Shown piece after piece: positions 1 through 64,000 of a DNA stretch of 64,000 nucleotides; the stretch's first letter is position 1, and each line of letters begins with the position of its first letter. Made by a program: the position numbers and the translations under genes. A model generated the notes under the pieces. That model was not told where the DNA came from. It worked only from the letters and a program-made list of their open reading frames with translations, and searched no databases. Origin of the DNA: Citrus sinensis (lineage: Eukaryota; Streptophyta; Magnoliopsida; Sapindales; Rutaceae). The stretch covers positions 18,453,501 to 18,517,500 of the forward strand of contig NC_068557.1 in the NCBI RefSeq assembly GCF_022201045.2, given 5' to 3'.

Positions 1-450
1 AATATCCCCTCTCATGTTGAAATCATATTTTGAATTTTTTCTTTTGGTGATCTACATTTGCTTGCTAGAAATGGGACACGATAAGGTATTGCCCTGTCAG
101 TGAGGTTCATTAAATTGCGCCAAAAGTGCTGCCAATTTGAAGGTGCATATATTATTTTGTTTATTTTTATCGAATTATACTTAGTGGCTATATCAGTTTA
201 TATAAGACCATAGAACGAATGCATAATTTACTAGATAATACAATAACATAGCAGATGAGATTTATCTTACGAAGTCTTGATAAGGATGTATGGAGTTATC
301 ACAGCTCTTGTGACCATCTCATGCTTTCTTTATCATTTACAAGTTTGTATTGTAAGGAAGGCGAAGCCACAATTCACAATGTCGTCCGCTAAGGAGATAG
401 ATGACCACTTGACTAATATAACGAAGTAAAACGAGGAGCTGGTATCATGG
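1..450. other. Flanking sequence left of Athila copy A, no gene recognised
   Basis: AT-rich sequence up to the retrotransposon insertion site. A short plus-strand open stretch around 290-430 could be the trace of an old coding exon, and the target-site bases join directly to the flank at 12895. I recognise no protein family in it. Confidence 0.4.
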
Positions 451-455
451 GCCAT

Positions 456-1812
456 TGTTGTGCAAATTTTAATGTACTCGCAAGCGCACGAATCTGTTGT
501 AGTATAGATTAATGGTGACGAGTGTCGATCCCACGAGGAGGTGGATTTTAATTGTGTAGAATTAATTTTTGTGAATGGGTGATTGGATTTGTGGTGGAAA
601 TGATTGGAATATGATAAAACTTAAATTAAAATGGCGAGAATAAATTTTAAAATTGGTATTGAAATGGTGAGAATAAATTGAAGAGAATTCTATTGAAATG
701 ACGTACTTGGGTATCTGGATCCGTATCAACATGCATCATGGGCTAAATAATCCGTATTAATGCCAATTAAATCATGAGGGGGGAATCCATACCTCATGAA
801 CCACGCTCTAATCAATATGGTGCTAAGGGCTTATCGTGCCAAATAATAATAACCTTATACTAGAGAGCCGGTGTAACCAAGGTGGTATCTAGACAAGACT
901 ATTATTATTTGTCGACGAGAAGTCAAAACATCCACAAAAATTAGAGGGGAAGAGAAAATAAATTTACCAAATTAAGCCCATGACACATGTTGAGACTTCA
1001 CCTTCAACCCAAGCTTGAAAGAAAATTAGCCACTCATAGTTGAACTAGGGGCAAAATGGGAATTTATTAAAATACGAAGAAAATACAAGATGGAGAAGGA
1101 ATTACAGAAAATGGATCCCAAAAATGGATTCAGAGATATCAAATTAGGGGGGAGAGGCCCCCTTTTTATAGATACATGGAGTAAATCATGCCCATCAGAT
1201 TAAAAACAGTTTGGACGCTCAGGATTGCGCCACGTCATCAGTCAATAGTCCACGGTTTGACCACGCGGATGAACAGTAACACGGTTTGACTCGGATGAAC
1301 AGTAACGCGGTTTGGTTGAAAATAATCATGTGTGATGCATGTACCGTACGCGAGATTTTTTATCCACTGATATGCTGCCACGTCACCATCAACAGTACAT
1401 AAGAATTTTAGCCCAACAGGATCGTGACACCTCATCAGTCAATGCCACATCATCGGTCAATGCCACGTCATCGATCCGTCTATGTGAACAGTGTTGTGAA
1501 CAGTAACGTATACAGTACCGTACACGTGAATAGTACCGTACATGTGAATAGTGCCATTTTTCCTTTTATGCTCCTCCTAAGGTTTTTGACCGTCCTGAGT
1601 TCAAAAGTGATGTCCGTTTTGCCGTCTGATTTCTCCTTTATTGTGAAATGACTATAATGCCCCTAAAATACATAAAATACTTAATTAAAATAAAACACAT
1701 GTAATTAAATCACAAGAAGGTTAAATACATAAAAGTAAGGGTTGTTAGTAAGACTTGAAATGTAAAATGACGGTTTTCTCCTTTATAAATATGCATTTTC
1801 TAACACTCAACA
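456..1812 (-). repeat. 3' LTR of Athila copy A
   Basis: It matches 11538-12894 along its whole length with about 20 substitutions. It contains a TATA-like motif and a C/G hairpin near 1155-1170, and a cluster of short repeated units built on GAACAGTA and CGTGAATAGTAC (about 1250-1555). Reading frames within it recur in all four LTRs of the window and are not separate genes. Confidence 0.95.
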
Positions 1813-1825
1813 CACCCCCCAACCA
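1813..1825 (-). promoter_or_regulatory. Polypurine tract of copy A
   Basis: On the minus strand the sequence GGTTGGGGGGTG directly abuts the 3' LTR. The same motif abuts the 3' LTR of copy B at 40598-40609. This is the expected plus-strand primer site for reverse transcription. Confidence 0.8.
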
Positions 1826-3710
1826 GCTTATTGCTAGTCCCTAACAAATAAAGCGAAAACAAAATTCAAATTCAAAATGATTTTTTTTTTTTTTAGAAAC
1901 ACTCGTGTTTATTCAATCAGATTAATGATAGCAATCAAATAAAAGTATAAGCATTATCTCCAGTCTAAAGCAACATCACACCCACATCAACCATCCACAT
2001 GAATTAGCCCAGTAGACTTTGTTATAGCTACTTTCAAGAATGACATGTCAAACCCCAAAATCTCACTAGAAGTAGTGACACTCTCACAAATAAATTAAAC
2101 CCAATAAAAATAGTCACTCCAATGAATGGTAATTGAGAGAGAAAATAATAAAGAAGTGATATCACATGCTCTCACCAAGATGAAATAAATATGCCCTCAG
2201 CTTAGAAATAATACGATCTCAAGTCAAATAAAATGTAAGTCAACCCACTTTATTTATCTTTTTTTTTTTAATTATGCATCACTACATCTTTTTAGCCCAT
2301 ATAACTAGCTTCTACTTCAGATTATAGTTTCCTAAAATCAGGAAGGACTTTTATTAGGATGTAACGTAGGCTAGGGACATGGTTAACAAAGAAAGGAAAT
2401 AAGGAAAACAAAGTGTATGTTTGAGAAAAATGCAGAGATTTTTTTTTTTTTTTGGAAATTGCAAGGTGGATTTCACCTATTATTGTTATTTTTATTCTTT
2501 TGAAACAACGACTTTTGTTTTGTTGTTTTTTTTTTTTGGTATAACTTCACTTAACAACATAATTATTTACATTTTCTCAAACATAAATAGGTGATGGAAC
2601 TTATAAGATATCGAGTAATACTCCAAATCAGAGTGGGTCAAGATGATAAGTTGACAAAGAAAATGTTTTTTTTTTTTAAAGGCTCAAAAGGGTTAACTAT
2701 GGATATTTAATAAAAGGGATGGCTAGAAAGGCTCAAACGGATCAAAGATGGCATTTTCATCGTCTTTTAGGGCTCTAAATAACCTTCCATATCTACTAGT
2801 TAGATGGGCCTCCAAATGTAGCAACACACTTTTTTTTCTTTTTTTTTCTTTTTATTAAGGGTTAACTCAAAAGAATTCTAGAGATCGTGTATAAAATAAT
2901 AAATTGCTAAGCTGTATAAAGAGTGGGCAAAAGGGTTATTCTCCAAGAAAAATAATAGGCTCAAAAACTCACTTGGTACTTATTATGACATGTTCATTCC
3001 TTCAAGCAACTCATATTTGTCTCCGACATCAACATGTAGAGTAGCAAACATAATGTAACATCACTTAAGACCAAAGATAATACAAATACTAAAATTTGAA
3101 ATTAATCATGTCATCCAATGTTAAAACAAATCACACAATTTTTTTTTTAAACAACATTCTACCCCCTAACCTATTCTAAACATGAAAAGAAAATATGCAT
3201 GCAGAAATGTGAAAATGATGCATAAAAACTAATTAGAAAAGTTACACGTAAAATGATAGAAAATAAAAATGTTGTTTTTTTTTTGTTTTTTTTTTTTAAA
3301 GAAGATGTGTTTCTAGAGGAACTACACTCCATATTCAGCCATCTTCGACTCACAAGTTGGAAAATGTATATTTATAGAGGAGAAATTAAAAAGAAGAAAA
3401 ATAAACATAAAAACATAATAAAGAAAAAGAAAATGTCTGAATTTTTTTTTTTAGTTTTTTAATTTTATTTTTTTTTTACCATGAAGATGCGTTTCTAGAG
3501 TCACTAAACTCCATATTCAGCCATCTTCGACACAAAAAGTTAGCAACAGTTAGTTTCTACAACAAAAATTAGTAAAAACTTAACCAAAATTCCACAATTG
3601 TCGACTATTCCCTCCCCCCAACCAGAACGAAACATTGTCCTCAATGTTTGAAAGGAAAGAAGTAGAGTTTAGAAGACATCACCTGGGTGGTGCAACACAG
3701 AAGAAAATAT
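1826..3710 (-). other. Long non-coding tail of copy A
   Basis: About 1.9 kb of sequence rich in T and A runs between the LOG-like frame and the 3' LTR, with no credible coding frame. It contains two further GGTTGGGG-like purine tracts (minus strand, near 3161-3172 and 3614-3623). It also holds two copies of a 46-bp unit (3301-3346 and 3483-3528) whose ends are inverted repeats (GAAGATG...CATCTTC). The same arrangement is kept in copy B at 38707-40597. Confidence 0.7.
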
Positions 3711-4379
3711 TTACAGGCGGAGAGTTAAATCTAATTTGTACTTCTTACTGCGGCTACTGTTACCATCATTATTTGGTCGCTCCAACACAAAGGTCCAGGG
3801 GTCTGGCTCCGGTTTATAAGCTTGTAACATATCAAGTAGCTCAGTAGCAGTGTGAGCACAAATAAAGAGTTTTTTCACATTAGCGGGAATGAAATAGTTT
3901 TTTATTGCATGGTTAAGAAATGCGATAAAGCCATCATAAAAGTTATTGACATTTAACAAACCGATGGGTTTCTGGTGGATGTGCAGATGGGCCCAAGATG
4001 CTAGCGTGATAAGTGCCTCTAGTGTTGCAAGATCTCCTGGAAGGAAAATAAAAGCATCAGCATGATTAAGCATTTCAGTTATTCTTTCTTGCATACCTGA
4101 GACGACTAACTCTTCTCCAGTTGATGAGTCAGACGAACTGCCCAATGGTTTTAAGACTCTTGGGATGATGCCTAACACTTGACTTCCTCTGATAAAAGCT
4201 GCTTCTGAGATCATTTTTGATAACCCTCGGTTACCTCCTCCATACACCAAGTGTAATTGTCTCGCTGCTATACTTCGACCAAGATCGATGGCTGCCTCAA
4301 CGAACTCTTTATGTTTGCCATATGTAAATCCAGAAAGCACACAAATATTCTTGAATTGTCTATTGGGAGTAGCTGCCAT
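3711..4379 (-). CDS. LOG-like cytokinin riboside-monophosphate phosphoribohydrolase homologue carried by Athila copy A
   Basis: An open frame of 222 residues counted from the ATG at 4379. It aligns by eye along the whole length of plant LONELY GUY (LOG) proteins: the N-terminal ICVLSG strand, the nucleotide-binding VYGGGNRGL segment at about residues 47-55, a VLGIIP segment, the GEELV and MQER region, a divergent form of the PGGxGT signature (about residues 118-128), and a KPIGLLN strand followed by the C-terminal helix. LOG enzymes release free-base cytokinin from its riboside monophosphate in the cytosol. Host LOG genes have several introns; this frame has none, which suggests capture through spliced RNA. 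It lies downstream of pol in the same orientation, with the same 669-bp length in copy B. Because the signature is divergent, catalysis is uncertain; family membership is not. Confidence 0.85.
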   Translation of the reverse strand: MAATPNRQFKNICVLSGFTYGKHKEFVEAAIDLGRSIAARQLHLVYGGGNRGLSKMISEAAFIRGSQVLGIIPRVLKPLGSSSDSSTGEELVVSGMQERITEMLNHADAFIFLPGDLATLEALITLASWAHLHIHQKPIGLLNVNNFYDGFIAFLNHAIKNYFIPANVKKLFICAHTATELLDMLQAYKPEPDPWTFVLERPNNDGNSSRSKKYKLDLTLRL

Positions 4380-4696
4380 TGCGATACTTCTCAAAAATAA
4401 TTTGTGAGTGCTTGACAAAAGATATCACATTTAAGAGTCTTGGTGATAGTGGGTCATGGTTGTGTATGAGGTAATATGTCAGTGTTAAATAACGCGTAAA
4501 GCACGTGGCTCGCAAGTCAAAAAGAAAACAGTAAAAAGGAAAAAGCAAACAATAATAAAATTATTAAGACAATAATGCAAACAATAAGACAATAGTGAAA
4601 TAAAATAACAATAAAGTAAAAGGATATTTACAGGTAGTTGCGACTGTGGCTCACATCTTCCTCTGGTTTTACGTCCAGAAACGGCTTGAACGCCCT

Positions 4697-5233
4697 CTAT
4701 GGGTCGAGGATAGGCTTCCTATCCAGTTTTCTTATAAACTGGCAAACAGGGTCGTTTATAGTCAGATTCCCGAGACTATATCGCGCATGCTCTTTCTGGA
4801 ATAATGACCATAACTGGAGAATCGCTCCTTGCACATATCCACTGGGATGCGTTTCAAGAGACAAAAGGATATCATCCAATGACTCCTTATTCAAGCCATC
4901 CCTAATGAATTGAATCTTATCTTCCTTGTTATCAGACATCATTCCTAAAGAACATGGGTTTTTATTGCAACTCATTCTGGCACACTTATGACAAGCAACA
5001 GAAATTCTTCGAGCTCGTCGTTTTCTTGCATAATTTCCTTTACCACAACCAGGCATGTATGCAATAAATTTTGGAGGTAACTCACCTGCCGATCGTACTT
5101 TAGCCTCGATTAACCAACGGATGTCAGCAGGTATGTTATTCCTCATGAGTAATCGCATGCGTTCGGACCGAGCTTTATAGATCGTAAGGAGGGCATTCTG
5201 AGGAAGTGAAGGGAATCGCTTGTGAAGCTTCAC
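4697..5233 (-). CDS. Basic Cys-rich protein resembling flexi-like plant virus nucleic-acid-binding proteins, Athila copy A
   Basis: An open frame of about 178 residues; the exact start is uncertain. The centre has an arginine-rich patch, YARKRRARR (about residues 68-76), followed at once by a Cys cluster of the form C-x2-C-x4-C-x4-C (residues 81, 84, 89, 94), then a helical C-terminal half. The order helix, YARxRRAR, CHxC, Cys, then FIRDG is what I recall of the small Cys-rich nucleic-acid-binding or silencing-suppressor proteins of carlaviruses, vitiviruses and mandariviruses. It sits between pol and the LOG-like frame and is present in copy B (37168-37725) with few differences. A role in binding element RNA or countering silencing is inference. 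It could instead be a convergent basic zinc-binding protein. Confidence 0.6.
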   Translation of the reverse strand: MKLHKRFPSLPQNALLTIYKARSERMRLLMRNNIPADIRWLIEAKVRSAGELPPKFIAYMPGCGKGNYARKRRARRISVACHKCARMSCNKNPCSLGMMSDNKEDKIQFIRDGLNKESLDDILLSLETHPSGYVQGAILQLWSLFQKEHARYSLGNLTINDPVCQFIRKLDRKPILDP

Positions 5234-5395
5234 TAGAATCTCGTTTCTGTCCGTACCTTCGCCTCAGAATATCAGTTATTATGGGAAACTGAAGTAACCG
5301 ACTTGATTGTCACGGAGTACCGTTATCCGCCACTTCACCGGGGTAACAAACTAAAGCACACAAACAGAAAAACAAATTAAAACACACAAAGAAAA

Positions 5396-5629
5396 TTAAA
5401 ATCGTCCTCTTATTGAATTTACCTCAAGCTCCAACTGGATGTCGTAAACACTTCTCTCAATGTCTCTGAGTTGGCGTTCTAAACCCTCAACATAGGCTAC
5501 TAACTCTGGTGGTTGTAGAGCCCAAATGCGTTGTGTTTTACAAAATTGAATCTGCCTTTTGAGATGAGTTTTGACACGTTGAAGTGGTTTAAGAATGTTC
5601 AGGAGGAACGGTCTAAGTATGAGACTCAT
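5396..5629 (-). CDS. Small helical protein of unknown function, Athila copy A
   Basis: A 77-residue open frame from the ATG at 5629, just downstream of integrase. The N-terminal part is hydrophobic and basic (LRPFLLNILKPL, then LKRQI). The C-terminal part is a likely amphipathic or coiled-coil helix (VEGLERQLRDIERSVYDIQL). A longer frame starting upstream would add a hydrophobic leader, but that start is not an ATG. The homologous frame in copy B is at 36793-36999. I recognise no family; an oligomerising or membrane-associated accessory protein is possible. Confidence 0.45.
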   Translation of the reverse strand: MSLILRPFLLNILKPLQRVKTHLKRQIQFCKTQRIWALQPPELVAYVEGLERQLRDIERSVYDIQLELEVNSIRGRF

Positions 5630-5809
5630 GATTAAAAATGATAAGAGAAAACTTAATGGTAAAATAAACACACTTATGCAAAAACAATTTCAATTAGCAA
5701 AAGAATAATAATAAAAAGAAAGAAAGAAAAATCAAATCAACGAAAAGAAAAAAAATCAATTCAAATTTGGTGGGTCACTCAAATTTATTTCGGTGTCTTC
5801 TTCATGTGG

Positions 5810-8800
5810 TTAGTACTCTAGATATGGCTTTAATCTTTGACCATTAACTTTAAACGTGACACCATTCTTTGGGTCTTTAATTTCAATTGCCCCATGTGGA
5901 AAAATAGTATGAACAATAAATGGGCCCGACCAACGAGAGCGTAACTTACCTGGGAATAGGTGCAAGCGAGAATTGAATAAAAGCACTTTCTGACCTGGAG
6001 TGAACGATTTTCTCATAATTTGCTTATCATGGAAGACTTTCATTCGTTGCTTGTAAATCTTGGCATTTTCGTACGCGTCATTGCGAATTTCTTCAAGTTC
6101 TGCCAGCTGTAATCTTCTTTCTGAGCTGGCTTGCTGCATGTCAAAATTGAATTTCTTGATGGCCCAATATGCACGATGCTCGAGTTCCACAGGTAGGTGG
6201 CAAGCTTTTCCATACACTAGCCTGTAGGGTGACATCCCAATCGGGGTCTTGAAAGCCGTTCTATATGCCCATAAGGCATCATCAAGTCTTAATGACCAAT
6301 CTTTTCTGTCCGGCCTCACCGTCTTTTCTAATATGTGCTTTATTTCTCGATTGGAGATCTCAACTTGGCCACTGGTTTGCGGATGATACGGGGTCGCCAC
6401 TTTGTGTGTGATTGAATACTTTGTCAAAAGAGCTTTGAATGCTTTGTTACAAAAGTGGGCACCACCATCACTGATTATTGCTCGAGGGAATCCAAAGCGT
6501 GAAACAATGTTGCTTTTCAAAAATGCTATCACCACCTTGTGATCATTGGTTCTACATGGAATTGCTTCTACCCATTTCGATACGTAGTCAACACCAACCA
6601 ATATGTATTGGTGGCCAAAAGAAGGGGGAAAGGGTCCCATGAAGTCGATACCCCATACGTCAAAAATTTCTACCACTAAAATTGGATTTAATGGCATCAT
6701 GTTCCTTCGTGTAATGCTCCCCATTCGTTGACACCTATCACATGAAGAACAGAACGTGTAAGCGTCTCGAAATATAGTTGGCCAATAGAAACCACATTGT
6801 AAAACTTTAGTCGCTGTTTTCTTAGCACTGAAATGGCCTCCACAAGCTTGTTCATGGCAGAATGAAAGAATATTCTGAATTTCATTTTCTAGGACACATT
6901 GTCTAACAATTTGGTCTGCACAATACTTGAACAAATACGGGTCATCCCAAAAGAAATTCTTTATCTCTGCAAAGAATTTAGCCTTGTCTTGCTTGGTCCA
7001 ATGCTCTGGAAGTTTACCTGTAACAAGATAATTAACTATATCAGCATACCAAGGTAATACTTCCACATTCATTAATTGTTCATCTGGAAATGACTCATTC
7101 AATGGTAATGATTCTGTAATTGTGTCAAAATGGAGTCGAGAGAGGTGGTCTGCCACAACATTTTCTGTCCTTTTCTTATCTTTGAACTCCAAGTCAAATT
7201 CCTGCAAAAGTAACACCCAACGAATTAGTCTGGCTTTTGCATCTTTCTTTGTGAGAAGATATTTAAGAGCAGCATGATCTGTGAATATAATTATTTTACA
7301 ACCAATGAGATAAGATCGAAATTTCTCCAATGCAAACACTACTGCTAGCATTTCTTTTTCAGTAGTTGAATAGTTCAACTGTGCATCATTCAATGTCATA
7401 CTAGCATAGTAAATAACATGCGGAATTCGATCAACTCTTTGTCCTAATACTGCTCCTACTGCATAGTCAGATGCATCACACATGAGTTCAAATGGTAAAC
7501 TCCAGTTCGGGGACTGAATGATGGGTGATGATGTCAACAAATGCTTTAATTTTTCAAACGCCATAAGACATGAATCATTAAAGATAAAAGGTACATCCTT
7601 AGCAAGTAAATTACATAAGGGTCTAGAAAACTTTGCTAAAATCTTTAATGAAACGTCTATAGAAACCAGCATGCCCAAGGAAAGATCTTACTTCTCTGAC
7701 TGTTTTGGGTGGAGGAAGATTAGAAATGAGATCCACCTTGGCTTTGTCAACCTCAATACCTTTGCTCGAAATGATGTGACCGAGAACAATACCTTGTTTT
7801 ACCATAAAATGGCATTTCTCCCAATTTAAGACCAAGTTTTTCTCGACACATCTCTGCAGAACTAGTGTTAGATGATGTAAACATTGATCAAACGAGTCAC
7901 CAAAGACAGAAAAATCATCCATAAAGACTTCAAGAAATCGTTCAACCATATCAGAAAAAATGCTTAGCATGCATCGTTGAAATGTAGCAGGTGCATTACA
8001 TAATCCAAATGGCATTCTTCTATATGCAAATGTGCCAAAAGGGCAAGTGAAAGTAGTTTTCTCTTGATCTTTTGGTGCTATGGGAATCTGATTATATCCT
8101 GAGTAGCCATCTAGAAAGCAATAAAATTCATGTCCTGCTAATCTATCAAGTATTTGATCGATAAATGGTAAAGGAAAATGGTCTTTACGTGTGACAGAAT
8201 TCAACTTTCTATAATCAATGCATACACGTCATCCTGTAGTTACTCTAGTGGGTATCAATTCATTATCAGCATTGGTAACTACTGTGACTCCTGACTTTTT
8301 GGGGACAACTTGCACATGACTAACCCATGAACTATCAGAAATGGGGTAAATGATACCAGTATCTAATAGCTTAAGGACTTCTGTTCTAACAACTTCTTTC
8401 ATATTAGGATTTAACCGACGTTGCATTTCCCTAGTAGATTTAGCATTTTCATTAAGGTGAATGTAATGCATGCAGTCTACTGGGTTTATACCTTTAATGT
8501 CTGCTATGGTCCATCCTAATGCTCCTTTGTGCTCTTTTAAAACATCCAACAACTTACCTTTTTGTTCGTCATTTAGGGATGATGAGATGATTACCGGCAA
8601 AGTACTTTCTTCTCCCAAAAATGCATATTCCAATGTGTTGGGCAATGGTTTGAGCTCGAGTTTCGGTGGTGATTCTGATGATGGGATGAGTTTCTTCTCT
8701 GATGGTGCTAGTTGTTCAACTCTTGACTTCCATTTATTAGTATCCATAGATGGTGCTGAGTCAAGCAGGGCGTTGACCTCATCAACCGATCTGTCAATAT

Positions 8801-11147
8801 CAAAATCAAAACCAAAGTGAGTTAAACATGTTTGTAAAGGATCATCACTAAGGTTTGAAACAAAAGTATCATCAACTAATGCTTCAATTAAATCCACATC
8901 AACAATTCCATCATCTGCACTGTGAGGTTGTTTGGCAATGTTGAAGATGTTCAGCTCCATAGTCATGTTGCCGAAGGACAACTGCATATTTCCAGTCCTG
9001 CATTGAATGTGAGCATCCGCAGTTGCCAAGAAAGGTCGGCCTAGAATAATGGGGATGTGCTTCCTTGAATCCTGTATTGGTTGAGTGTCAATTACAATAA
9101 AATCAACAGGAAAATAAAACTTGTCTACCTGGATAAGCACGTCCTCCACAATACCACGAGGTATTTTCGTGGACCGATTTGCAAGCTGTAACACCACTGG
9201 AGTTGGGTGTAATTCTCCAAGTCCAAGTTTCACAAATACTGAATAAGGCAACAAATTTACACTAGCTCTTAAATCCAACAAAGCATTCTCAATTGTGTGG
9301 TTCCCTATACTACATGAGATAGTGGGGGAGCCTGGATCTTTGCATTTTAAAGGAATTTTATGTTGGAGTATAGAACTAACGTTTTCTGTTAAAAATGCCT
9401 TCTTTTGAACATGCATATTTCTCTTTTTAGTACAAAGGTCTTTAAGAAACTTGGCATAAGATGGAACTTGTTTAATAGCATCAAGCAAAGGGATGTTAAC
9501 ACTTACCTGTTTGAAGATTTCAAGAATCTCACCTGTGGATTTTCCCTTTTTTCCTTTAGCTAACCTCTGAGGAAATTGAGCTTTGGGAACGTATTCTCGT
9601 GGGTTGGTTTCTTCTTTCTCCTCCGGTGATGATTCCTCAACATTCACAGGTACAATTTGATTTTCTTTTGTCACCGGCATCTCCACTTTGTTGTCGACTT
9701 CTTTTCCTTTTCGCAAGGTCATGACAGCTTTGACCTCTCCATGCTGCTGTGGTGAACTGGTACTTGCTTCATGTACTCCTTTAGGATTAGGCACTGGTTG
9801 ACTTGGAAATTTGCCTTTCTCAACGGTCATTGCCAAGGTCTGAACTGAAGAAGCAAGTTGTCCCACCATCTTCTCGAGGCTTGAAACCGATTGAGCTTGT
9901 GAGTTGAAGCCTGCTCTCAACTTATTTCGTAGTCCATCAATGGTGCGGTTCTGTTGCTCAATCGTGGAGTGAGTAACATTCCTGAAATTCTGGAATGCAT
10001 CCTCCCATGGTCTAGGTTGAGAGTGGTTCTGGTTCTGATTGTATGGTCTAAATGGTGGCTGAGAGGCTTGAGGAACTTGAGGAATTTGTTGCATTGGTGG
10101 AGCTGGAGCTGCTGGTCCATTCTGTTGGAATCCTTGAGACCATGAAAAATTGGGGTGGTCTCTCCATCCAGGATTATATGTGTTGGAGTATGGGTTGTAA
10201 TTTGATGGCTTTCTCATTACACCTATGGCATTGGCTTGATCTGAGTATGAGTCATGGTCATGTGGCTCTGTTGATTTAGCAGTCGATAACGATGCTATTT
10301 GTCGAGCAAGACCTTCAACCATCTCCTTGACTTCTTTGATTCCCGAAGTTGACTCGCCAATTTGAACCTCATTTACTCCTTTAATTCTTCTAGTATTCCT
10401 GAGTGATCGACTCCGTTGTTGGGAATTATCCGCTTGTCGCTGGAAGAATTCCCAAATTTCTGATGCACTTTTTGACATTAGCTCTCCTCCACTTGTTGTC
10501 ATTAGCCATTCTTGCACATTTGGTAGTAATCCCTCTAAAAAGTATTGGCATTGGTGCCATTTCTCGTACCCATGATGTGGACACTTCAAGAGTAGCCCAT
10601 TGAATCGCTCCCATGTTTCGAAAAATTGCTCGTCCTCTCTCTGAGTAAACTCTGAGATTTCCCTGCGAATAGCATTGGTTTTATGCACTGAGAAATATTT
10701 ATTCAAAAATTTCGTTACCATTTGTTCCCATGATGAAATGCTATTAGCAGGTAAAGTATTTAACCATGAACGAGCTCTATCTTTTAAAAAAAATGGGAAT
10801 AGTCTAAGTTTAACATCATCATCTGAAAAATTCTCATATTTGAATGTTTGACAAATGGCATGAAAATCATTCAAATGATTATATGGATCCTCATTTTCTA
10901 GGCCATAAAATGTAGGGAGACAATTTAACACACTAGGTTTTAATTCAAAACTCTTAGCAGCTACATTTGGGTATCTTATGCATGACGTGCTCAAATTAGC
11001 TAAGGGACTAAAATAGTCCTTAAATGGCCTCTCTTGTGGTGCTTGTAAATCCATTTTATTTTTAACGTGTTTGTGTAAGCGAAGTGTTTTTTCTAATTCA
11101 AGGTCTATAGGTTCAAGATTAGGTAATAATGACTTACGACCATGCAT
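5810..11147 (-). pseudogene. gag-pol: gag-pol region of Athila copy A
   Basis: Minus-strand coding region, read from about 11147. Gag (about 11147-9500) has the plant retrotransposon gag fold with the DRARSWLNTLP and CPHHGYEKW segments typical of the Athila branch. A retropepsin-like protease follows (about 9350-9000), then reverse transcriptase (about 8500-7600, with the FMDDF active-site box), RNase H (about 7550-7150) and integrase (about 6950-5900) with an N-terminal zinc-binding region and a DDE core. No chromodomain is visible after the integrase. The frame is broken about two or three times, so no complete polyprotein is expected from this copy. Confidence 0.93.
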
Positions 11148-11514
11148 GCAAAACAAATAAAATAAAAATAAGGATGAGAACAAAACAAATAAAAATAAAG
11201 AAGAGGGAGAAATTACGATACTAACCTTATTGCGCTATTAAAACCTTTCTATAAAAATACACAAAAACAAATACGTGAAATAAATTAACTAAAAATTAAA
11301 TTAATAAAATAAACAAAAAAAATTACAAAGAAAAATAAATTGAAAATTAAATTACAGAATTTTAAAGAAGAGAAAAAGGAAAGAAATACTAACCTTTAAA
11401 TGTAGATTCACTTTTTTTTTCTTTTTTTTTAATTTAATAAAAAAAATACAAGAAAACAAATAAAAGAAATTATTCAAAAAAAAAATTAATTCTATGAATT
11501 AAAATTACTTACCT

Positions 11515-11531
11515 CCCCGGCAACGGCGCCA
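11515..11531 (-). promoter_or_regulatory. Primer-binding site of copy A
   Basis: The minus strand reads TGGCGCCGTTGCCGGGG a few bases inside the 5' LTR. From memory this is complementary to the 3' end of a plant tRNA, most likely tRNA-Asp, the primer reported for Athila elements. Copy B has the same 17 bases at 30879-30895. Confidence 0.8.
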
Positions 11532-11537
11532 AAAACT

Positions 11538-12894
11538 TGTTGTGCAAATTTTAATGTACTCGCAAGCGCACGAATCTATTGTAGTATAGATTAATGGTGA
11601 TGAGTGTCGATCCCACGAGGAGGTGGATTTTAATTGTATAGAATTAATTTTTGTGAATGGGTGATTGGATTTGTGGTGGAAATGATTGGAATATGCTAAA
11701 ACTTAAATTAAAATGGCGAGAATAAATTCTAAAATTGGTATTGAAATGGTGAGAATAAATTGAAGAGAATTCTATTGAAATGACGTACTTGGGTATCTGG
11801 ATCCGTATCAACATGCATCATGGGCTAAATAATCCGTATTAATGCCAATTAAATCATGAGGGGGGAATCCACACCTCATGAACCACGCTCTAATCAATAT
11901 GGTGCTAAGGGCTTATCGTGCCAAATAATAATAACCTTATACTAGAGAGCCGGTGTAACCAAGGCGGTATCTAGACAAGACTATTATTATTTGTCGACGA
12001 GAAGTCAAAACATCCACAAAAATTAGAGGGGAAGAGAAAATAAATTTACCAAATTAAGCCCATGACACATGTTGAGACTTCACCTTCAACCCAAGCTTGA
12101 AAGAAAATTAGTCACTCATAGTTGAACTAGGGGCAAAATGAGAATTTATTAAAATACGAAGAAAATACAAGATGGAGAAGGAATTACAGAAAATGGATCC
12201 CAAAAATGGATTCAGAGATATCAAATTAGGGGGGAGAGGCCCCCTTTTTATAGATACATGGAGTAAATCATGGCCATCGGATTAAAAACAGTTTGGACGC
12301 TCAGGATTGTGCCACGTCATCAGTCAACAGTCCACGGTTTGACCACGCGGATGAATAGTAACATGGTTTGACTCGGATGAACAGTAACGCGGTTTGGTTG
12401 AAAATAATCCTGTGTGATGCATATACCGTACGCGAGATTTTTCATCCACTGATATGCTGCCACGTCACCATCAACAGTACATAAGAATTTTAGCCCAACA
12501 GGATCGTGACACCTCATCAGTCAATGCCACATCATCGGTCAATGCCACGTCATCGATCCGTCTATGTGAACAGTGTTGTGAACAGTAACGTATACAGTAC
12601 CGTACACGTGAATAGTACCGTACATGTGAATAGTGCCATTTTTCCTTTTATGCTCCTCCTAAGGTTTTTGACCGTCCTGAGTTCAAAAGTGATGTCCGTT
12701 TTACCGTCTGATTTCTCCTTTATTGTGAAATGACCATAATGCCCCTAAAATACATAAAATACTTAATTAAAATAAAACACATGTAATTAAATCACAAGAA
12801 GGTTAAATACATAAAAGTAAGGGTTGTTAGTAAGACTTGAAATGTAAAATGACGGTTTTCTCCTTTATAAATATGCATTTTCTAACACTCAACA
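11538..12894 (-). repeat. 5' LTR of Athila copy A
   Basis: Directly repeated with 456-1812. Transcription of the element should start in this LTR and run leftwards. The TATA-like motif lies near 12240-12255 on the minus strand, next to a short C/G-rich hairpin. Confidence 0.95.
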
Positions 12895-12899
12895 GCCAT

Positions 12900-15800
12900 C
12901 ATAAGTGATGGAACCGAGCATGAAAATAGGATTTTGCCTGTGTAGATTGGATTTAAATATTGCATGGCATTTGATGATGCAAACAGCCATTGCCGTGCAT
13001 TAAAGAAAACAAAACACTTTAATCTTTTGCTTAATGTTCACGGCAATGCCAAGCAAAGGGAAAGAGCTTTCTGGTATTAGTGGCTGATGAATTTTGTGCC
13101 TATTACAGTAATGAATATTACTTTTTTTTTGCCAAAAGTAATGAATATTACTTATTTGTGCCTTTTATGACATAAATTATACGATAGTGATGAATGCAAT
13201 TTCAGTAAGCCCGTGTCCTGTAAGATAAATGGAAAGATGGTAAATTGAAAGTAAGAAACTTGAAAGTAAGAAACTTCAATTAACAAGAAGTTTCAGGTTG
13301 CTTTTTCCAGCACTCTTATTCACAATAAAATGCTCAATTTTTAACATTTGTAAAGATTAATATCACATTATGCCGAGTGCAAATGATACTTTATGGTAAT
13401 AGCAGGAAGTAAAGGACCTCGACCTATTAAAATGGTCACAAATCACCTATTTGTCAGCTGTGGATTGCCTAAGCCATAGTTATAGCAGTAAACTCCAGAC
13501 AGATAGAGCAAATATTATCAAGTTAAAGCATGCAGGCCATAGAGAAATTGTAAATGCTTGGTAATTAATGCACATTACAATAATTGAAAGTGAGGTGGTG
13601 GTGTCGGTGTATACCAAAACACTTAGGTAATGAACAACCATACAAGTATTGAGAAAAATATCACAATCTTTCCCCAATCTAAAGATAAACAAAGGTCCAT
13701 CCGAAATTAAGTTATACATATAACAAAATATTATAATGAAAGACAAAACCAAGGTTCAAAAGGTTGATGTTGAATTCATCTGGGTTATCCATATTGCTAT
13801 CACAGGCCTGCACAGTAACACAGAGATAAAAATCTGTATTTAGTAACTTTAGTAGAAGATAAAAGAGATAGTGAATTACAAGGCAAGAAATAAAAAAATA
13901 ACTTAAATATTAAAAGCAATCACTGAAAACCAAAAGGGGCAGAATAGATTATTGATCAACCAACAAAATTATAATTTCGAATTTAAGTATTTCGCTTGTC
14001 AAGTAAAGAAGAAGCCATTTTCAAATATTTTGTTACTGGTTCAGATATTCCTCAGGAGCCCCAATCTTGAAACCTATTGGTTGCTATAAAAACAGACTTA
14101 AGTAACCAACAACATAATGTTGAAGCATGCACGCAACAATGTTACTTCTACAATGAAAGTAAATAAATAATCTCTTAAGTCGCAGCTGGCAGGGTTTTTG
14201 GTACTGAATTAATGGTTTCCATGCAAAACTCCTCGTGGCTTATAAAAAAACCAAAAAAAAAAAAATACTTAAACAAATACGTCCTGGACCATAGAAAATG
14301 ACTTGCGAATCATAATTACATTTGAGGAACATAAGTTCGAATTTGGGACACACAAACGTGATCTAATTTGCCACCAAATTAACTACCCCATTATGTTTTC
14401 TTGATTTTACTAGAAATGGAGCCAAGGACGACAAAATTGCTCCTGAGATTGTGAAGGATCCTGGCCCTGAATGTTCGTTAATTCCAAGAGTATGTATACA
14501 CATCAAATCAGGAAGAAATTAAGGCCTCAAAAGATAAAACTTTCTAAGCATTTTATAGACAAAATGGGATACTGTAATCACCCGTTTTATTTGTCAGCCT
14601 AGACAGGTAATCCAACATAAGGTTGAAAGTCGCTGAACATTCACTTAATCGATAAATCACAAGAAATAGCTAGCGGTTTCTTAATTGACCTTGGCCTAAT
14701 TGCTCTAACTTCTCGGACAAAAAAAACAAAATTTTGGATTTTGAACCACTATAAATTAATTAGTTTCTACATAGATTTTAGATAGTTCTCCGCTAATTCT
14801 AAGGTAGCTTCCCATTAATTTCGGTGAAGATTTCTTAATAATCTTGGGAATCTAGATTGTATTTCGAGAATTTAGCAAACTTTTTACATTGCTATGAAAC
14901 CATCCAAATCTATCTATAAATTAATCGAGAGGTCCCTGAATACCATTAACCATTTCACAATATAGCTAACAACAGGATTAAATAAATTATTGAAATTATT
15001 GCCATTTCTTCTTTCAACTACTACATGTCTTGTTGCCAAATTTTAACAATCCATAAAAGAGAAACTCAAAAATGAATTCAGACTATTATGAATATAATCA
15101 TAAAAACAACTGAGAACCATATCTTCATCCAAGAACAAAATCAGATGCCCTTTATAATATGTTTACTGCTAAATTCTTCTCATGGGTGTTTTCCTCTGCA
15201 TGCCATGAGAAAGGCACTCTTTTTTACATGTTCCAAATGCATGCTTAATTTAAGAACACCTGCAAACAGCCCTGTCCTTGGCTCCTTGCTACTAATGGAG
15301 AGGGCAACACCTCACACACAAACAGTAAGATAGACTTCGGAGACACTACATGTTGAACAGGCAGAACTTGTCCAAACAGACTCATGTGATGGGAACATTA
15401 TGAAAAAAATGTTGAGCCATAAGGTGACTACTTGGTACAGCCTGACCTTCTCTTAACAGAACCCCGCTGAGCAGTCCTACAATATAAAACAATTATGAAC
15501 ATCAACTCATGGTCAACATGAAAATTTATTCATTTTCTGCAACAGATATATAGCCTATTTTACCAAGTATACAAAGCATTTCAAGGGGGTACATTCCCAA
15601 AGCGCATGAACATGCTTGCTTTTATAGCCAAGCAACTCATTTTTCTCCTCAGCTACGTGCAGCCCATTCACAAAACTAAATTAACAATTCATAACCCCAA
15701 TGTCATCCATACATAATTGGCCACCAGCAGATAACACAAAAAACAAAACAAAATAAAAATAATAACCAAGCAAGGTTAATTGAATCACCGATATGGTTAC

Positions 15801-17983
15801 ATTTAACCATTACAAAAAGAAAGAAATATGTATCTTCACAGTTTATTACAAGATAATAGCCCAATCATTCTACAAAATCTTCTATAAGGAATTATTTCCC
15901 TCTCGCTCACTCCTTCAACGTAGTGCTTATTGCAATCAAATTAAACAAGCAGTACTTGTTACTAATCTCGCCTTCACTTATTCTAACAAATAAACGTGAT
16001 CGACACTCCTAAGCAAATTACCATTGCCATACTGTTGCAAACAAAAATAAACATTTTTTTCTTTTTAATTACCTGCTTCCTCAGTTCCAGCGGCACAACA
16101 ATAGATCAAGTGCACGTGAGAAATTGACTCTGTTCTAAGGCAAATTGATGTGTCTAATTGCTAAACTTCCACAACCACCCAATATCTTTTCTAGTTGGTT
16201 CCCGTTGTCATGTATCCGCCGTGAATTTTACTTGCATCGTTTCTGTCTTTATCGGGAGACACCAAGACTTTAAACTTCACAATAGCAATTTCTAGGGGAA
16301 ATTGATCGTCATTTCTGGGGGTGAAAAAGAATTCAATTATCGGATTTTCTGGGGGAGGAAAAGATTTTGATGATCTTAATTCCTTCCTGGGTTGTGAAAA
16401 ATCTTTTGATGAAGGCCTCTGGTGGACGCTTATTTAACATTTTTTTCCTTTGTTTAATTATTAAATTATCTTTCAACAACCGACAATAAGCCTTTACCCA
16501 TTTTTCTTTTTCGACCGTTAGATTCATTCAGTTTACATCCAACGGCAGTTTAGGATGGAGATAAAAAGTGTAGTACCTTACCACAGTGGTAACATAGGTG
16601 GATCTTTTTTTTCAAACATTAGGGAGTTTTATTAGCTAAATAAATACTTTCTATCATTTGTTGAGAAACATTAAAATGGATGGACTTTGAGTGTTTTTTT
16701 GATAATGAATCATTCTTTCATATTAAAGGATTAAACTAGTTCTCTATGAAAAAATGTTTAGACTTGCTTGGAAAAACTATGTGAATTTATCCAGCATGCA
16801 AATAAGAAGTGCTTAACTTTGAATTTTTTTTTTTTTATATTAGTTCCCCAGTCCTCAGAAAGGTCAAATTTCATAATCCACTGAATATGTATGTACCTAT
16901 TTAAACTGAAGACGTGAGTTAAAATATTTTAAGATATTCATTAGGATTTATTAATCTATGAACAAATGGTTCGATTCCAAATCATCCATCCCATTTTCAC
17001 CATGCCAATTCAAATTCATTACTTCAAGCTCTCTCTCTGATCAGGTGTGCGTCGGGCACCGATCAAGTGAAACGCGCATTCACCTGATTGGGACTCTAAA
17101 TACAAACAACACTCGAAGAAAAAATGTTTGTGGTGTTTCCAGGATCAAGTGGCATAGAGATGACCACCAGTCAGGATAAGCCACAAAAAAAAGCTAAATA
17201 TTGCGTCCGAGCCATTACACCAAGAGGAACTAACATTTCCACCAGAATTGGTAATGGACGCATTTTAATTACAAAATAAATCATCAATTATAAGACAATT
17301 GGTAGCTGTTTAACATAAAAGAAACCACAAAACCACATGGGATTAGAGAGCTCAGTGGAAGGAGAAGTCGTTAATAAATAGGGTTCACGGCAATGCCTTT
17401 GAAAGGCCTCGTCCACTACCCATATACGCACCAAAGTGCTTCATCTCATCACAGCATTAATTATCCCTTATTTAACACCAAGAAACAAAAATGAAAATAA
17501 ATTTTGGAATAATTAAAACAAAATACCAAAAGGCTTCAGTGTGTGTAACAATCAGATCATTGGCCAAAAAAGCCTCACTGAAATCCGCTAAGATAATTTT
17601 AATTTTTCATCATAAGCCCTATTTACAAGTAAATTTTAAAAAAAAAAAGTTAACTGCTGGGTATAGTTTGGGAATAGCCTTTTCTTCTCTGCATCTAAGA
17701 GACCAACCATATAGACAAAGAGAAAAGGGCTTTTACCAAAATATCCTTTAGTTGCCAAGAGTTATGGTGTATTAAGAAAATTGAGAAAGGTGCTCAGACA
17801 GCCAAGGGTTAGTCTTCAACTACTAGGAGTGAAACCCAGATCAGAAACTCTAGTCCACGAAAAATTGCATCCTCATAGCACTCTTCTCACACACATACAT
17901 AGTTTAATTTAAAACAGCAAAACAGCATCAATTTGGGAAAACAAATAAACATAAAACAACTTTTTTAAACAGTGAACGCAAAC
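12900..17983. other. Intergenic region, no confident gene
   Basis: AT-rich sequence with no long frame and no recognised protein family. Weak minus-strand exon-like segments bounded by consensus splice signals can be seen (for example 16073-16134 and a segment starting at 15476). These could belong to a transcript driven from the promoter-like region near 18.1 kb. A short duplication of a 16-bp unit (GAAAGTAAGAAACTT) occurs near 13246-13276. Confidence 0.4.
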
Positions 17984-17989
17984 CCTGAC

Positions 17990-18155
17990 CTGAATCCTGG
18001 AAAATTTAAGAGAAACGCAGAAAATTCGAATTGGGAATAGAAAGAGGCAGCAAATAATAGAGATGATCCGATGGGTATGACTCCTCTCTATATATCTATA
18101 TATATAGGCACTGTCAGGGTTTTCACTTTTTAAAATACAATGCAAATTAGGGTTT
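17990..18155 (-). promoter_or_regulatory. Possible promoter and first exon of an unidentified minus-strand gene
   Basis: On the minus strand an AAACCCTAA telo-box (18147-18155) is followed by a TATATATA-rich TATA element (about 18089-18106). Next comes a pyrimidine-rich leader containing TCTTTCTATTCCC and a consensus-like splice donor, CAG/GTCAGG, at about 17990. This order is typical of a plant housekeeping promoter with an intron in the 5' UTR. No clear coding exon was found further along, so the product is unknown and the transcript may be non-coding. Confidence 0.35.
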
Positions 18156-18159
18156 CGAA

Positions 18160-20069
18160 AGAGAAACTGTTTGGTTTTTGTGGGCTAGCTAGCTGGGCCT
18201 TAAGCCCTTAATATGAATGCATGTGGATCGATTTTTAGATTAGCTTGGGTATCATTTGCAAACCCAATATTTGATGCTTAGCCCAAAGCTTCTTTTCCGC
18301 GATAGTAGAGCTTTCAACACCTAGCTAAAATCCTTATAACACCCCTTTTGAATTTTATTTCTTAAAAAACCTTAGTTTAATTGATAAAATATAAATTAAA
18401 CTTAACATTTTGCTATAAAAAATTTCCCTAAAAAGATTCTTTTAATTGTTTAATTATACAATTCATTCAAATCATAGAATCTTAAATGATTTTATTTCAT
18501 TTTATTATATAATTTTTATCTCCATATAACTCTAAATTTTGATATGTGTCTAAAAACTATTTTTTTAATTAGAATTAAAAATATAACTATAAATTATGGA
18601 GTGGGACGGGTATAATTTTTTTTAAAAGGATAATTTATTTAAGTGTAGATTGATTTTCCTTTCAAAATAAAAAGTAAATCAATTTATCTTTGATTATTTA
18701 GGTAATTTCAATTAAAAGGGGTTTTATGAGAAATTTAAAGGAGTGTCAAAAGGTTGAAAAAAAAAATGATAATGGTACATTTGGTACCCTTTTTTAATGA
18801 TGTTTTTGTATTTATTTTATAATATAAATATGCTTACTATTTGGTGAATTTGAAAATGCATTTAATTGTTTCTCTGAAATTATAGAGACATTGAAAGATT
18901 GTGAAATATTCTGTAACATACCCCCCCCCCCCCCCCCCCCCCCAAACACCCTCATGGCACTCCACGTGTCCCTGCATGTGGAAACAAAGCGCGCAAATGG
19001 CACCCTTGGGAGCTGGCTAACTTGGTCTGTAAGGTACATAAACTGTACCGTAGCCAGCTCCCTGTATATAATTATGTCACAAAAGTTGTGGTGGATCCCA
19101 TGAACAAAGTGAAGAGGAAAAATTTTATGTTTTCCAACTTTCTTTGTTAACGTTGTAGAATGAATATGATTTGTTTTCATGGAATAAAAAATATCATTGT
19201 TACTAAGGCCCACTAAACAACTTTTGTTCTCGAAAAATAGAAAATAAGTGATGAAAAATAATACCAAACCACCCTAAACAAATCTTCTTTTTCAAAAATT
19301 ATGAAATTACTCTTTTTCTTTTTTGATGTTACAATGTTTGACAAAGAAAAATTAATTTTTTAATAATGTCACTCAACTTAATTCTCAAGAAATAATATTT
19401 TTAACTACACATAATTCATTCCACGTAGTATTTATGGCTATCGTAACATTTTTAGTGGTTCATTTCTTAATCACAAGATGATATTATAAGCTTGGAAACC
19501 AAGATGCATAACCAGTTTTGGCTTTAAAGTCGCTCAAAATGTTTCGTACTACTTAATTTTAGGTACATAAGTAAAACTTTGTTACTCCACTCTCATCATA
19601 ATCTCATTTCTTCTATCTTGGCTATCTTGTTGAAGTCTAGGAGGTAGCATTAGATACAGACGTAGTTATATTATATTTTGTTGATAGCACGTGGAATCAT
19701 GATCACAGCAATGATCAAGCTAATGCCGGGAGCTATGTTATGTGGAGCTTGTAAACTGTTCACAATTTTATACTGACAGACAAATTTTATACTGACAGCA
19801 TCACATGTCTCCAATTTCAATTGCTTTTATTACAAGAGCACAATCTTCTTGAAAAAGTAAAAGAGATACGGTGGGGCTACATTATTCGAACAGTATGCAA
19901 AGAAGCCCAAATCTCGCCGTTCGGCTAGGAGATCATTGACCTTCTCACAGTAAAAGCAAAACTTGGTCATTCATTTTTGTTCGTCGGCCCAAATAAGAAA
20001 ATAAAATCAAGGAGAAAAAGAAAATGGAATGAAAAAGTAGAAAAAAGACCGAAATGCCTCCAAGCTTAG
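18160..20069. other. Intergenic region downstream of peroxidase 1, with a poly-C run and hairpin
   Basis: AT-rich spacer. It holds a run of 23 cytosines at 18921-18943 and a hairpin at 19008-19062 with a perfect 12-bp outer stem (GGGAGCTGGCTA/TAGCCAGCTCCC) and a nested GGTAC/GTACC stem. The open frames across the C run are artefacts of base composition. No gene is recognised. Confidence 0.5.
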
Positions 20070-21361
20070 CTAATTGACAAAAGCGCAACGCTTCCTGATC
20101 TCACCTTCTGATCCAGTCTTAACCTTATTCCTTCCCATTTTCTCCACAGACTTGGCAAATTCAGCAAAGAAATTTTCCAATGATCCCTGAAGAAGTTGCT
20201 TAACCAAAGACAAAGTGAAAGAGTTTGTAGTCAAAGAAGCATCAGATACAAAGAGACCCCTTCTCTTAAGCAAAAGATTGTAGTAGCTAAGATCAAATGT
20301 CTTGCGGCTACCAGGGTCCATTTCAAGTAATGTAGTGTTATCATTTGGAGTTCTGCACTTTCTTGCCTTGAGATTTGCTGCATATTCACTGTCAAGAGCA
20401 GGGTCTTGGTCACCCACTCCTGTGAAATTGTACAGCCGGCTTGAAACTGAAGTGCAGTGGGAGACCCCGATTGTGTGTGCACCTGAAACAACATGAAAGC
20501 CTTATGTCAAGCTTAGTTCCATCTAGAATTGCGGTGCCACGACTTAAAAGATTGAAAAAAAATAAAAATTACCAAACACTTTAGTTGTTGTGCTTACCTG
20601 AGAGCAGAACCAGGTCCTTCAAATCAAGTCCTTGATTAGCAAAACTTCGTTGAAGAAGGGTGAAGTTGTTAGTAGGAGCTGGGATATTGTTTTGGGCTTC
20701 TGAACGAATGGAGACTCGCCCGTCTCTTCGTCCGGTTGGAACTTTCCAGGAAGGACCTCCCTGAAGTCAACAGCAAGTAAAATTAGACAGAAACAGAAGC
20801 TCTGTAGTCTTGTTAATTAATTATCTTGTCTCAAGAAGAAAATGAAAATGCAACGCTTACTGTGGCTACAATAGAGTCTCTTGTAACTAACGTAAGAATA
20901 TCTGCACAAGAAACTATGCCGGGGCATGCATCTTCGACTAGTCTCTTCACTCTTTCGATGAAATCAAAGGTTGCGCCTGTCAATGTTTGATTTGGAACGG
21001 CATTTCTTTCAGGATTGCCTGTTGAGTTTAGCAGCACGGATGCATCACAGCCCTGAGATGCAAAGCGAAGCGCGCGTCAGCAAGAAACAAAATGTAAAAC
21101 GGAGATAAGAGTTTTATGCAAAGCTTCCAAAAGGTGAAATATTGTGCTAACCCTGACAAAGCAATCATGGAAATGCATTCTGAGGAAAGATGCGGCTAAT
21201 GAGGGGGCATTGTGGATGTGTTTGTTAACATAGTCTAACACAATCTTTTCAGCTCTTGGGCAGCTCTTAGCATAAAATCCCAGTTGCAATTGAGCTTCAC
21301 TCAGGCCTACAACACCAAAAAGACTTAAAAATACGACACCAATGTAGTCTATCCTTCCCAT
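20070..21361 (-). CDS. Class III secretory peroxidase 1
   Basis: Four exons on the minus strand: 21152-21361, 20861-21052, 20598-20760 and 20070-20482. All introns are GT-AG and about 100 bp long, and the phases and positions match the canonical four-exon class III peroxidase gene. The product is 325 residues, the usual family length. A signal peptide covers about residues 1-23. The distal haem pocket is RMHFHDCF with Arg61 and His65; the proximal haem ligand is His191 in LSGAHTIG; the paired Cys expected for disulphides are present. Secreted haem peroxidases of this class oxidise phenolics with H2O2 in the wall (lignin, suberin, defence). An upstream in-frame Met at 21412 would spoil the signal peptide, so 21361 is preferred. 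A second peroxidase and a fragment lie further right. Confidence 0.95.
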
Positions 21362-23744
21362 TGTTATCCTATACGAAATTGCTTTGACGCAGTTGGTGTT
21401 CTCTGATAACACAGAGAAGATTTATTCTTTTCTTTGTGGCCACAAGATGATTAAAAAAAAAAAAATGCTTCACACAGCTAACACACACATGCTATGTTTT
21501 GGACACTTTCATATAGTAGTACATCTAAAGCTAGCAATTATAAATAGGTTGAGCTAGGCTTGTCCCCCCATGGAATAAAATGAAGTAACATCGATGAACG
21601 GGTTTGAAAGTGACTTTTGTTTAATCAAGAACGCTATTTTAATTCCGTTTACATAGAGAATGGAATCTTTTAGAAAATTTGCATCACAGTTAAGAATTAT
21701 TTTGAAGTAGCTGCAGGTGGCAGCTGCTTGGCATATTTGTTTATGGATTTGGTGGATTGGGTCGAATCATATCAATTTGTTTACCTGCTCTATGATGTCT
21801 ACGTTTACCATTATGCATTATTTGTTAACATAAATTAGTTACCTGCTGGCTGCTGCAATACTTGGCTGCCGACACTAAACAATATATCACAAAGAAACTA
21901 AGAACTTTGATTGATGTGGAATAAAGTGTGTAATGAGCTGTAGGCTGTAGCATGACTTTCTTTTCATCTTAGAAAATGAATTCATAGTATAAATAATGTA
22001 TTATAACAAGATAAGATGAAACAAAAGGGAAGGAATTAAATGGGGTTAATAAATAACAAAAGGACATGCACTACAAAATGCATAGATCTCTGTTATTCCT
22101 TTTTTTTTTTTTTCATCAAGCAACAAAATAAATAAAATTATTAGACAAACTTGTGTAACTCTCAATTTTAGCTTCATTGCAGTGATCTGTCACTTGATCA
22201 TCAATCCTGCAGTTTCCAAATCTTCTAAATGAGTGCTATGCCTTGAGAATATCTTTTCTCAGACATAATGCATATTTAATTAGAGAACAGTTACTAACTT
22301 TGAAAAAGCATAATTAGGATAGTCTAATACAAGCTTCTAAGAAATATTGCTGAGGTTAGTAGTACTTCATTCTCTCATCAGTTGGCCCTGATAAGCCCAC
22401 TCGTATATCTCGATTTTGAGTGCATGATGGGAGCAGGAATTATCTTAACAGGCATCAAGGGAACCAAAATCTCTAATCATTATGTCATTTATCAATAACT
22501 ATGTTAATACAAAAATGAGGAGACCATTTTCTTTGTTCTTGCTCTTGAATATGTCATCTCTACAAGCCAAAGTTTGGTTTCTCAGTGAAATTAGTAGCCA
22601 GCTCATTGGTGAACAAATTTTCCATTGGCAGCTCAAGCTTCTGCAAAGAATATTGCTAATTTTTAATAAGCAAAATGATTGGTTGCAGATTTCCAGTATC
22701 TCACATCAATGTTACCATGAATGTTTCTTAAAGAATAAAAGAGATCAAGTTATTACTTGGTGACCTTTCTGGATGCAGAAAATATATGGAATTGCCCACA
22801 CTTTATTCCCATCCAGAGGACATCTTATGGAATGTTTATAAATGAATCCCATTTGTAAATTTAAGGTCACAACAAAAGGGGAAAAAAATGCTTAAAGAAG
22901 CAATAGTATCGAAAGCAAAGTCCAGCAGCAGTTTTTGACTTATACTAAATCAGCCTCATAATATACAGAGTTTTCATCATTAGAGTGCTTTCAAAAGAAG
23001 GAATTGCTTTTAAAGATTCCGTGCTTCCTTTAGAAAGCAGAAGGAAACTCCCTTCGTCCAAATCTTGCTGTCATTATTGCTCCATGCATGAGATTGAGAC
23101 TTGATATTGGCATTATTTCTTCATGTGTATTTGTTTACATGTGCCTGAATATAAGAAATTCTGAAACTGTAGCACCTAACGTTAGGGAAACTATGAGCAC
23201 TTGGGGCCTAAATCATGTATTTTTGTTTGCTACCATTTTTTGATCCCCACCATAGACTATATCTTAGGGGCAATGCCTAGTGACGACGACAAGAATCACT
23301 TAATTTGGGTCTTAACTTAAAAGAAAAGCAAAAGCAAAAGAAAAAGATAAAGATAAAGATAAAAGTCGTAACACAGCTGCACATTGGGATTATTCGAAAG
23401 TGAACATTGAATGAGGCATTATCATCTGTCACTTATGCTAAATTAAACCTCATATGATTGTGACTAGAGTGCATTAGAAGAAGGAATTTCTTTTAATTGG
23501 TTCCTTGTTTCTTTGTTAGAAAGCAGAGAATGAAATTCCTTCAGTGAGATCTGATCATTATCACTCCAGGCATGATTCTGTTAGTGATACATTTCTTGTC
23601 TCTCCCTGCTCACATCTGTATGTAAATGCCTCGCTTCTGAGAAATTAAACAAATGCTTGCGGCTTTGCACGGTCAATAGCTTTGCGGGGCTAAAAGCTAG
23701 TTTTACCGTATGTTGATTTGTAAACAGCTTTAATCCATGGAATG
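21362..23744. other. Intergenic region upstream of peroxidase 1, with a diverged duplication
   Basis: No gene is recognised. The first few hundred bases should contain the peroxidase 1 promoter. Two similar segments, about 22927-23168 and 23417-23650, lie in direct orientation about 0.5 kb apart and share many blocks (GAAGGAATT, AGAAAGCAGA, CTCCA/GCATGA, AAATTCTGA-like ends). They look like an old local duplication of unknown meaning. Confidence 0.45.
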
Positions 23745-24152
23745 GAACAGAGCAGGGCTGGCTTTAGAGTACTTAGGCCTTATTAGGCGAGTTTTTTTTT
23801 TTTTTTATGTGATCTTTTTTTATATGCAATTTCAACACTCAAAGAAACATAAAAGAGATTCAAATTCATTCTATTTTAAATTCTTGAATTTTCAACAATA
23901 ATAAAAAAGATCCAAAAAATTAATTTTTAAAACAAAACCTTAAAAAAATAGTGAAGAAGATATCTTTTTTACTTTCGCAGAATAATTACAAAAACAAACA
24001 AATAAATAAATAAGAACAATATTATTTCAAATAAAATATTTAGAATAGTAGCCCATAGAAAATTGAGATAATGAATTGATGATCATGTAATAGATATGAA
24101 CTTTGTATTTTAATAATTTTTTTTTTGATTAGATGGGGCTCAATCAAGCGAG

Positions 24153-27100
24153 CTAAACAGGAATAAGACGGGGTTTGGTAACCCCAAACAAGTCTTGTAC
24201 AATAATTGAAAAAATACCCACAGGCGGGCTAGAAAATAAGTGCAATCCCTGGGGGTATGTGTGAGCCATATTTGCCATAAAATCCGCCGCTGAATTTGCT
24301 TCCCGATAAATATGGGTGATGACAACTTGCCAGTTTCTACTAATAAGCTCCCGAATAGCAACAACTAAAGCATAGAATTCGTTAGGCACAACCACTTGAG
24401 ATCAATTGCGTAACACAAAGGCTATCCACTTCAGCCAAAAGGCGTTTGATTCCAGCCTCCCAAGCTAGACGTAAACCTTGGTACAGACCCCAAAGTTCTG
24501 CCATTAGCACCGAGCTTTCTCCAATATTCATACAGAATCCAGTAATCCAGTGTCCGACTGAGTCTCGAATAATACCACCAGCTCCTGCACCCTCATCTTT
24601 TCTACAAGAACCATCCGTATTCAATTTGCACCAAGGCCATAAGGGTGGCATCCACCTAATAAAAATTTCCTTCCTCCGCGGCTGCTGACTTAGGTGAGAA
24701 TTGTTTAATCTATAGATTTCATTAGCTCTAGCCATAATATCTACATAGACTGTTGAGCTATCCACCAATTTCCCCTCCACGATGAAAAGATTCCTCCAAT
24801 ACCATAATCTCCACACTACTACGTCGAATATACATTCCCAAGATAATGGATAGGGAATGTTCCACTTGTTTTGTAAATTCGCAATTATCCACTCTCGTAA
24901 AGACAACTGAAAGAATGATAATTGATGTCGACCTGGAACAAGCCTAAGCCAAACCCGCTTGATGCAATGACAATTTCTCAAGACGTGAATAATATCCTCA
25001 AGTGGAGCCCCACACCTATCACAATCCAGAGAAACCGGAATATGTCGCCTAGATAATTCACTCTTTGTTTTTAATTTCGCATGAAGAACCTGCCAAAGGA
25101 AGATGCGTGCTACTTGCGGCCCCTTCCAGGACCATGCTTGATTCCATGCATTATCAGTAGCAGTGAGTTCCAGCTGACATAACGACGCATATGCCGAGCG
25201 AACCGTAAAGTGGCCACTTGGCTCATAACTCCAGAATATTTTATCAACACCAAGGAGAGGATTAGGAGGCATTACCGAAGCTATTTGCATCAGGATAGAG
25301 TTGGGCAGCAAATGATCAAAAGCTGACCAGTTCCAGCCCCCATGCATGTTTAGAAATTCGCTCACCGTAGCGTTAACCAACTCATTAGGCACTGGATGAA
25401 CAGCGAGATTGATCAAAGGTCCTTGCTTTGTTGCCCAGCAGTCCAACCAAAAGCGAGCTCGAGTTCCATCACCAACAGCCCAGCAAGCATCCTGCATGGT
25501 GGCCAACCACGTGCGCTTTATGGCTTTCCAGATTCCAGACCCTTGTTTCTCAGGGAGGGACAACTGCAAGTGTTTAAGGTCCAACCCATACTTTGAACAG
25601 ATGACCTTAACCCACAGCTTGTCTGCATTCGAAACTACTTCCCAGCTCAGCTTCATCAATAATGCCTGATTCATCACGTCCAACTTCTTAAACCCCAGGC
25701 CACCTTTGGATTTCGGCATGCATATTTTATTCCAGCCCACTATACTCATCTTATGGTCCTTCGACTTCCCATCCCAAATAAACCGACGACAAGACTTCTC
25801 AATCTTCCCCCGCACCAGAGCCGGTAATAGAGTTGTCTGCATTGCGTAAATGGGCATTGCTTGGATCACCGAATGAGCCAAAGTGATCCGGCCAGCAAAG
25901 GATAAGTGAGCTGCATTCCAGCCCGTGAGCCTCTTATCTACCTCATCAAGAATCAATTGGTAGGTCGCTCTATTTACTCTCGAATGGATGAGCGGCATTC
26001 CAAGATAGCATCCGAGGTCATTTGTAGCCGAATACCCCAAGACATTACTGAGTAGCTGAGCTTCTCTCAAAGCTATATTCTTAGAGAAATAAATTTTAGT
26101 TTTCGACTTGTTGACCTTCGCTTCAGAGCTCCGGCAGTAGTTGTCTAAAACTGCATCTATAGTATACGCCTGATCAACTGACGCCTCTGCAAAAAGGAGC
26201 AAATCATCTGCAAAAAATAAATGCGTTAGAGGAGTACCATGCTTGGCCAACCGAATAGGCTTCCAGCTGCCATCCCTCACGGCTTGAGTTATTCCATGAC
26301 TCAACCGTTCAATGCACAAGACAAAAATGTAAGGAGACAGCGGGTCCCCCTGCCGGATTCCTCTCCCTAGGACAAATTCAGCCATAGCCTCACCATTCCA
26401 TAAAATACTCATTCGAGCCGAAGTAACACATTCCATGACTAGCCGAGATAACTGAATCGGGATACCAGTTTGTTGGAGAGTTTCAAAAATAAAAGACCAA
26501 TTAATTCGATCGTACGCTTTTTCTAGATCTACCTTGATAGCCATAAACCTTTTTTTCCCCGTTTTCTTTCGCATGGAGTGAACCACTTCCTAAGCCACAA
26601 CAATATTATCAATAATATGGCGGCCGGGCACAAAGCTAGTCTGGTGGGGGCCTATGAGATCAGGCAACAAGGCTTGCAAACGGTTAGCAATAATTTTAGT
26701 CACTGTTTTATAAGCAATTGTGCACAAACTGATAGGCCTAAACATGCTTAGGCTAGTAGGGTGCTCCACTTTAGGAATCAAAACCAACATGGTAGTATTG
26801 ATTTCTTGGGGGATCTTACCCGAACTAAAAATGTCACCCATAAACTTGCAGAAGGAGGGCCCCACAACTGGCCATTGAGACTGGTAAAAAATGGCATGCA
26901 GTCCATCAGTACCAGGAGCTTTGAGGGGTTTCATACTAAAAATCACTCTCTTAATTTCGTCGTCCAAAACTGAGACGGCAGTACTCTCCAAGTCAAAGGC
27001 ATTTAAAGCTGGGAATAAATTCGGTACCTTATAACTTTGAGGGGTTGCAGCTTCACTTTTGTATAAGGACGAGAAAAACCCAATTGCATAATTCTGAATC

Positions 27101-28318
27101 TCTTCCTCACTATAAATCCAGTTTCCCGAAGTATCTAGAATAGCTTCAATTCTATTTCTCCGTCGTCTTGCAATGGTTTTTTGATGAAAAAAATTCGTGT
27201 TCCTGTCCCCGTGCAGAAGCTCGTCTTTTCTGGACTTCTGCCACTACAGGATTTCCCCTTGGCCCATTACCATCTCCAACTCATTCCGTAGCCTAGCCTC
27301 TAACCGCACAAGCCCTCGGGAGCTATACCTTTCTAAGGCTGCTTGAATCTCATTTATACGCGCCATTAACCGTCTTTTTCGCTGAAAAATATTCCCGAAC
27401 ACCTCCCTATTCCACTTTTGAACTGTCTGAACAAAATGAGATACTGCATCTCTATAATGGGCTTGAGGGTCCCATACACTTTTAACAAAAGCATTGAAAT
27501 GATCATGAGTCAGCCAGGGAGCCAAAAAACGAAAAGGCCTATTCCCCCGATGTCTGGAATTAGCTCTTGCAAAACGAACCAGTACCGGCCTGTGGTCTGA
27601 AGCAATCTTCGGAAGGTGAAGAACAGAATTATCCGCAAATCTTATTAACCAATCACTATTGCAGAGAGCTCTGTCAAGTCGTTTAAACAGAAGACCACGA
27701 GACCAAGTAAACCGAGGGCCTTTAAATTTTAAATAAAAAATTTGGTGTCCATCGAACCACTGCCGGAAATTACTGCAAACTCCTGAATTCCGTGTAGCAC
27801 CCCCCCCCCCCCCCCCGCTTTTTCGAAGCGTACAAAATAGAATTAAAGTCCCCCCCAATAAGCCAAGGCCCTTGAATTGTCATAGCAATGCTATCCATAT
27901 GCTTCCACAGCTGTCTCCGCAACATTGGGTTTGGGCTAGCATAAATCGCCGTAACCCAAGACATAAAAACAGTATTCCTACTTATTTTAAAGTGAATAAA
28001 CTGCCTATGGTTCAGCAGCACCTCCACCTCTATGTAACTCTGCCAAAGAAGCCAAATTCCCCCCGAGAAGCCCACTGCTTCCACTCGGTGAGAATGGTCG
28101 AAGCCACTCTTCTTTATAAAATCATCTGCTTTGACCCCACTAATGCGAGGTTCCATCAAAACTACCAAAGACGGGTTGTAATTTTTAACCATTGTCCTGA
28201 AAGAGCACCGAAAATCAGCTGAGGCTACCCCTTGGACGTTCCAATACATAATGCTAATCATCATGAGATAAATAAAAATAAAATAAGGAAACACAAACAC
28301 CTTGTTAATGTTGTCCAT
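24153..28318 (-). pseudogene. LINE ORF2: endonuclease, reverse transcriptase, RNase H (broken)
   Basis: Read from 28318 on the minus strand: an apurinic-type endonuclease (YWNVQG near the start, then GDFNSIL), a reverse transcriptase with the FFADDLLLFAEA catalytic box and GIRQGDPLSPYIF, a zinc-binding region (CDRCGAPLEDIIHVLRNC at about 25040-24970), and RNase H (LNTDGSCRKDEGAGAGG near 24620). Lesions seen: a frameshift at the poly-C run near 27800-27816, a TAG stop near 27250, a TAG stop at 26587-26589 and a frameshift near 24390. Otherwise the protein aligns continuously with plant L1 ORF2. There are too few breaks for it to be very ancient. Confidence 0.92.
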
Positions 28319-29530
28319 TCCCGTCAGGCATCAACGCCAAAGGTGTTTCCTCAATCATCGAATCCTCCTCCTCAGACATCTTTTTCCTATCATTCTCACC
28401 CATAGACACAGCCGGGTGCGCTTGAGCATTTACGTCGTTTACACAACCAGAATTTTGAACATCTGGAGGGTCAGACGAGTGCTCATATGCCCGTCCCAGC
28501 CGATCTCCATGATCACTGCCCGTCGCCCTTGCATTGCCAAAAGAAAAGTTTTGGTTATCACATAAAATCACCGTATGCTTTTTTGGATCCAAGGTAGTGC
28601 CTAGAGGGGAAATTTGTTGGTGGCTAGGGTTGAACTGGGGGTTAAGACATGGTTCGGTCCTAGGGTTTGCATGAGGTAAATAGTCTGTATTTTCTTCTTT
28701 TAAAGTGAAAGTGCTTTGCGGGAAAGGGTTTCGGGTTGGGTTCAAAGAGATTGCTGGCGTCTTCTTTTAAGGCTTTGCAGTAACAACTGTGGTGTGCTGC
28801 TTTCATCTAGCCAGAGGTTTTGTTCTAACTTCGTGATTGACAGAAAATATCTGGTAAGGGTTGGCCGTGTTTGGTTGATAGGAAGTGGATGGAATGTCAT
28901 TCATAGCTGCATGAGTGGGGTGCTCACGGTCGTCCGAGGCCTGCTCAAGAATTTAGAATCTGGAGACACCAGCCCCTGTATTTTCTCGATTCCTATTCAA
29001 GCCATTGTTTATTTCCTTGCCACTATTAAATCTTCTGCCTTTTCTCGTGGCTATCATCCAAGGTCCAAAAGGCTCGGCATTATTATCAATATTACCATGT
29101 TCATCGAGTTGGATATTGTCCTCCTGGGGCTGCGTATTAGGTTGAGGTTGAACCCATTCTCCAGAATTATTTGCTGAATTCGAGCCCTTGCAACTGCTAC
29201 TACTATGTCCATATCTTCCACATGTAAAGCAAATCACTGGTAAGCCCTCATATTCTACCTTTTGAACCTTCCCATCCAATACGAACTGAGACACCAAAGG
29301 CTTATCTAGGGAGAGGCGGACTGCAATTCGTGCAAACCTTCCACGCGCTGAGGATGCTGTGTGTGGGTCAATTCTAATCACTATACCCACCAATTCCCCG
29401 AGCTTTTGAAGAATTTTCCGGTTGTATAGATGAACAGCGAGTCCAGGTAAACGAATCCATACATTAACTTGCTCCATATCCGTTTTATTGACATCAAAAG
29501 ACGGCGTCCATGGCTGCACTGTGAGATAGT
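28305..29530 (-). pseudogene. LINE ORF1, C-terminal part with CCHC knuckle
   Basis: The continuation of the DUF4283 domain from beyond Athila copy B (WVNIRLPGLAVHLY-type core near 29450), then a zinc knuckle CFTCGRYGHSSSSC near 29230-29190 (C-x2-C-x4-H-x4-C), then a low-complexity polar C-terminus ending at 28305 and overlapping the start of ORF2. A stop at 28953-28955 and a change of frame before 28745 break it. It binds LINE RNA in intact relatives. Confidence 0.85.
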
Positions 29531-30872
29531 TGTTGAGTGTTAGAAAATGCATATTTATAAAGGAGAAGACCGTCATTTTACATTTCAAGTCTTACTAATA
29601 ACCTTTACTTTTATATATTTAACCTTCTTGTGATTTAATTACATGTGTTTTATTTTAATTAAGTATTTTATGTATTTTAGGGGCATTATAGTCATTTCAC
29701 AATAAAGGAGAGATCTGACGGCAAAACAGACATCACTTTTGAACTCAGGACGGTCGAAAACCTTAGGAGGAGCATAAAAGGAAAAATGGCACTATTCACA
29801 TGTACGGTACTGTCTACGTTACTGTTCACGACACTGTTCATATAGACGGATCGATGACGTGGCATTGACCGATGATGTGGCATTGACTGATGAGGTGTCA
29901 CGATCCTGTTGGACTAAAATTCTTATATATTGTTGATGGTGACGTGGCAGCATATCAGTGGACGAAAAATCTCGCGTACGGTATATGCATCACACAGGAT
30001 TATTTTCAATCAAACCGCGTTACTGTTCATCTGGGTCAAACCGTGTTACTGTTCATCCGCGTGGTCAAACCGTGGATTGTTGACTGATGACGTGGCGCAA
30101 TCCTGAGCGTCCAAACTGTTTTTAATCCGATGGCCATGATTTACTCCATGTATCTATAAAAAGGGGGCCTCTCCCCCCTAATAGGATATCTCTGAATCTA
30201 TTTTTGGGATTCATTTTCTGTAATTCCTTCTCCATCTTGTATTTTCTTCGTATTTTAATAAATTCCCATTTTGCCCCTAGTTCAATTATGAGTGACTAAT
30301 TTTCTTTCAAGCTTGAGTTGAAGGTGAAGTCTCAACATGTGTCATGGGCTTAATTTGGTAAATTTATTTTCTCTTCCCCTCTAATTTTTGTGGATGTTTT
30401 GACTTCTCGTCGACAAATAATAATAGTCTTGTCTAGATACCGCCTTGGTTACACCGGCTCTCTAGTATAAGGTTATTATTATTTGGCACGATAAGCCCTT
30501 AGCACCATATTGATTAGAGCGTGGTTCATGAGATGTGGATTCCCCCCTCATGATTTAATTGGTATTAATACGGATTATTTAGCCCATGATGCATGTTGAT
30601 ACGGATCCATATACCCAAGTACGTCAATTTAATAGATTTTCTCTTCAATTTATTCTCTCCATTGCAATTCCAATTTTAGAATTTATTCTCGCCATTTTAA
30701 TTTAAGTATTAGCATATTCCAAATCATTTCCACCATAAATCCAACTACCCATTTACAAAATTAATTCTATATATAATTAAAATCCACCTCCTCGTGGGAT
30801 CGACACTCGTCACCATTAGTCTATACTACAATAGATTCGTGCGCTTGCGAGTACATTAAAATTTGCACAACA
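29531..30872 (+). repeat. 5' LTR of Athila copy B
   Basis: Begins TGTTGAG and ends CACAACA. A TATA box (TCTATAAAAA, about 30153-30162) precedes a GGGGGCCTCTCCCCC hairpin, and an AATAAA signal occurs near 30256. A promoter, transcript start and polyadenylation region can therefore be placed in this LTR. Confidence 0.93.
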
Positions 30873-30878
30873 AGTTTT

Positions 30879-30895
30879 TGGCGCCGTTGCCGGGG
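30879..30895 (+). promoter_or_regulatory. Primer-binding site of copy B
   Basis: TGGCGCCGTTGCCGGGG, six bases after the LTR end and identical to copy A. Likely tRNA-Asp priming, by recall of Athila elements. Confidence 0.8.
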
Positions 30896-31254
30896 AGGTA
30901 AGTAATTTTTAGAATTAATTTTTGTGAATAATTTCTTTTATTTGTTTTCTTGTATTTTTTTTATTATTAAAAAAAGAAAAAGAAAAAAAAGTGAATCTAC
31001 ATTTAAAGGTTAGTATTTCTTTTCTTTTTCTCTTCTTTAAAATTCTGTAATTTAATTTTCAATTTATTTTTCTTTGTAATTTTTTTTTGTTTATCTTATT
31101 AATTTATTTTTAGTTAATTTATTTCACGTATTTGTTTTTGTGTATTTTTATAGAAAGGTTTTAATAGCGCAATAAGGTTAGTATCGTAATTTCTCCCTCT
31201 TATTTATTTTTATTTGTTTTGTTCCCATCTTTATTTTCATTTTATTTGTTTTGC

Positions 31255-34200
31255 ATGCATGGTCGTAGGTCATTATTTCCTAATCTTAAACCTATAGACC
31301 TTGAATTAGAAAAAACACTTCGCACACACAAACACGTTAAAAATAAAATGGATTTACAAGCACCACAGGAGAGGCCATTTAAGGATTATTTCAGTCCTTT
31401 AGCAAATTTGAGCACATCATGCATAAGATACCCAAATGTAGCTGCTAGGAGTTTTGAACTAAAACCTAGTGTGCTAAATTGTCTCCCCACATTCTATGGC
31501 TTAGAAAATGAGGACCCATATAATCATATGAATGATTTTCATGCCATTTGTCAAACATTTAAATATGAGAATTTTTCAAACGATGATGTTAAACTCAGAT
31601 TATTCCCATTTTCTTTAAAGGATAGAGCTCGTTCATGGTTAAATACTTTGCCTGCTAATAGCATTACATCATGGGAACAAATGGTAACTAAATTTTTGAA
31701 TAAATATTTCCCAGTGCATAAAACCAATGCTATTCGTAGGGAAATTTCAGAGTTTACACAAAGAGAAGACGAGCAATTTTTCGAAACATGGGAGCGATTC
31801 AATGGGCTACTCTTGAAGTGTCCACATCATGGGTACGAGAAATGGCACCAATGTCAATACTTTTTGGAGGGATTACTACCAAATGTGCAAGAATGGCTAA
31901 TGGCAACAAGTGGAGGAGAGCTAATGTCAAAAAGTGCATTAGAGATTTGGGAATTTTTCCAGCGACAAGCAGATAATTCCCAACAACGAAGTCGATCACT
32001 CAGGAATACTAGAAGAATTAAGGGAGTAAATGAGGTTCACATTGGTGAGTCAACTTCGGAAATCAAAGAAGTTAAGGAGATGGTTGAAGGTCTTGCTCGA
32101 CAAATAGCATCGTTATCGACTGCTAAATCAACAGAACCACATGACCATGACTCATACTCAGATCAAGCCAATGCCATAGGTGTAATGAGAAAGCCATCAA
32201 ATTACAACCCATACTCCAACACATATAACCCTGGATGAAGAGATCACCCCAATTTTTCATGGTCTCAAGGACTCCAACAGAATGGACTAGCAGCTCCAGC
32301 TCCACCAATGCAACCAATTCCTCAAATTTCTCAAGCATCTCAGCCCCCATTTAGACCATACAATCAGAACCAGAACTACTCTCAACCTAGACCATAGGAG
32401 GATTCATTCCAGAATCTCAAGAATCTTACTCACTCTACGATTGAGCAACAGAACCGCACCATTGATGGACTACGAAATGAGTTGAGAGCAGGCTTCAACT
32501 CACAAGCTCAATCAGTTTCAAGCCTTGAGAAGATGGTGGGACAACTTGCTTCTTCAGTTCAGACCTTGGCAATGACTGTTGAAAAAGGCAAGTTTCCAAG
32601 TCAACCAGTGCCTAACCCTAAAGGAGTGCATGAAGCAAGTACCAGTTCACCACAGCAGCATGGAGAAGTCAAAGCAGTAATGACCTTGCGAAAAGGAAAA
32701 GAAGTCGACAACAAAGTGGAGATGCCGGTGTCAAAAGAAAATCAAATTGTACCTGTGAATGTTGAGGAATCATCACCGGAGGAGAAAGAAGAAACCAACC
32801 CACGAGAATACGTTCCGAAAGCTCCATTTCCTCAGAGGTTAACGAAAGGAAAAAAGGGAAAATCCACAGGTGAGATTCTTGAAATCTTCAAACAGGTAAG
32901 TGTTAACATCCCTTTGCTTGATGCTATTAAACAAGTTCCATCTTATGCCAAGTTTCTTAAAGACCTTTGTACTAAAAAGAGAAACATGCATGTTCAAAAG
33001 AAGACATTTTTAACAAAAAACGTTAGTTCTATACTCCAACATAAAATTCCTTTAAAATGCAAAGACCCAGGCTCCCCCACTATCTCATGTAGTATAGGGA
33101 ACCACACAATTGAGAATGTTTTGTTGGATTTAGGAGCTAGTGTAAATCTTTTGCCTTACTCTGTATTCGTGAAACTTGGACTGGGAGAATTACACCCAAC
33201 TCCAGTGGTGTTACAGCTTGCAGATCGGTCCACGAAAATACCTCGTGGTATTGTGGAGGACGTGCTTATCCAGGTAGACACGTTTTATTTTCCTGTTGAT
33301 TTCATTGTAATTGACACTCAACCAATACAGGATTCAAGGAAGCACATCCCCATTATTCTAGGAAGCACATCCCCATTATTCTAGGCCGACCTTTCTTGGC
33401 AACTGCGGATGCTCACATTCAATGCAGGACTGGAAATATACAGTTGTCCTTCGGTAACATGACTATGGAGTTGAACATCTTCAACATTGCCAAACAACCT
33501 CACAGTGCAGATGATGGAATTGTTGATGTGGATTTAATTAAAGCATTAGTTGATGATACATTTGTTTCAAACCTTAGTGATGATCCTTTACAAACATGTT
33601 TAACTCACTTTGGTTTGAATTTTGATATTGACAGATCGGTCGATGAGGTCAACGCCCTGCTTGACTCAGCACCATCTATGGACACTAATAAATGGAAGTC
33701 AAGAGTTGAGCAACTAGCACCATCAGAGAAGCAACTCATTCCATCATCAGAATCACCACCGAAACTCGATCTCAAACCATTGCCCAACACTCTGGAATAT
33801 GCATTTTTGGGAGAAGAAAGCACTCTGTCGGTAATCATCTCATCATCCCTCAATGACGAACAAAAAGGTAAGTTGTTGGATGTTTTGAAAGAGTACAAAG
33901 GGGCATTAGGATGGGCCATAGCAGACATAAAAGGTATAAACCTAGTAGACTGTATGCATTACATTCACCTTGATGAAAATGCTAAATCTACTAGGGAAAT
34001 GCAACGTCGGTTAAATCCTAACATGAAAGAAGTTGTTAGAACTGAAGTCCTTAAGCTATTAGACGCAGGTATCATTTACCCCATTTCTGATAGTTCATGG
34101 GTCAGTCCTGTGCAAGTTGTCCCCAAAAAGTCAGGAGTCACAATAGTTACGAATGGTGATAATGAATTGATACATACTAGAGTAACTACAGGATGGCGTG

Positions 34201-36668
34201 TATGCATTGATTATAGAAAGTTGAATTCTGTCACACGTAAAGACTATTTTCCTTTACCATTTATTGATCAAATGCTTGATAGATTAGCAGGCCATGAATT
34301 TTATTGCTTTCTAGATGGCTACTCAGGATATAATCAGATTCCCATAGCACCAAAAGATCAGGAGAAAACTACTTTCGCTTGCCCTTTTGGCACATTTGCA
34401 TATAGGAGAATGCCATTTGGATTATGTAATGCACCTGCTACATTTCAACGATGCATGTTGAGCTTTTTTTCTAATATGGTGGAACGATTCCTTGAAGTCT
34501 TTATGGATGATTTTTCTGTCTTTGGTGACTCGTTTGATCAATGTTTACATCATCTAACACTAGTTCTTCATAGATGTATCGAGAAGAACTTGGTCTTAAA
34601 TTGGGAGAAATGTCATTTTATGGTACAACAAGGTATTGTTCTCGGTCACATCATTTCGAGCAAAGGTATTGAGGTTGACAAAGCCAAGGTGGATCTCATT
34701 TCTAATCTTCCTCCACCCAAAACAGTCAGAGAAGTAAGATCTTTCCTTGGGCATGCTGGTTTCTATAGACGTTTCATTAAAGATTTTAGCAAAGTTTCTA
34801 GACCCTTATGCAATTTACTTGCTAAGGATGTACCTTTTATCTTTAATGATTCATGTCTTATGGCGTTTGAAAAATTAAAACAGTTGTTGACATCATCACC
34901 CATCATTCAGGCCCCAAACTGGAGCTTACCATTTGAGCTAATGTGTGATGCATCTGATTATGCAGTAGGAGCAGTATTAGGACAAAGAGTTGATCGAATT
35001 CCCCACGTTATTTACTATGCTAGTATGACATTAAATGATGCACAGTTGAACTATTCAACTACTGAAAAAGAAATGCTAGCAGTAGTGTTTGCATTGGAAA
35101 AATTTCGATCATATCTGATTGGTTGTAAAATAATTATATTCACGGATCATGCTGCTCTTAAATATCTTCTCACAAAGAAAGATGCAAAAGCCAGACTAAT
35201 TCGTTGGGTGTTACTTTTGCAGGAGTTTGACTTAGAATTCAAAGATAAGAAAGGCACAGAGAATATTGTGGCGGACCACCTCTCTCGTCTCCATTTTGAC
35301 ATAATTACAGAGCCATTAATATTGAACGAGTCATTTCCAGATGAACAATTAATGAATGTGGAAGTATTACCTTGGTATGCTGATATAGTTAATTATCTTG
35401 TTATAGGTAAACTTCCAGAGCATTGGACCAAGCAAGATAAGGCTAAATTCTTTGCAGAGATAAAGAATTTCTTTTGGGATGACCCGTATTTTTTCAAGTA
35501 TTGTGCAGACCAAATTGTTAGACGATGCGTCCCAGAAAGTGAAATTTCGAATATCCTTTCATTCTGCCATGAACAAGCTTGTGGAGGCCATTTCAGCGCT
35601 AAGAAAACAGCGACTAAAGTTTTACAATGTGGTTTCTATTGGCCAACTATATTTCGAGATGCTTACACTTTCTGTTCTTCATGTGATAGGTGTCAACGAA
35701 TGGGGAGCATTACACGAAGGAACATGATGCCATTAAATCCAATTTTAGTGGTTGAAATTTTTGACGTATGGGGTATCGACTTCATGGGACCCTTTCCCCT
35801 ATCTTTTGGCCATCAATACATATTGGTTGCTGTTGACTACGTATCAAAATGGGTAGAAGCAATTCCATGTAGGACCAATGATCACAAGGTGGTGATAGCA
35901 TTTTTGAAAAGCAACATTGTTTCACGCTTTGGATTCCCTCGAGCAATAATTAGTGATGGTGGTGCCCACTTTTGTAACAAAGCATTCAAAGATCTTTTGA
36001 CAAAGTATTCAATCACACACAAAGTGGCGACCCCGTATCATCCGCAAACTAGTGGCCAAGTTGAGATCTCCAATCGAGAAATAAAGCACATATTAGAAAA
36101 GACGGTGAGGCCGGACAGAAAAGATTGGTCATTAAGACTTGATGATGCCTTATGGGCATATAGAACGGCTTTCAAGACCCCGATTGGGATGTCACCCTAC
36201 AGGCTAGTATATGGAAAAGCTTGCCACCTACCTGTGGAACTCGAGCATCGTGCATATTGGGCCATCAAGAAATTCAATTTTGACATGCAGCAAGCCAGCT
36301 CAGAAAGAAGATTACAGCTGGCAGAACTTGAAGAAATTCGCAATGATGCATACGAAAATGCCAAGATTTACAAGCAACGAATGAAAGTCTTCCATGATAA
36401 GCAAATTATAAGAAAATCATTCACTCCAGGTCAGAAAGTGCTTTTATTCAATTCTCGCTTGCACCTATTCCCAGGTAAGTTACGCTCTCGTTGGTCTGGC
36501 CCATTTATTGTTCATACTGTTTTTCCACATGGGGCAATTGAAATTAAGGATCCAAAGAACGGTGTCACGTTTAAAGTTAATGGTCAAATATTAAAGCCAT
36601 ATTTAGAGTACCAACCACATGGAGAAGACACCGTAATAAATTTGAGTGACCCACCAGGTTTGAATTGA
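31255..36668 (+). pseudogene. gag-pol: gag-pol region of Athila copy B
   Basis: Gag runs from about 31255 and carries the same Athila-type gag domain as copy A. The protease follows at about 33060-33330. Reverse transcriptase (about 34190-34800), RNase H (about 34920-35290) and integrase (about 35500-36600) lie in one continuous frame of 1,090 codons (33396-36668), and no chromodomain is visible. The gag-protease portion has about three breaks. A 25-bp tandem duplication is visible near 33340-33385 at the protease end. Confidence 0.93.
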
Positions 36669-36792
36669 TTTTTTTTTCTCTTCTTTTCGTTGATTTGATT
36701 TTTTTTCTTTATATTATTCTTCTGCTAATTGAAATTATTTTTGCATAAGTGTGTTTGTTTAACTATTAAGTTTTCTTTTATCGTTTTTAATC

Positions 36793-36999
36793 ATGAGTAC
36801 CTTACTTAGACCGTTCCTCCTGAACATTCTTAAACCACTTCAACGTATCAAAACTCATCTCAAAAGGCAGATTCAATTTTGTAAAACACATCGCATTTGG
36901 GCTCTACAACCACCAGAGTTAGTAGCCTATGTTGAGGGTTTAGAAAGCCAACTCAGAGACATTGAGAGAAGTGTTTACGACATCCAGTTGGAGATTTAG
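36793..36999 (+). CDS. Small helical protein of unknown function, Athila copy B
   Basis: A 68-residue frame starting with ATG. It is homologous to 5396-5629 of copy A, with the same LRPFLLNILKPL start and the helical VEGLESQLRDIERSVYDIQ segment. The C-terminus is shorter than in copy A. Family unknown. Its conservation between independent insertions suggests it is a true component of the element. Confidence 0.45.
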   Translation: MSTLLRPFLLNILKPLQRIKTHLKRQIQFCKTHRIWALQPPELVAYVEGLESQLRDIERSVYDIQLEI

Positions 37000-37167
37000 G
37001 TAAATTCAATAAGAGGACGATTTTAATTTTCTTTGTGTGTTTTAATTTGTTTTTCTGTTTGTGTGCTTTAGTTTGTTACCCTGGTGAAGTGGCGGATAAC
37101 GGTACTCCGTGACCATCAAGTCGGTTACTTCAGTTTCCCATAATAACTGATATTCTGAGGCGAAAGT

Positions 37168-37725
37168 ATGGACAAAAACGAGACTCTAGCGAAGCTTCAC
37201 AAGCGATTCCCTTCACTTCCTCAGAATGCCCTCCTTACGATCTATAAAGCTCGGTCCGAACGCATGCGATTACTCATGAGGAATAACATACCTGCTGACA
37301 TCCGTTGGTTAATCGAGGCTAAAGTACGATCGGCAGGTGAGTTACTTCCAAAATTTATTGCATACATGCCTGGTTGTGGTAAAGGAAATTATGCAAGAAA
37401 ACGACGAGCTCGAAGAATTTCTGTTGCTTGTCATAAGTGTGCCAGAATGAGTTGCAATAAAAACCCATGTTCTTTAGGAATGGTGTCTGATAACAGGGAA
37501 GATAAGATTCAATTAATTAGGGATGGCTTGAATAAGGAGTCATTGGATGATATCCTTCTGTCTCTTGAAACGCATCCCAGTGGATATGTGCAAGGAGCGA
37601 TTCTCCAGTTATGGTCATTATTCCAGAAAGAGCATGCACGATATAGTCTCGAGAATCTGACTATAAACGACCCTGTTTGCCAGTTTATAAGAAAACTAGA
37701 TAGGAAGCCTATCCTCGACCCATAG
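37168..37725 (+). CDS. Basic Cys-rich viral nucleic-acid-binding-like protein, Athila copy B
   Basis: A 185-residue frame with a good ATG start. It contains the same YARKRRARR basic patch followed by the C-x2-C-x4-C-x4-C cluster, with few differences from copy A. The N-terminal helix (LLTIYKARSERMRLL) and the FIRDG/LIRDG segment after the Cys cluster also resemble what I recall of flexi-like virus Cys-rich proteins. It lies about 0.5 kb after the integrase and 0.3 kb before the LOG-like frame. Confidence 0.6.
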   Translation: MDKNETLAKLHKRFPSLPQNALLTIYKARSERMRLLMRNNIPADIRWLIEAKVRSAGELLPKFIAYMPGCGKGNYARKRRARRISVACHKCARMSCNKNPCSLGMVSDNREDKIQLIRDGLNKESLDDILLSLETHPSGYVQGAILQLWSLFQKEHARYSLENLTINDPVCQFIRKLDRKPILDP

Positions 37726-38037
37726 AGGGCGTTCAAGCCGTTTCTGGACGTAAAACCAGAGGAAGATGTGAGCCACAGTCGCAACTACCTGTAAATATCC
37801 TTTTACTTTATTATTTCACTATTGTCTTATTGTTTGCCTTATTGTCTTTAATAATTTTATTACTGTTTGCTTTTTTCTTTTTACTGTTTTCTTTTTGACT
37901 TGCGAGCCACGTGCTTTACGCGTTATTTCACACTGACATATTACCTCATACACAACCATGACCCACTATCACTGAGATTCTTAAATGTGATTTCCTTTTT
38001 GTCAAGCACTCACAAATTATTTTTGAGAAGTATCACA

Positions 38038-38706
38038 ATGTCAGCTACTCCTAATAGACAATTCAAGAACATTTGTGTGCTTTCTGAATTTACCTATGGC
38101 AAACATAAAGAGTTCGTTGAGGCAGCTATAGATCTTGGTCGAAGCATAGCAGCGAGAAAATTACACTTGGTGTATGGAGGAGGTAACCGAGGGTTATCAA
38201 AAATGGTCTCAGAAGCAGCTTTTATCAGAGGAAGTCAAGTGTTAGGCATCATCCCAAGAGTCCTAAAACCATTGGGCAGTTCGTCTGACTCATCAACTGG
38301 AGAAGAGTTAGTCGTCTCAGGTATGCAATAAAGAATAACTGAAATGCTTAATCATGCTGATGCTTTTATTTTCCTTCCAGGAGATCTTGCAACACTAGAG
38401 GCACTTATCACACTAGCATCTTGGGCCCATCTGTACATCCACCAGAAACCCATCGGTTTGTTAAATGTCAATAACTTTTATGATGGCTTTATCGCATTTC
38501 TTAACCATGCAATAAAAAACTATTTCATTCCCGCTAATGTGAAAAAACTCTTTATTTGTGCTCACACTGCTAATGAGCTACTTGATCTGTTACAAGCTTA
38601 TAAACCGGAGCCAGACCCCTGAACCTTTGTGTTGGAGCATCCACATAATGATGGTAACAGTAGCTGCAGTAAGAAGTACAAATTAGATTTAACTCTCCGC
38701 TTGTAA
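38038..38706 (+). pseudogene. LOG-like gene of Athila copy B (broken)
   Basis: A 669-bp region of the same length as the copy A frame, from an equivalent ATG to an equivalent stop. It keeps the VYGGGNRGL nucleotide-binding segment, the VLGIIP segment and the KPIGLLN strand. The frame is interrupted, so this copy should not make a full LOG-like protein. Its presence at the same place in both elements shows that the gene belonged to their common ancestor. Confidence 0.85.
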
Positions 38707-40597
38707 ATATTGTTTTCTGTGTTGCACCACCCAAGTGATGTCTTCTAAACTCTACTTCTTTCATTTCAAACATTGAGGACAATGTTTCGTTCTGGTTGGG
38801 GGGAGGGAATAATCGACAATTGTGGAATTTTGGTTAAGTTTTTACTAATTTTTTGTTGTAGAAACTAACTGTTGCTAACTTTTTGTGTTGAAGATGGCTG
38901 AATATGGAGTGTAGTGACTTTAGAAACGCATCTTCATCGTTTTAAAAAAAAATTAAAAAAAAACTTTAAAAAAAATTCAGACATTTTCTTTTTCTTTATT
39001 ATGTGTTTATGTTTATTTTTCTTCTTTTTTAATTTCTCCTCTATAAATATACATTTTCCAACTTTTGAGTCGAAGATGGCTGAATATGGAGTGTAGTTCC
39101 TCTAGAAACGCATCTTCTTAAAAAAAAAAAATCATTTTCGTTTTCTATCATTTTACGTGTAACTTTTCTAATTAGTTTTTATGCATCATTTTCACATTTC
39201 TGCATGCATATTTTCCTTTCATATTTAGAATAGGTTGGGGGGTAGAATGTTGTTTAAAAAAAAAATTTGTGTGATTTGTTTTAACATTGGATGACATGAT
39301 TAATTTCAAATTTTAGTATTTGTATTATCTTTGGTCTTAAGTGATGTTACATTATGTTTGCTACTCTACATGTTGATGTCGGAGACAAATATGAGTTGCT
39401 TGAAGGAATGAACATGTCATAATAAGTACCAAGTGAGTTTTTGAGCCTATTATTTTTCTTGGAGAATAACCCTTTTGCCCACTCTTTATACAGCTTAGCA
39501 GTTTATTATTTTACACACAATCTCTAAATTGCTTTTGAGTTAACCCTTAAAAAAAATTATAAAATAAAATAAAAAAGTGTGTTGCTACATTTGGAGGCCC
39601 ATCTAACTAGTAGATATGGAAGATTATTTAGAGCCCTAAAAGACGATGGAAAGGCCATCTTTGATCCGTTTGAGCCTTTCTAGCCATCCATTTTATTAAA
39701 TATCCATAGTTAACCCTTTTGAGCCTTTAAAAAAAAAATATTTTCTTTGTCAACTTATCATCTTGACCCACTCTGATTTGGAGTATTACCCGATGCCTTA
39801 TAAGTTCCATCACCTATTTATGTTTGAGAAAATGTAAATAATTATATTGTTCAGTAAAGTTATGCCAAAAAACAAAAAAACAAAAAAAAAAAGTTGTTGT
39901 TTCAAAAGAAAAAAAATAAAAATAATAGGTGAAATCCACCTTGCAACTTTCAAAAAAAAAAAATTTTCTGCATTTTTCTCAAACATACACTTTATTTTCC
40001 TTATTTTCCTTCTTTGTTAGCCAAGTCCCTAGCCTACGTTTCGTCCTAATAAAAGTCCTTCTTGATTTTAGGGAACTATAGTTTGAAGTAGAAGCTAGTT
40101 ATATGGGCTAAAAAGATGTAGTGGTGCACAATAAAAATAAATAAATAAATAAAAGAAAAAAAAAGAAAAATAAATTGGGTTGACTAGCATTTTTATGTGA
40201 CTTGAGATCGTATTATTTCTAAGCTGAGGGCATATTTATTTCATCTTGGTGAGAGCATGTGATATCACTTCTTTATTATTTTCTCTCTCAATTACCATTC
40301 ATTTGAGTGACTATTTTTATTGGTTTTAATTTCTTTGTGAGAGTGTCACTACTTCCAGTGAGATTTTGGGGTTTGACATGTCATTCTTGAAAGTAGCTAT
40401 GACAAAGTCTACTGGGCTGATTCATGTGGATGGTTGATGTGGGTGTGATGTTGCTTTAGACTGGAGATAATGCTTATACTTTTATTTGATTGCTATCGTT
40501 AATCTGACGGAATAAGTACGAGTGTTTCTATTAAAAAAAAATTATTTTGAATTTGAATTTTGTTTTCGCTTTATTTGTTAGGAACTAGCAATAAGCT
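38707..40597 (+). other. Long non-coding tail of copy B
   Basis: Homologous to 1826-3710. It has GGTTGGGGGG tracts at 38794-38803 and 39233-39242 in addition to the terminal polypurine tract, and two 46-bp units with inverted ends at 38890-38935 and 39072-39117. Rich in homopolymer runs; no coding frame. Confidence 0.7.
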
Positions 40598-40609
40598 GGT
40601 TGGGGGGTG
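40598..40609 (+). promoter_or_regulatory. Polypurine tract of copy B
   Basis: GGTTGGGGGGTG immediately before the 3' LTR. Confidence 0.8.
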
Positions 40610-41979
40610 TGTTGAGTGTTAGAAAATGCATATTTATAAAGGAGAAGACCGTCATTTTATATTTCAAGTCTTGCTAATAACCTTTACTTTTATATATTTA
40701 ACTTTCTTGTGATTTAATTACATGTGTTTTATTTTAATTAAGTATTTTATGTATTTTAGGGGCATTATAGTCATTTCACAATAAAGGAGAGATCTGACGG
40801 CAAAACAGACATCACTTTTGAACTCAGGACGGTCGAAAACCTTAGGAGGAGCATAAAAGGAAAAATGGCACTATTCACATGTACAGTACTGTCTACGTTA
40901 CTGTTCACGACACTGTTCATATAGACGGATCGATGACGTGGCATTGACCGATGATGTGGCATTGACTGATGAGGTGTCACGATCCTGTTGGACTAAAATT
41001 CTTATATATTGTTGATGGTGACGTGGCAGCATATCAGTGGACGAAAAATCTCGCGTACGGTACATGCATCACACAGGATTATTTTCAACCAAACCGCGTT
41101 ACTGTTCATCCGGGTCAAATCGCGTTACTGTTCAAAGTCGGGTCAAACCGTGTTACTGTTTATCCGCGTGGTCAAACCGTGGATTGTTGACTGATGACGT
41201 GGCGCAATCCTGAGCGTCCAAACTGTTTTTAATCCGATGGCCATGATTTACTCCATGTATCTATAAAAAGGGGGCCTCTCCCCCCTAATAGGATATCTCT
41301 GAATCTATTTTTGGGATTCATTTTCTGTAATTCCTTCTCCATCTTGTATTTTCTTCGTATTTTAATAAATTCCCATTTTGCCCCTAGTTCAATTATGAGT
41401 GACTAATTTTCTTTCAAGCTTGGGTTGAAGGTGAAGTCTCAACATGTGTCATGGGCTTAATTTGGTAAATTTATTTTCTCTTCCCCTCTAATTTTTGTGG
41501 ATGTTTTGACTTCTCGTCGACAAATAATAATAGTCTTGTCTAGATACCGCCTTGGTTACACCGGCTCTCTAGTATAAGGTTATTATTATTTGGCACGATA
41601 AGCCCTTAGCACCATATTGATTAGAGCGTGGTTCATGAGGTGTGGATTCCCCCCTCATGATTTAATTGTCATTAATACGGATTATTTAGCCCATGATGCA
41701 TGTTGATACGGATCCAGATACCCAAGTACGTCAATTTAATAGATTTTCTCTTCAATTTATTCTCTTCATTGCAATTCCAATTTTAGAATTTATTCTCGCC
41801 ATTTTAATTTAAGTATTAGCATATTCCAAATCATTTCCACCATAAATCCAACTACCCATTTACAAAATTAATTCTATATATAATTAAAATCCACCTCCTC
41901 GTGGGATCGACACTCGTCACCATTAGTCTATACTACAATAGATTCGTGCGCTTGCGAGTACATTAAAATTTGCACAACA
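40610..41979 (+). repeat. 3' LTR of Athila copy B
   Basis: Matches 29531-30872, but is 28 bp longer owing to an extra unit of the GGTCAAACCG/GTTACTGTTC repeat near 41118-41150. This short repeat array differs in unit number between LTRs. Confidence 0.93.
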
Positions 41980-42489
41980 ATAATGCCCCATAATAATCCA
42001 CGGGCCTTTTGTTAGGGCATCGACAGCATCAGTAGCCGAACGAAAGCGCACCAGGAAATAATTATTCTCTAGGTCTATCACCGAATAAGTCATTGTTGTT
42101 TTCCACATGGCATTCAATCTCCTGCATAGTGTTCTATAACCGATCGTGCGACCCAGCAGCTTCACTATCACTGAGTTCTTCCATGGCTCACATAACTTCG
42201 CATGAACTCTCTCCGAGAATGTTATAGAAGGCATAGGTCCAACCGGATTCTCAGTCACGTCCCCTTCCTCAAACTCCCAATCCATTGTTTCATCACCATA
42301 ACCCGTCTCCATTGCTCGCGTTGAGTTCACGAGGGTTTCCTTATACGAAATCTGCACAGGGGTATCAGCAGAAACTTCCTCATCACGAATCCTTGCTTTC
42401 TTAGTTGTTCTAGTCTCCCTGAACGGCGGAGGAAAAATTCCTCCAGCGCTAGGGTTTTTTCCATGTCCATGTTTTTCGGAGCTTTCCAT
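41980..42489 (-). pseudogene. LINE ORF1, N-terminal part
   Basis: Starts at the ATG at 42489. It has an acidic/polar leader followed by the first half of a DUF4283 domain (NSVIVKLLGRTIGY, then NNYFLVRF and GPWIIMGHY), cut at the junction with Athila copy B. The domain resumes on the far side of the insertion at 29530 with the YLTVQPW motif. This shows directly that the retrotransposon entered an existing LINE. Confidence 0.9.
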
Positions 42490-42923
42490 GTTTAGGTGGG
42501 TTTTTTTTATTTAATAATTTTTTTTAAATGAACAATGAATGTAATGACATTCTTTGTAAAGAGGTTTTAATAGAAATTTAAAGGAATATTGAAAGTCAAG
42601 ATTTTAACATAAAATAATTAAGTGTTTTTAAGAAATTGAAAAGGTAAAGAATTTCATTTTTTTTCTTGGGAAGATTAATAACAAATGAATTAATAGTTAG
42701 ATAATATTATTAATCATATCTCTTTAAAACTAATGTTACCAAATATAGATTTTCTATTAAAAAAAATTCTTAATTATAGGATAATTATTAACTAGAGAAA
42801 TGTCTGATAGGCTTTCATAAATATCTAATTAAGAAAATACTCAAAAAATAAGGTCTTTCAAAATATAAGGACTTAGACAACTGTCTTGTTCGCTCATACC
42901 TAAAACCACCCCTAGAACAGAGC

Positions 42924-43410
42924 ATACTGACCATATTGAAATTTGTATTGATCATAGTAGTTGATTAAACTTTTTTTTAATTTTTTTTTTCGCTTTCTCC
43001 ACACACCCACCCCCTATAATTTAATGATTTTATAATGTCCCCTGTAATTTTAAAAATTTTCAAATTGCTTCTTGCGAATATCATAGTTGTGTGTGTGTTT
43101 GCATAACCTTTTGCAGCTTTCTGTGGGCAATAATTTTTCTCATGTAAAGAAATGGAGTGGCCAATATTAACAAGTTTCAAATATAAAATCTTGGCTCCTA
43201 TAGTATTTTATTTTATTTTTATTTTTGTCTAATCCTATAGTATTTTATTGAAATGGTCAAACAAAATTATGATCTTAATTATTAGTTGTATCAATTTCTC
43301 TTTAACTGCAGTACAATACAAAGGATAATGCGGCCACAATAAATTACAATAGCATGTTCCGCTACCGAAATTTATTCAACTCCAGTCAATAGAGAAACAA
43401 GTAATTGCAA
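42924..43410. other. Spacer right of the nested stack
   Basis: AT-rich spacer between the hAT target duplication and the end of peroxidase 2; it probably holds the 3' UTR of that gene. No other gene is seen. Confidence 0.5.
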
Positions 43411-44920
<1,510 letters not shown>

Positions 44921-45462
44921 GTCACTAGCTCAAAAAAGTATTGAACTTGTTATTTGGCTCTGAGAAGGTATGGAACAAAAGTACTTCTTATTTATATTCT
45001 AAGCTCAGGCTTAAGGCTTTGAAAATTTCAGGAACAAACTGTCATTGTATATTAGCTTACTTTTTATATTTTATTTTTAATTTAATTTAAGAAATTACGA
45101 GCATATTCACAAGCCATATGCATGTCTCTTTCTTCAGTGAGGCAGCAAAGAAGTACAATAAGAATGAAGATATTAGTAGTTCCGTGCATGTGTCATTTAC
45201 ATACAGCATTGCTTTTTAATTTATTTATCTTGAAAATGTGTTAGAGAATTAAAAAAATTAAAATGTCCTAATTAATAAGATTATCTACATTACTCTAAAG
45301 AAATCTCAGTAACCATAAAAAAAAAATGAAGAAAATTGTCGATAATATTTCAATAAATATTCACTTGTACTTCAATTTTATTTAGTTTGAGCCAGATCCT
45401 ATGAACAATATTAAGAAGATAGGTTCGCGACTATAGAGTCCATTTAAATATTGGTAACTTCT
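44921..45462. other. Upstream region of peroxidase 2
   Basis: AT-rich sequence that should include the peroxidase 2 promoter (a TATA-like TTATTTATATT occurs near 44988 on the plus strand). Nothing else is recognised. Confidence 0.4.
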
Positions 45463-45729
45463 TCTTTTTTTATTTGACCATGAGGTATCTTGGGGAGGGC
45501 CCCAACTGTGGGAGACACCTTTAAGCCCGAGGTATTCTGGGGAGGGCCCCAACTGTGGGAGGCACCTTTAAGCCCGTACCACAACCCAGACTAGAAGTCC
45601 CCGCTCAAATCGAGAGGCACAGGTTCTCCTAACAAAGGCGACTTTCCTGCGACTCGAACTGGGGAGCAAACTCAATCAAGTCACTTAAGGGAACTCCATT
45701 GCCAGTGGAGCCAACACTTTGTTGGTAAC
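45463..45729 (-). mobile_element. tRNA-derived SINE with an internal tandem duplication
   Basis: Flanked by a perfect 13-bp target duplication, attggtaacttct (45450-45462 and 45730-45742). On the minus strand the 5' end carries a good A box (TGGCTCCACTGG) and, about 45 bp further, a B box (AGTTCGAGTCG), the internal RNA polymerase III promoter of tRNA-derived SINEs. The 3' end is an A-rich tail. Two tandem copies of a unit of about 46 bp, containing GGGGCCCTCCCC, lie in the body near the 3' end. Length is 267 bp. Confidence 0.85.
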
Positions 45730-45742
45730 ATTGGTAACTTCT

Positions 45743-46927
45743 GCTATTTAATATTACGTACACAGACCATAACGAGCGTTTGAAAATGGTCGAGAATCTT
45801 TTGATGAGTTGACTTTGAAAATAATAATAAGCACTGGCATACCTAAGCTCACTGAATCATCCAATTCATTATTATAATATTGTAGTAGCTGATCAACTAT
45901 TGTAATTAATTAGTGTATAAATATGTTCTTTCATTGATAGCCAATGGGATTGATTGAATTTGAATTAATATTCTAATCTAACGCAGTTGTGATCATTAGG
46001 CTATTTAAAGGTATAATTAATTTTTCCATTTTGCAGTAAGATATAACATTAATTTTTTTTTTTCAAAAGAACACACAGTAGACGTCATGATTTCTTGTTA
46101 GCTGGTAGAGCAACGAATGATGAACTGCCAATTGGCACAATTGGGTTTAATTTCATTGCTAGAAATAGAAATTTACAGAGTCATCTAGCTAGTATTTATA
46201 TATTTCGTACACAATCGACCGTTCCCAATGATTGATGAAGTGTTTGAGTCTTTTGATTCTTCAGCATCTGGGTGATGAGTTTGAACATATGACAAGTCAG
46301 TCGTCAAGTATATATTCGAGAGTTAGTAGGCATGAGAAATGCATACGTTTATAATTATTTCATATTTAATAATACAAGTAATTAATTAATACTATACGTG
46401 ACACATTAATTGGGATACAAGATATGTATCCTAATTGAGGAAATAACGCATTATTGTTTATATTAAATATGTATTCAACGTCATGTATAATTAAATGTTG
46501 CATTATTGCTTAAGATATAGAGGATGAATTACGTACATATTATTGGTTCATTTTTATTCTTCACAAATCCTGCTGAACTGAGATTGCTTCCGTGATGGCT
46601 AGTAATTATTCCACCAAAACAAAAAGGCTAAACTGAAATTTTACTCGTGTTATCTCCATTTACATTTAGCCCCTTTATTTGACATATATTTTACAGTAGC
46701 CACTAAAGTTATAAATATTTTCAATATGGCTCCATCGAGCCAAAATCTTGTTCCGCTCGCTAGAAGAATATCCAGATGAATGAGAATTGTTAATGACAAA
46801 TTTCCTCTCTCTTTGTCTTACATTGTCCATGTGTACGCATGTATACATAGTTAATTATTCATATGTAAAAGTTGCAAACAATTTTATGCATATGTACTGT
46901 TGCTGAAGCATAGCTTCCATATACATA
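45743..46927. other. Intergenic region, no gene seen
   Basis: AT-rich spacer with no open frame of note. A short stretch near 46100 resembles a tRNA D-arm (AGCTGGTAGAGCAACG), but no B box or cloverleaf follows. Confidence 0.4.
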
Positions 46928-46935
46928 GTTGTGTA

Positions 46936-47700
46936 CATGGGTGGTTTTAGGAATAGTTGAACAAGACAGTCCTTTAAGGCCTTATATTTTGAAGAGGCCT
47001 TATTTTTTGAGTATTTTCTTAATTATGTATTGTATAAAAGCCTATCAGACATTCCTCTAGTTAACAATTATCCTATAATTAAGAATGATATTTTTTTATA
47101 GAAAATCTATATTTGGTAACCTTAATTTTAAAGAGATGTGATTAATCATATTGTCTAATCATTAATTCATTTGTTATTAATCTTTCCAAGAAAAAAAAAT
47201 TATTTACCTTTTCAGTTTCCTAAGAACACTTAATTATTTAAAATTAGAATTTTTGACTTTTAATATTCCTTTAAATTTTTATTAAAAATCTCTTTGCAAA
47301 GAAATTCATTAGATTCATTGTTCATTTTAAAAGAAAAATAATAATTTCTTGAAATACAAAGTTCATATTTATTACATGATCATCGATTCATTATCTCAAT
47401 TTTCTATGTGTTACTATTATAATTTCTAAATATTATATTGGAAATATTATTTTCTTATTCATTTGATTGTTTATTTTTGTAATTATTCTAATGAAAGTAA
47501 AAAAGATATCTTCTGACTATTTTTTAAGGTTTTGTTTTAAAAATTAATTTTTTGGATCTTTTTTATTATTAAAAATTCAAGAATTAAAGATGGAATGAAT
47601 TTTAATTTCTTTTATGTTCCTTTGAGCATTAAAATTACATATAAAAAAAAGTGCCATTAAAAAATTCACCTAGAGCCCCAAATACTGTAAAGCTTGCATG
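46936..47700 (-). mobile_element. hAT-type non-autonomous DNA transposon, uninterrupted copy
   Basis: A 765-bp element with a perfect 8-bp target duplication, gttgtgta (46928-46935 and 47701-47708), and imperfect terminal inverted repeats (CATGGGTGGTTTTAG and, on the other strand at the right end, CATGCAAGCTTTACAG). Its reverse complement matches the two halves of the element at 23753-42914 throughout. It has no coding capacity and must have depended on a transposase encoded elsewhere. Confidence 0.85.
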
Positions 47701-47708
47701 GTTGTGTA

Positions 47709-48699
47709 ACTGAACATTCATAGCTTAAAATTAACACATTAAACAACGCATATGCAATAGCTGTGTTGTACTAATAAAATAAGCTGCTTGTGTTGTGCAC
47801 ATGAAATAAGCTGCTGATTAAAAAAGAAGTTTAGTATTTGGTAAATTGTGTTGTTGCGGTTGCTGTGAGTTTGGAAAGTAGAGTACATACGTTTGGTAAA
47901 TCTTATTACGAAAGTATTGTTGTATTATACAATGACCAAAATGGAAATACGTTTTAATTGTTTTTTTTTTACTTTATGTTTAATAAATTGTTTAGACATA
48001 CTTTTTTCTTAAATGTGTAAAATTAATTAAAAAAACTCAATTAAGAAAAATATGAAGAACTTCATAATATATTACATAAAATATGATAAAATTTTATACT
48101 TTTATATTCTAAATAAAATAAAAAGTGATATGTATTACATTCACAATAAATTTTTTTGCAATAAAATTGTAGCAGTAATATAATATCTAATGATTTATAT
48201 ATTAAGGTTTATGGATAAGTATGATATAATTGTCTTTTTATCAAAATATTAAGGTTATAATAGGTATTTTAAAAAGGCGTAATAACTTATTGAATAAGCT
48301 GCTTATGAAAAGCAACTCTCTACCTGCTTTTAAAAGTTATTGACGAAATGGAGAAAATTATTAAATAAGTTGCTTTCACAAAATTTACCAAACATTATTT
48401 TTATCAAAAGTTATAAAATAAACAGTTTATTGAGTTTCAATCTCAATCCCAAACAGGGCCTAAATAGCTAGCTTTTCCATAATATACATTCGATAACTAA
48501 AACAACGTCTATATAAAGAAAGTTAACAAACGAAACGAAAACACATATAAGATGAAAAAGAGACGCGGTCTTTAGAGTCATAAACATACAAAAACTTTAA
48601 AAAGTTTCTCATTCTCAAATTAAGTAAAAAGGTAGCTAGGTAGCTAGTTCTTTCCTTTCGTTCCCATGCATGCTGAATATTGCTGATGCATCTCTCTAG
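47709..48699. other. Intergenic region, no gene seen
   Basis: Very AT-rich spacer. It probably includes the 3' UTR of the ubiquitin-like gene at 48700-49176 at its right end. Confidence 0.4.
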
Positions 48700-49176
48700 C
48701 TAGGTAGAAAATCCAGTCCTAGTGAAGAGAATTTGAGAGCCGTCAGTGATATAGTACTTGTACAAGGGCTTCTCATCTTGCATTTTCTTAGACATGTACC
48801 AGAGAGTAATACTCTCAGTATCAATGGCGCAAATCTCAGCAAGTTTCTGCTTCACTTGAATAACTTTGTGAACCTTGTTCACCCTTAGTCCTATGTCGAA
48901 TGCCGGTGAAGAAACTGATACAGTGATAACTCTTTCATCAGGATACATGTCAATGGCAAGAATAAGCTCAGTAAATGTCCCGAAATTGTACCGATTGATG
49001 GGGGTCCAGTCCAATAGCTTCGTGTTGCCGTATAACAGGTTCTGTCTGCTCACAGGAACCCTTATTTTTTCATTTATCATTTGTTTCAGTTGAAGTATTG
49101 TTGCAGAGGTCGGCATTGTGATTTGAGGCCTTATTTCACCTCCTGAGATGAGGAAAGTCACTTCTTCGAGGGTCAT
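48700..49176 (-). CDS. Protein with two tandem ubiquitin-like domains
   Basis: From the ATG at 49176 the frame gives 158 residues. Two ubiquitin-like beta-grasp repeats are seen: one at about residues 1-75 (pattern TFLISGG...TILQLKQMI...QNLLYGNTKLLD) and one at about 76-158 (VITVSV...VIQVKQKLAEI...ITLWYMSKKM). The frame is open further upstream, and the first beta strand appears to begin before this Met (RVKIITM), so an upstream exon joined at a splice acceptor near 49212 may supply the true start. The C-terminus has no di-glycine, so conjugation to targets is not expected. Two further ubiquitin-like genes lie within 8 kb. Function unknown. Confidence 0.65.
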   Translation of the reverse strand: MTLEEVTFLISGGEIRPQITMPTSATILQLKQMINEKIRVPVSRQNLLYGNTKLLDWTPINRYNFGTFTELILAIDMYPDERVITVSVSSPAFDIGLRVNKVHKVIQVKQKLAEICAIDTESITLWYMSKKMQDEKPLYKYYITDGSQILFTRTGFST

Positions 49177-49233
49177 GGTGATGATCTTGACTCTCAGAAA
49201 TCTGCGACTGAAACTTTTCACTAATAACAACAA

Positions 49234-52200
49234 GCTATTGAAAATTAAGCTTCATGAATAATCTGTCAAGGTTATAGCATGATTCTTGAAAAAGTGAACT
49301 TAACTATTCTAATTCTTTCAAAATCTAGCTTGCAGTCTTAATTACCTTTTCATGGATGGTTTCCCGTGTACACACTTTCCACTGTTACATTCTTATCACG
49401 TTTTTCTACTAATTAATTATGTATAAGAGTACATAAATACAGGTTTTACAAGAATCTAATAGATAATTAGAAGACAATACACCGACATAGCCAAGATTCT
49501 CTTTTTTTTTTTTAATCCTTTTGAGATTAAATGAAAATATAAAATGTTCTGCTTAATATGACAGGATGGGAAGAAGTGTAAATTAAATTTAATTATATGC
49601 CACAATAAAGTAATGTTTTCATGAGAAAAGCTATTAGGGAACCAATGCAACAAAAGAACAAATAAAAAAGGTAAGTGACTGTATACATATGAGAGGATAT
49701 GGCATGAGATGTTTACCAAATTATAAGCGGGTGCTCGAAAAATTAACTAAGATCAAAGTATAATATTACATTAGTGTGTGTGTTTGTGGGTGCGCAAATA
49801 TTAATAAAGAGAAATGCAACAAAATACCCAAAAGTATATGTGTATCTCATGATGGATCACGAGTAAAATAGCACATGAGAATGAATATTATCATCATTTT
49901 AAGAGTGTATACTTACAAGAAATTAATGAAGTAAACGATGAGAGATTCAAAATATTTTTGTAGTATAACGCCCACTTAATGCATGTATGACACGTGTATA
50001 TAAATTGAATAAACTATCAATTATATGATAATTTTTCAAAATTAATGCACATATGTCATACATGCATTAAGTGGGTAAGTACAACTATTAAAGATACTCT
50101 AAAATCTCAAAAAAACGACATACTAAAAGATTGTCTTAAGAGTACACACTTATTGGATATTAATGAAAAAAACGACACGTCAAAAGATTCAATAATAGAT
50201 ATTAATGAAGAAAACGACACGCCAAAAGATTCAATAATTTTAAGAGTATATACGAAATTTATGAATAAGAAGATTTGAGAAAAAAAAAAGTGGCATAGGG
50301 AATAAAAGAAGTTTGAATATTCAGTAAAAAATGAACATACCAGAGATATTTTACAAACCAAAAAAATATTAGAAGATGAGTAATATGATTATATCTAGAC
50401 TATTTTGTAAGAAAAAATGAATTATATATTTCTATTAAAAAGGAGAGACTAGCTGACCAGTAAATGTCTTTCTAATCCAACTTGTTGAAAAATGAATTGT
50501 CCAAGAAAAACCTCATTAAAAATGAAACTTACATTAAAAATCTCAAGAAGAATTGAATAAAAAATTTAAAAAAAAATCAACAAATTGTGGGTCACCACAG
50601 AGAAACAGAAAAGGAGAATAAGTATTATAGGCACGTTGGCACATTTTCCTAGTAGATCTATCAAAATAAAAGGAAGGAAATTCAGATAAAACCTCTCAAA
50701 GAGAATTTTTCGAAATTTTGAAGCTATTTGAAAAAATTCTCAAAACACACAAAATATGCATGTAGGCTCCAGGATCTAAAATTAATGTAAGAAAATTGAT
50801 AACATACCTCACGCAGTATTTCACACACTGTCAACGCCTGGTGCCTGCGTGATTATTGAACAAAAAACGGAAAAATAAATAAATTAAAACGCAACACATA
50901 AAAAAGAAAAGAAAAGAAAAGAAAAGGTAGCTATTAACAATAAATAATAAAAAAAATATATCATAAGAGCTAATGATATGTGGGTCTCAAAACAGAGCTA
51001 CTTTTCTTCTCTACACAATTAACATATCCACAATTATGTTCATTATACACTGAAGTGTTAAATAGAATAATTTAATAAAACTCAACCTTAACAAACTAAA
51101 AGAGATGTGAATGCAACTTCACCTGCGCAAGAAGAATCAATCTATCACTATTGTTTTAATGCCTCTGGTTTATATCTAGGCAGTTACAAAAGCAAACAGC
51201 CAATGAGTTGATGGCCAGAAAACAGCAATGGGGCCTACTGCCTGTGCCAGATGGGGCTTAGCATGAACCCCATTTGTTGCATTTTGGTCGCAATTATCAA
51301 ACATTGGCTGTTATACATTGTGATAAGTGGCTTATGAGGTAGGCTACGTACGTTTAATGATCCTTTCTGCCATTACCATATACTGCCTCTAGTAAGTCTT
51401 GCCAATGTGTCATCATTTGGTTAATCGTTTATCGGCTTCTCACCTCGATCGACTGTGAACGCCTCATAAAAGGTTGTATCAATAAATGTTGTTATATAGT
51501 GGGATATAGTACTTGTCTATTTGAAAATCACAATCTGATTTTTACATTTATGTCATCATATCATTCGACATAGACCCTTTTATAAATGCACAGGTACAAA
51601 ATCATAGAGTGAAGTACACCTTTTTGGGTCACCGATTATTGTTGGGACGGTATTACACTCCTTTTATAATCAGAGCAAGAATTCGACTCTTCACAAGGTA
51701 GTGTCACATTGGGCCTAGCAGGGATTTTTTTTTGAAAAATTTTAAATCCATTTTAAAGTTATCTCACCCCATTGTTGATTTGAATTACCATAAAAGTTCT
51801 TTCTAAATTTGAAAATCATCAAAAATATCAAATATTAATAGCATGAATTTTGGCTTAGTCTGCGTTTTCACTTTGTAAATATTTATAGATAATATAGTAT
51901 ATGATAGATCTCATATTTAATGTGCATAGATTTTTTAACCATAATGGACAAGCCTCTAATTCATGCTATAGTTGCTTAATTTAGATTCTTGGTACTCATA
52001 ATTTTAGTATCCTTAAAAAAAAACTACTAGATATCCTTAGTACTATAATTTTTTTAGTATTTTTTATCCTAAATTTTAATGTGGCACTCATCTATTGAAT
52101 TATTAATTTTACAACTCATAAAATTATTTATTATTTCATTTTACTATCAAATATATGAATGTCACTTCACTTTTCATTGTAAAGAAAAGTAAATTATAAA

Positions 52201-52329
52201 AAATAATTAATAAAAAAAATAAAAATTACATGATCTCACTTGGCATCGTAGTGATTCCATGTCCTTGCAAATATTATTTAAAAACAATAATTGATCATCT
52301 TATTCAACCAATTACAAATTAAAAACAAG
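49234..52329. other. Intergenic region with an inverted repeat and short tandem repeats
   Basis: No gene is recognised. A perfect 22-bp inverted repeat (49971-49992 and 50054-50075, arm CCCACTTAATGCATGTATGACA) can form a hairpin with a loop of about 60 bp. Just to its right a unit of about 50 bp containing GATATTAATGAA and CGACACG(T/C)CAAAAGATTC is repeated about two to three times (50105-50240). These may be remnants of a small foldback transposon. Confidence 0.5.
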
Positions 52330-52985
52330 AAGAAGATTGAGGATTCCAATCTGATCCATCTTGACCACAAACTCAGCAAAATCTTTAGGGAAAGTAGATC
52401 CATGTGTGAATATGTAACAGATTGTAATTCCACGTAAGCTCTCGTGTCGGGGGTCATCGAGGAGGAGGGCGGCATCAGATTGGAACAGGCCTTTTCTTTT
52501 AGCAACAAGAGTGTTGTGAGTGGCGGACCCAAACACTTAAATTAGGAGATTTAGTGTAAAAAAAATTATTTAATTTAGGGAAATATTCACTTGAATACAT
52601 TTTAAGTTTCATAAACTCAAATTCCATTACTTTATTTTAAATTCTAAATAATAATAGTAATAAACTATTTATTTTAAATGGTGAAAGTATCATTTTTATA
52701 AGTAATTTCTACAAAATATTTTAAAAAATAAAATAATGTGGGCTATTGGGATTTGAATCGAGACTTCAAAACCATCAAATAACACTCTTATCATTGAACT
52801 ATAAGTCTTTTGTTACATGGAGAATGTGTCCAAATTTTTTTTTATTCAACTATTTCATAAAGGGTTTTGGGTACATCTAAAAGAAAAATTAATGCATCAT
52901 AAGGGACCGAAGCTCATTCTGAGTCTTAGTTGAGTCCGCGCATGAGTGTAATAGTTGTCATTAAACGTTTTGAAGCTAGGGATGA
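52330..52985 (-). pseudogene. Class III peroxidase exon 4 fragment, split by a small DNA transposon
   Basis: The minus strand encodes SFKTFNDNYYTL near 52985-52945. After an inserted element it continues LVAKRKGLFQSDAALL, then a segment like TRAYVELQ in another frame, then GSTFPKDFAEFVVKMDQIGIL down to about 52330. This is the C-terminal exon of a peroxidase close to peroxidase 2 in sequence. At least two frameshifts are present, and exons 1-3, the haem ligands and the final Cys are missing. It is a dead relic of the local peroxidase family. Confidence 0.85.
52515..52943. mobile_element. Small non-autonomous DNA transposon (MITE-like) inside the peroxidase pseudogene
   Basis: About 430 bp inserted between two parts of a peroxidase exon. 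The ends carry imperfect inverted repeats sharing GCGGAC(C/T)CAA (GTGGCGGACCCAAAC on the left; GCGCGGACTCAACT on the other strand at the right). The short direct repeat gagtgt at 52509-52514 and 52944-52949 marks the insertion, with flanking bases too diverged to fix the full duplication. The TIR is reminiscent of hAT elements. No coding capacity. Confidence 0.65.
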
Positions 52986-54561
52986 CAACATTCCTAGTGA
53001 GAGCTTGTACTCGTAGCCCCCAGTTAATACAGATCTAATATGAGTTCCTAAAGAGCTTAAAATTGAAAACATGTCTATTTCAAGGATAAGCTCAAATCTT
53101 AAATATGTTTTGGGTTTGAATTCGGGATTTTATTGGTCCCTCAAACTCGACTAAAAAAATATTTTTGTTTTTCTTAAATAAAAACATATTTTCAATTTTA
53201 ATCAAATAATTACAAAAATATAATAAAACGACAGAACCCTAGATCTAAACCTATGGCCTCTATCAAAAACTCTACTCTCTACCCATCGGCAACTCCAATT
53301 CTCCAACGGATGTTCCCCTTCCCAATCATCACGTCTGACACTAAAAAACCAAGCTTCGCCGTGAACGTTGCTCTCCTATCTCGCCTAAAGATCAAGCTTC
53401 GCCCTCAATGTCGCTCTCCTCTCTCACTTAAAGACCAAGCTTTGGCTCAAGCCACTAACCCTTTATCGCGAGCGCTGTCATTTCTGAATGTGGCTCACAT
53501 TCATGAGTATAGATAAATTAAGACTACTCACATTTTTATGAATAGATAGTGATGAAAACAATTATTCCATATTTCTAAAAGATTAAGATAATAATAATTT
53601 ACTCACTTTCTAGATGGATGGAATAAAATGAAATCCATTTTATATCCAAAGAGTCCCTAACTTAGCCAATATACAACTTTGCCTGCAAATTGCCCATCAA
53701 TCTAAAGGCTATATAAAGGAATAGGGTAGAAAATTCTAAGTATTCTTTAAATTTAATTCTAAAATTCTATGGCTGGAGGTAGTGGCAGAGATAGGAATTC
53801 AATCTAGTAGGGGCTAAATTCAAACATTAATATATTTTAAAAATGGTCAACAAATAAACTAAAAATTCATTAATATATTCAATTCAATACATTTATAGTG
53901 TCCTTGATGTGTTTTCATATGTTGAAATTATTGAAGAATAACCCATCATCAAGATCACAAAATATATCGTTTTTTATCTATACAAATGGTTTCTCCATCG
54001 ATTTCACTAACCATTTTTCAACATATTCATAGCTAAAATGCCCTTTCTATTATACCTATGACAACCGGTAAAATCAATAGTAATGTTATTAATAGATAAA
54101 TTAATAAATACAATTTATTCTTTTTATTATCAATTATTATTCTTATTATTTTACCAATCCCTTTGATCCTGAAATTTTGTTATCAAAACCACATCTATAA
54201 TGTAAACATAAAGTTGAATTTCAAGAGCCATAAAGTCCATTAAAAAAAATTAATTAGATAAAACTCAGCATGTATGAAACATGCTGAGAAAACAAATTCA
54301 AAATGCCTGGAAAATGAATTTTACATGCAATATATACTACCACCACCCATTCAAATAACATGACTATCAAAGTTAATTACTTAAACTTCACTCGTTTTCT
54401 TTTGATCCGAATTTTAAACAATTCCAATCTTAATTTCATCAATCCAAAAAAGAAATTCAAGTAACTGGTTAATTAAAACTCTAAATTTCAAAATTGAGTG
54501 CTTTCATTAATTTATCTAATCTTTAATCTTAATTTTCAATTTGATAATATCCACAGAATTA
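52986..54561. other. Intergenic region upstream of the three-domain ubiquitin-like gene
   Basis: AT-rich. An open stretch at 53253-53516 has no recognisable domain and a composition like ordinary spacer. The last few hundred bases should contain the promoter of the gene at 54562. Confidence 0.4.
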
Positions 54562-55320
54562 ATGAGGATCATCATCGTAGCCAACGGACACGAATTTGTC
54601 CTAGAAGTTGGTCTCCAGGAACCTGTCCTGGAAATCAAAAGGAAGATAGAACAAATCTTCAACGTCCCAGCTACTTCACAAACCCTAGCTGTATCTGGCT
54701 GGGAGCTCGTCGACGGACTGGACATGGAAGATTATCCCATTGTCAAAGAAGGTACAAAAATCGACCTCACTATCAATCCATTTCTCCAATCTTCATTCAA
54801 CCAGCATGAAAAAATTCATATCATAATCAAATTTCCTTCAAGAAAATTTAACATTGATGTTGATAGAACCGACACTGTGCGTAGCCTTAAAGAAAAAATC
54901 CACATTATCGATGGTACCCCCATCAAGAGAATGTTACTTTTCTTCTCTGGGATCGAATTAGATGATGAGTTTCGTAATCTTTCTGAATACGGAATCCGTG
55001 AATTCTCTGAAATCATCGTGTTCTTGAAAACTATGAATCGATTAAGGGACAATCCTCCGATTAGAAGGCTTAGTTTTAAGGTGCAAACATCTTCTAGCTT
55101 GCTTAACGGAGCTAGCATTCCTTTAGAAATGCAAGATTCAAGTACCGTTAATGAGTTGAGGCACCTACTATTGAGCTCAAAAATTCTGCCACGAGAGGAT
55201 TATATTTTTATTCACAAGCAGAGGATCATGCGTGACAATTGCAGCCTCCGTTGGCACGGGGTCGAATATGGGGACATTCTTTATGTGTTCAAAGGAACCG
55301 TGAGCCGTGGTGGGTACTAA
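54562..55320 (+). CDS. Protein with three tandem ubiquitin-like domains
   Basis: An intronless frame of 252 residues from the ATG at 54562. Three ubiquitin-like repeats occur at about residues 1-72, 84-157 and 170-246. Each shows the beta-hairpin, helix and LxFSGIELDD-type strand pattern; the middle one is nearest to ubiquitin (TVRSLKEKI, LLFFSGIELDD, LSEYGIRE). The protein ends SRGGY, so a Gly-Gly followed by one residue lies at the extreme C-terminus, although spacing from the last strand is longer than in ubiquitin. Neighbouring ubiquitin-like genes at 48.7 and 56.1 kb point to a small local family. Likely a protein-binding adaptor; no specific partner can be inferred. Confidence 0.8.
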   Translation: MRIIIVANGHEFVLEVGLQEPVLEIKRKIEQIFNVPATSQTLAVSGWELVDGLDMEDYPIVKEGTKIDLTINPFLQSSFNQHEKIHIIIKFPSRKFNIDVDRTDTVRSLKEKIHIIDGTPIKRMLLFFSGIELDDEFRNLSEYGIREFSEIIVFLKTMNRLRDNPPIRRLSFKVQTSSSLLNGASIPLEMQDSSTVNELRHLLLSSKILPREDYIFIHKQRIMRDNCSLRWHGVEYGDILYVFKGTVSRGGY

Positions 55321-56091
55321 CTGTTTAGATGCTTGAAATTTTATATCACCACATCTAGAGGGAAGATTAATTATTATTATTATCATCTTAAGTTTATTAT
55401 TATTTCTGGTTGAATAACGTGTAGGTGTCCAAGATACCATCAGTACTTTTGCAACAATGAATCATTGCCATGTTATTGACAAAATTCAACAATTTAACTT
55501 GTTATTAATATTCCTATGAGTAGTATCTGCTAAATTGTTTTCTATGTTCTCTGTTTTATTTACAAAAAGCAGCCTTAATTTTGATTAATAGTATAACGAA
55601 TTACAAGAGGTAATTGAATCCTCTACATAGATAAGTTACATCATATGTAACTTACAGTAAATTCAAAAGTAGTTACCCATAAAATTCAATTTGTTTCACA
55701 TATAATTATTTTGTAATATTAGATAACTACTTTTGGGTTGTTGTAACTTTAGCAGTTGCCCAAAGGGTTTTAGAAAATCAATCAAGTTAAGTATATGATT
55801 TCAAGAAAATGAATCACAACCAGGATTTACTCGTTGTGATATAGCAAGCTGTTTCCAAAGTTATCCAAAATTTTTTAATATCCATCCAAATTAAATACAA
55901 AGAGAAATTATTCGTAACGGTGAAAACAACAAATCACCGGTTTAAGACTAGATCAAGTTTAATTTATGTCATAACACAACACAAGATCACCCATAATCTT
56001 TAGAATTTCATCTAGGTAAATCTACAAAACACTAAAAATAAGTTATGACCTACAATACATAATCAAGCAAATAAGCAGAGGAACTTCTTTG
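55321..56091. other. Spacer between convergent ubiquitin-like genes
   Basis: Contains the 3' flanks of two convergently oriented genes (54562-55320 plus and 56092-56403 minus). No other feature is seen. Confidence 0.45.
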
Positions 56092-56403
56092 CTACCCAAG
56101 AAGGGTATTAGGATTCAGCCATTCAGGAATAGTGAACACAGAATGTTGAGTAGAACCATCATCAAGGGGTTTGAAAAAGAGGTAGATATGGGACCCATCT
56201 TTCACCCCACAATCAGCCAAAGGGACTTCATCATGATCTTGGGTCATCGGACAGCTGTGATCACTGCTGAGAAGCAAAATCAGACGGTCACAAGGGAGCT
56301 TCTGCTGGGCTCCAATTTCTCTCTTTAGATCAGCAACACTGGCATTATTTTCCACTTGAATGTAAAATAGTGTTCCAGTTAGTATCTCCACAGCCACCTT
56401 CAT
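56092..56403 (-). CDS. Small single ubiquitin-like domain protein
   Basis: A 103-residue frame from the ATG at 56403. Residues 1-80 form one ubiquitin-like domain (MKVAVEILTGTLFYIQVE, then ASVADLKREIGAQQKLP, then ADCGVKDGSHIYLFF). A tail of about 23 residues follows, ending without a di-glycine. The start matches the first residue of ubiquitin-type domains, supporting the choice of Met. It faces the three-domain gene across a spacer of about 0.8 kb. Confidence 0.75.
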   Translation of the reverse strand: MKVAVEILTGTLFYIQVENNASVADLKREIGAQQKLPCDRLILLLSSDHSCPMTQDHDEVPLADCGVKDGSHIYLFFKPLDDGSTQHSVFTIPEWLNPNTLLG

Positions 56404-58002
56404 TGTTAAATAAATTATATTACAAATAATATAAAAGTTAAAGAGAGAAATTTAAGGCAGATGGAGAGATCAAATTTTGAAGAATTCAAGGTGGTCACGT
56501 TTGCGGCATTCTAGCAGCATGCTTTTGGTGTGGGGATTTTTATTTGAGTTCTAATGAGTAAGCTAATTGAACTTTTGCCATATGTTAATTAGCACATCTG
56601 CTCATGTATTTTAAAATGCATATGGAACTGGAAAAACCCATGTCTCATTTTGTGATAATTAAGGACAATAATTTGGTAACAATGTATAATCATTACAGAA
56701 AATTCAATGCTTATTTTGTGATTTGATTTTAAATGCAAGCGATACACGACATTATGCCTTTGGTTAAGTTAACAAGGTTTTGCAATAATGCTTCTATGCT
56801 TTCAACCAAAAGTCCGAAGGAATTCATCGGCGTGTGCGATTTTAGTGACGATATATTATTAATCCAAACCGAGTTTAATACAAAATTATGTAAGATTGAG
56901 AAGAAAGCAGAATGACAGCCTACAGAGGATGTCCATCAAACAATAATTAATCTTATGTAACAGTCTTACAAGCATTTTATCATACATATTGTATGCTAAA
57001 AAAAATTCTCCATAAACTAAGCAAAATTTGAATAATCTATTCATTTCATGGTTGCATTAATTTTGTGCAGTGTTTTTTTTTTCATATATTTTATCGTGCA
57101 CTTTCTTAACTCATTCAAGGGCAACCACTGGGCCAAAAACCACTCCCTTACAACTGTGAGGCTAGTAGTTTGATCACCCACAAAAATATTATGGGGGTTT
57201 AATTTCATTTCTCAAATTTGAGTGAAGGAAGTCTTCTTCATTTCAAAATGTGAGTAGAGTTAACATCCCTCAAATAAGATTTTATGTAAACTACTAGTCT
57301 CAATAATTGTCTGATTGTAAATATCAATTATGGTATCATATAATATAAGTTGTAATCTTATCAATAGTTTCATGTAATTCAAAAAAAAAAAAAAATCATT
57401 CAAGGGCACAGATGACAGGTCACAATTGCAGGGAAAAACTTTGCAGAATATGTACTGATACTGTATATGGCTAAACTAAATGCATTCACCATTTTTACTG
57501 TAGAAACAGAAGTATTGCCTGGATTGACATTATAAAACTGCTGTTAAAGCAATTGCAATTACACTGAGGCGACTGAAAATCACTACCTTAATGGTGAACT
57601 TAGAAAAACAAATTAATGCAGCATCCAATCATAAATGTGCACTTGTCTATGAACTTGAATCTTACAGAAAGAGCAAGTTATCAAGGATCTTAACCCGTTG
57701 GCTAAGGGCAGCGTTGATGCTGCTTCATTAAAAAATTTATCAACTAAAATGTATACATAAAGTCAGTGTCTCCTACTGATTCATGCTTGAATGAATATAT
57801 TCAGCTACAAGAACATTAAATTTACTAACAAAATTCTAGCTGGAAGCATATAGATCTGTGCAGACTGCAGAGGCATACCTGATGAACTACCAGAGCTTGG
57901 AAGTAAATAAAATCTTGGCTAATAGAAATGGTTTTGTTACAGATCTAAGCCTTAAATGCATCACAATTCAAACCTATCTAACAATGTAACTTGCAGATGT
58001 CC
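56404..58002. other. Intergenic region, no gene seen
   Basis: AT-rich spacer. The left end should carry the promoter of the small ubiquitin-like gene and the right end the 3' UTR of the APO4-like gene. Confidence 0.45.
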
Positions 58003-59218
58003 TCAATGCTCAGAGCCAACAGGTTCTGATCGACCTAGAACTTTGATCATTGTAAAATACTTGGTTGGAGGGACAACACCAGCCTTTGTGCACAAATCCA
58101 CTACTGCTGGTGCATGCCCATAATAACCCCGTCCTTCATCCAAAAGCACAGGAGGGTCCTGAGGGCGTCGATGCCAAACAATCTTTGGAGGTACCAAATC
58201 ATCTACCCCAGCCTTCTTCCAAAAGTGGGTTCCTCGCCAGCTCTCATATTTAAACACTCCACAAAGCCGAGCCTTATGCCCAGATGGCCCAACATGAACT
58301 TCTGAACAATGCTCACAAACTTTTACTGGATAAACTAATGTCAATCTTTGAACACCCGATCTGAGGGTCTCCCATGCTTTCAAAGTTCCATTAGCTATCA
58401 CTGTCAGGTCCTCAGGTGACAAAGACTCAACTCCATGAACACCACCAACAATACCATCAGAATTCCGAGTGTTGAGATGCAGATCTTGATCAGTCGGATC
58501 AGCACCAGCCTGCCAGCATAGCTCAACAACAGCAGGAACACGCTCAAAGTCAAATCTTTGGTTATGTTCAATCACAGGTTGAAACATTTTACGCAAGTGA
58601 AATGCTTCCACAGGGACAAGTATATCATCCAAACTACCACTAATCCATTCATGAACTCGATTCTTAGCTCTGCGCCTAAACCCACGACAAGTTTGAATTA
58701 AATGACCTTTCTCCCCAATAAACACTTCAGGGCAAAACCTGCATCAAAACAATTTCAAACTTTACAATAAAAACAGTTCTTTATTCTAGAAGATATACAC
58801 AACTTATGCTCAGCCAAGGTGGAAAACCAAAGACCATTTCCATAAATTTTCTTTCAAATAACACAGTCCAAATCTCCAATGCATTTATATGTAGCGTAGA
58901 TGAAATTCAATGGTATCACAATATTCTGTTGTGTTTTCATAATTAATCTGTGAAGTGAAGCTAATAGACTTACTTACAGGCCTGGACTGGGAAAACTTTA
59001 ATTAGCGTGGAGACGCCTCGGATCAACAGAGCTCTGGCTTTAAGAACTTCACGAGCTACAGGAACCATGTCGCGAATCGGATAATCCTTCGCTCGGTTTT
59101 CGATTCTTTTCATAATCATTGGCCTCAGTTTCTTCAAGTCAAATTTCGAACTGTAAAATCTCTGCCCGTTTGATAACTCTCCCCAAAAATCTACCCATAG
59201 TTTCCTCCTCAAGGCCAT
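58003..59218 (-). CDS. APO4: APO4-like organelle RNA-binding protein
   Basis: Two exons on the minus strand, 58974-59218 and 58003-58738, joined by a GT-AG intron across a Lys codon, give 326 residues. Two APO motifs of the form C-x2-C-x9-H-x4-C are seen: Cys81, Cys84, His94, Cys99 and Cys223, Cys226, His236, Cys241. The segment LKKLRPMIMKRIENRAKDYP and the basic N-terminus fit the mitochondrion-targeted APO4 branch. APO proteins are plant-specific RNA-binding proteins that promote splicing of organelle group II introns. The ATG at 59218 is the first in frame; upstream codons are open but lack ATG. It is divergently oriented to eIF1. Confidence 0.9.
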
Positions 59219-59575
59219 CAAAATATTAAAGCTCTGTATTGAAATATAAACAGACCTCTGAGAACTTACATCAAACACTTCATGAGCATCAAAACATTTA
59301 TCAAACGTGAAAACCCCCGTCAATTCGAGCAATGATCCTAAATCGGAGAAGCTCAAAGAAGAGAATTAAAAGTGAGGGTATTTTAGGGTTTCGACAAAAT
59401 GATGAGAGAGCAGACCGCAGAGAGAGACATTTGGTGATATTTTTGCTAATCAAGGTGTCACAGCTAACCATTCAAAATTCAAGGGACAATATTGTAATTA
59501 ATGGTCCGCGTACGAGGAGTACTTCGTAAAACCACTTTTAAATTTTAATCCCATTTTTTTACCTAGAGAAGATAG
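59219..59575. other. Upstream region of the APO4-like gene
   Basis: Promoter-side sequence of the APO4-like gene, with AGGGTTTCG near 59388. The hAT element begins just beyond it, so the proximal promoter is limited to about 0.35 kb. Confidence 0.4.
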
Positions 59576-59583
59576 AAGAGAAC

Positions 59584-60766
59584 CAAAGATGGCCAATGGG
59601 CCGGGCGGCACGTGGCACGGCACGGCACGAGCACGTTTCGGTGAGGCACGAGGCACAGTACGGCACGCACGTGGGCCGTGCCGGGCTTAGAATTTTAGGT
59701 ACGCGGGCCTTAAAGCACGGCACGATAAGAGATGGGCCAAAGCACGGCACGCGAAAAAGTACGTAATAAGCACGGTTTATTAGTAGGCTAGCACGCGGCC
59801 CGTGAGCCATTAATAGCACGTGGGCCAAAATATATCTAAGTAAATTTTTTTAACAAAAAGTAAATATAAAATGTTATGAAATTAAAGTACAATATCTTGA
59901 AATTAAATGTTTTAATATATTTTTTAGCATAGACTTTTAAAAATTAATTTAAATCATTAAATCTTAGTTTAAATAAATATTCTAATCTTTTATGTTTATA
60001 ATTTATTAAATGAATAAGTAAATATCATGATTTTAATAAATAAAATTATAAATATCATAATTTTATTTATGATATTTATTAAATGAATAATGTTATTTAA
60101 TTTTATTTATGATATTTATTTAATTATTTATTTACGTTTATAATTTATTAAATGAATAAGTAAATAAGTAAATATCATGATTTTAATAAATAAGATTATA
60201 AATATCATAAATTTATATATTATAAATAAAAAATAATTTTTTTTACAAAATTAATAATAAAATATTTTTCATATTAATATTAAATCATAACTTAATTAAT
60301 ATTTAATAGAGATATGTTTCATTTGTGAATGAAATATTTTTCATTTTATATATAAGAAAAATGTTAATTGCTCTCTTAATAAAAATTAATATGATTATGA
60401 TTTTGAATATTATTATTATTATTATGTTGGTGGGCTTAAAAAAGCACGTCAGGCACGTGAACTTGAATAAAGCACGTTAGACACGTGGATTTTTTTAAAC
60501 ACGCAAAAAAAAAAAAATTAATGGACTTTTTTTGGACACGGCCCACAGCACGAGAAGGCTCGTGCCGTGGACCGTGCCGGACTCAACTGAAAAAAATATG
60601 GGCACGGCACGACACGACACAACCCACCAAATTGCACCAATTATCGGCCCATAAAGACTTGTGGGCCGGCACGGCACGGCCCACCAAATTGGTGAGCCGT
60701 GCCGTGCCGGCCCACAAGTCCTTATGGGCCGATAATTGGTGCCGGCACGGCCATTGGCCATAGTTA
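59584..60766. mobile_element. hAT-type non-autonomous transposon with GC-rich ends
   Basis: A 1,183-bp element flanked by a perfect 8-bp target duplication, aagagaac (59576-59583 and 60767-60774). The termini are inverted repeats (CAAAGATGGCCAATGG and, on the other strand at the right end, TAACTATGGCCAATGG). Both ends carry many subterminal GGCACGG/CCGTGCC motifs, and the middle is very AT-rich. This is the typical layout of a hAT element in which subterminal repeats bind transposase. No transposase frame is present. The GC-rich open frames within it are by-products of the repeats. Confidence 0.88.
60635..60741. repeat. 107-bp palindrome inside the hAT element
   Basis: Two arms of about 50 bp, starting CACCAATTATCGGCCCATAA, are near-perfect inverted repeats meeting at CACCAAATTGGTG. 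They differ at only about two positions. It can extrude as a cruciform or make a long RNA hairpin. Confidence 0.85.
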
Positions 60767-60774
60767 AAGAGAAC

Positions 60775-61992
60775 AATGAATCTTACAAAAAACGGCATAA
60801 GGAAATGACGCGTGGGGCCCACCCGTAGAGAAACCGAAAGGAAAGCGTAGATAATACGCGCGGTAAAGTAAAGAATCATATTCCTACCAATCCCGAAAGC
60901 AGGAGCACGTGAGAGGAGATCTAAGACGTCCCGTTGAGCGGTCATTGAAATCAGAACCGTAGAAGCACCCAAAAGGGGGAACCGACTTGAAGGTACGTAC
61001 GATTATAACGCAAAGCGTCTAACATAAACAAACACCAAGGCAAACCGCAAACGGGGTTGTGTGGTCAAGAGAAGCCCGTCTGCACTTATATAACGACCTT
61101 ATAACCCAAACACAGTCCTTATCTCTGTCTCTCTCTCTCTCTCTCTCTCTGGCTTCTCTTGTTTCCGCTCTCGTAAGGCAGTTTGATTCGCAATCTTCCT
61201 CTTAAGGTAACAATCGATCTTCACCTCGTGATTTTATGTTATTTATCAATTAATCTTTGGTTATTATTATTATTATTGTTATTATCTGGGTAGGTAAACG
61301 AATCTGAGTTCTCTTCGGTTGCTTGATGTGTTTTCTTTTGAGCAAAATTTTTATTTTATTCGATCGGATTATTGATTGTGCCGAATCTTGGTAGTTGCCC
61401 TAACCTAGGGTTTTTGGATTGTGTGTAGGATCAATTCTGAATGATCATGTTTTTATTTGGTATGAGCTTGTGTGTATATATGGTCATTTTTGCTTATGAT
61501 CAGTTCTATTTTGGTGTCTGCATGTGTGTGTATACATGTTGGTGTCCGTGTTTGGTTCTCTTTGAATATTTGGGTGAGGAATGATTAGGGCTTTTTGAAT
61601 CTCATGTGTATGTAGATTAATCGGGTTAAAAAGTACAATAGTTCATTGGCTGATAGAAGTCAGGGCACTGAACATAATTTAAGATGATCATCGAGTGGGT
61701 ATTATCGATTGGGTACTTGCAATTAATCTGCTGAGAAGAGTAGTAACCAAAGACGATCATCTATGTATATAGCATGTGATATTTGATTGCTAGTAGCTTA
61801 AATGTGTTTTCTAATAATTTAGAGTAGTTAGGAAATTCATGGACTGTTGCGGTTAAGATTTCACTCGTTATTGTTTTGAACTTTGTCTGATAGTTTCTTC
61901 CTATCCTCTCTTCCAGCTAAGAGCAATTTAAGTGAATTGAAGCCAATTTCTTGCTGGTTACGGACTCTTTGACACTCCAACAACCAAGTTTC
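60775..61992 (+). promoter_or_regulatory. Promoter, leader and 5' UTR intron of eIF1
   Basis: A GGGCCCA site-II-like motif lies near 60815-60822, common in plant translation genes. A TATA box (TTATATAAC) lies at about 61086-61094, followed by a (CT)n tract near 61124-61150 in the leader. A splice donor, AAG/GTAACA, at 61206 and an acceptor, TTCCAG, at 61911-61916 define a 5' UTR intron of about 0.7 kb. The start codon follows at 61993. Confidence 0.6.
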
Positions 61993-62764
61993 ATGTCTGA
62001 ATTTGACACCCAGATTCCATCTGCCTTTGGTATGTAATGTTTACCGTCTTTAGAATGGTTTGGTGATATCTGTGACTGCCAGAGTTTCTCGATTCGATCA
62101 TCCAGGAGAGTAGCATGTGTTTCTGATGAGTATCGGTTTGTGTGTTTCGGTTTGTTTTGTTGTACGGCAGATCCCTTTGCTGAGGCAAATGCTGAGGACT
62201 CAGGTGCTGGTTCAAAAGATTATGTGCATATTCGCGTGCAGCAACGTAATGGGAGGAAAAGCCTGACAACTGTGCAAGGGTTGAAGAAAGAATTCAGCTA
62301 CAACAAGATTCTCAAGGACCTCAAGAAAGAGTTCTGCTGTAATGGTACTGTTGTACAGGACCCTGAGTTAGGCCAGGTTTGCCTCCTGACCCTTCACTTG
62401 ATGACTTTAAGATGGTTTATTGTCTTTTTCTCAATGCTCTTTATTAGGAGATGTTAACAATTTTTGTAATTTGCATGCTGCATTAGACAAATATCTGTTT
62501 TTTGGGAAATAGCGGCAAAGTCTTATGTAATGAATCCTCTTGTGTTCAGGTCATACAGCTTCAGGGTGACCAGAGGAAGAATGTGTCCACCTTCCTCGTT
62601 CAGGTAAACCAATGTTTTCATTAAGCAGTTATTATGTAGAAGGTATATTTGCAGGAGCCTTTATTCAATCATTCTTCTTCTTATTATTTTTTTTTTCCCC
62701 CAAATCTTTGATTGAACAGGCTGGTATTGTGAAGAAGGAATTCATCAAGATTCATGGTTTCTAA
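61993..62764 (+). CDS. SUI1: Translation initiation factor eIF1 (SUI1 family)
   Basis: Four coding exons, 61993-62029, 62171-62376, 62550-62603 and 62720-62764, with GT-AG introns, give 113 residues, exactly the usual length of plant SUI1. The acidic N-terminus (FDPFAEA) is followed by the SUI1 fold: VHIRVQQRNGRKSLTTVQG, then LKKEFCCNGTV, then QLQGDQRKNV and the FLVQAGIV helix, ending KIHGF. eIF1 sits near the P site of the 40S subunit and enforces accurate start-codon selection. Its 5' UTR intron is usual for highly expressed plant translation genes. Confidence 0.96.
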
Positions 62765-64000
62765 ATAGTGGGAGCCAAGTTGCTATATGTTGTTTATCCA
62801 TCTCCAACTATTGGTAGCAAGAAGTATATGATCTATATATTAATTTATTATTGACTGTTGTGTTATGTAACGCTGTCCAAACAAAAAGTTTGATGCAAGC
62901 TTGCTTGTGCGTTTAAACTTTTTAGTTTGTAGTAGTGTTCTTTTGTTTGGGAATATTATGGTTTCTTCCAAGACTTATTTTAAGCAAAATAAAATGTATT
63001 CCTGCTTTCAATTCATATGAATAGTTGTTTGTTTCCGCCCTCCTTTAAGTTGCTGGTGAAGTTAATTTCTATATTTGAGCAGGTGAAAAAATTACTGTTA
63101 GCCAAAATCATGGAATACTGTCATACAGGAAGCAACAGAACCAGTGTAAACTGCTTTGTGTTTTTAGTTCCCAATCAAATGCTCATGATAAAATTATATT
63201 TAGAACATGATGGGTACTCTTGTTTGATAAAATTATATTTAGAACATGATGGGTACTCTTGTTTGATAAAATTATATTTAGAACATGATGGGTACTCTTG
63301 TTTTGTAATGGTTCTTGATGTCAGGGATTTGAGGCCCTTGTGCTGATGAGCTTGTTTCCTAATTGTGGGTTCTTGAAGTATTACTGTGGGTAACATGTAA
63401 ATGGGGCAAGCAGATACCCTTATGACAGTAACTAAGTTATTGAGAGTTTCCACCAATGAGAGTAACTACATGTCGTTCTGGTTAAACCCTACAACTAAGT
63501 ACTTTTGAGCGCTGTTTCTCTCTTTTCTTTGGTTGTTTGGATTCTAAAATTTTTCTTCACACTAATTTTAATAAAAATATGCATTACAAAAATACTCAGA
63601 ATGTGAAGTATTATAAACATACTCATTATTCAATTTATAATTTTCATATTTTAAACTCTAAAATTTTTATTGCCAACATCTTAATTAATATTTTGATAAA
63701 TAATAAAAAAATAATTTTAAGAAAAATTTTGACTACAAAATATGGGTAATACTTTTTATTTTCAAAAAATAAAATAAAACCTAAGCATTGTTTAAAAAAA
63801 ATTGTCTTTTTTTTGGGGGGGGATTTGGCCATTCTTCTTCATCTTCTTAGTCTCTTCATCCTCTTCATCTCTTACCCTTTCTTTCTTTCTTTGTTTTTTT
63901 GGAGTATTTATGGAATGTTTTCTATTATTCTGTTATTTTTGGTGCAAAATTCAATATTGACAAAAAAAAATAATAACTAAAATTATGTTAAAAAATTTAT
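62765..64000. other. 3' flank of eIF1 and spacer with a tandem repeat
   Basis: The eIF1 3' UTR probably ends near an AATAAA at about 62989. A 39-bp unit beginning GATAAAATTATATTTAGAAC is repeated three times without visible change at 63187-63303. The remainder is AT-rich, with no gene recognised. Confidence 0.5.

What the first reader, a model, noticed from the sequence alone, without database searches (positions are those of the whole stretch)
4697..5233. Virus-type Cys-rich nucleic-acid-binding protein encoded by an LTR retrotransposon
The YARKRRARR patch followed directly by a four-Cys cluster matches the order I recall for carlavirus, vitivirus and mandarivirus nucleic-acid-binding proteins, some of which suppress RNA silencing. 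It is present in both copies (also 37168-37725). If homologous, an LTR retroelement and an RNA virus lineage have exchanged a gene, and the element may carry its own anti-silencing function.
Basis: partly seen in the sequence, partly recalled or inferred. Interest (0 to 1): 0.88.

Follow-up and report, generated by a model that had tools for sequence, protein, structure and literature searches.

The report
Retrotransposon gene resembling plant-virus proteins
A family of jumping genes in a citrus-like plant genome carries, next to its own copying genes, a conserved small zinc-finger gene that looks related to a protein plant RNA viruses use against their hosts, which suggests that a gene passed between viruses and jumping genes.

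Summary
The ORF is real in both copies: 188 codons stop to stop, 4697-5263 (-) and 37159-37725 (+), 95% identical. It lies between pol and the 3' LTR of two Ty3/gypsy elements, before a LONELY GUY (LOG)-like ORF. Copy 2 keeps its ATG; copy 1 does not.

Relatedness to viral nucleic-acid-binding proteins (NABPs) is supported at family level only. The window's proteins are below Pfam cut-offs. Of 48 aligned members (window's two included), 45 match Carla_C4 (best 5.8e-8) and 40 Viral_NABP (best 1.1e-8) at E<=0.01. Of five decoys keeping only the cysteines, none matched either.

In this genome pol-NABP-LOG recurs in 8 of 8 loci examined from diverged element families (gag detected in 7). NABP dN/dS against the window copy is 0.21-0.25. 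Within the family pN/pS is 0.315 in 20 copies picked by LOG, against 1.37 and 0.81 in the other frames.

Silencing suppression is inferred; direction of transfer is unresolved. No viral NABP sequence was retrieved, and the viral fold search never ran. Context in other plants was not seen. LOG in Citrus Gypsy elements is published; ten paper searches listed no report of the NABP, though databases carry the Pfam labels.

The parts
455..1812 (-). copy 1, 3' LTR
   Evidence: 98.5% identical to 11537-12894 over 1358 nt; 5-bp target duplication GCCAT read from the flanks
11537..12894 (-). copy 1, 5' LTR
8229..11234 (-). copy 1, gag open frame that runs on into the protease region
   Evidence: Retrotrans_gag PF03732 E 5.6e-19; the protease hit itself (PF13650, E 1.4e-5) was to the matching frame of copy 2
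5810..8228 (-). copy 1, rest of pol, broken into two overlapping frames
   Evidence: ORF list; inverted repeat of copy 2 pol, 96%; not scanned with Pfam
4697..5263 (-). copy 1, virus-type NABP open frame (188 aa); the ATG of copy 2 reads ACG here
3711..4424 (-). copy 1, LOG-like open frame (237 aa)
   Evidence: Lysine_decarbox PF03641 E 2.2e-27; structure of At2g37210 E 4.8e-45
29531..30873 (+). copy 2, 5' LTR
   Evidence: 96.3% identical to 40610-41980; flanks ATAGT/ATAAT, 4 of 5 alike
30879..30896 (+). copy 2, primer-binding site TGGCGCCGTTGCCGGGGA, followed at once by a splice-donor-like GAG|GTAAGT
   Evidence: same in 18 of 20 fetched stretches, 2 of 20 showed no PBS
31168..32238 (+). copy 2, gag open frame
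   Evidence: PF03732 E 1.9e-20
33315..36668 (+). copy 2, pol: RT, RNase H, integrase in Ty3/gypsy order
36793..36999 (+). 68-aa ORF between pol and NABP; no sign of constraint
   Evidence: pN/pS 1.55 over 9 copies
37060..37071 (+). acceptor-like pyrimidine tract ending in TTTAG, about 97 nt before the NABP ATG
   Evidence: present in 30 of 30 rows, 27 distinct places
37159..37725 (+). copy 2, virus-type NABP; ATG at 37168, 185 aa
38038..38703 (+). copy 2, LOG-like gene, with two in-frame stops
40610..41980 (+). copy 2, 3' LTR

Best explanation
Shown: an Athila-like Ty3/gypsy retrotransposon lineage carries, between pol and the 3' LTR, a conserved gene under purifying selection. In many of its relatives the core (about residues 36-126: helical segment, basic patch, four-cysteine finger) matches profiles of the nucleic-acid-binding proteins of carla-type RNA viruses. 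Inferred: it is a nuclear RNA/DNA-binding accessory protein, translated from a spliced subgenomic mRNA (donor-like site just after the primer-binding site, acceptor-like site just before its ATG). Most likely job: bind element-derived RNA and blunt small-RNA silencing, as some of the viral proteins do. A gene exchange between flexuous RNA viruses and this lineage is the simplest origin; its direction is open.
For: Profiles: 45 of 48 aligned members match Carla_C4 and 40 of 48 Viral_NABP at E<=0.01; next is SHQ1 with 2 of 48. Of 10 relatives that I picked and scanned singly, 8 exceed the Viral_NABP cut-off and 7 the Carla_C4 cut-off; Viral_NABP matches span about 80-90 residues in the best. Decoys of P0071: Cys fixed, rest shuffled, 0 of 5 viral hits; core removed, 0 of 1; core kept and flanks shuffled, Carla_C4 3 of 3, Viral_NABP 1 of 3 at 17.2 bits against 28.7 for the parent, so the flanks contribute to Viral_NABP. 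Architecture: gag-pol-NABP-LOG in 7 of 8 diverged loci, pol-NABP-LOG without a gag hit in the eighth. Selection: dN/dS 0.21-0.25 in 8 of 8 comparisons with other families (three of the eight loci near-identical); pN/pS 0.315 in frame against 1.37 and 0.81 out of frame for 20 LOG-ascertained copies. Relatives named from Citrus, Acer, Xanthoceras, Populus, Rhamnella, Parasponia and Striga; the four genera looked up fall in Sapindales, Malpighiales, Rosales and Lamiales. Viral relatives: CRPs of several viruses suppress silencing (PMC12172455). Precedent: insect retrotransposons with RNA-virus helicases that weakly suppress silencing (PMC6338049).
Against: The window's own two proteins are below both Pfam cut-offs, as are 4 of 4 proteins of the diverged Citrus families. 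The Carla_C4 match rests on about 27 residues: 2 of 3 decoys with shuffled flanks still pass its cut-off. No viral sequence was retrieved for comparison or a tree. The AlphaFold model is weak (pLDDT 68, pTM 0.36). Whether the relatives in other plants lie in retroelements was not seen. No expression, splicing, binding or silencing data exist here. The splice-like signals are read by eye; their conservation among young copies says little.
Confidence: 0.45

Rival explanations
1. The protein is homologous to viral NABPs but serves particle assembly: it acts as a separate nucleocapsid or RNA chaperone for an element whose gag lacks a zinc knuckle.
For: No zinc knuckle was found at E<=1 in the gag frames (P0005, P0008), and the NABP has a basic patch plus a Cys finger. 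The gene follows the element across diverged families.
Against: The spacing differs from the CCHC knuckle (recalled); a separate frame about 500 nt after pol would give few copies per Gag (inference).
Confidence: 0.22
2. NABP and LOG act together on host growth: the NABP as a nuclear transcription regulator and LOG on cytokinin signalling, keeping cells dividing and raising germ-line transmission.
For: Both genes are kept together under constraint (LOG dN/dS 0.175-0.209, NABP 0.212-0.252). CVB P12 expression causes hyperplasia (PMC12172455 discussion).
Against: The LOG catalytic loop is altered in 16 of 16 distinct copies with a LOG hit: DLAT stands where the plant enzyme aligned has GYGT (one further place, L005, gave no LOG hit), so the enzyme may be inactive.
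Confidence: 0.13
3. The resemblance to viral NABPs is convergent: an element- or host-derived basic zinc-finger protein that happens to score against two short viral profiles.
For: The Carla_C4 match comes from a 27-residue core, and 2 of 3 decoys with shuffled flanks still pass its cut-off. The window proteins and the diverged Citrus families are sub-threshold. The C-terminal ~60 residues match no profile convincingly; the best is SHQ1 in 2 of 48.
Against: Two viral models are hit by most aligned members; Viral_NABP needs the flanks; cysteine-preserving shuffles give 0 of 5; no other family at E<0.001.
Confidence: 0.15
4. Non-functional passenger ORF left open by chance in young copies.
For: Both window copies have defects: gag-pol frames are broken, LOG in copy 2 has stops, and the NABP start of copy 1 is lost.
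Against: Frame-specific constraint within and between families, and conservation of Cys and basic residues in 103 aligned rows.
Confidence: 0.03

Closest known systems
Carlavirus cysteine-rich NABP (Pfam PF01623 Carla_C4) and Viral_NABP (PF05515)
   Same: Order basic patch then four-Cys finger; significant profile matches in many relatives.
   Different: Encoded by an integrated LTR retrotransposon; about 182-188 aa with a conserved C-terminal region beyond the profile match; window copies alone are sub-threshold.
Mandarivirus CRP (PMC12172455; abstract and sections 5 and 10 read)
   Same: NLS plus zinc finger; citrus hosts; one of two tested shows weak silencing suppression.
   Different: Viral, 223 aa. 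Relatives of the retroelement protein are also named from non-citrus plants, so a recent citrus-virus transfer is unlikely.
Citrus Ty3/gypsy elements with a YgdH/LOG domain (PMC9289625; abstract, section 12 and passages read; it cites Steinbauerova 2011, not read)
   Same: LOG domain in Gypsy elements of two Citrus species, and of Populus trichocarpa when that paper's filter is off; probably the same elements (inference).
   Different: The text I read does not mention an NABP beside LOG; its full domain list is in figures and supplements that I could not see.
Insect retrotransposons carrying RNA-virus SF1 helicase (PMC6338049; parts 1 and 2 of 4 read)
   Same: Retrotransposon that captured a gene of a plus-strand RNA virus with weak silencing-suppressor activity.
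   Different: Different gene, host kingdom and mostly different element types.

Membership tests
Viral NABP (PF05515 / PF01623) | Profile match above curated cut-off | tested here: inconclusive
   Relatives picked by me: 8 of 10 (PF05515) and 7 of 10 (PF01623) above cut-off. Window proteins: 0 of 2 above either. Diverged Citrus families: 0 of 4 above either.
Viral NABP (PF05515 / PF01623) | Basic patch followed by four-Cys zinc finger | tested here: met
   full Cys pattern in 86 of 103 aligned rows.
Viral NABP (PF05515 / PF01623) | Groups with viral sequences in a tree or by fold | not tested
   No viral sequence retrieved; fold search busy at all 23 tries, the last; model weak.
Viral NABP (PF05515 / PF01623) | Nucleic-acid binding and silencing suppression | not testable with these tools
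   Needs bench work.
Ty3/gypsy LTR retrotransposon | LTRs, target duplication, PBS, gag, RT-RNaseH-INT order | tested here: met
   the target duplication of copy 2 has one mismatch.
Athila lineage | RT phylogeny within Athila; no second RNase H | tested here: inconclusive
   Only one RNase H region before integrase. RT tree not made; the lineage name and the tRNA-Asp assignment of the PBS are recalled.
LOG phosphoribohydrolase | Canonical PGGxGTxxE catalytic loop (motif recalled; PGGYGTLEE seen in At2g37210) | tested here: not met
   DLAT in place of GxGT in 16 of 16 distinct copies with a LOG hit: LOG-like, not filed as an active LOG.

The most novel reading that the evidence does not exclude
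Flexuous plant RNA viruses and an Athila-like retrotransposon lineage exchanged an anti-silencing gene. The element has kept it across diverged families, and perhaps several plant orders, together with a LOG-like protein with an altered catalytic loop, as a two-gene counter-defence cassette in the place where related elements are said to carry an env-like gene (recalled).
Probability: 0.25. Interest if true: 0.9.

Novelty: new variant of a known kind. Interest (0 to 1): 0.7.

Why it matters
If the homology holds, a plant LTR retrotransposon and plus-strand RNA viruses share a host-manipulation gene, and at least this genome holds hundreds of copies of it. That would let one ask where the viral NABPs, found in two virus families, came from. 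It would also point to a retroelement-encoded counter-measure against RNA silencing that can be tested directly in leaves.

Tried and rejected
Retrieval of viral NABPs failed. Viral-contig scans with profiles A1, A3 and A4 matched 92, 7 and 49 stretches by pattern, none confirmed as a relative. A motif pattern scan gave 3 stretches on contigs of 12-53 kb, not followed. The third protein search, with a shortened query, listed 120 of 535 hits, all of them 49-75% identical to the retroelement core. So no tree with viruses could be made. PDB sequence search: one weak hit, E 0.085, to TrpE, discarded. AlphaFold: low confidence. Recent capture from a citrus virus: disfavoured, because relatives are named from several plant orders. 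The 68-aa ORF as a third conserved gene: rejected, pN/pS 1.55 in 9 copies. My first selection estimates (0.34 over 27 places, bootstrap 0.16-0.70, other frames 0.64 and 0.98; 0.24 over 9) used copies ranked by NABP protein score and are biased; the LOG-ascertained set replaces them, though it too comes from the 150 best-scoring LOG places. A tree of the 103 aligned rows was made but had few named rows and no outgroup, so nothing rests on it. Twelve loci fetched (L052-L063) were not examined. Paper searches (10 of 10) listed no report of an NABP in a retrotransposon; only open-licence PMC papers are held and most lists were capped (for instance 20 of 313, 20 of 514, 40 of 205). Passages of PMC7264820, PMC3136472, PMC7145672 and PMC12334012 gave nothing on this gene in a retroelement.

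Full report
What is there. Two full-length LTR retrotransposons lie in opposite orientation in the window. Copy 1 (about 456-12894, minus strand) has LTRs of 1358 nt that are 98.5% identical, with GCCAT on both flanks. Copy 2 (about 29531-41979, plus strand) has LTRs that are 96.3% identical, with ATAGT and ATAAT on its flanks. Copy 2 sits inside an older non-LTR element: pieces of its DUF4283 ORF lie on both sides. gag, RT, RNase H and integrase are recognised by Pfam in Ty3/gypsy order. The genome is 299.7 Mb in 11 contigs, and the closest named relatives of the ORF are from Citrus x changshan-huyou, 87-89% identical; I infer Citrus or a close relative.

The ORF. Both copies have a 188-codon frame between pol and the 3' LTR, 95% identical, with YARKRRARR and four cysteines. 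Copy 2 has its ATG at 37168. Copy 1 has ACG at that place. The next gene is LOG-like, intact in copy 1 and with two stops in copy 2.

Relatives. A search of 5.8 billion proteins gave 345 hits, a profile search 720 and a core-profile search 535 at E<=10; each lists the best 120. In one search, 116 of the 120 listed carry the precomputed Pfam label PF01623. Named hosts are Citrus, Acer, Xanthoceras, Populus, Rhamnella, Parasponia and Striga; most hits come from unnamed metagenome contigs. Of these, Xanthoceras, Populus, Parasponia (now Trema) and Striga were looked up and fall in Sapindales, Malpighiales, Rosales and Lamiales. The Parasponia and Striga hits are one partial protein each. The DNA around the relatives in other plants could not be read, so their place in retroelements is not shown.

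Is it related to viral NABPs? The window's proteins alone score 16.6 and 17.2 bits for Carla_C4 (cut-off 20.9) and 14.6 and 16.3 bits for Viral_NABP (cut-off 23), all below cut-off. In an alignment of 48 members, the window's two included, 45 match Carla_C4 (best 5.8e-8) and 40 match Viral_NABP (best 1.1e-8) at E<=0.01; the next family, SHQ1, is matched by 2. Of ten relatives that I picked and scanned singly, 8 pass the Viral_NABP cut-off and 7 the Carla_C4 cut-off. Decoys from one relative, P0071: cysteines fixed and everything else shuffled, 0 of 5 viral hits (three of the five had other chance hits, E 0.06 to 0.45); core removed, 0 of 1; core kept and flanks shuffled, 3 of 3 for Carla_C4, two of them above its cut-off, but 1 of 3 for Viral_NABP, at 17.2 bits against 28.7 for the unshuffled protein. 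So the Carla_C4 match is carried by about 27 residues alone, and the Viral_NABP match also uses the flanks. The four proteins tested from diverged Citrus element families match both models weakly, all below cut-off. I could not compare directly with a viral protein, and the structure comparison never ran. I put homology of the core at about 0.85.

Is it a gene? Of 150 scored copies in this genome 149 have no stop, but these are the best-scoring of 1882 candidates. To avoid that bias I took 20 copies ranked by the LOG gene: 20 of 20 keep the ATG, 19 of 20 have no stop (one has three), and pN/pS is 0.315 in frame against 1.37 and 0.81 in the other frames. These copies still come from the 150 best-scoring LOG places of 2115 candidates. 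A search with a 64%-identical Citrus relative found 124 scored NABP places, of which 123 are 76-91% identical to it, many of them with stops, and one is a copy of the first family. I fetched 8 of these 124: 7 of 8 show gag-pol-NABP-LOG and the eighth (L068) shows pol-NABP-LOG with no gag hit. Against the window's proteins, gag pieces are 32-42% identical, pol pieces 48-72% (one short piece 85%), NABP 62-67% and LOG pieces 56-78%. NABP dN/dS against the window copy is 0.212-0.252 in 8 of 8, and LOG 0.175-0.209 in 8 of 8; three of the eight (L064-L066) are near-identical to one another and all eight share the window copy as partner, so these are not eight independent tests. All eight NABP frames are free of stops, but the loci were chosen partly for open frames. 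The gene has evolved with the element under constraint.

How it may work. Directly after the primer-binding site stands GAG|GTAAGT, a donor-like site, in both window copies and in 18 of 20 fetched stretches (the other two showed no PBS). A pyrimidine tract ending in TTTAG stands about 97 nt before the NABP ATG in 30 of 30 rows, which are 27 distinct places. Expression from a spliced subgenomic RNA, like a retroviral env, is therefore plausible but inferred. Viral CRPs carry nuclear-localisation and zinc-finger motifs, and several suppress silencing (PMC12172455, abstract and sections 5 and 10 read). Retrotransposons carrying an RNA-virus helicase with weak suppressor activity are known in insects (PMC6338049, parts 1 and 2 of 4 read). 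The best reading is an anti-silencing or RNA-protecting accessory protein. Nucleocapsid-like and growth-promoting roles are the main rivals.

The LOG neighbour. The element's LOG-like protein has DLAT where the Arabidopsis protein aligned has GYGT (PGGYGTLEE), in 16 of 16 distinct copies with a LOG hit (8, where one further place, L005, had no LOG hit; 8), yet it is under purifying selection. It may bind a nucleotide ligand without canonical activity (inference).

What is known. LOG (YgdH) in Gypsy elements of Citrus sinensis and C. clementina, and of Populus trichocarpa with a filter off, is published (PMC9289625, section 12). That screen of 121 angiosperm genomes does not mention a viral NABP in the text I read; its figures and supplements were not available. 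Ten searches of the paper library listed no report of a viral NABP in a retrotransposon; most lists were capped. Databases already label many of these proteins PF01623 or PF05515, and one source names one of them 'Viral nucleic acid binding', so the resemblance is visible in mechanical annotation.

Verdict.

Noticed in passing
window 3711-4424 (-), 38038-38703 (+); L064-L071: LOG-like protein with a conserved altered catalytic loop (DLAT where PGGxGTxxE has GxGT) that is still under purifying selection (dN/dS 0.175-0.209), suggesting a repurposed or enzymatically inactive LOG.
   Followed up: partly
window 28956-29591 (-) and 41926-42510 (-): Copy 2 is inserted in a non-LTR retrotransposon: its DUF4283 ORF is split by the insertion, and RT and zf-RVT frames lie at 24385-27243.
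   Followed up: partly
G000 C8:14243624/14254791, C2:2333060/2344205, C3:30623828/30634952, C1:7550644/7561788: Pairs of NABP copies about 11.1 kb apart in the same orientation, as expected for tandem elements sharing an LTR.
   Followed up: no
window 36793-36999 (+): 68-aa ORF between pol and NABP, present in all 9 distinct copies checked but without sign of constraint.
   Followed up: partly
window 54520-55317 (+), 48703-49251 (-), 58006-58743 (-), 62038-62454 (+), 20073-20501 (-): Ordinary plant gene pieces: ubiquitin-like repeats, APO RNA-binding, SUI1, peroxidase.
   Followed up: no
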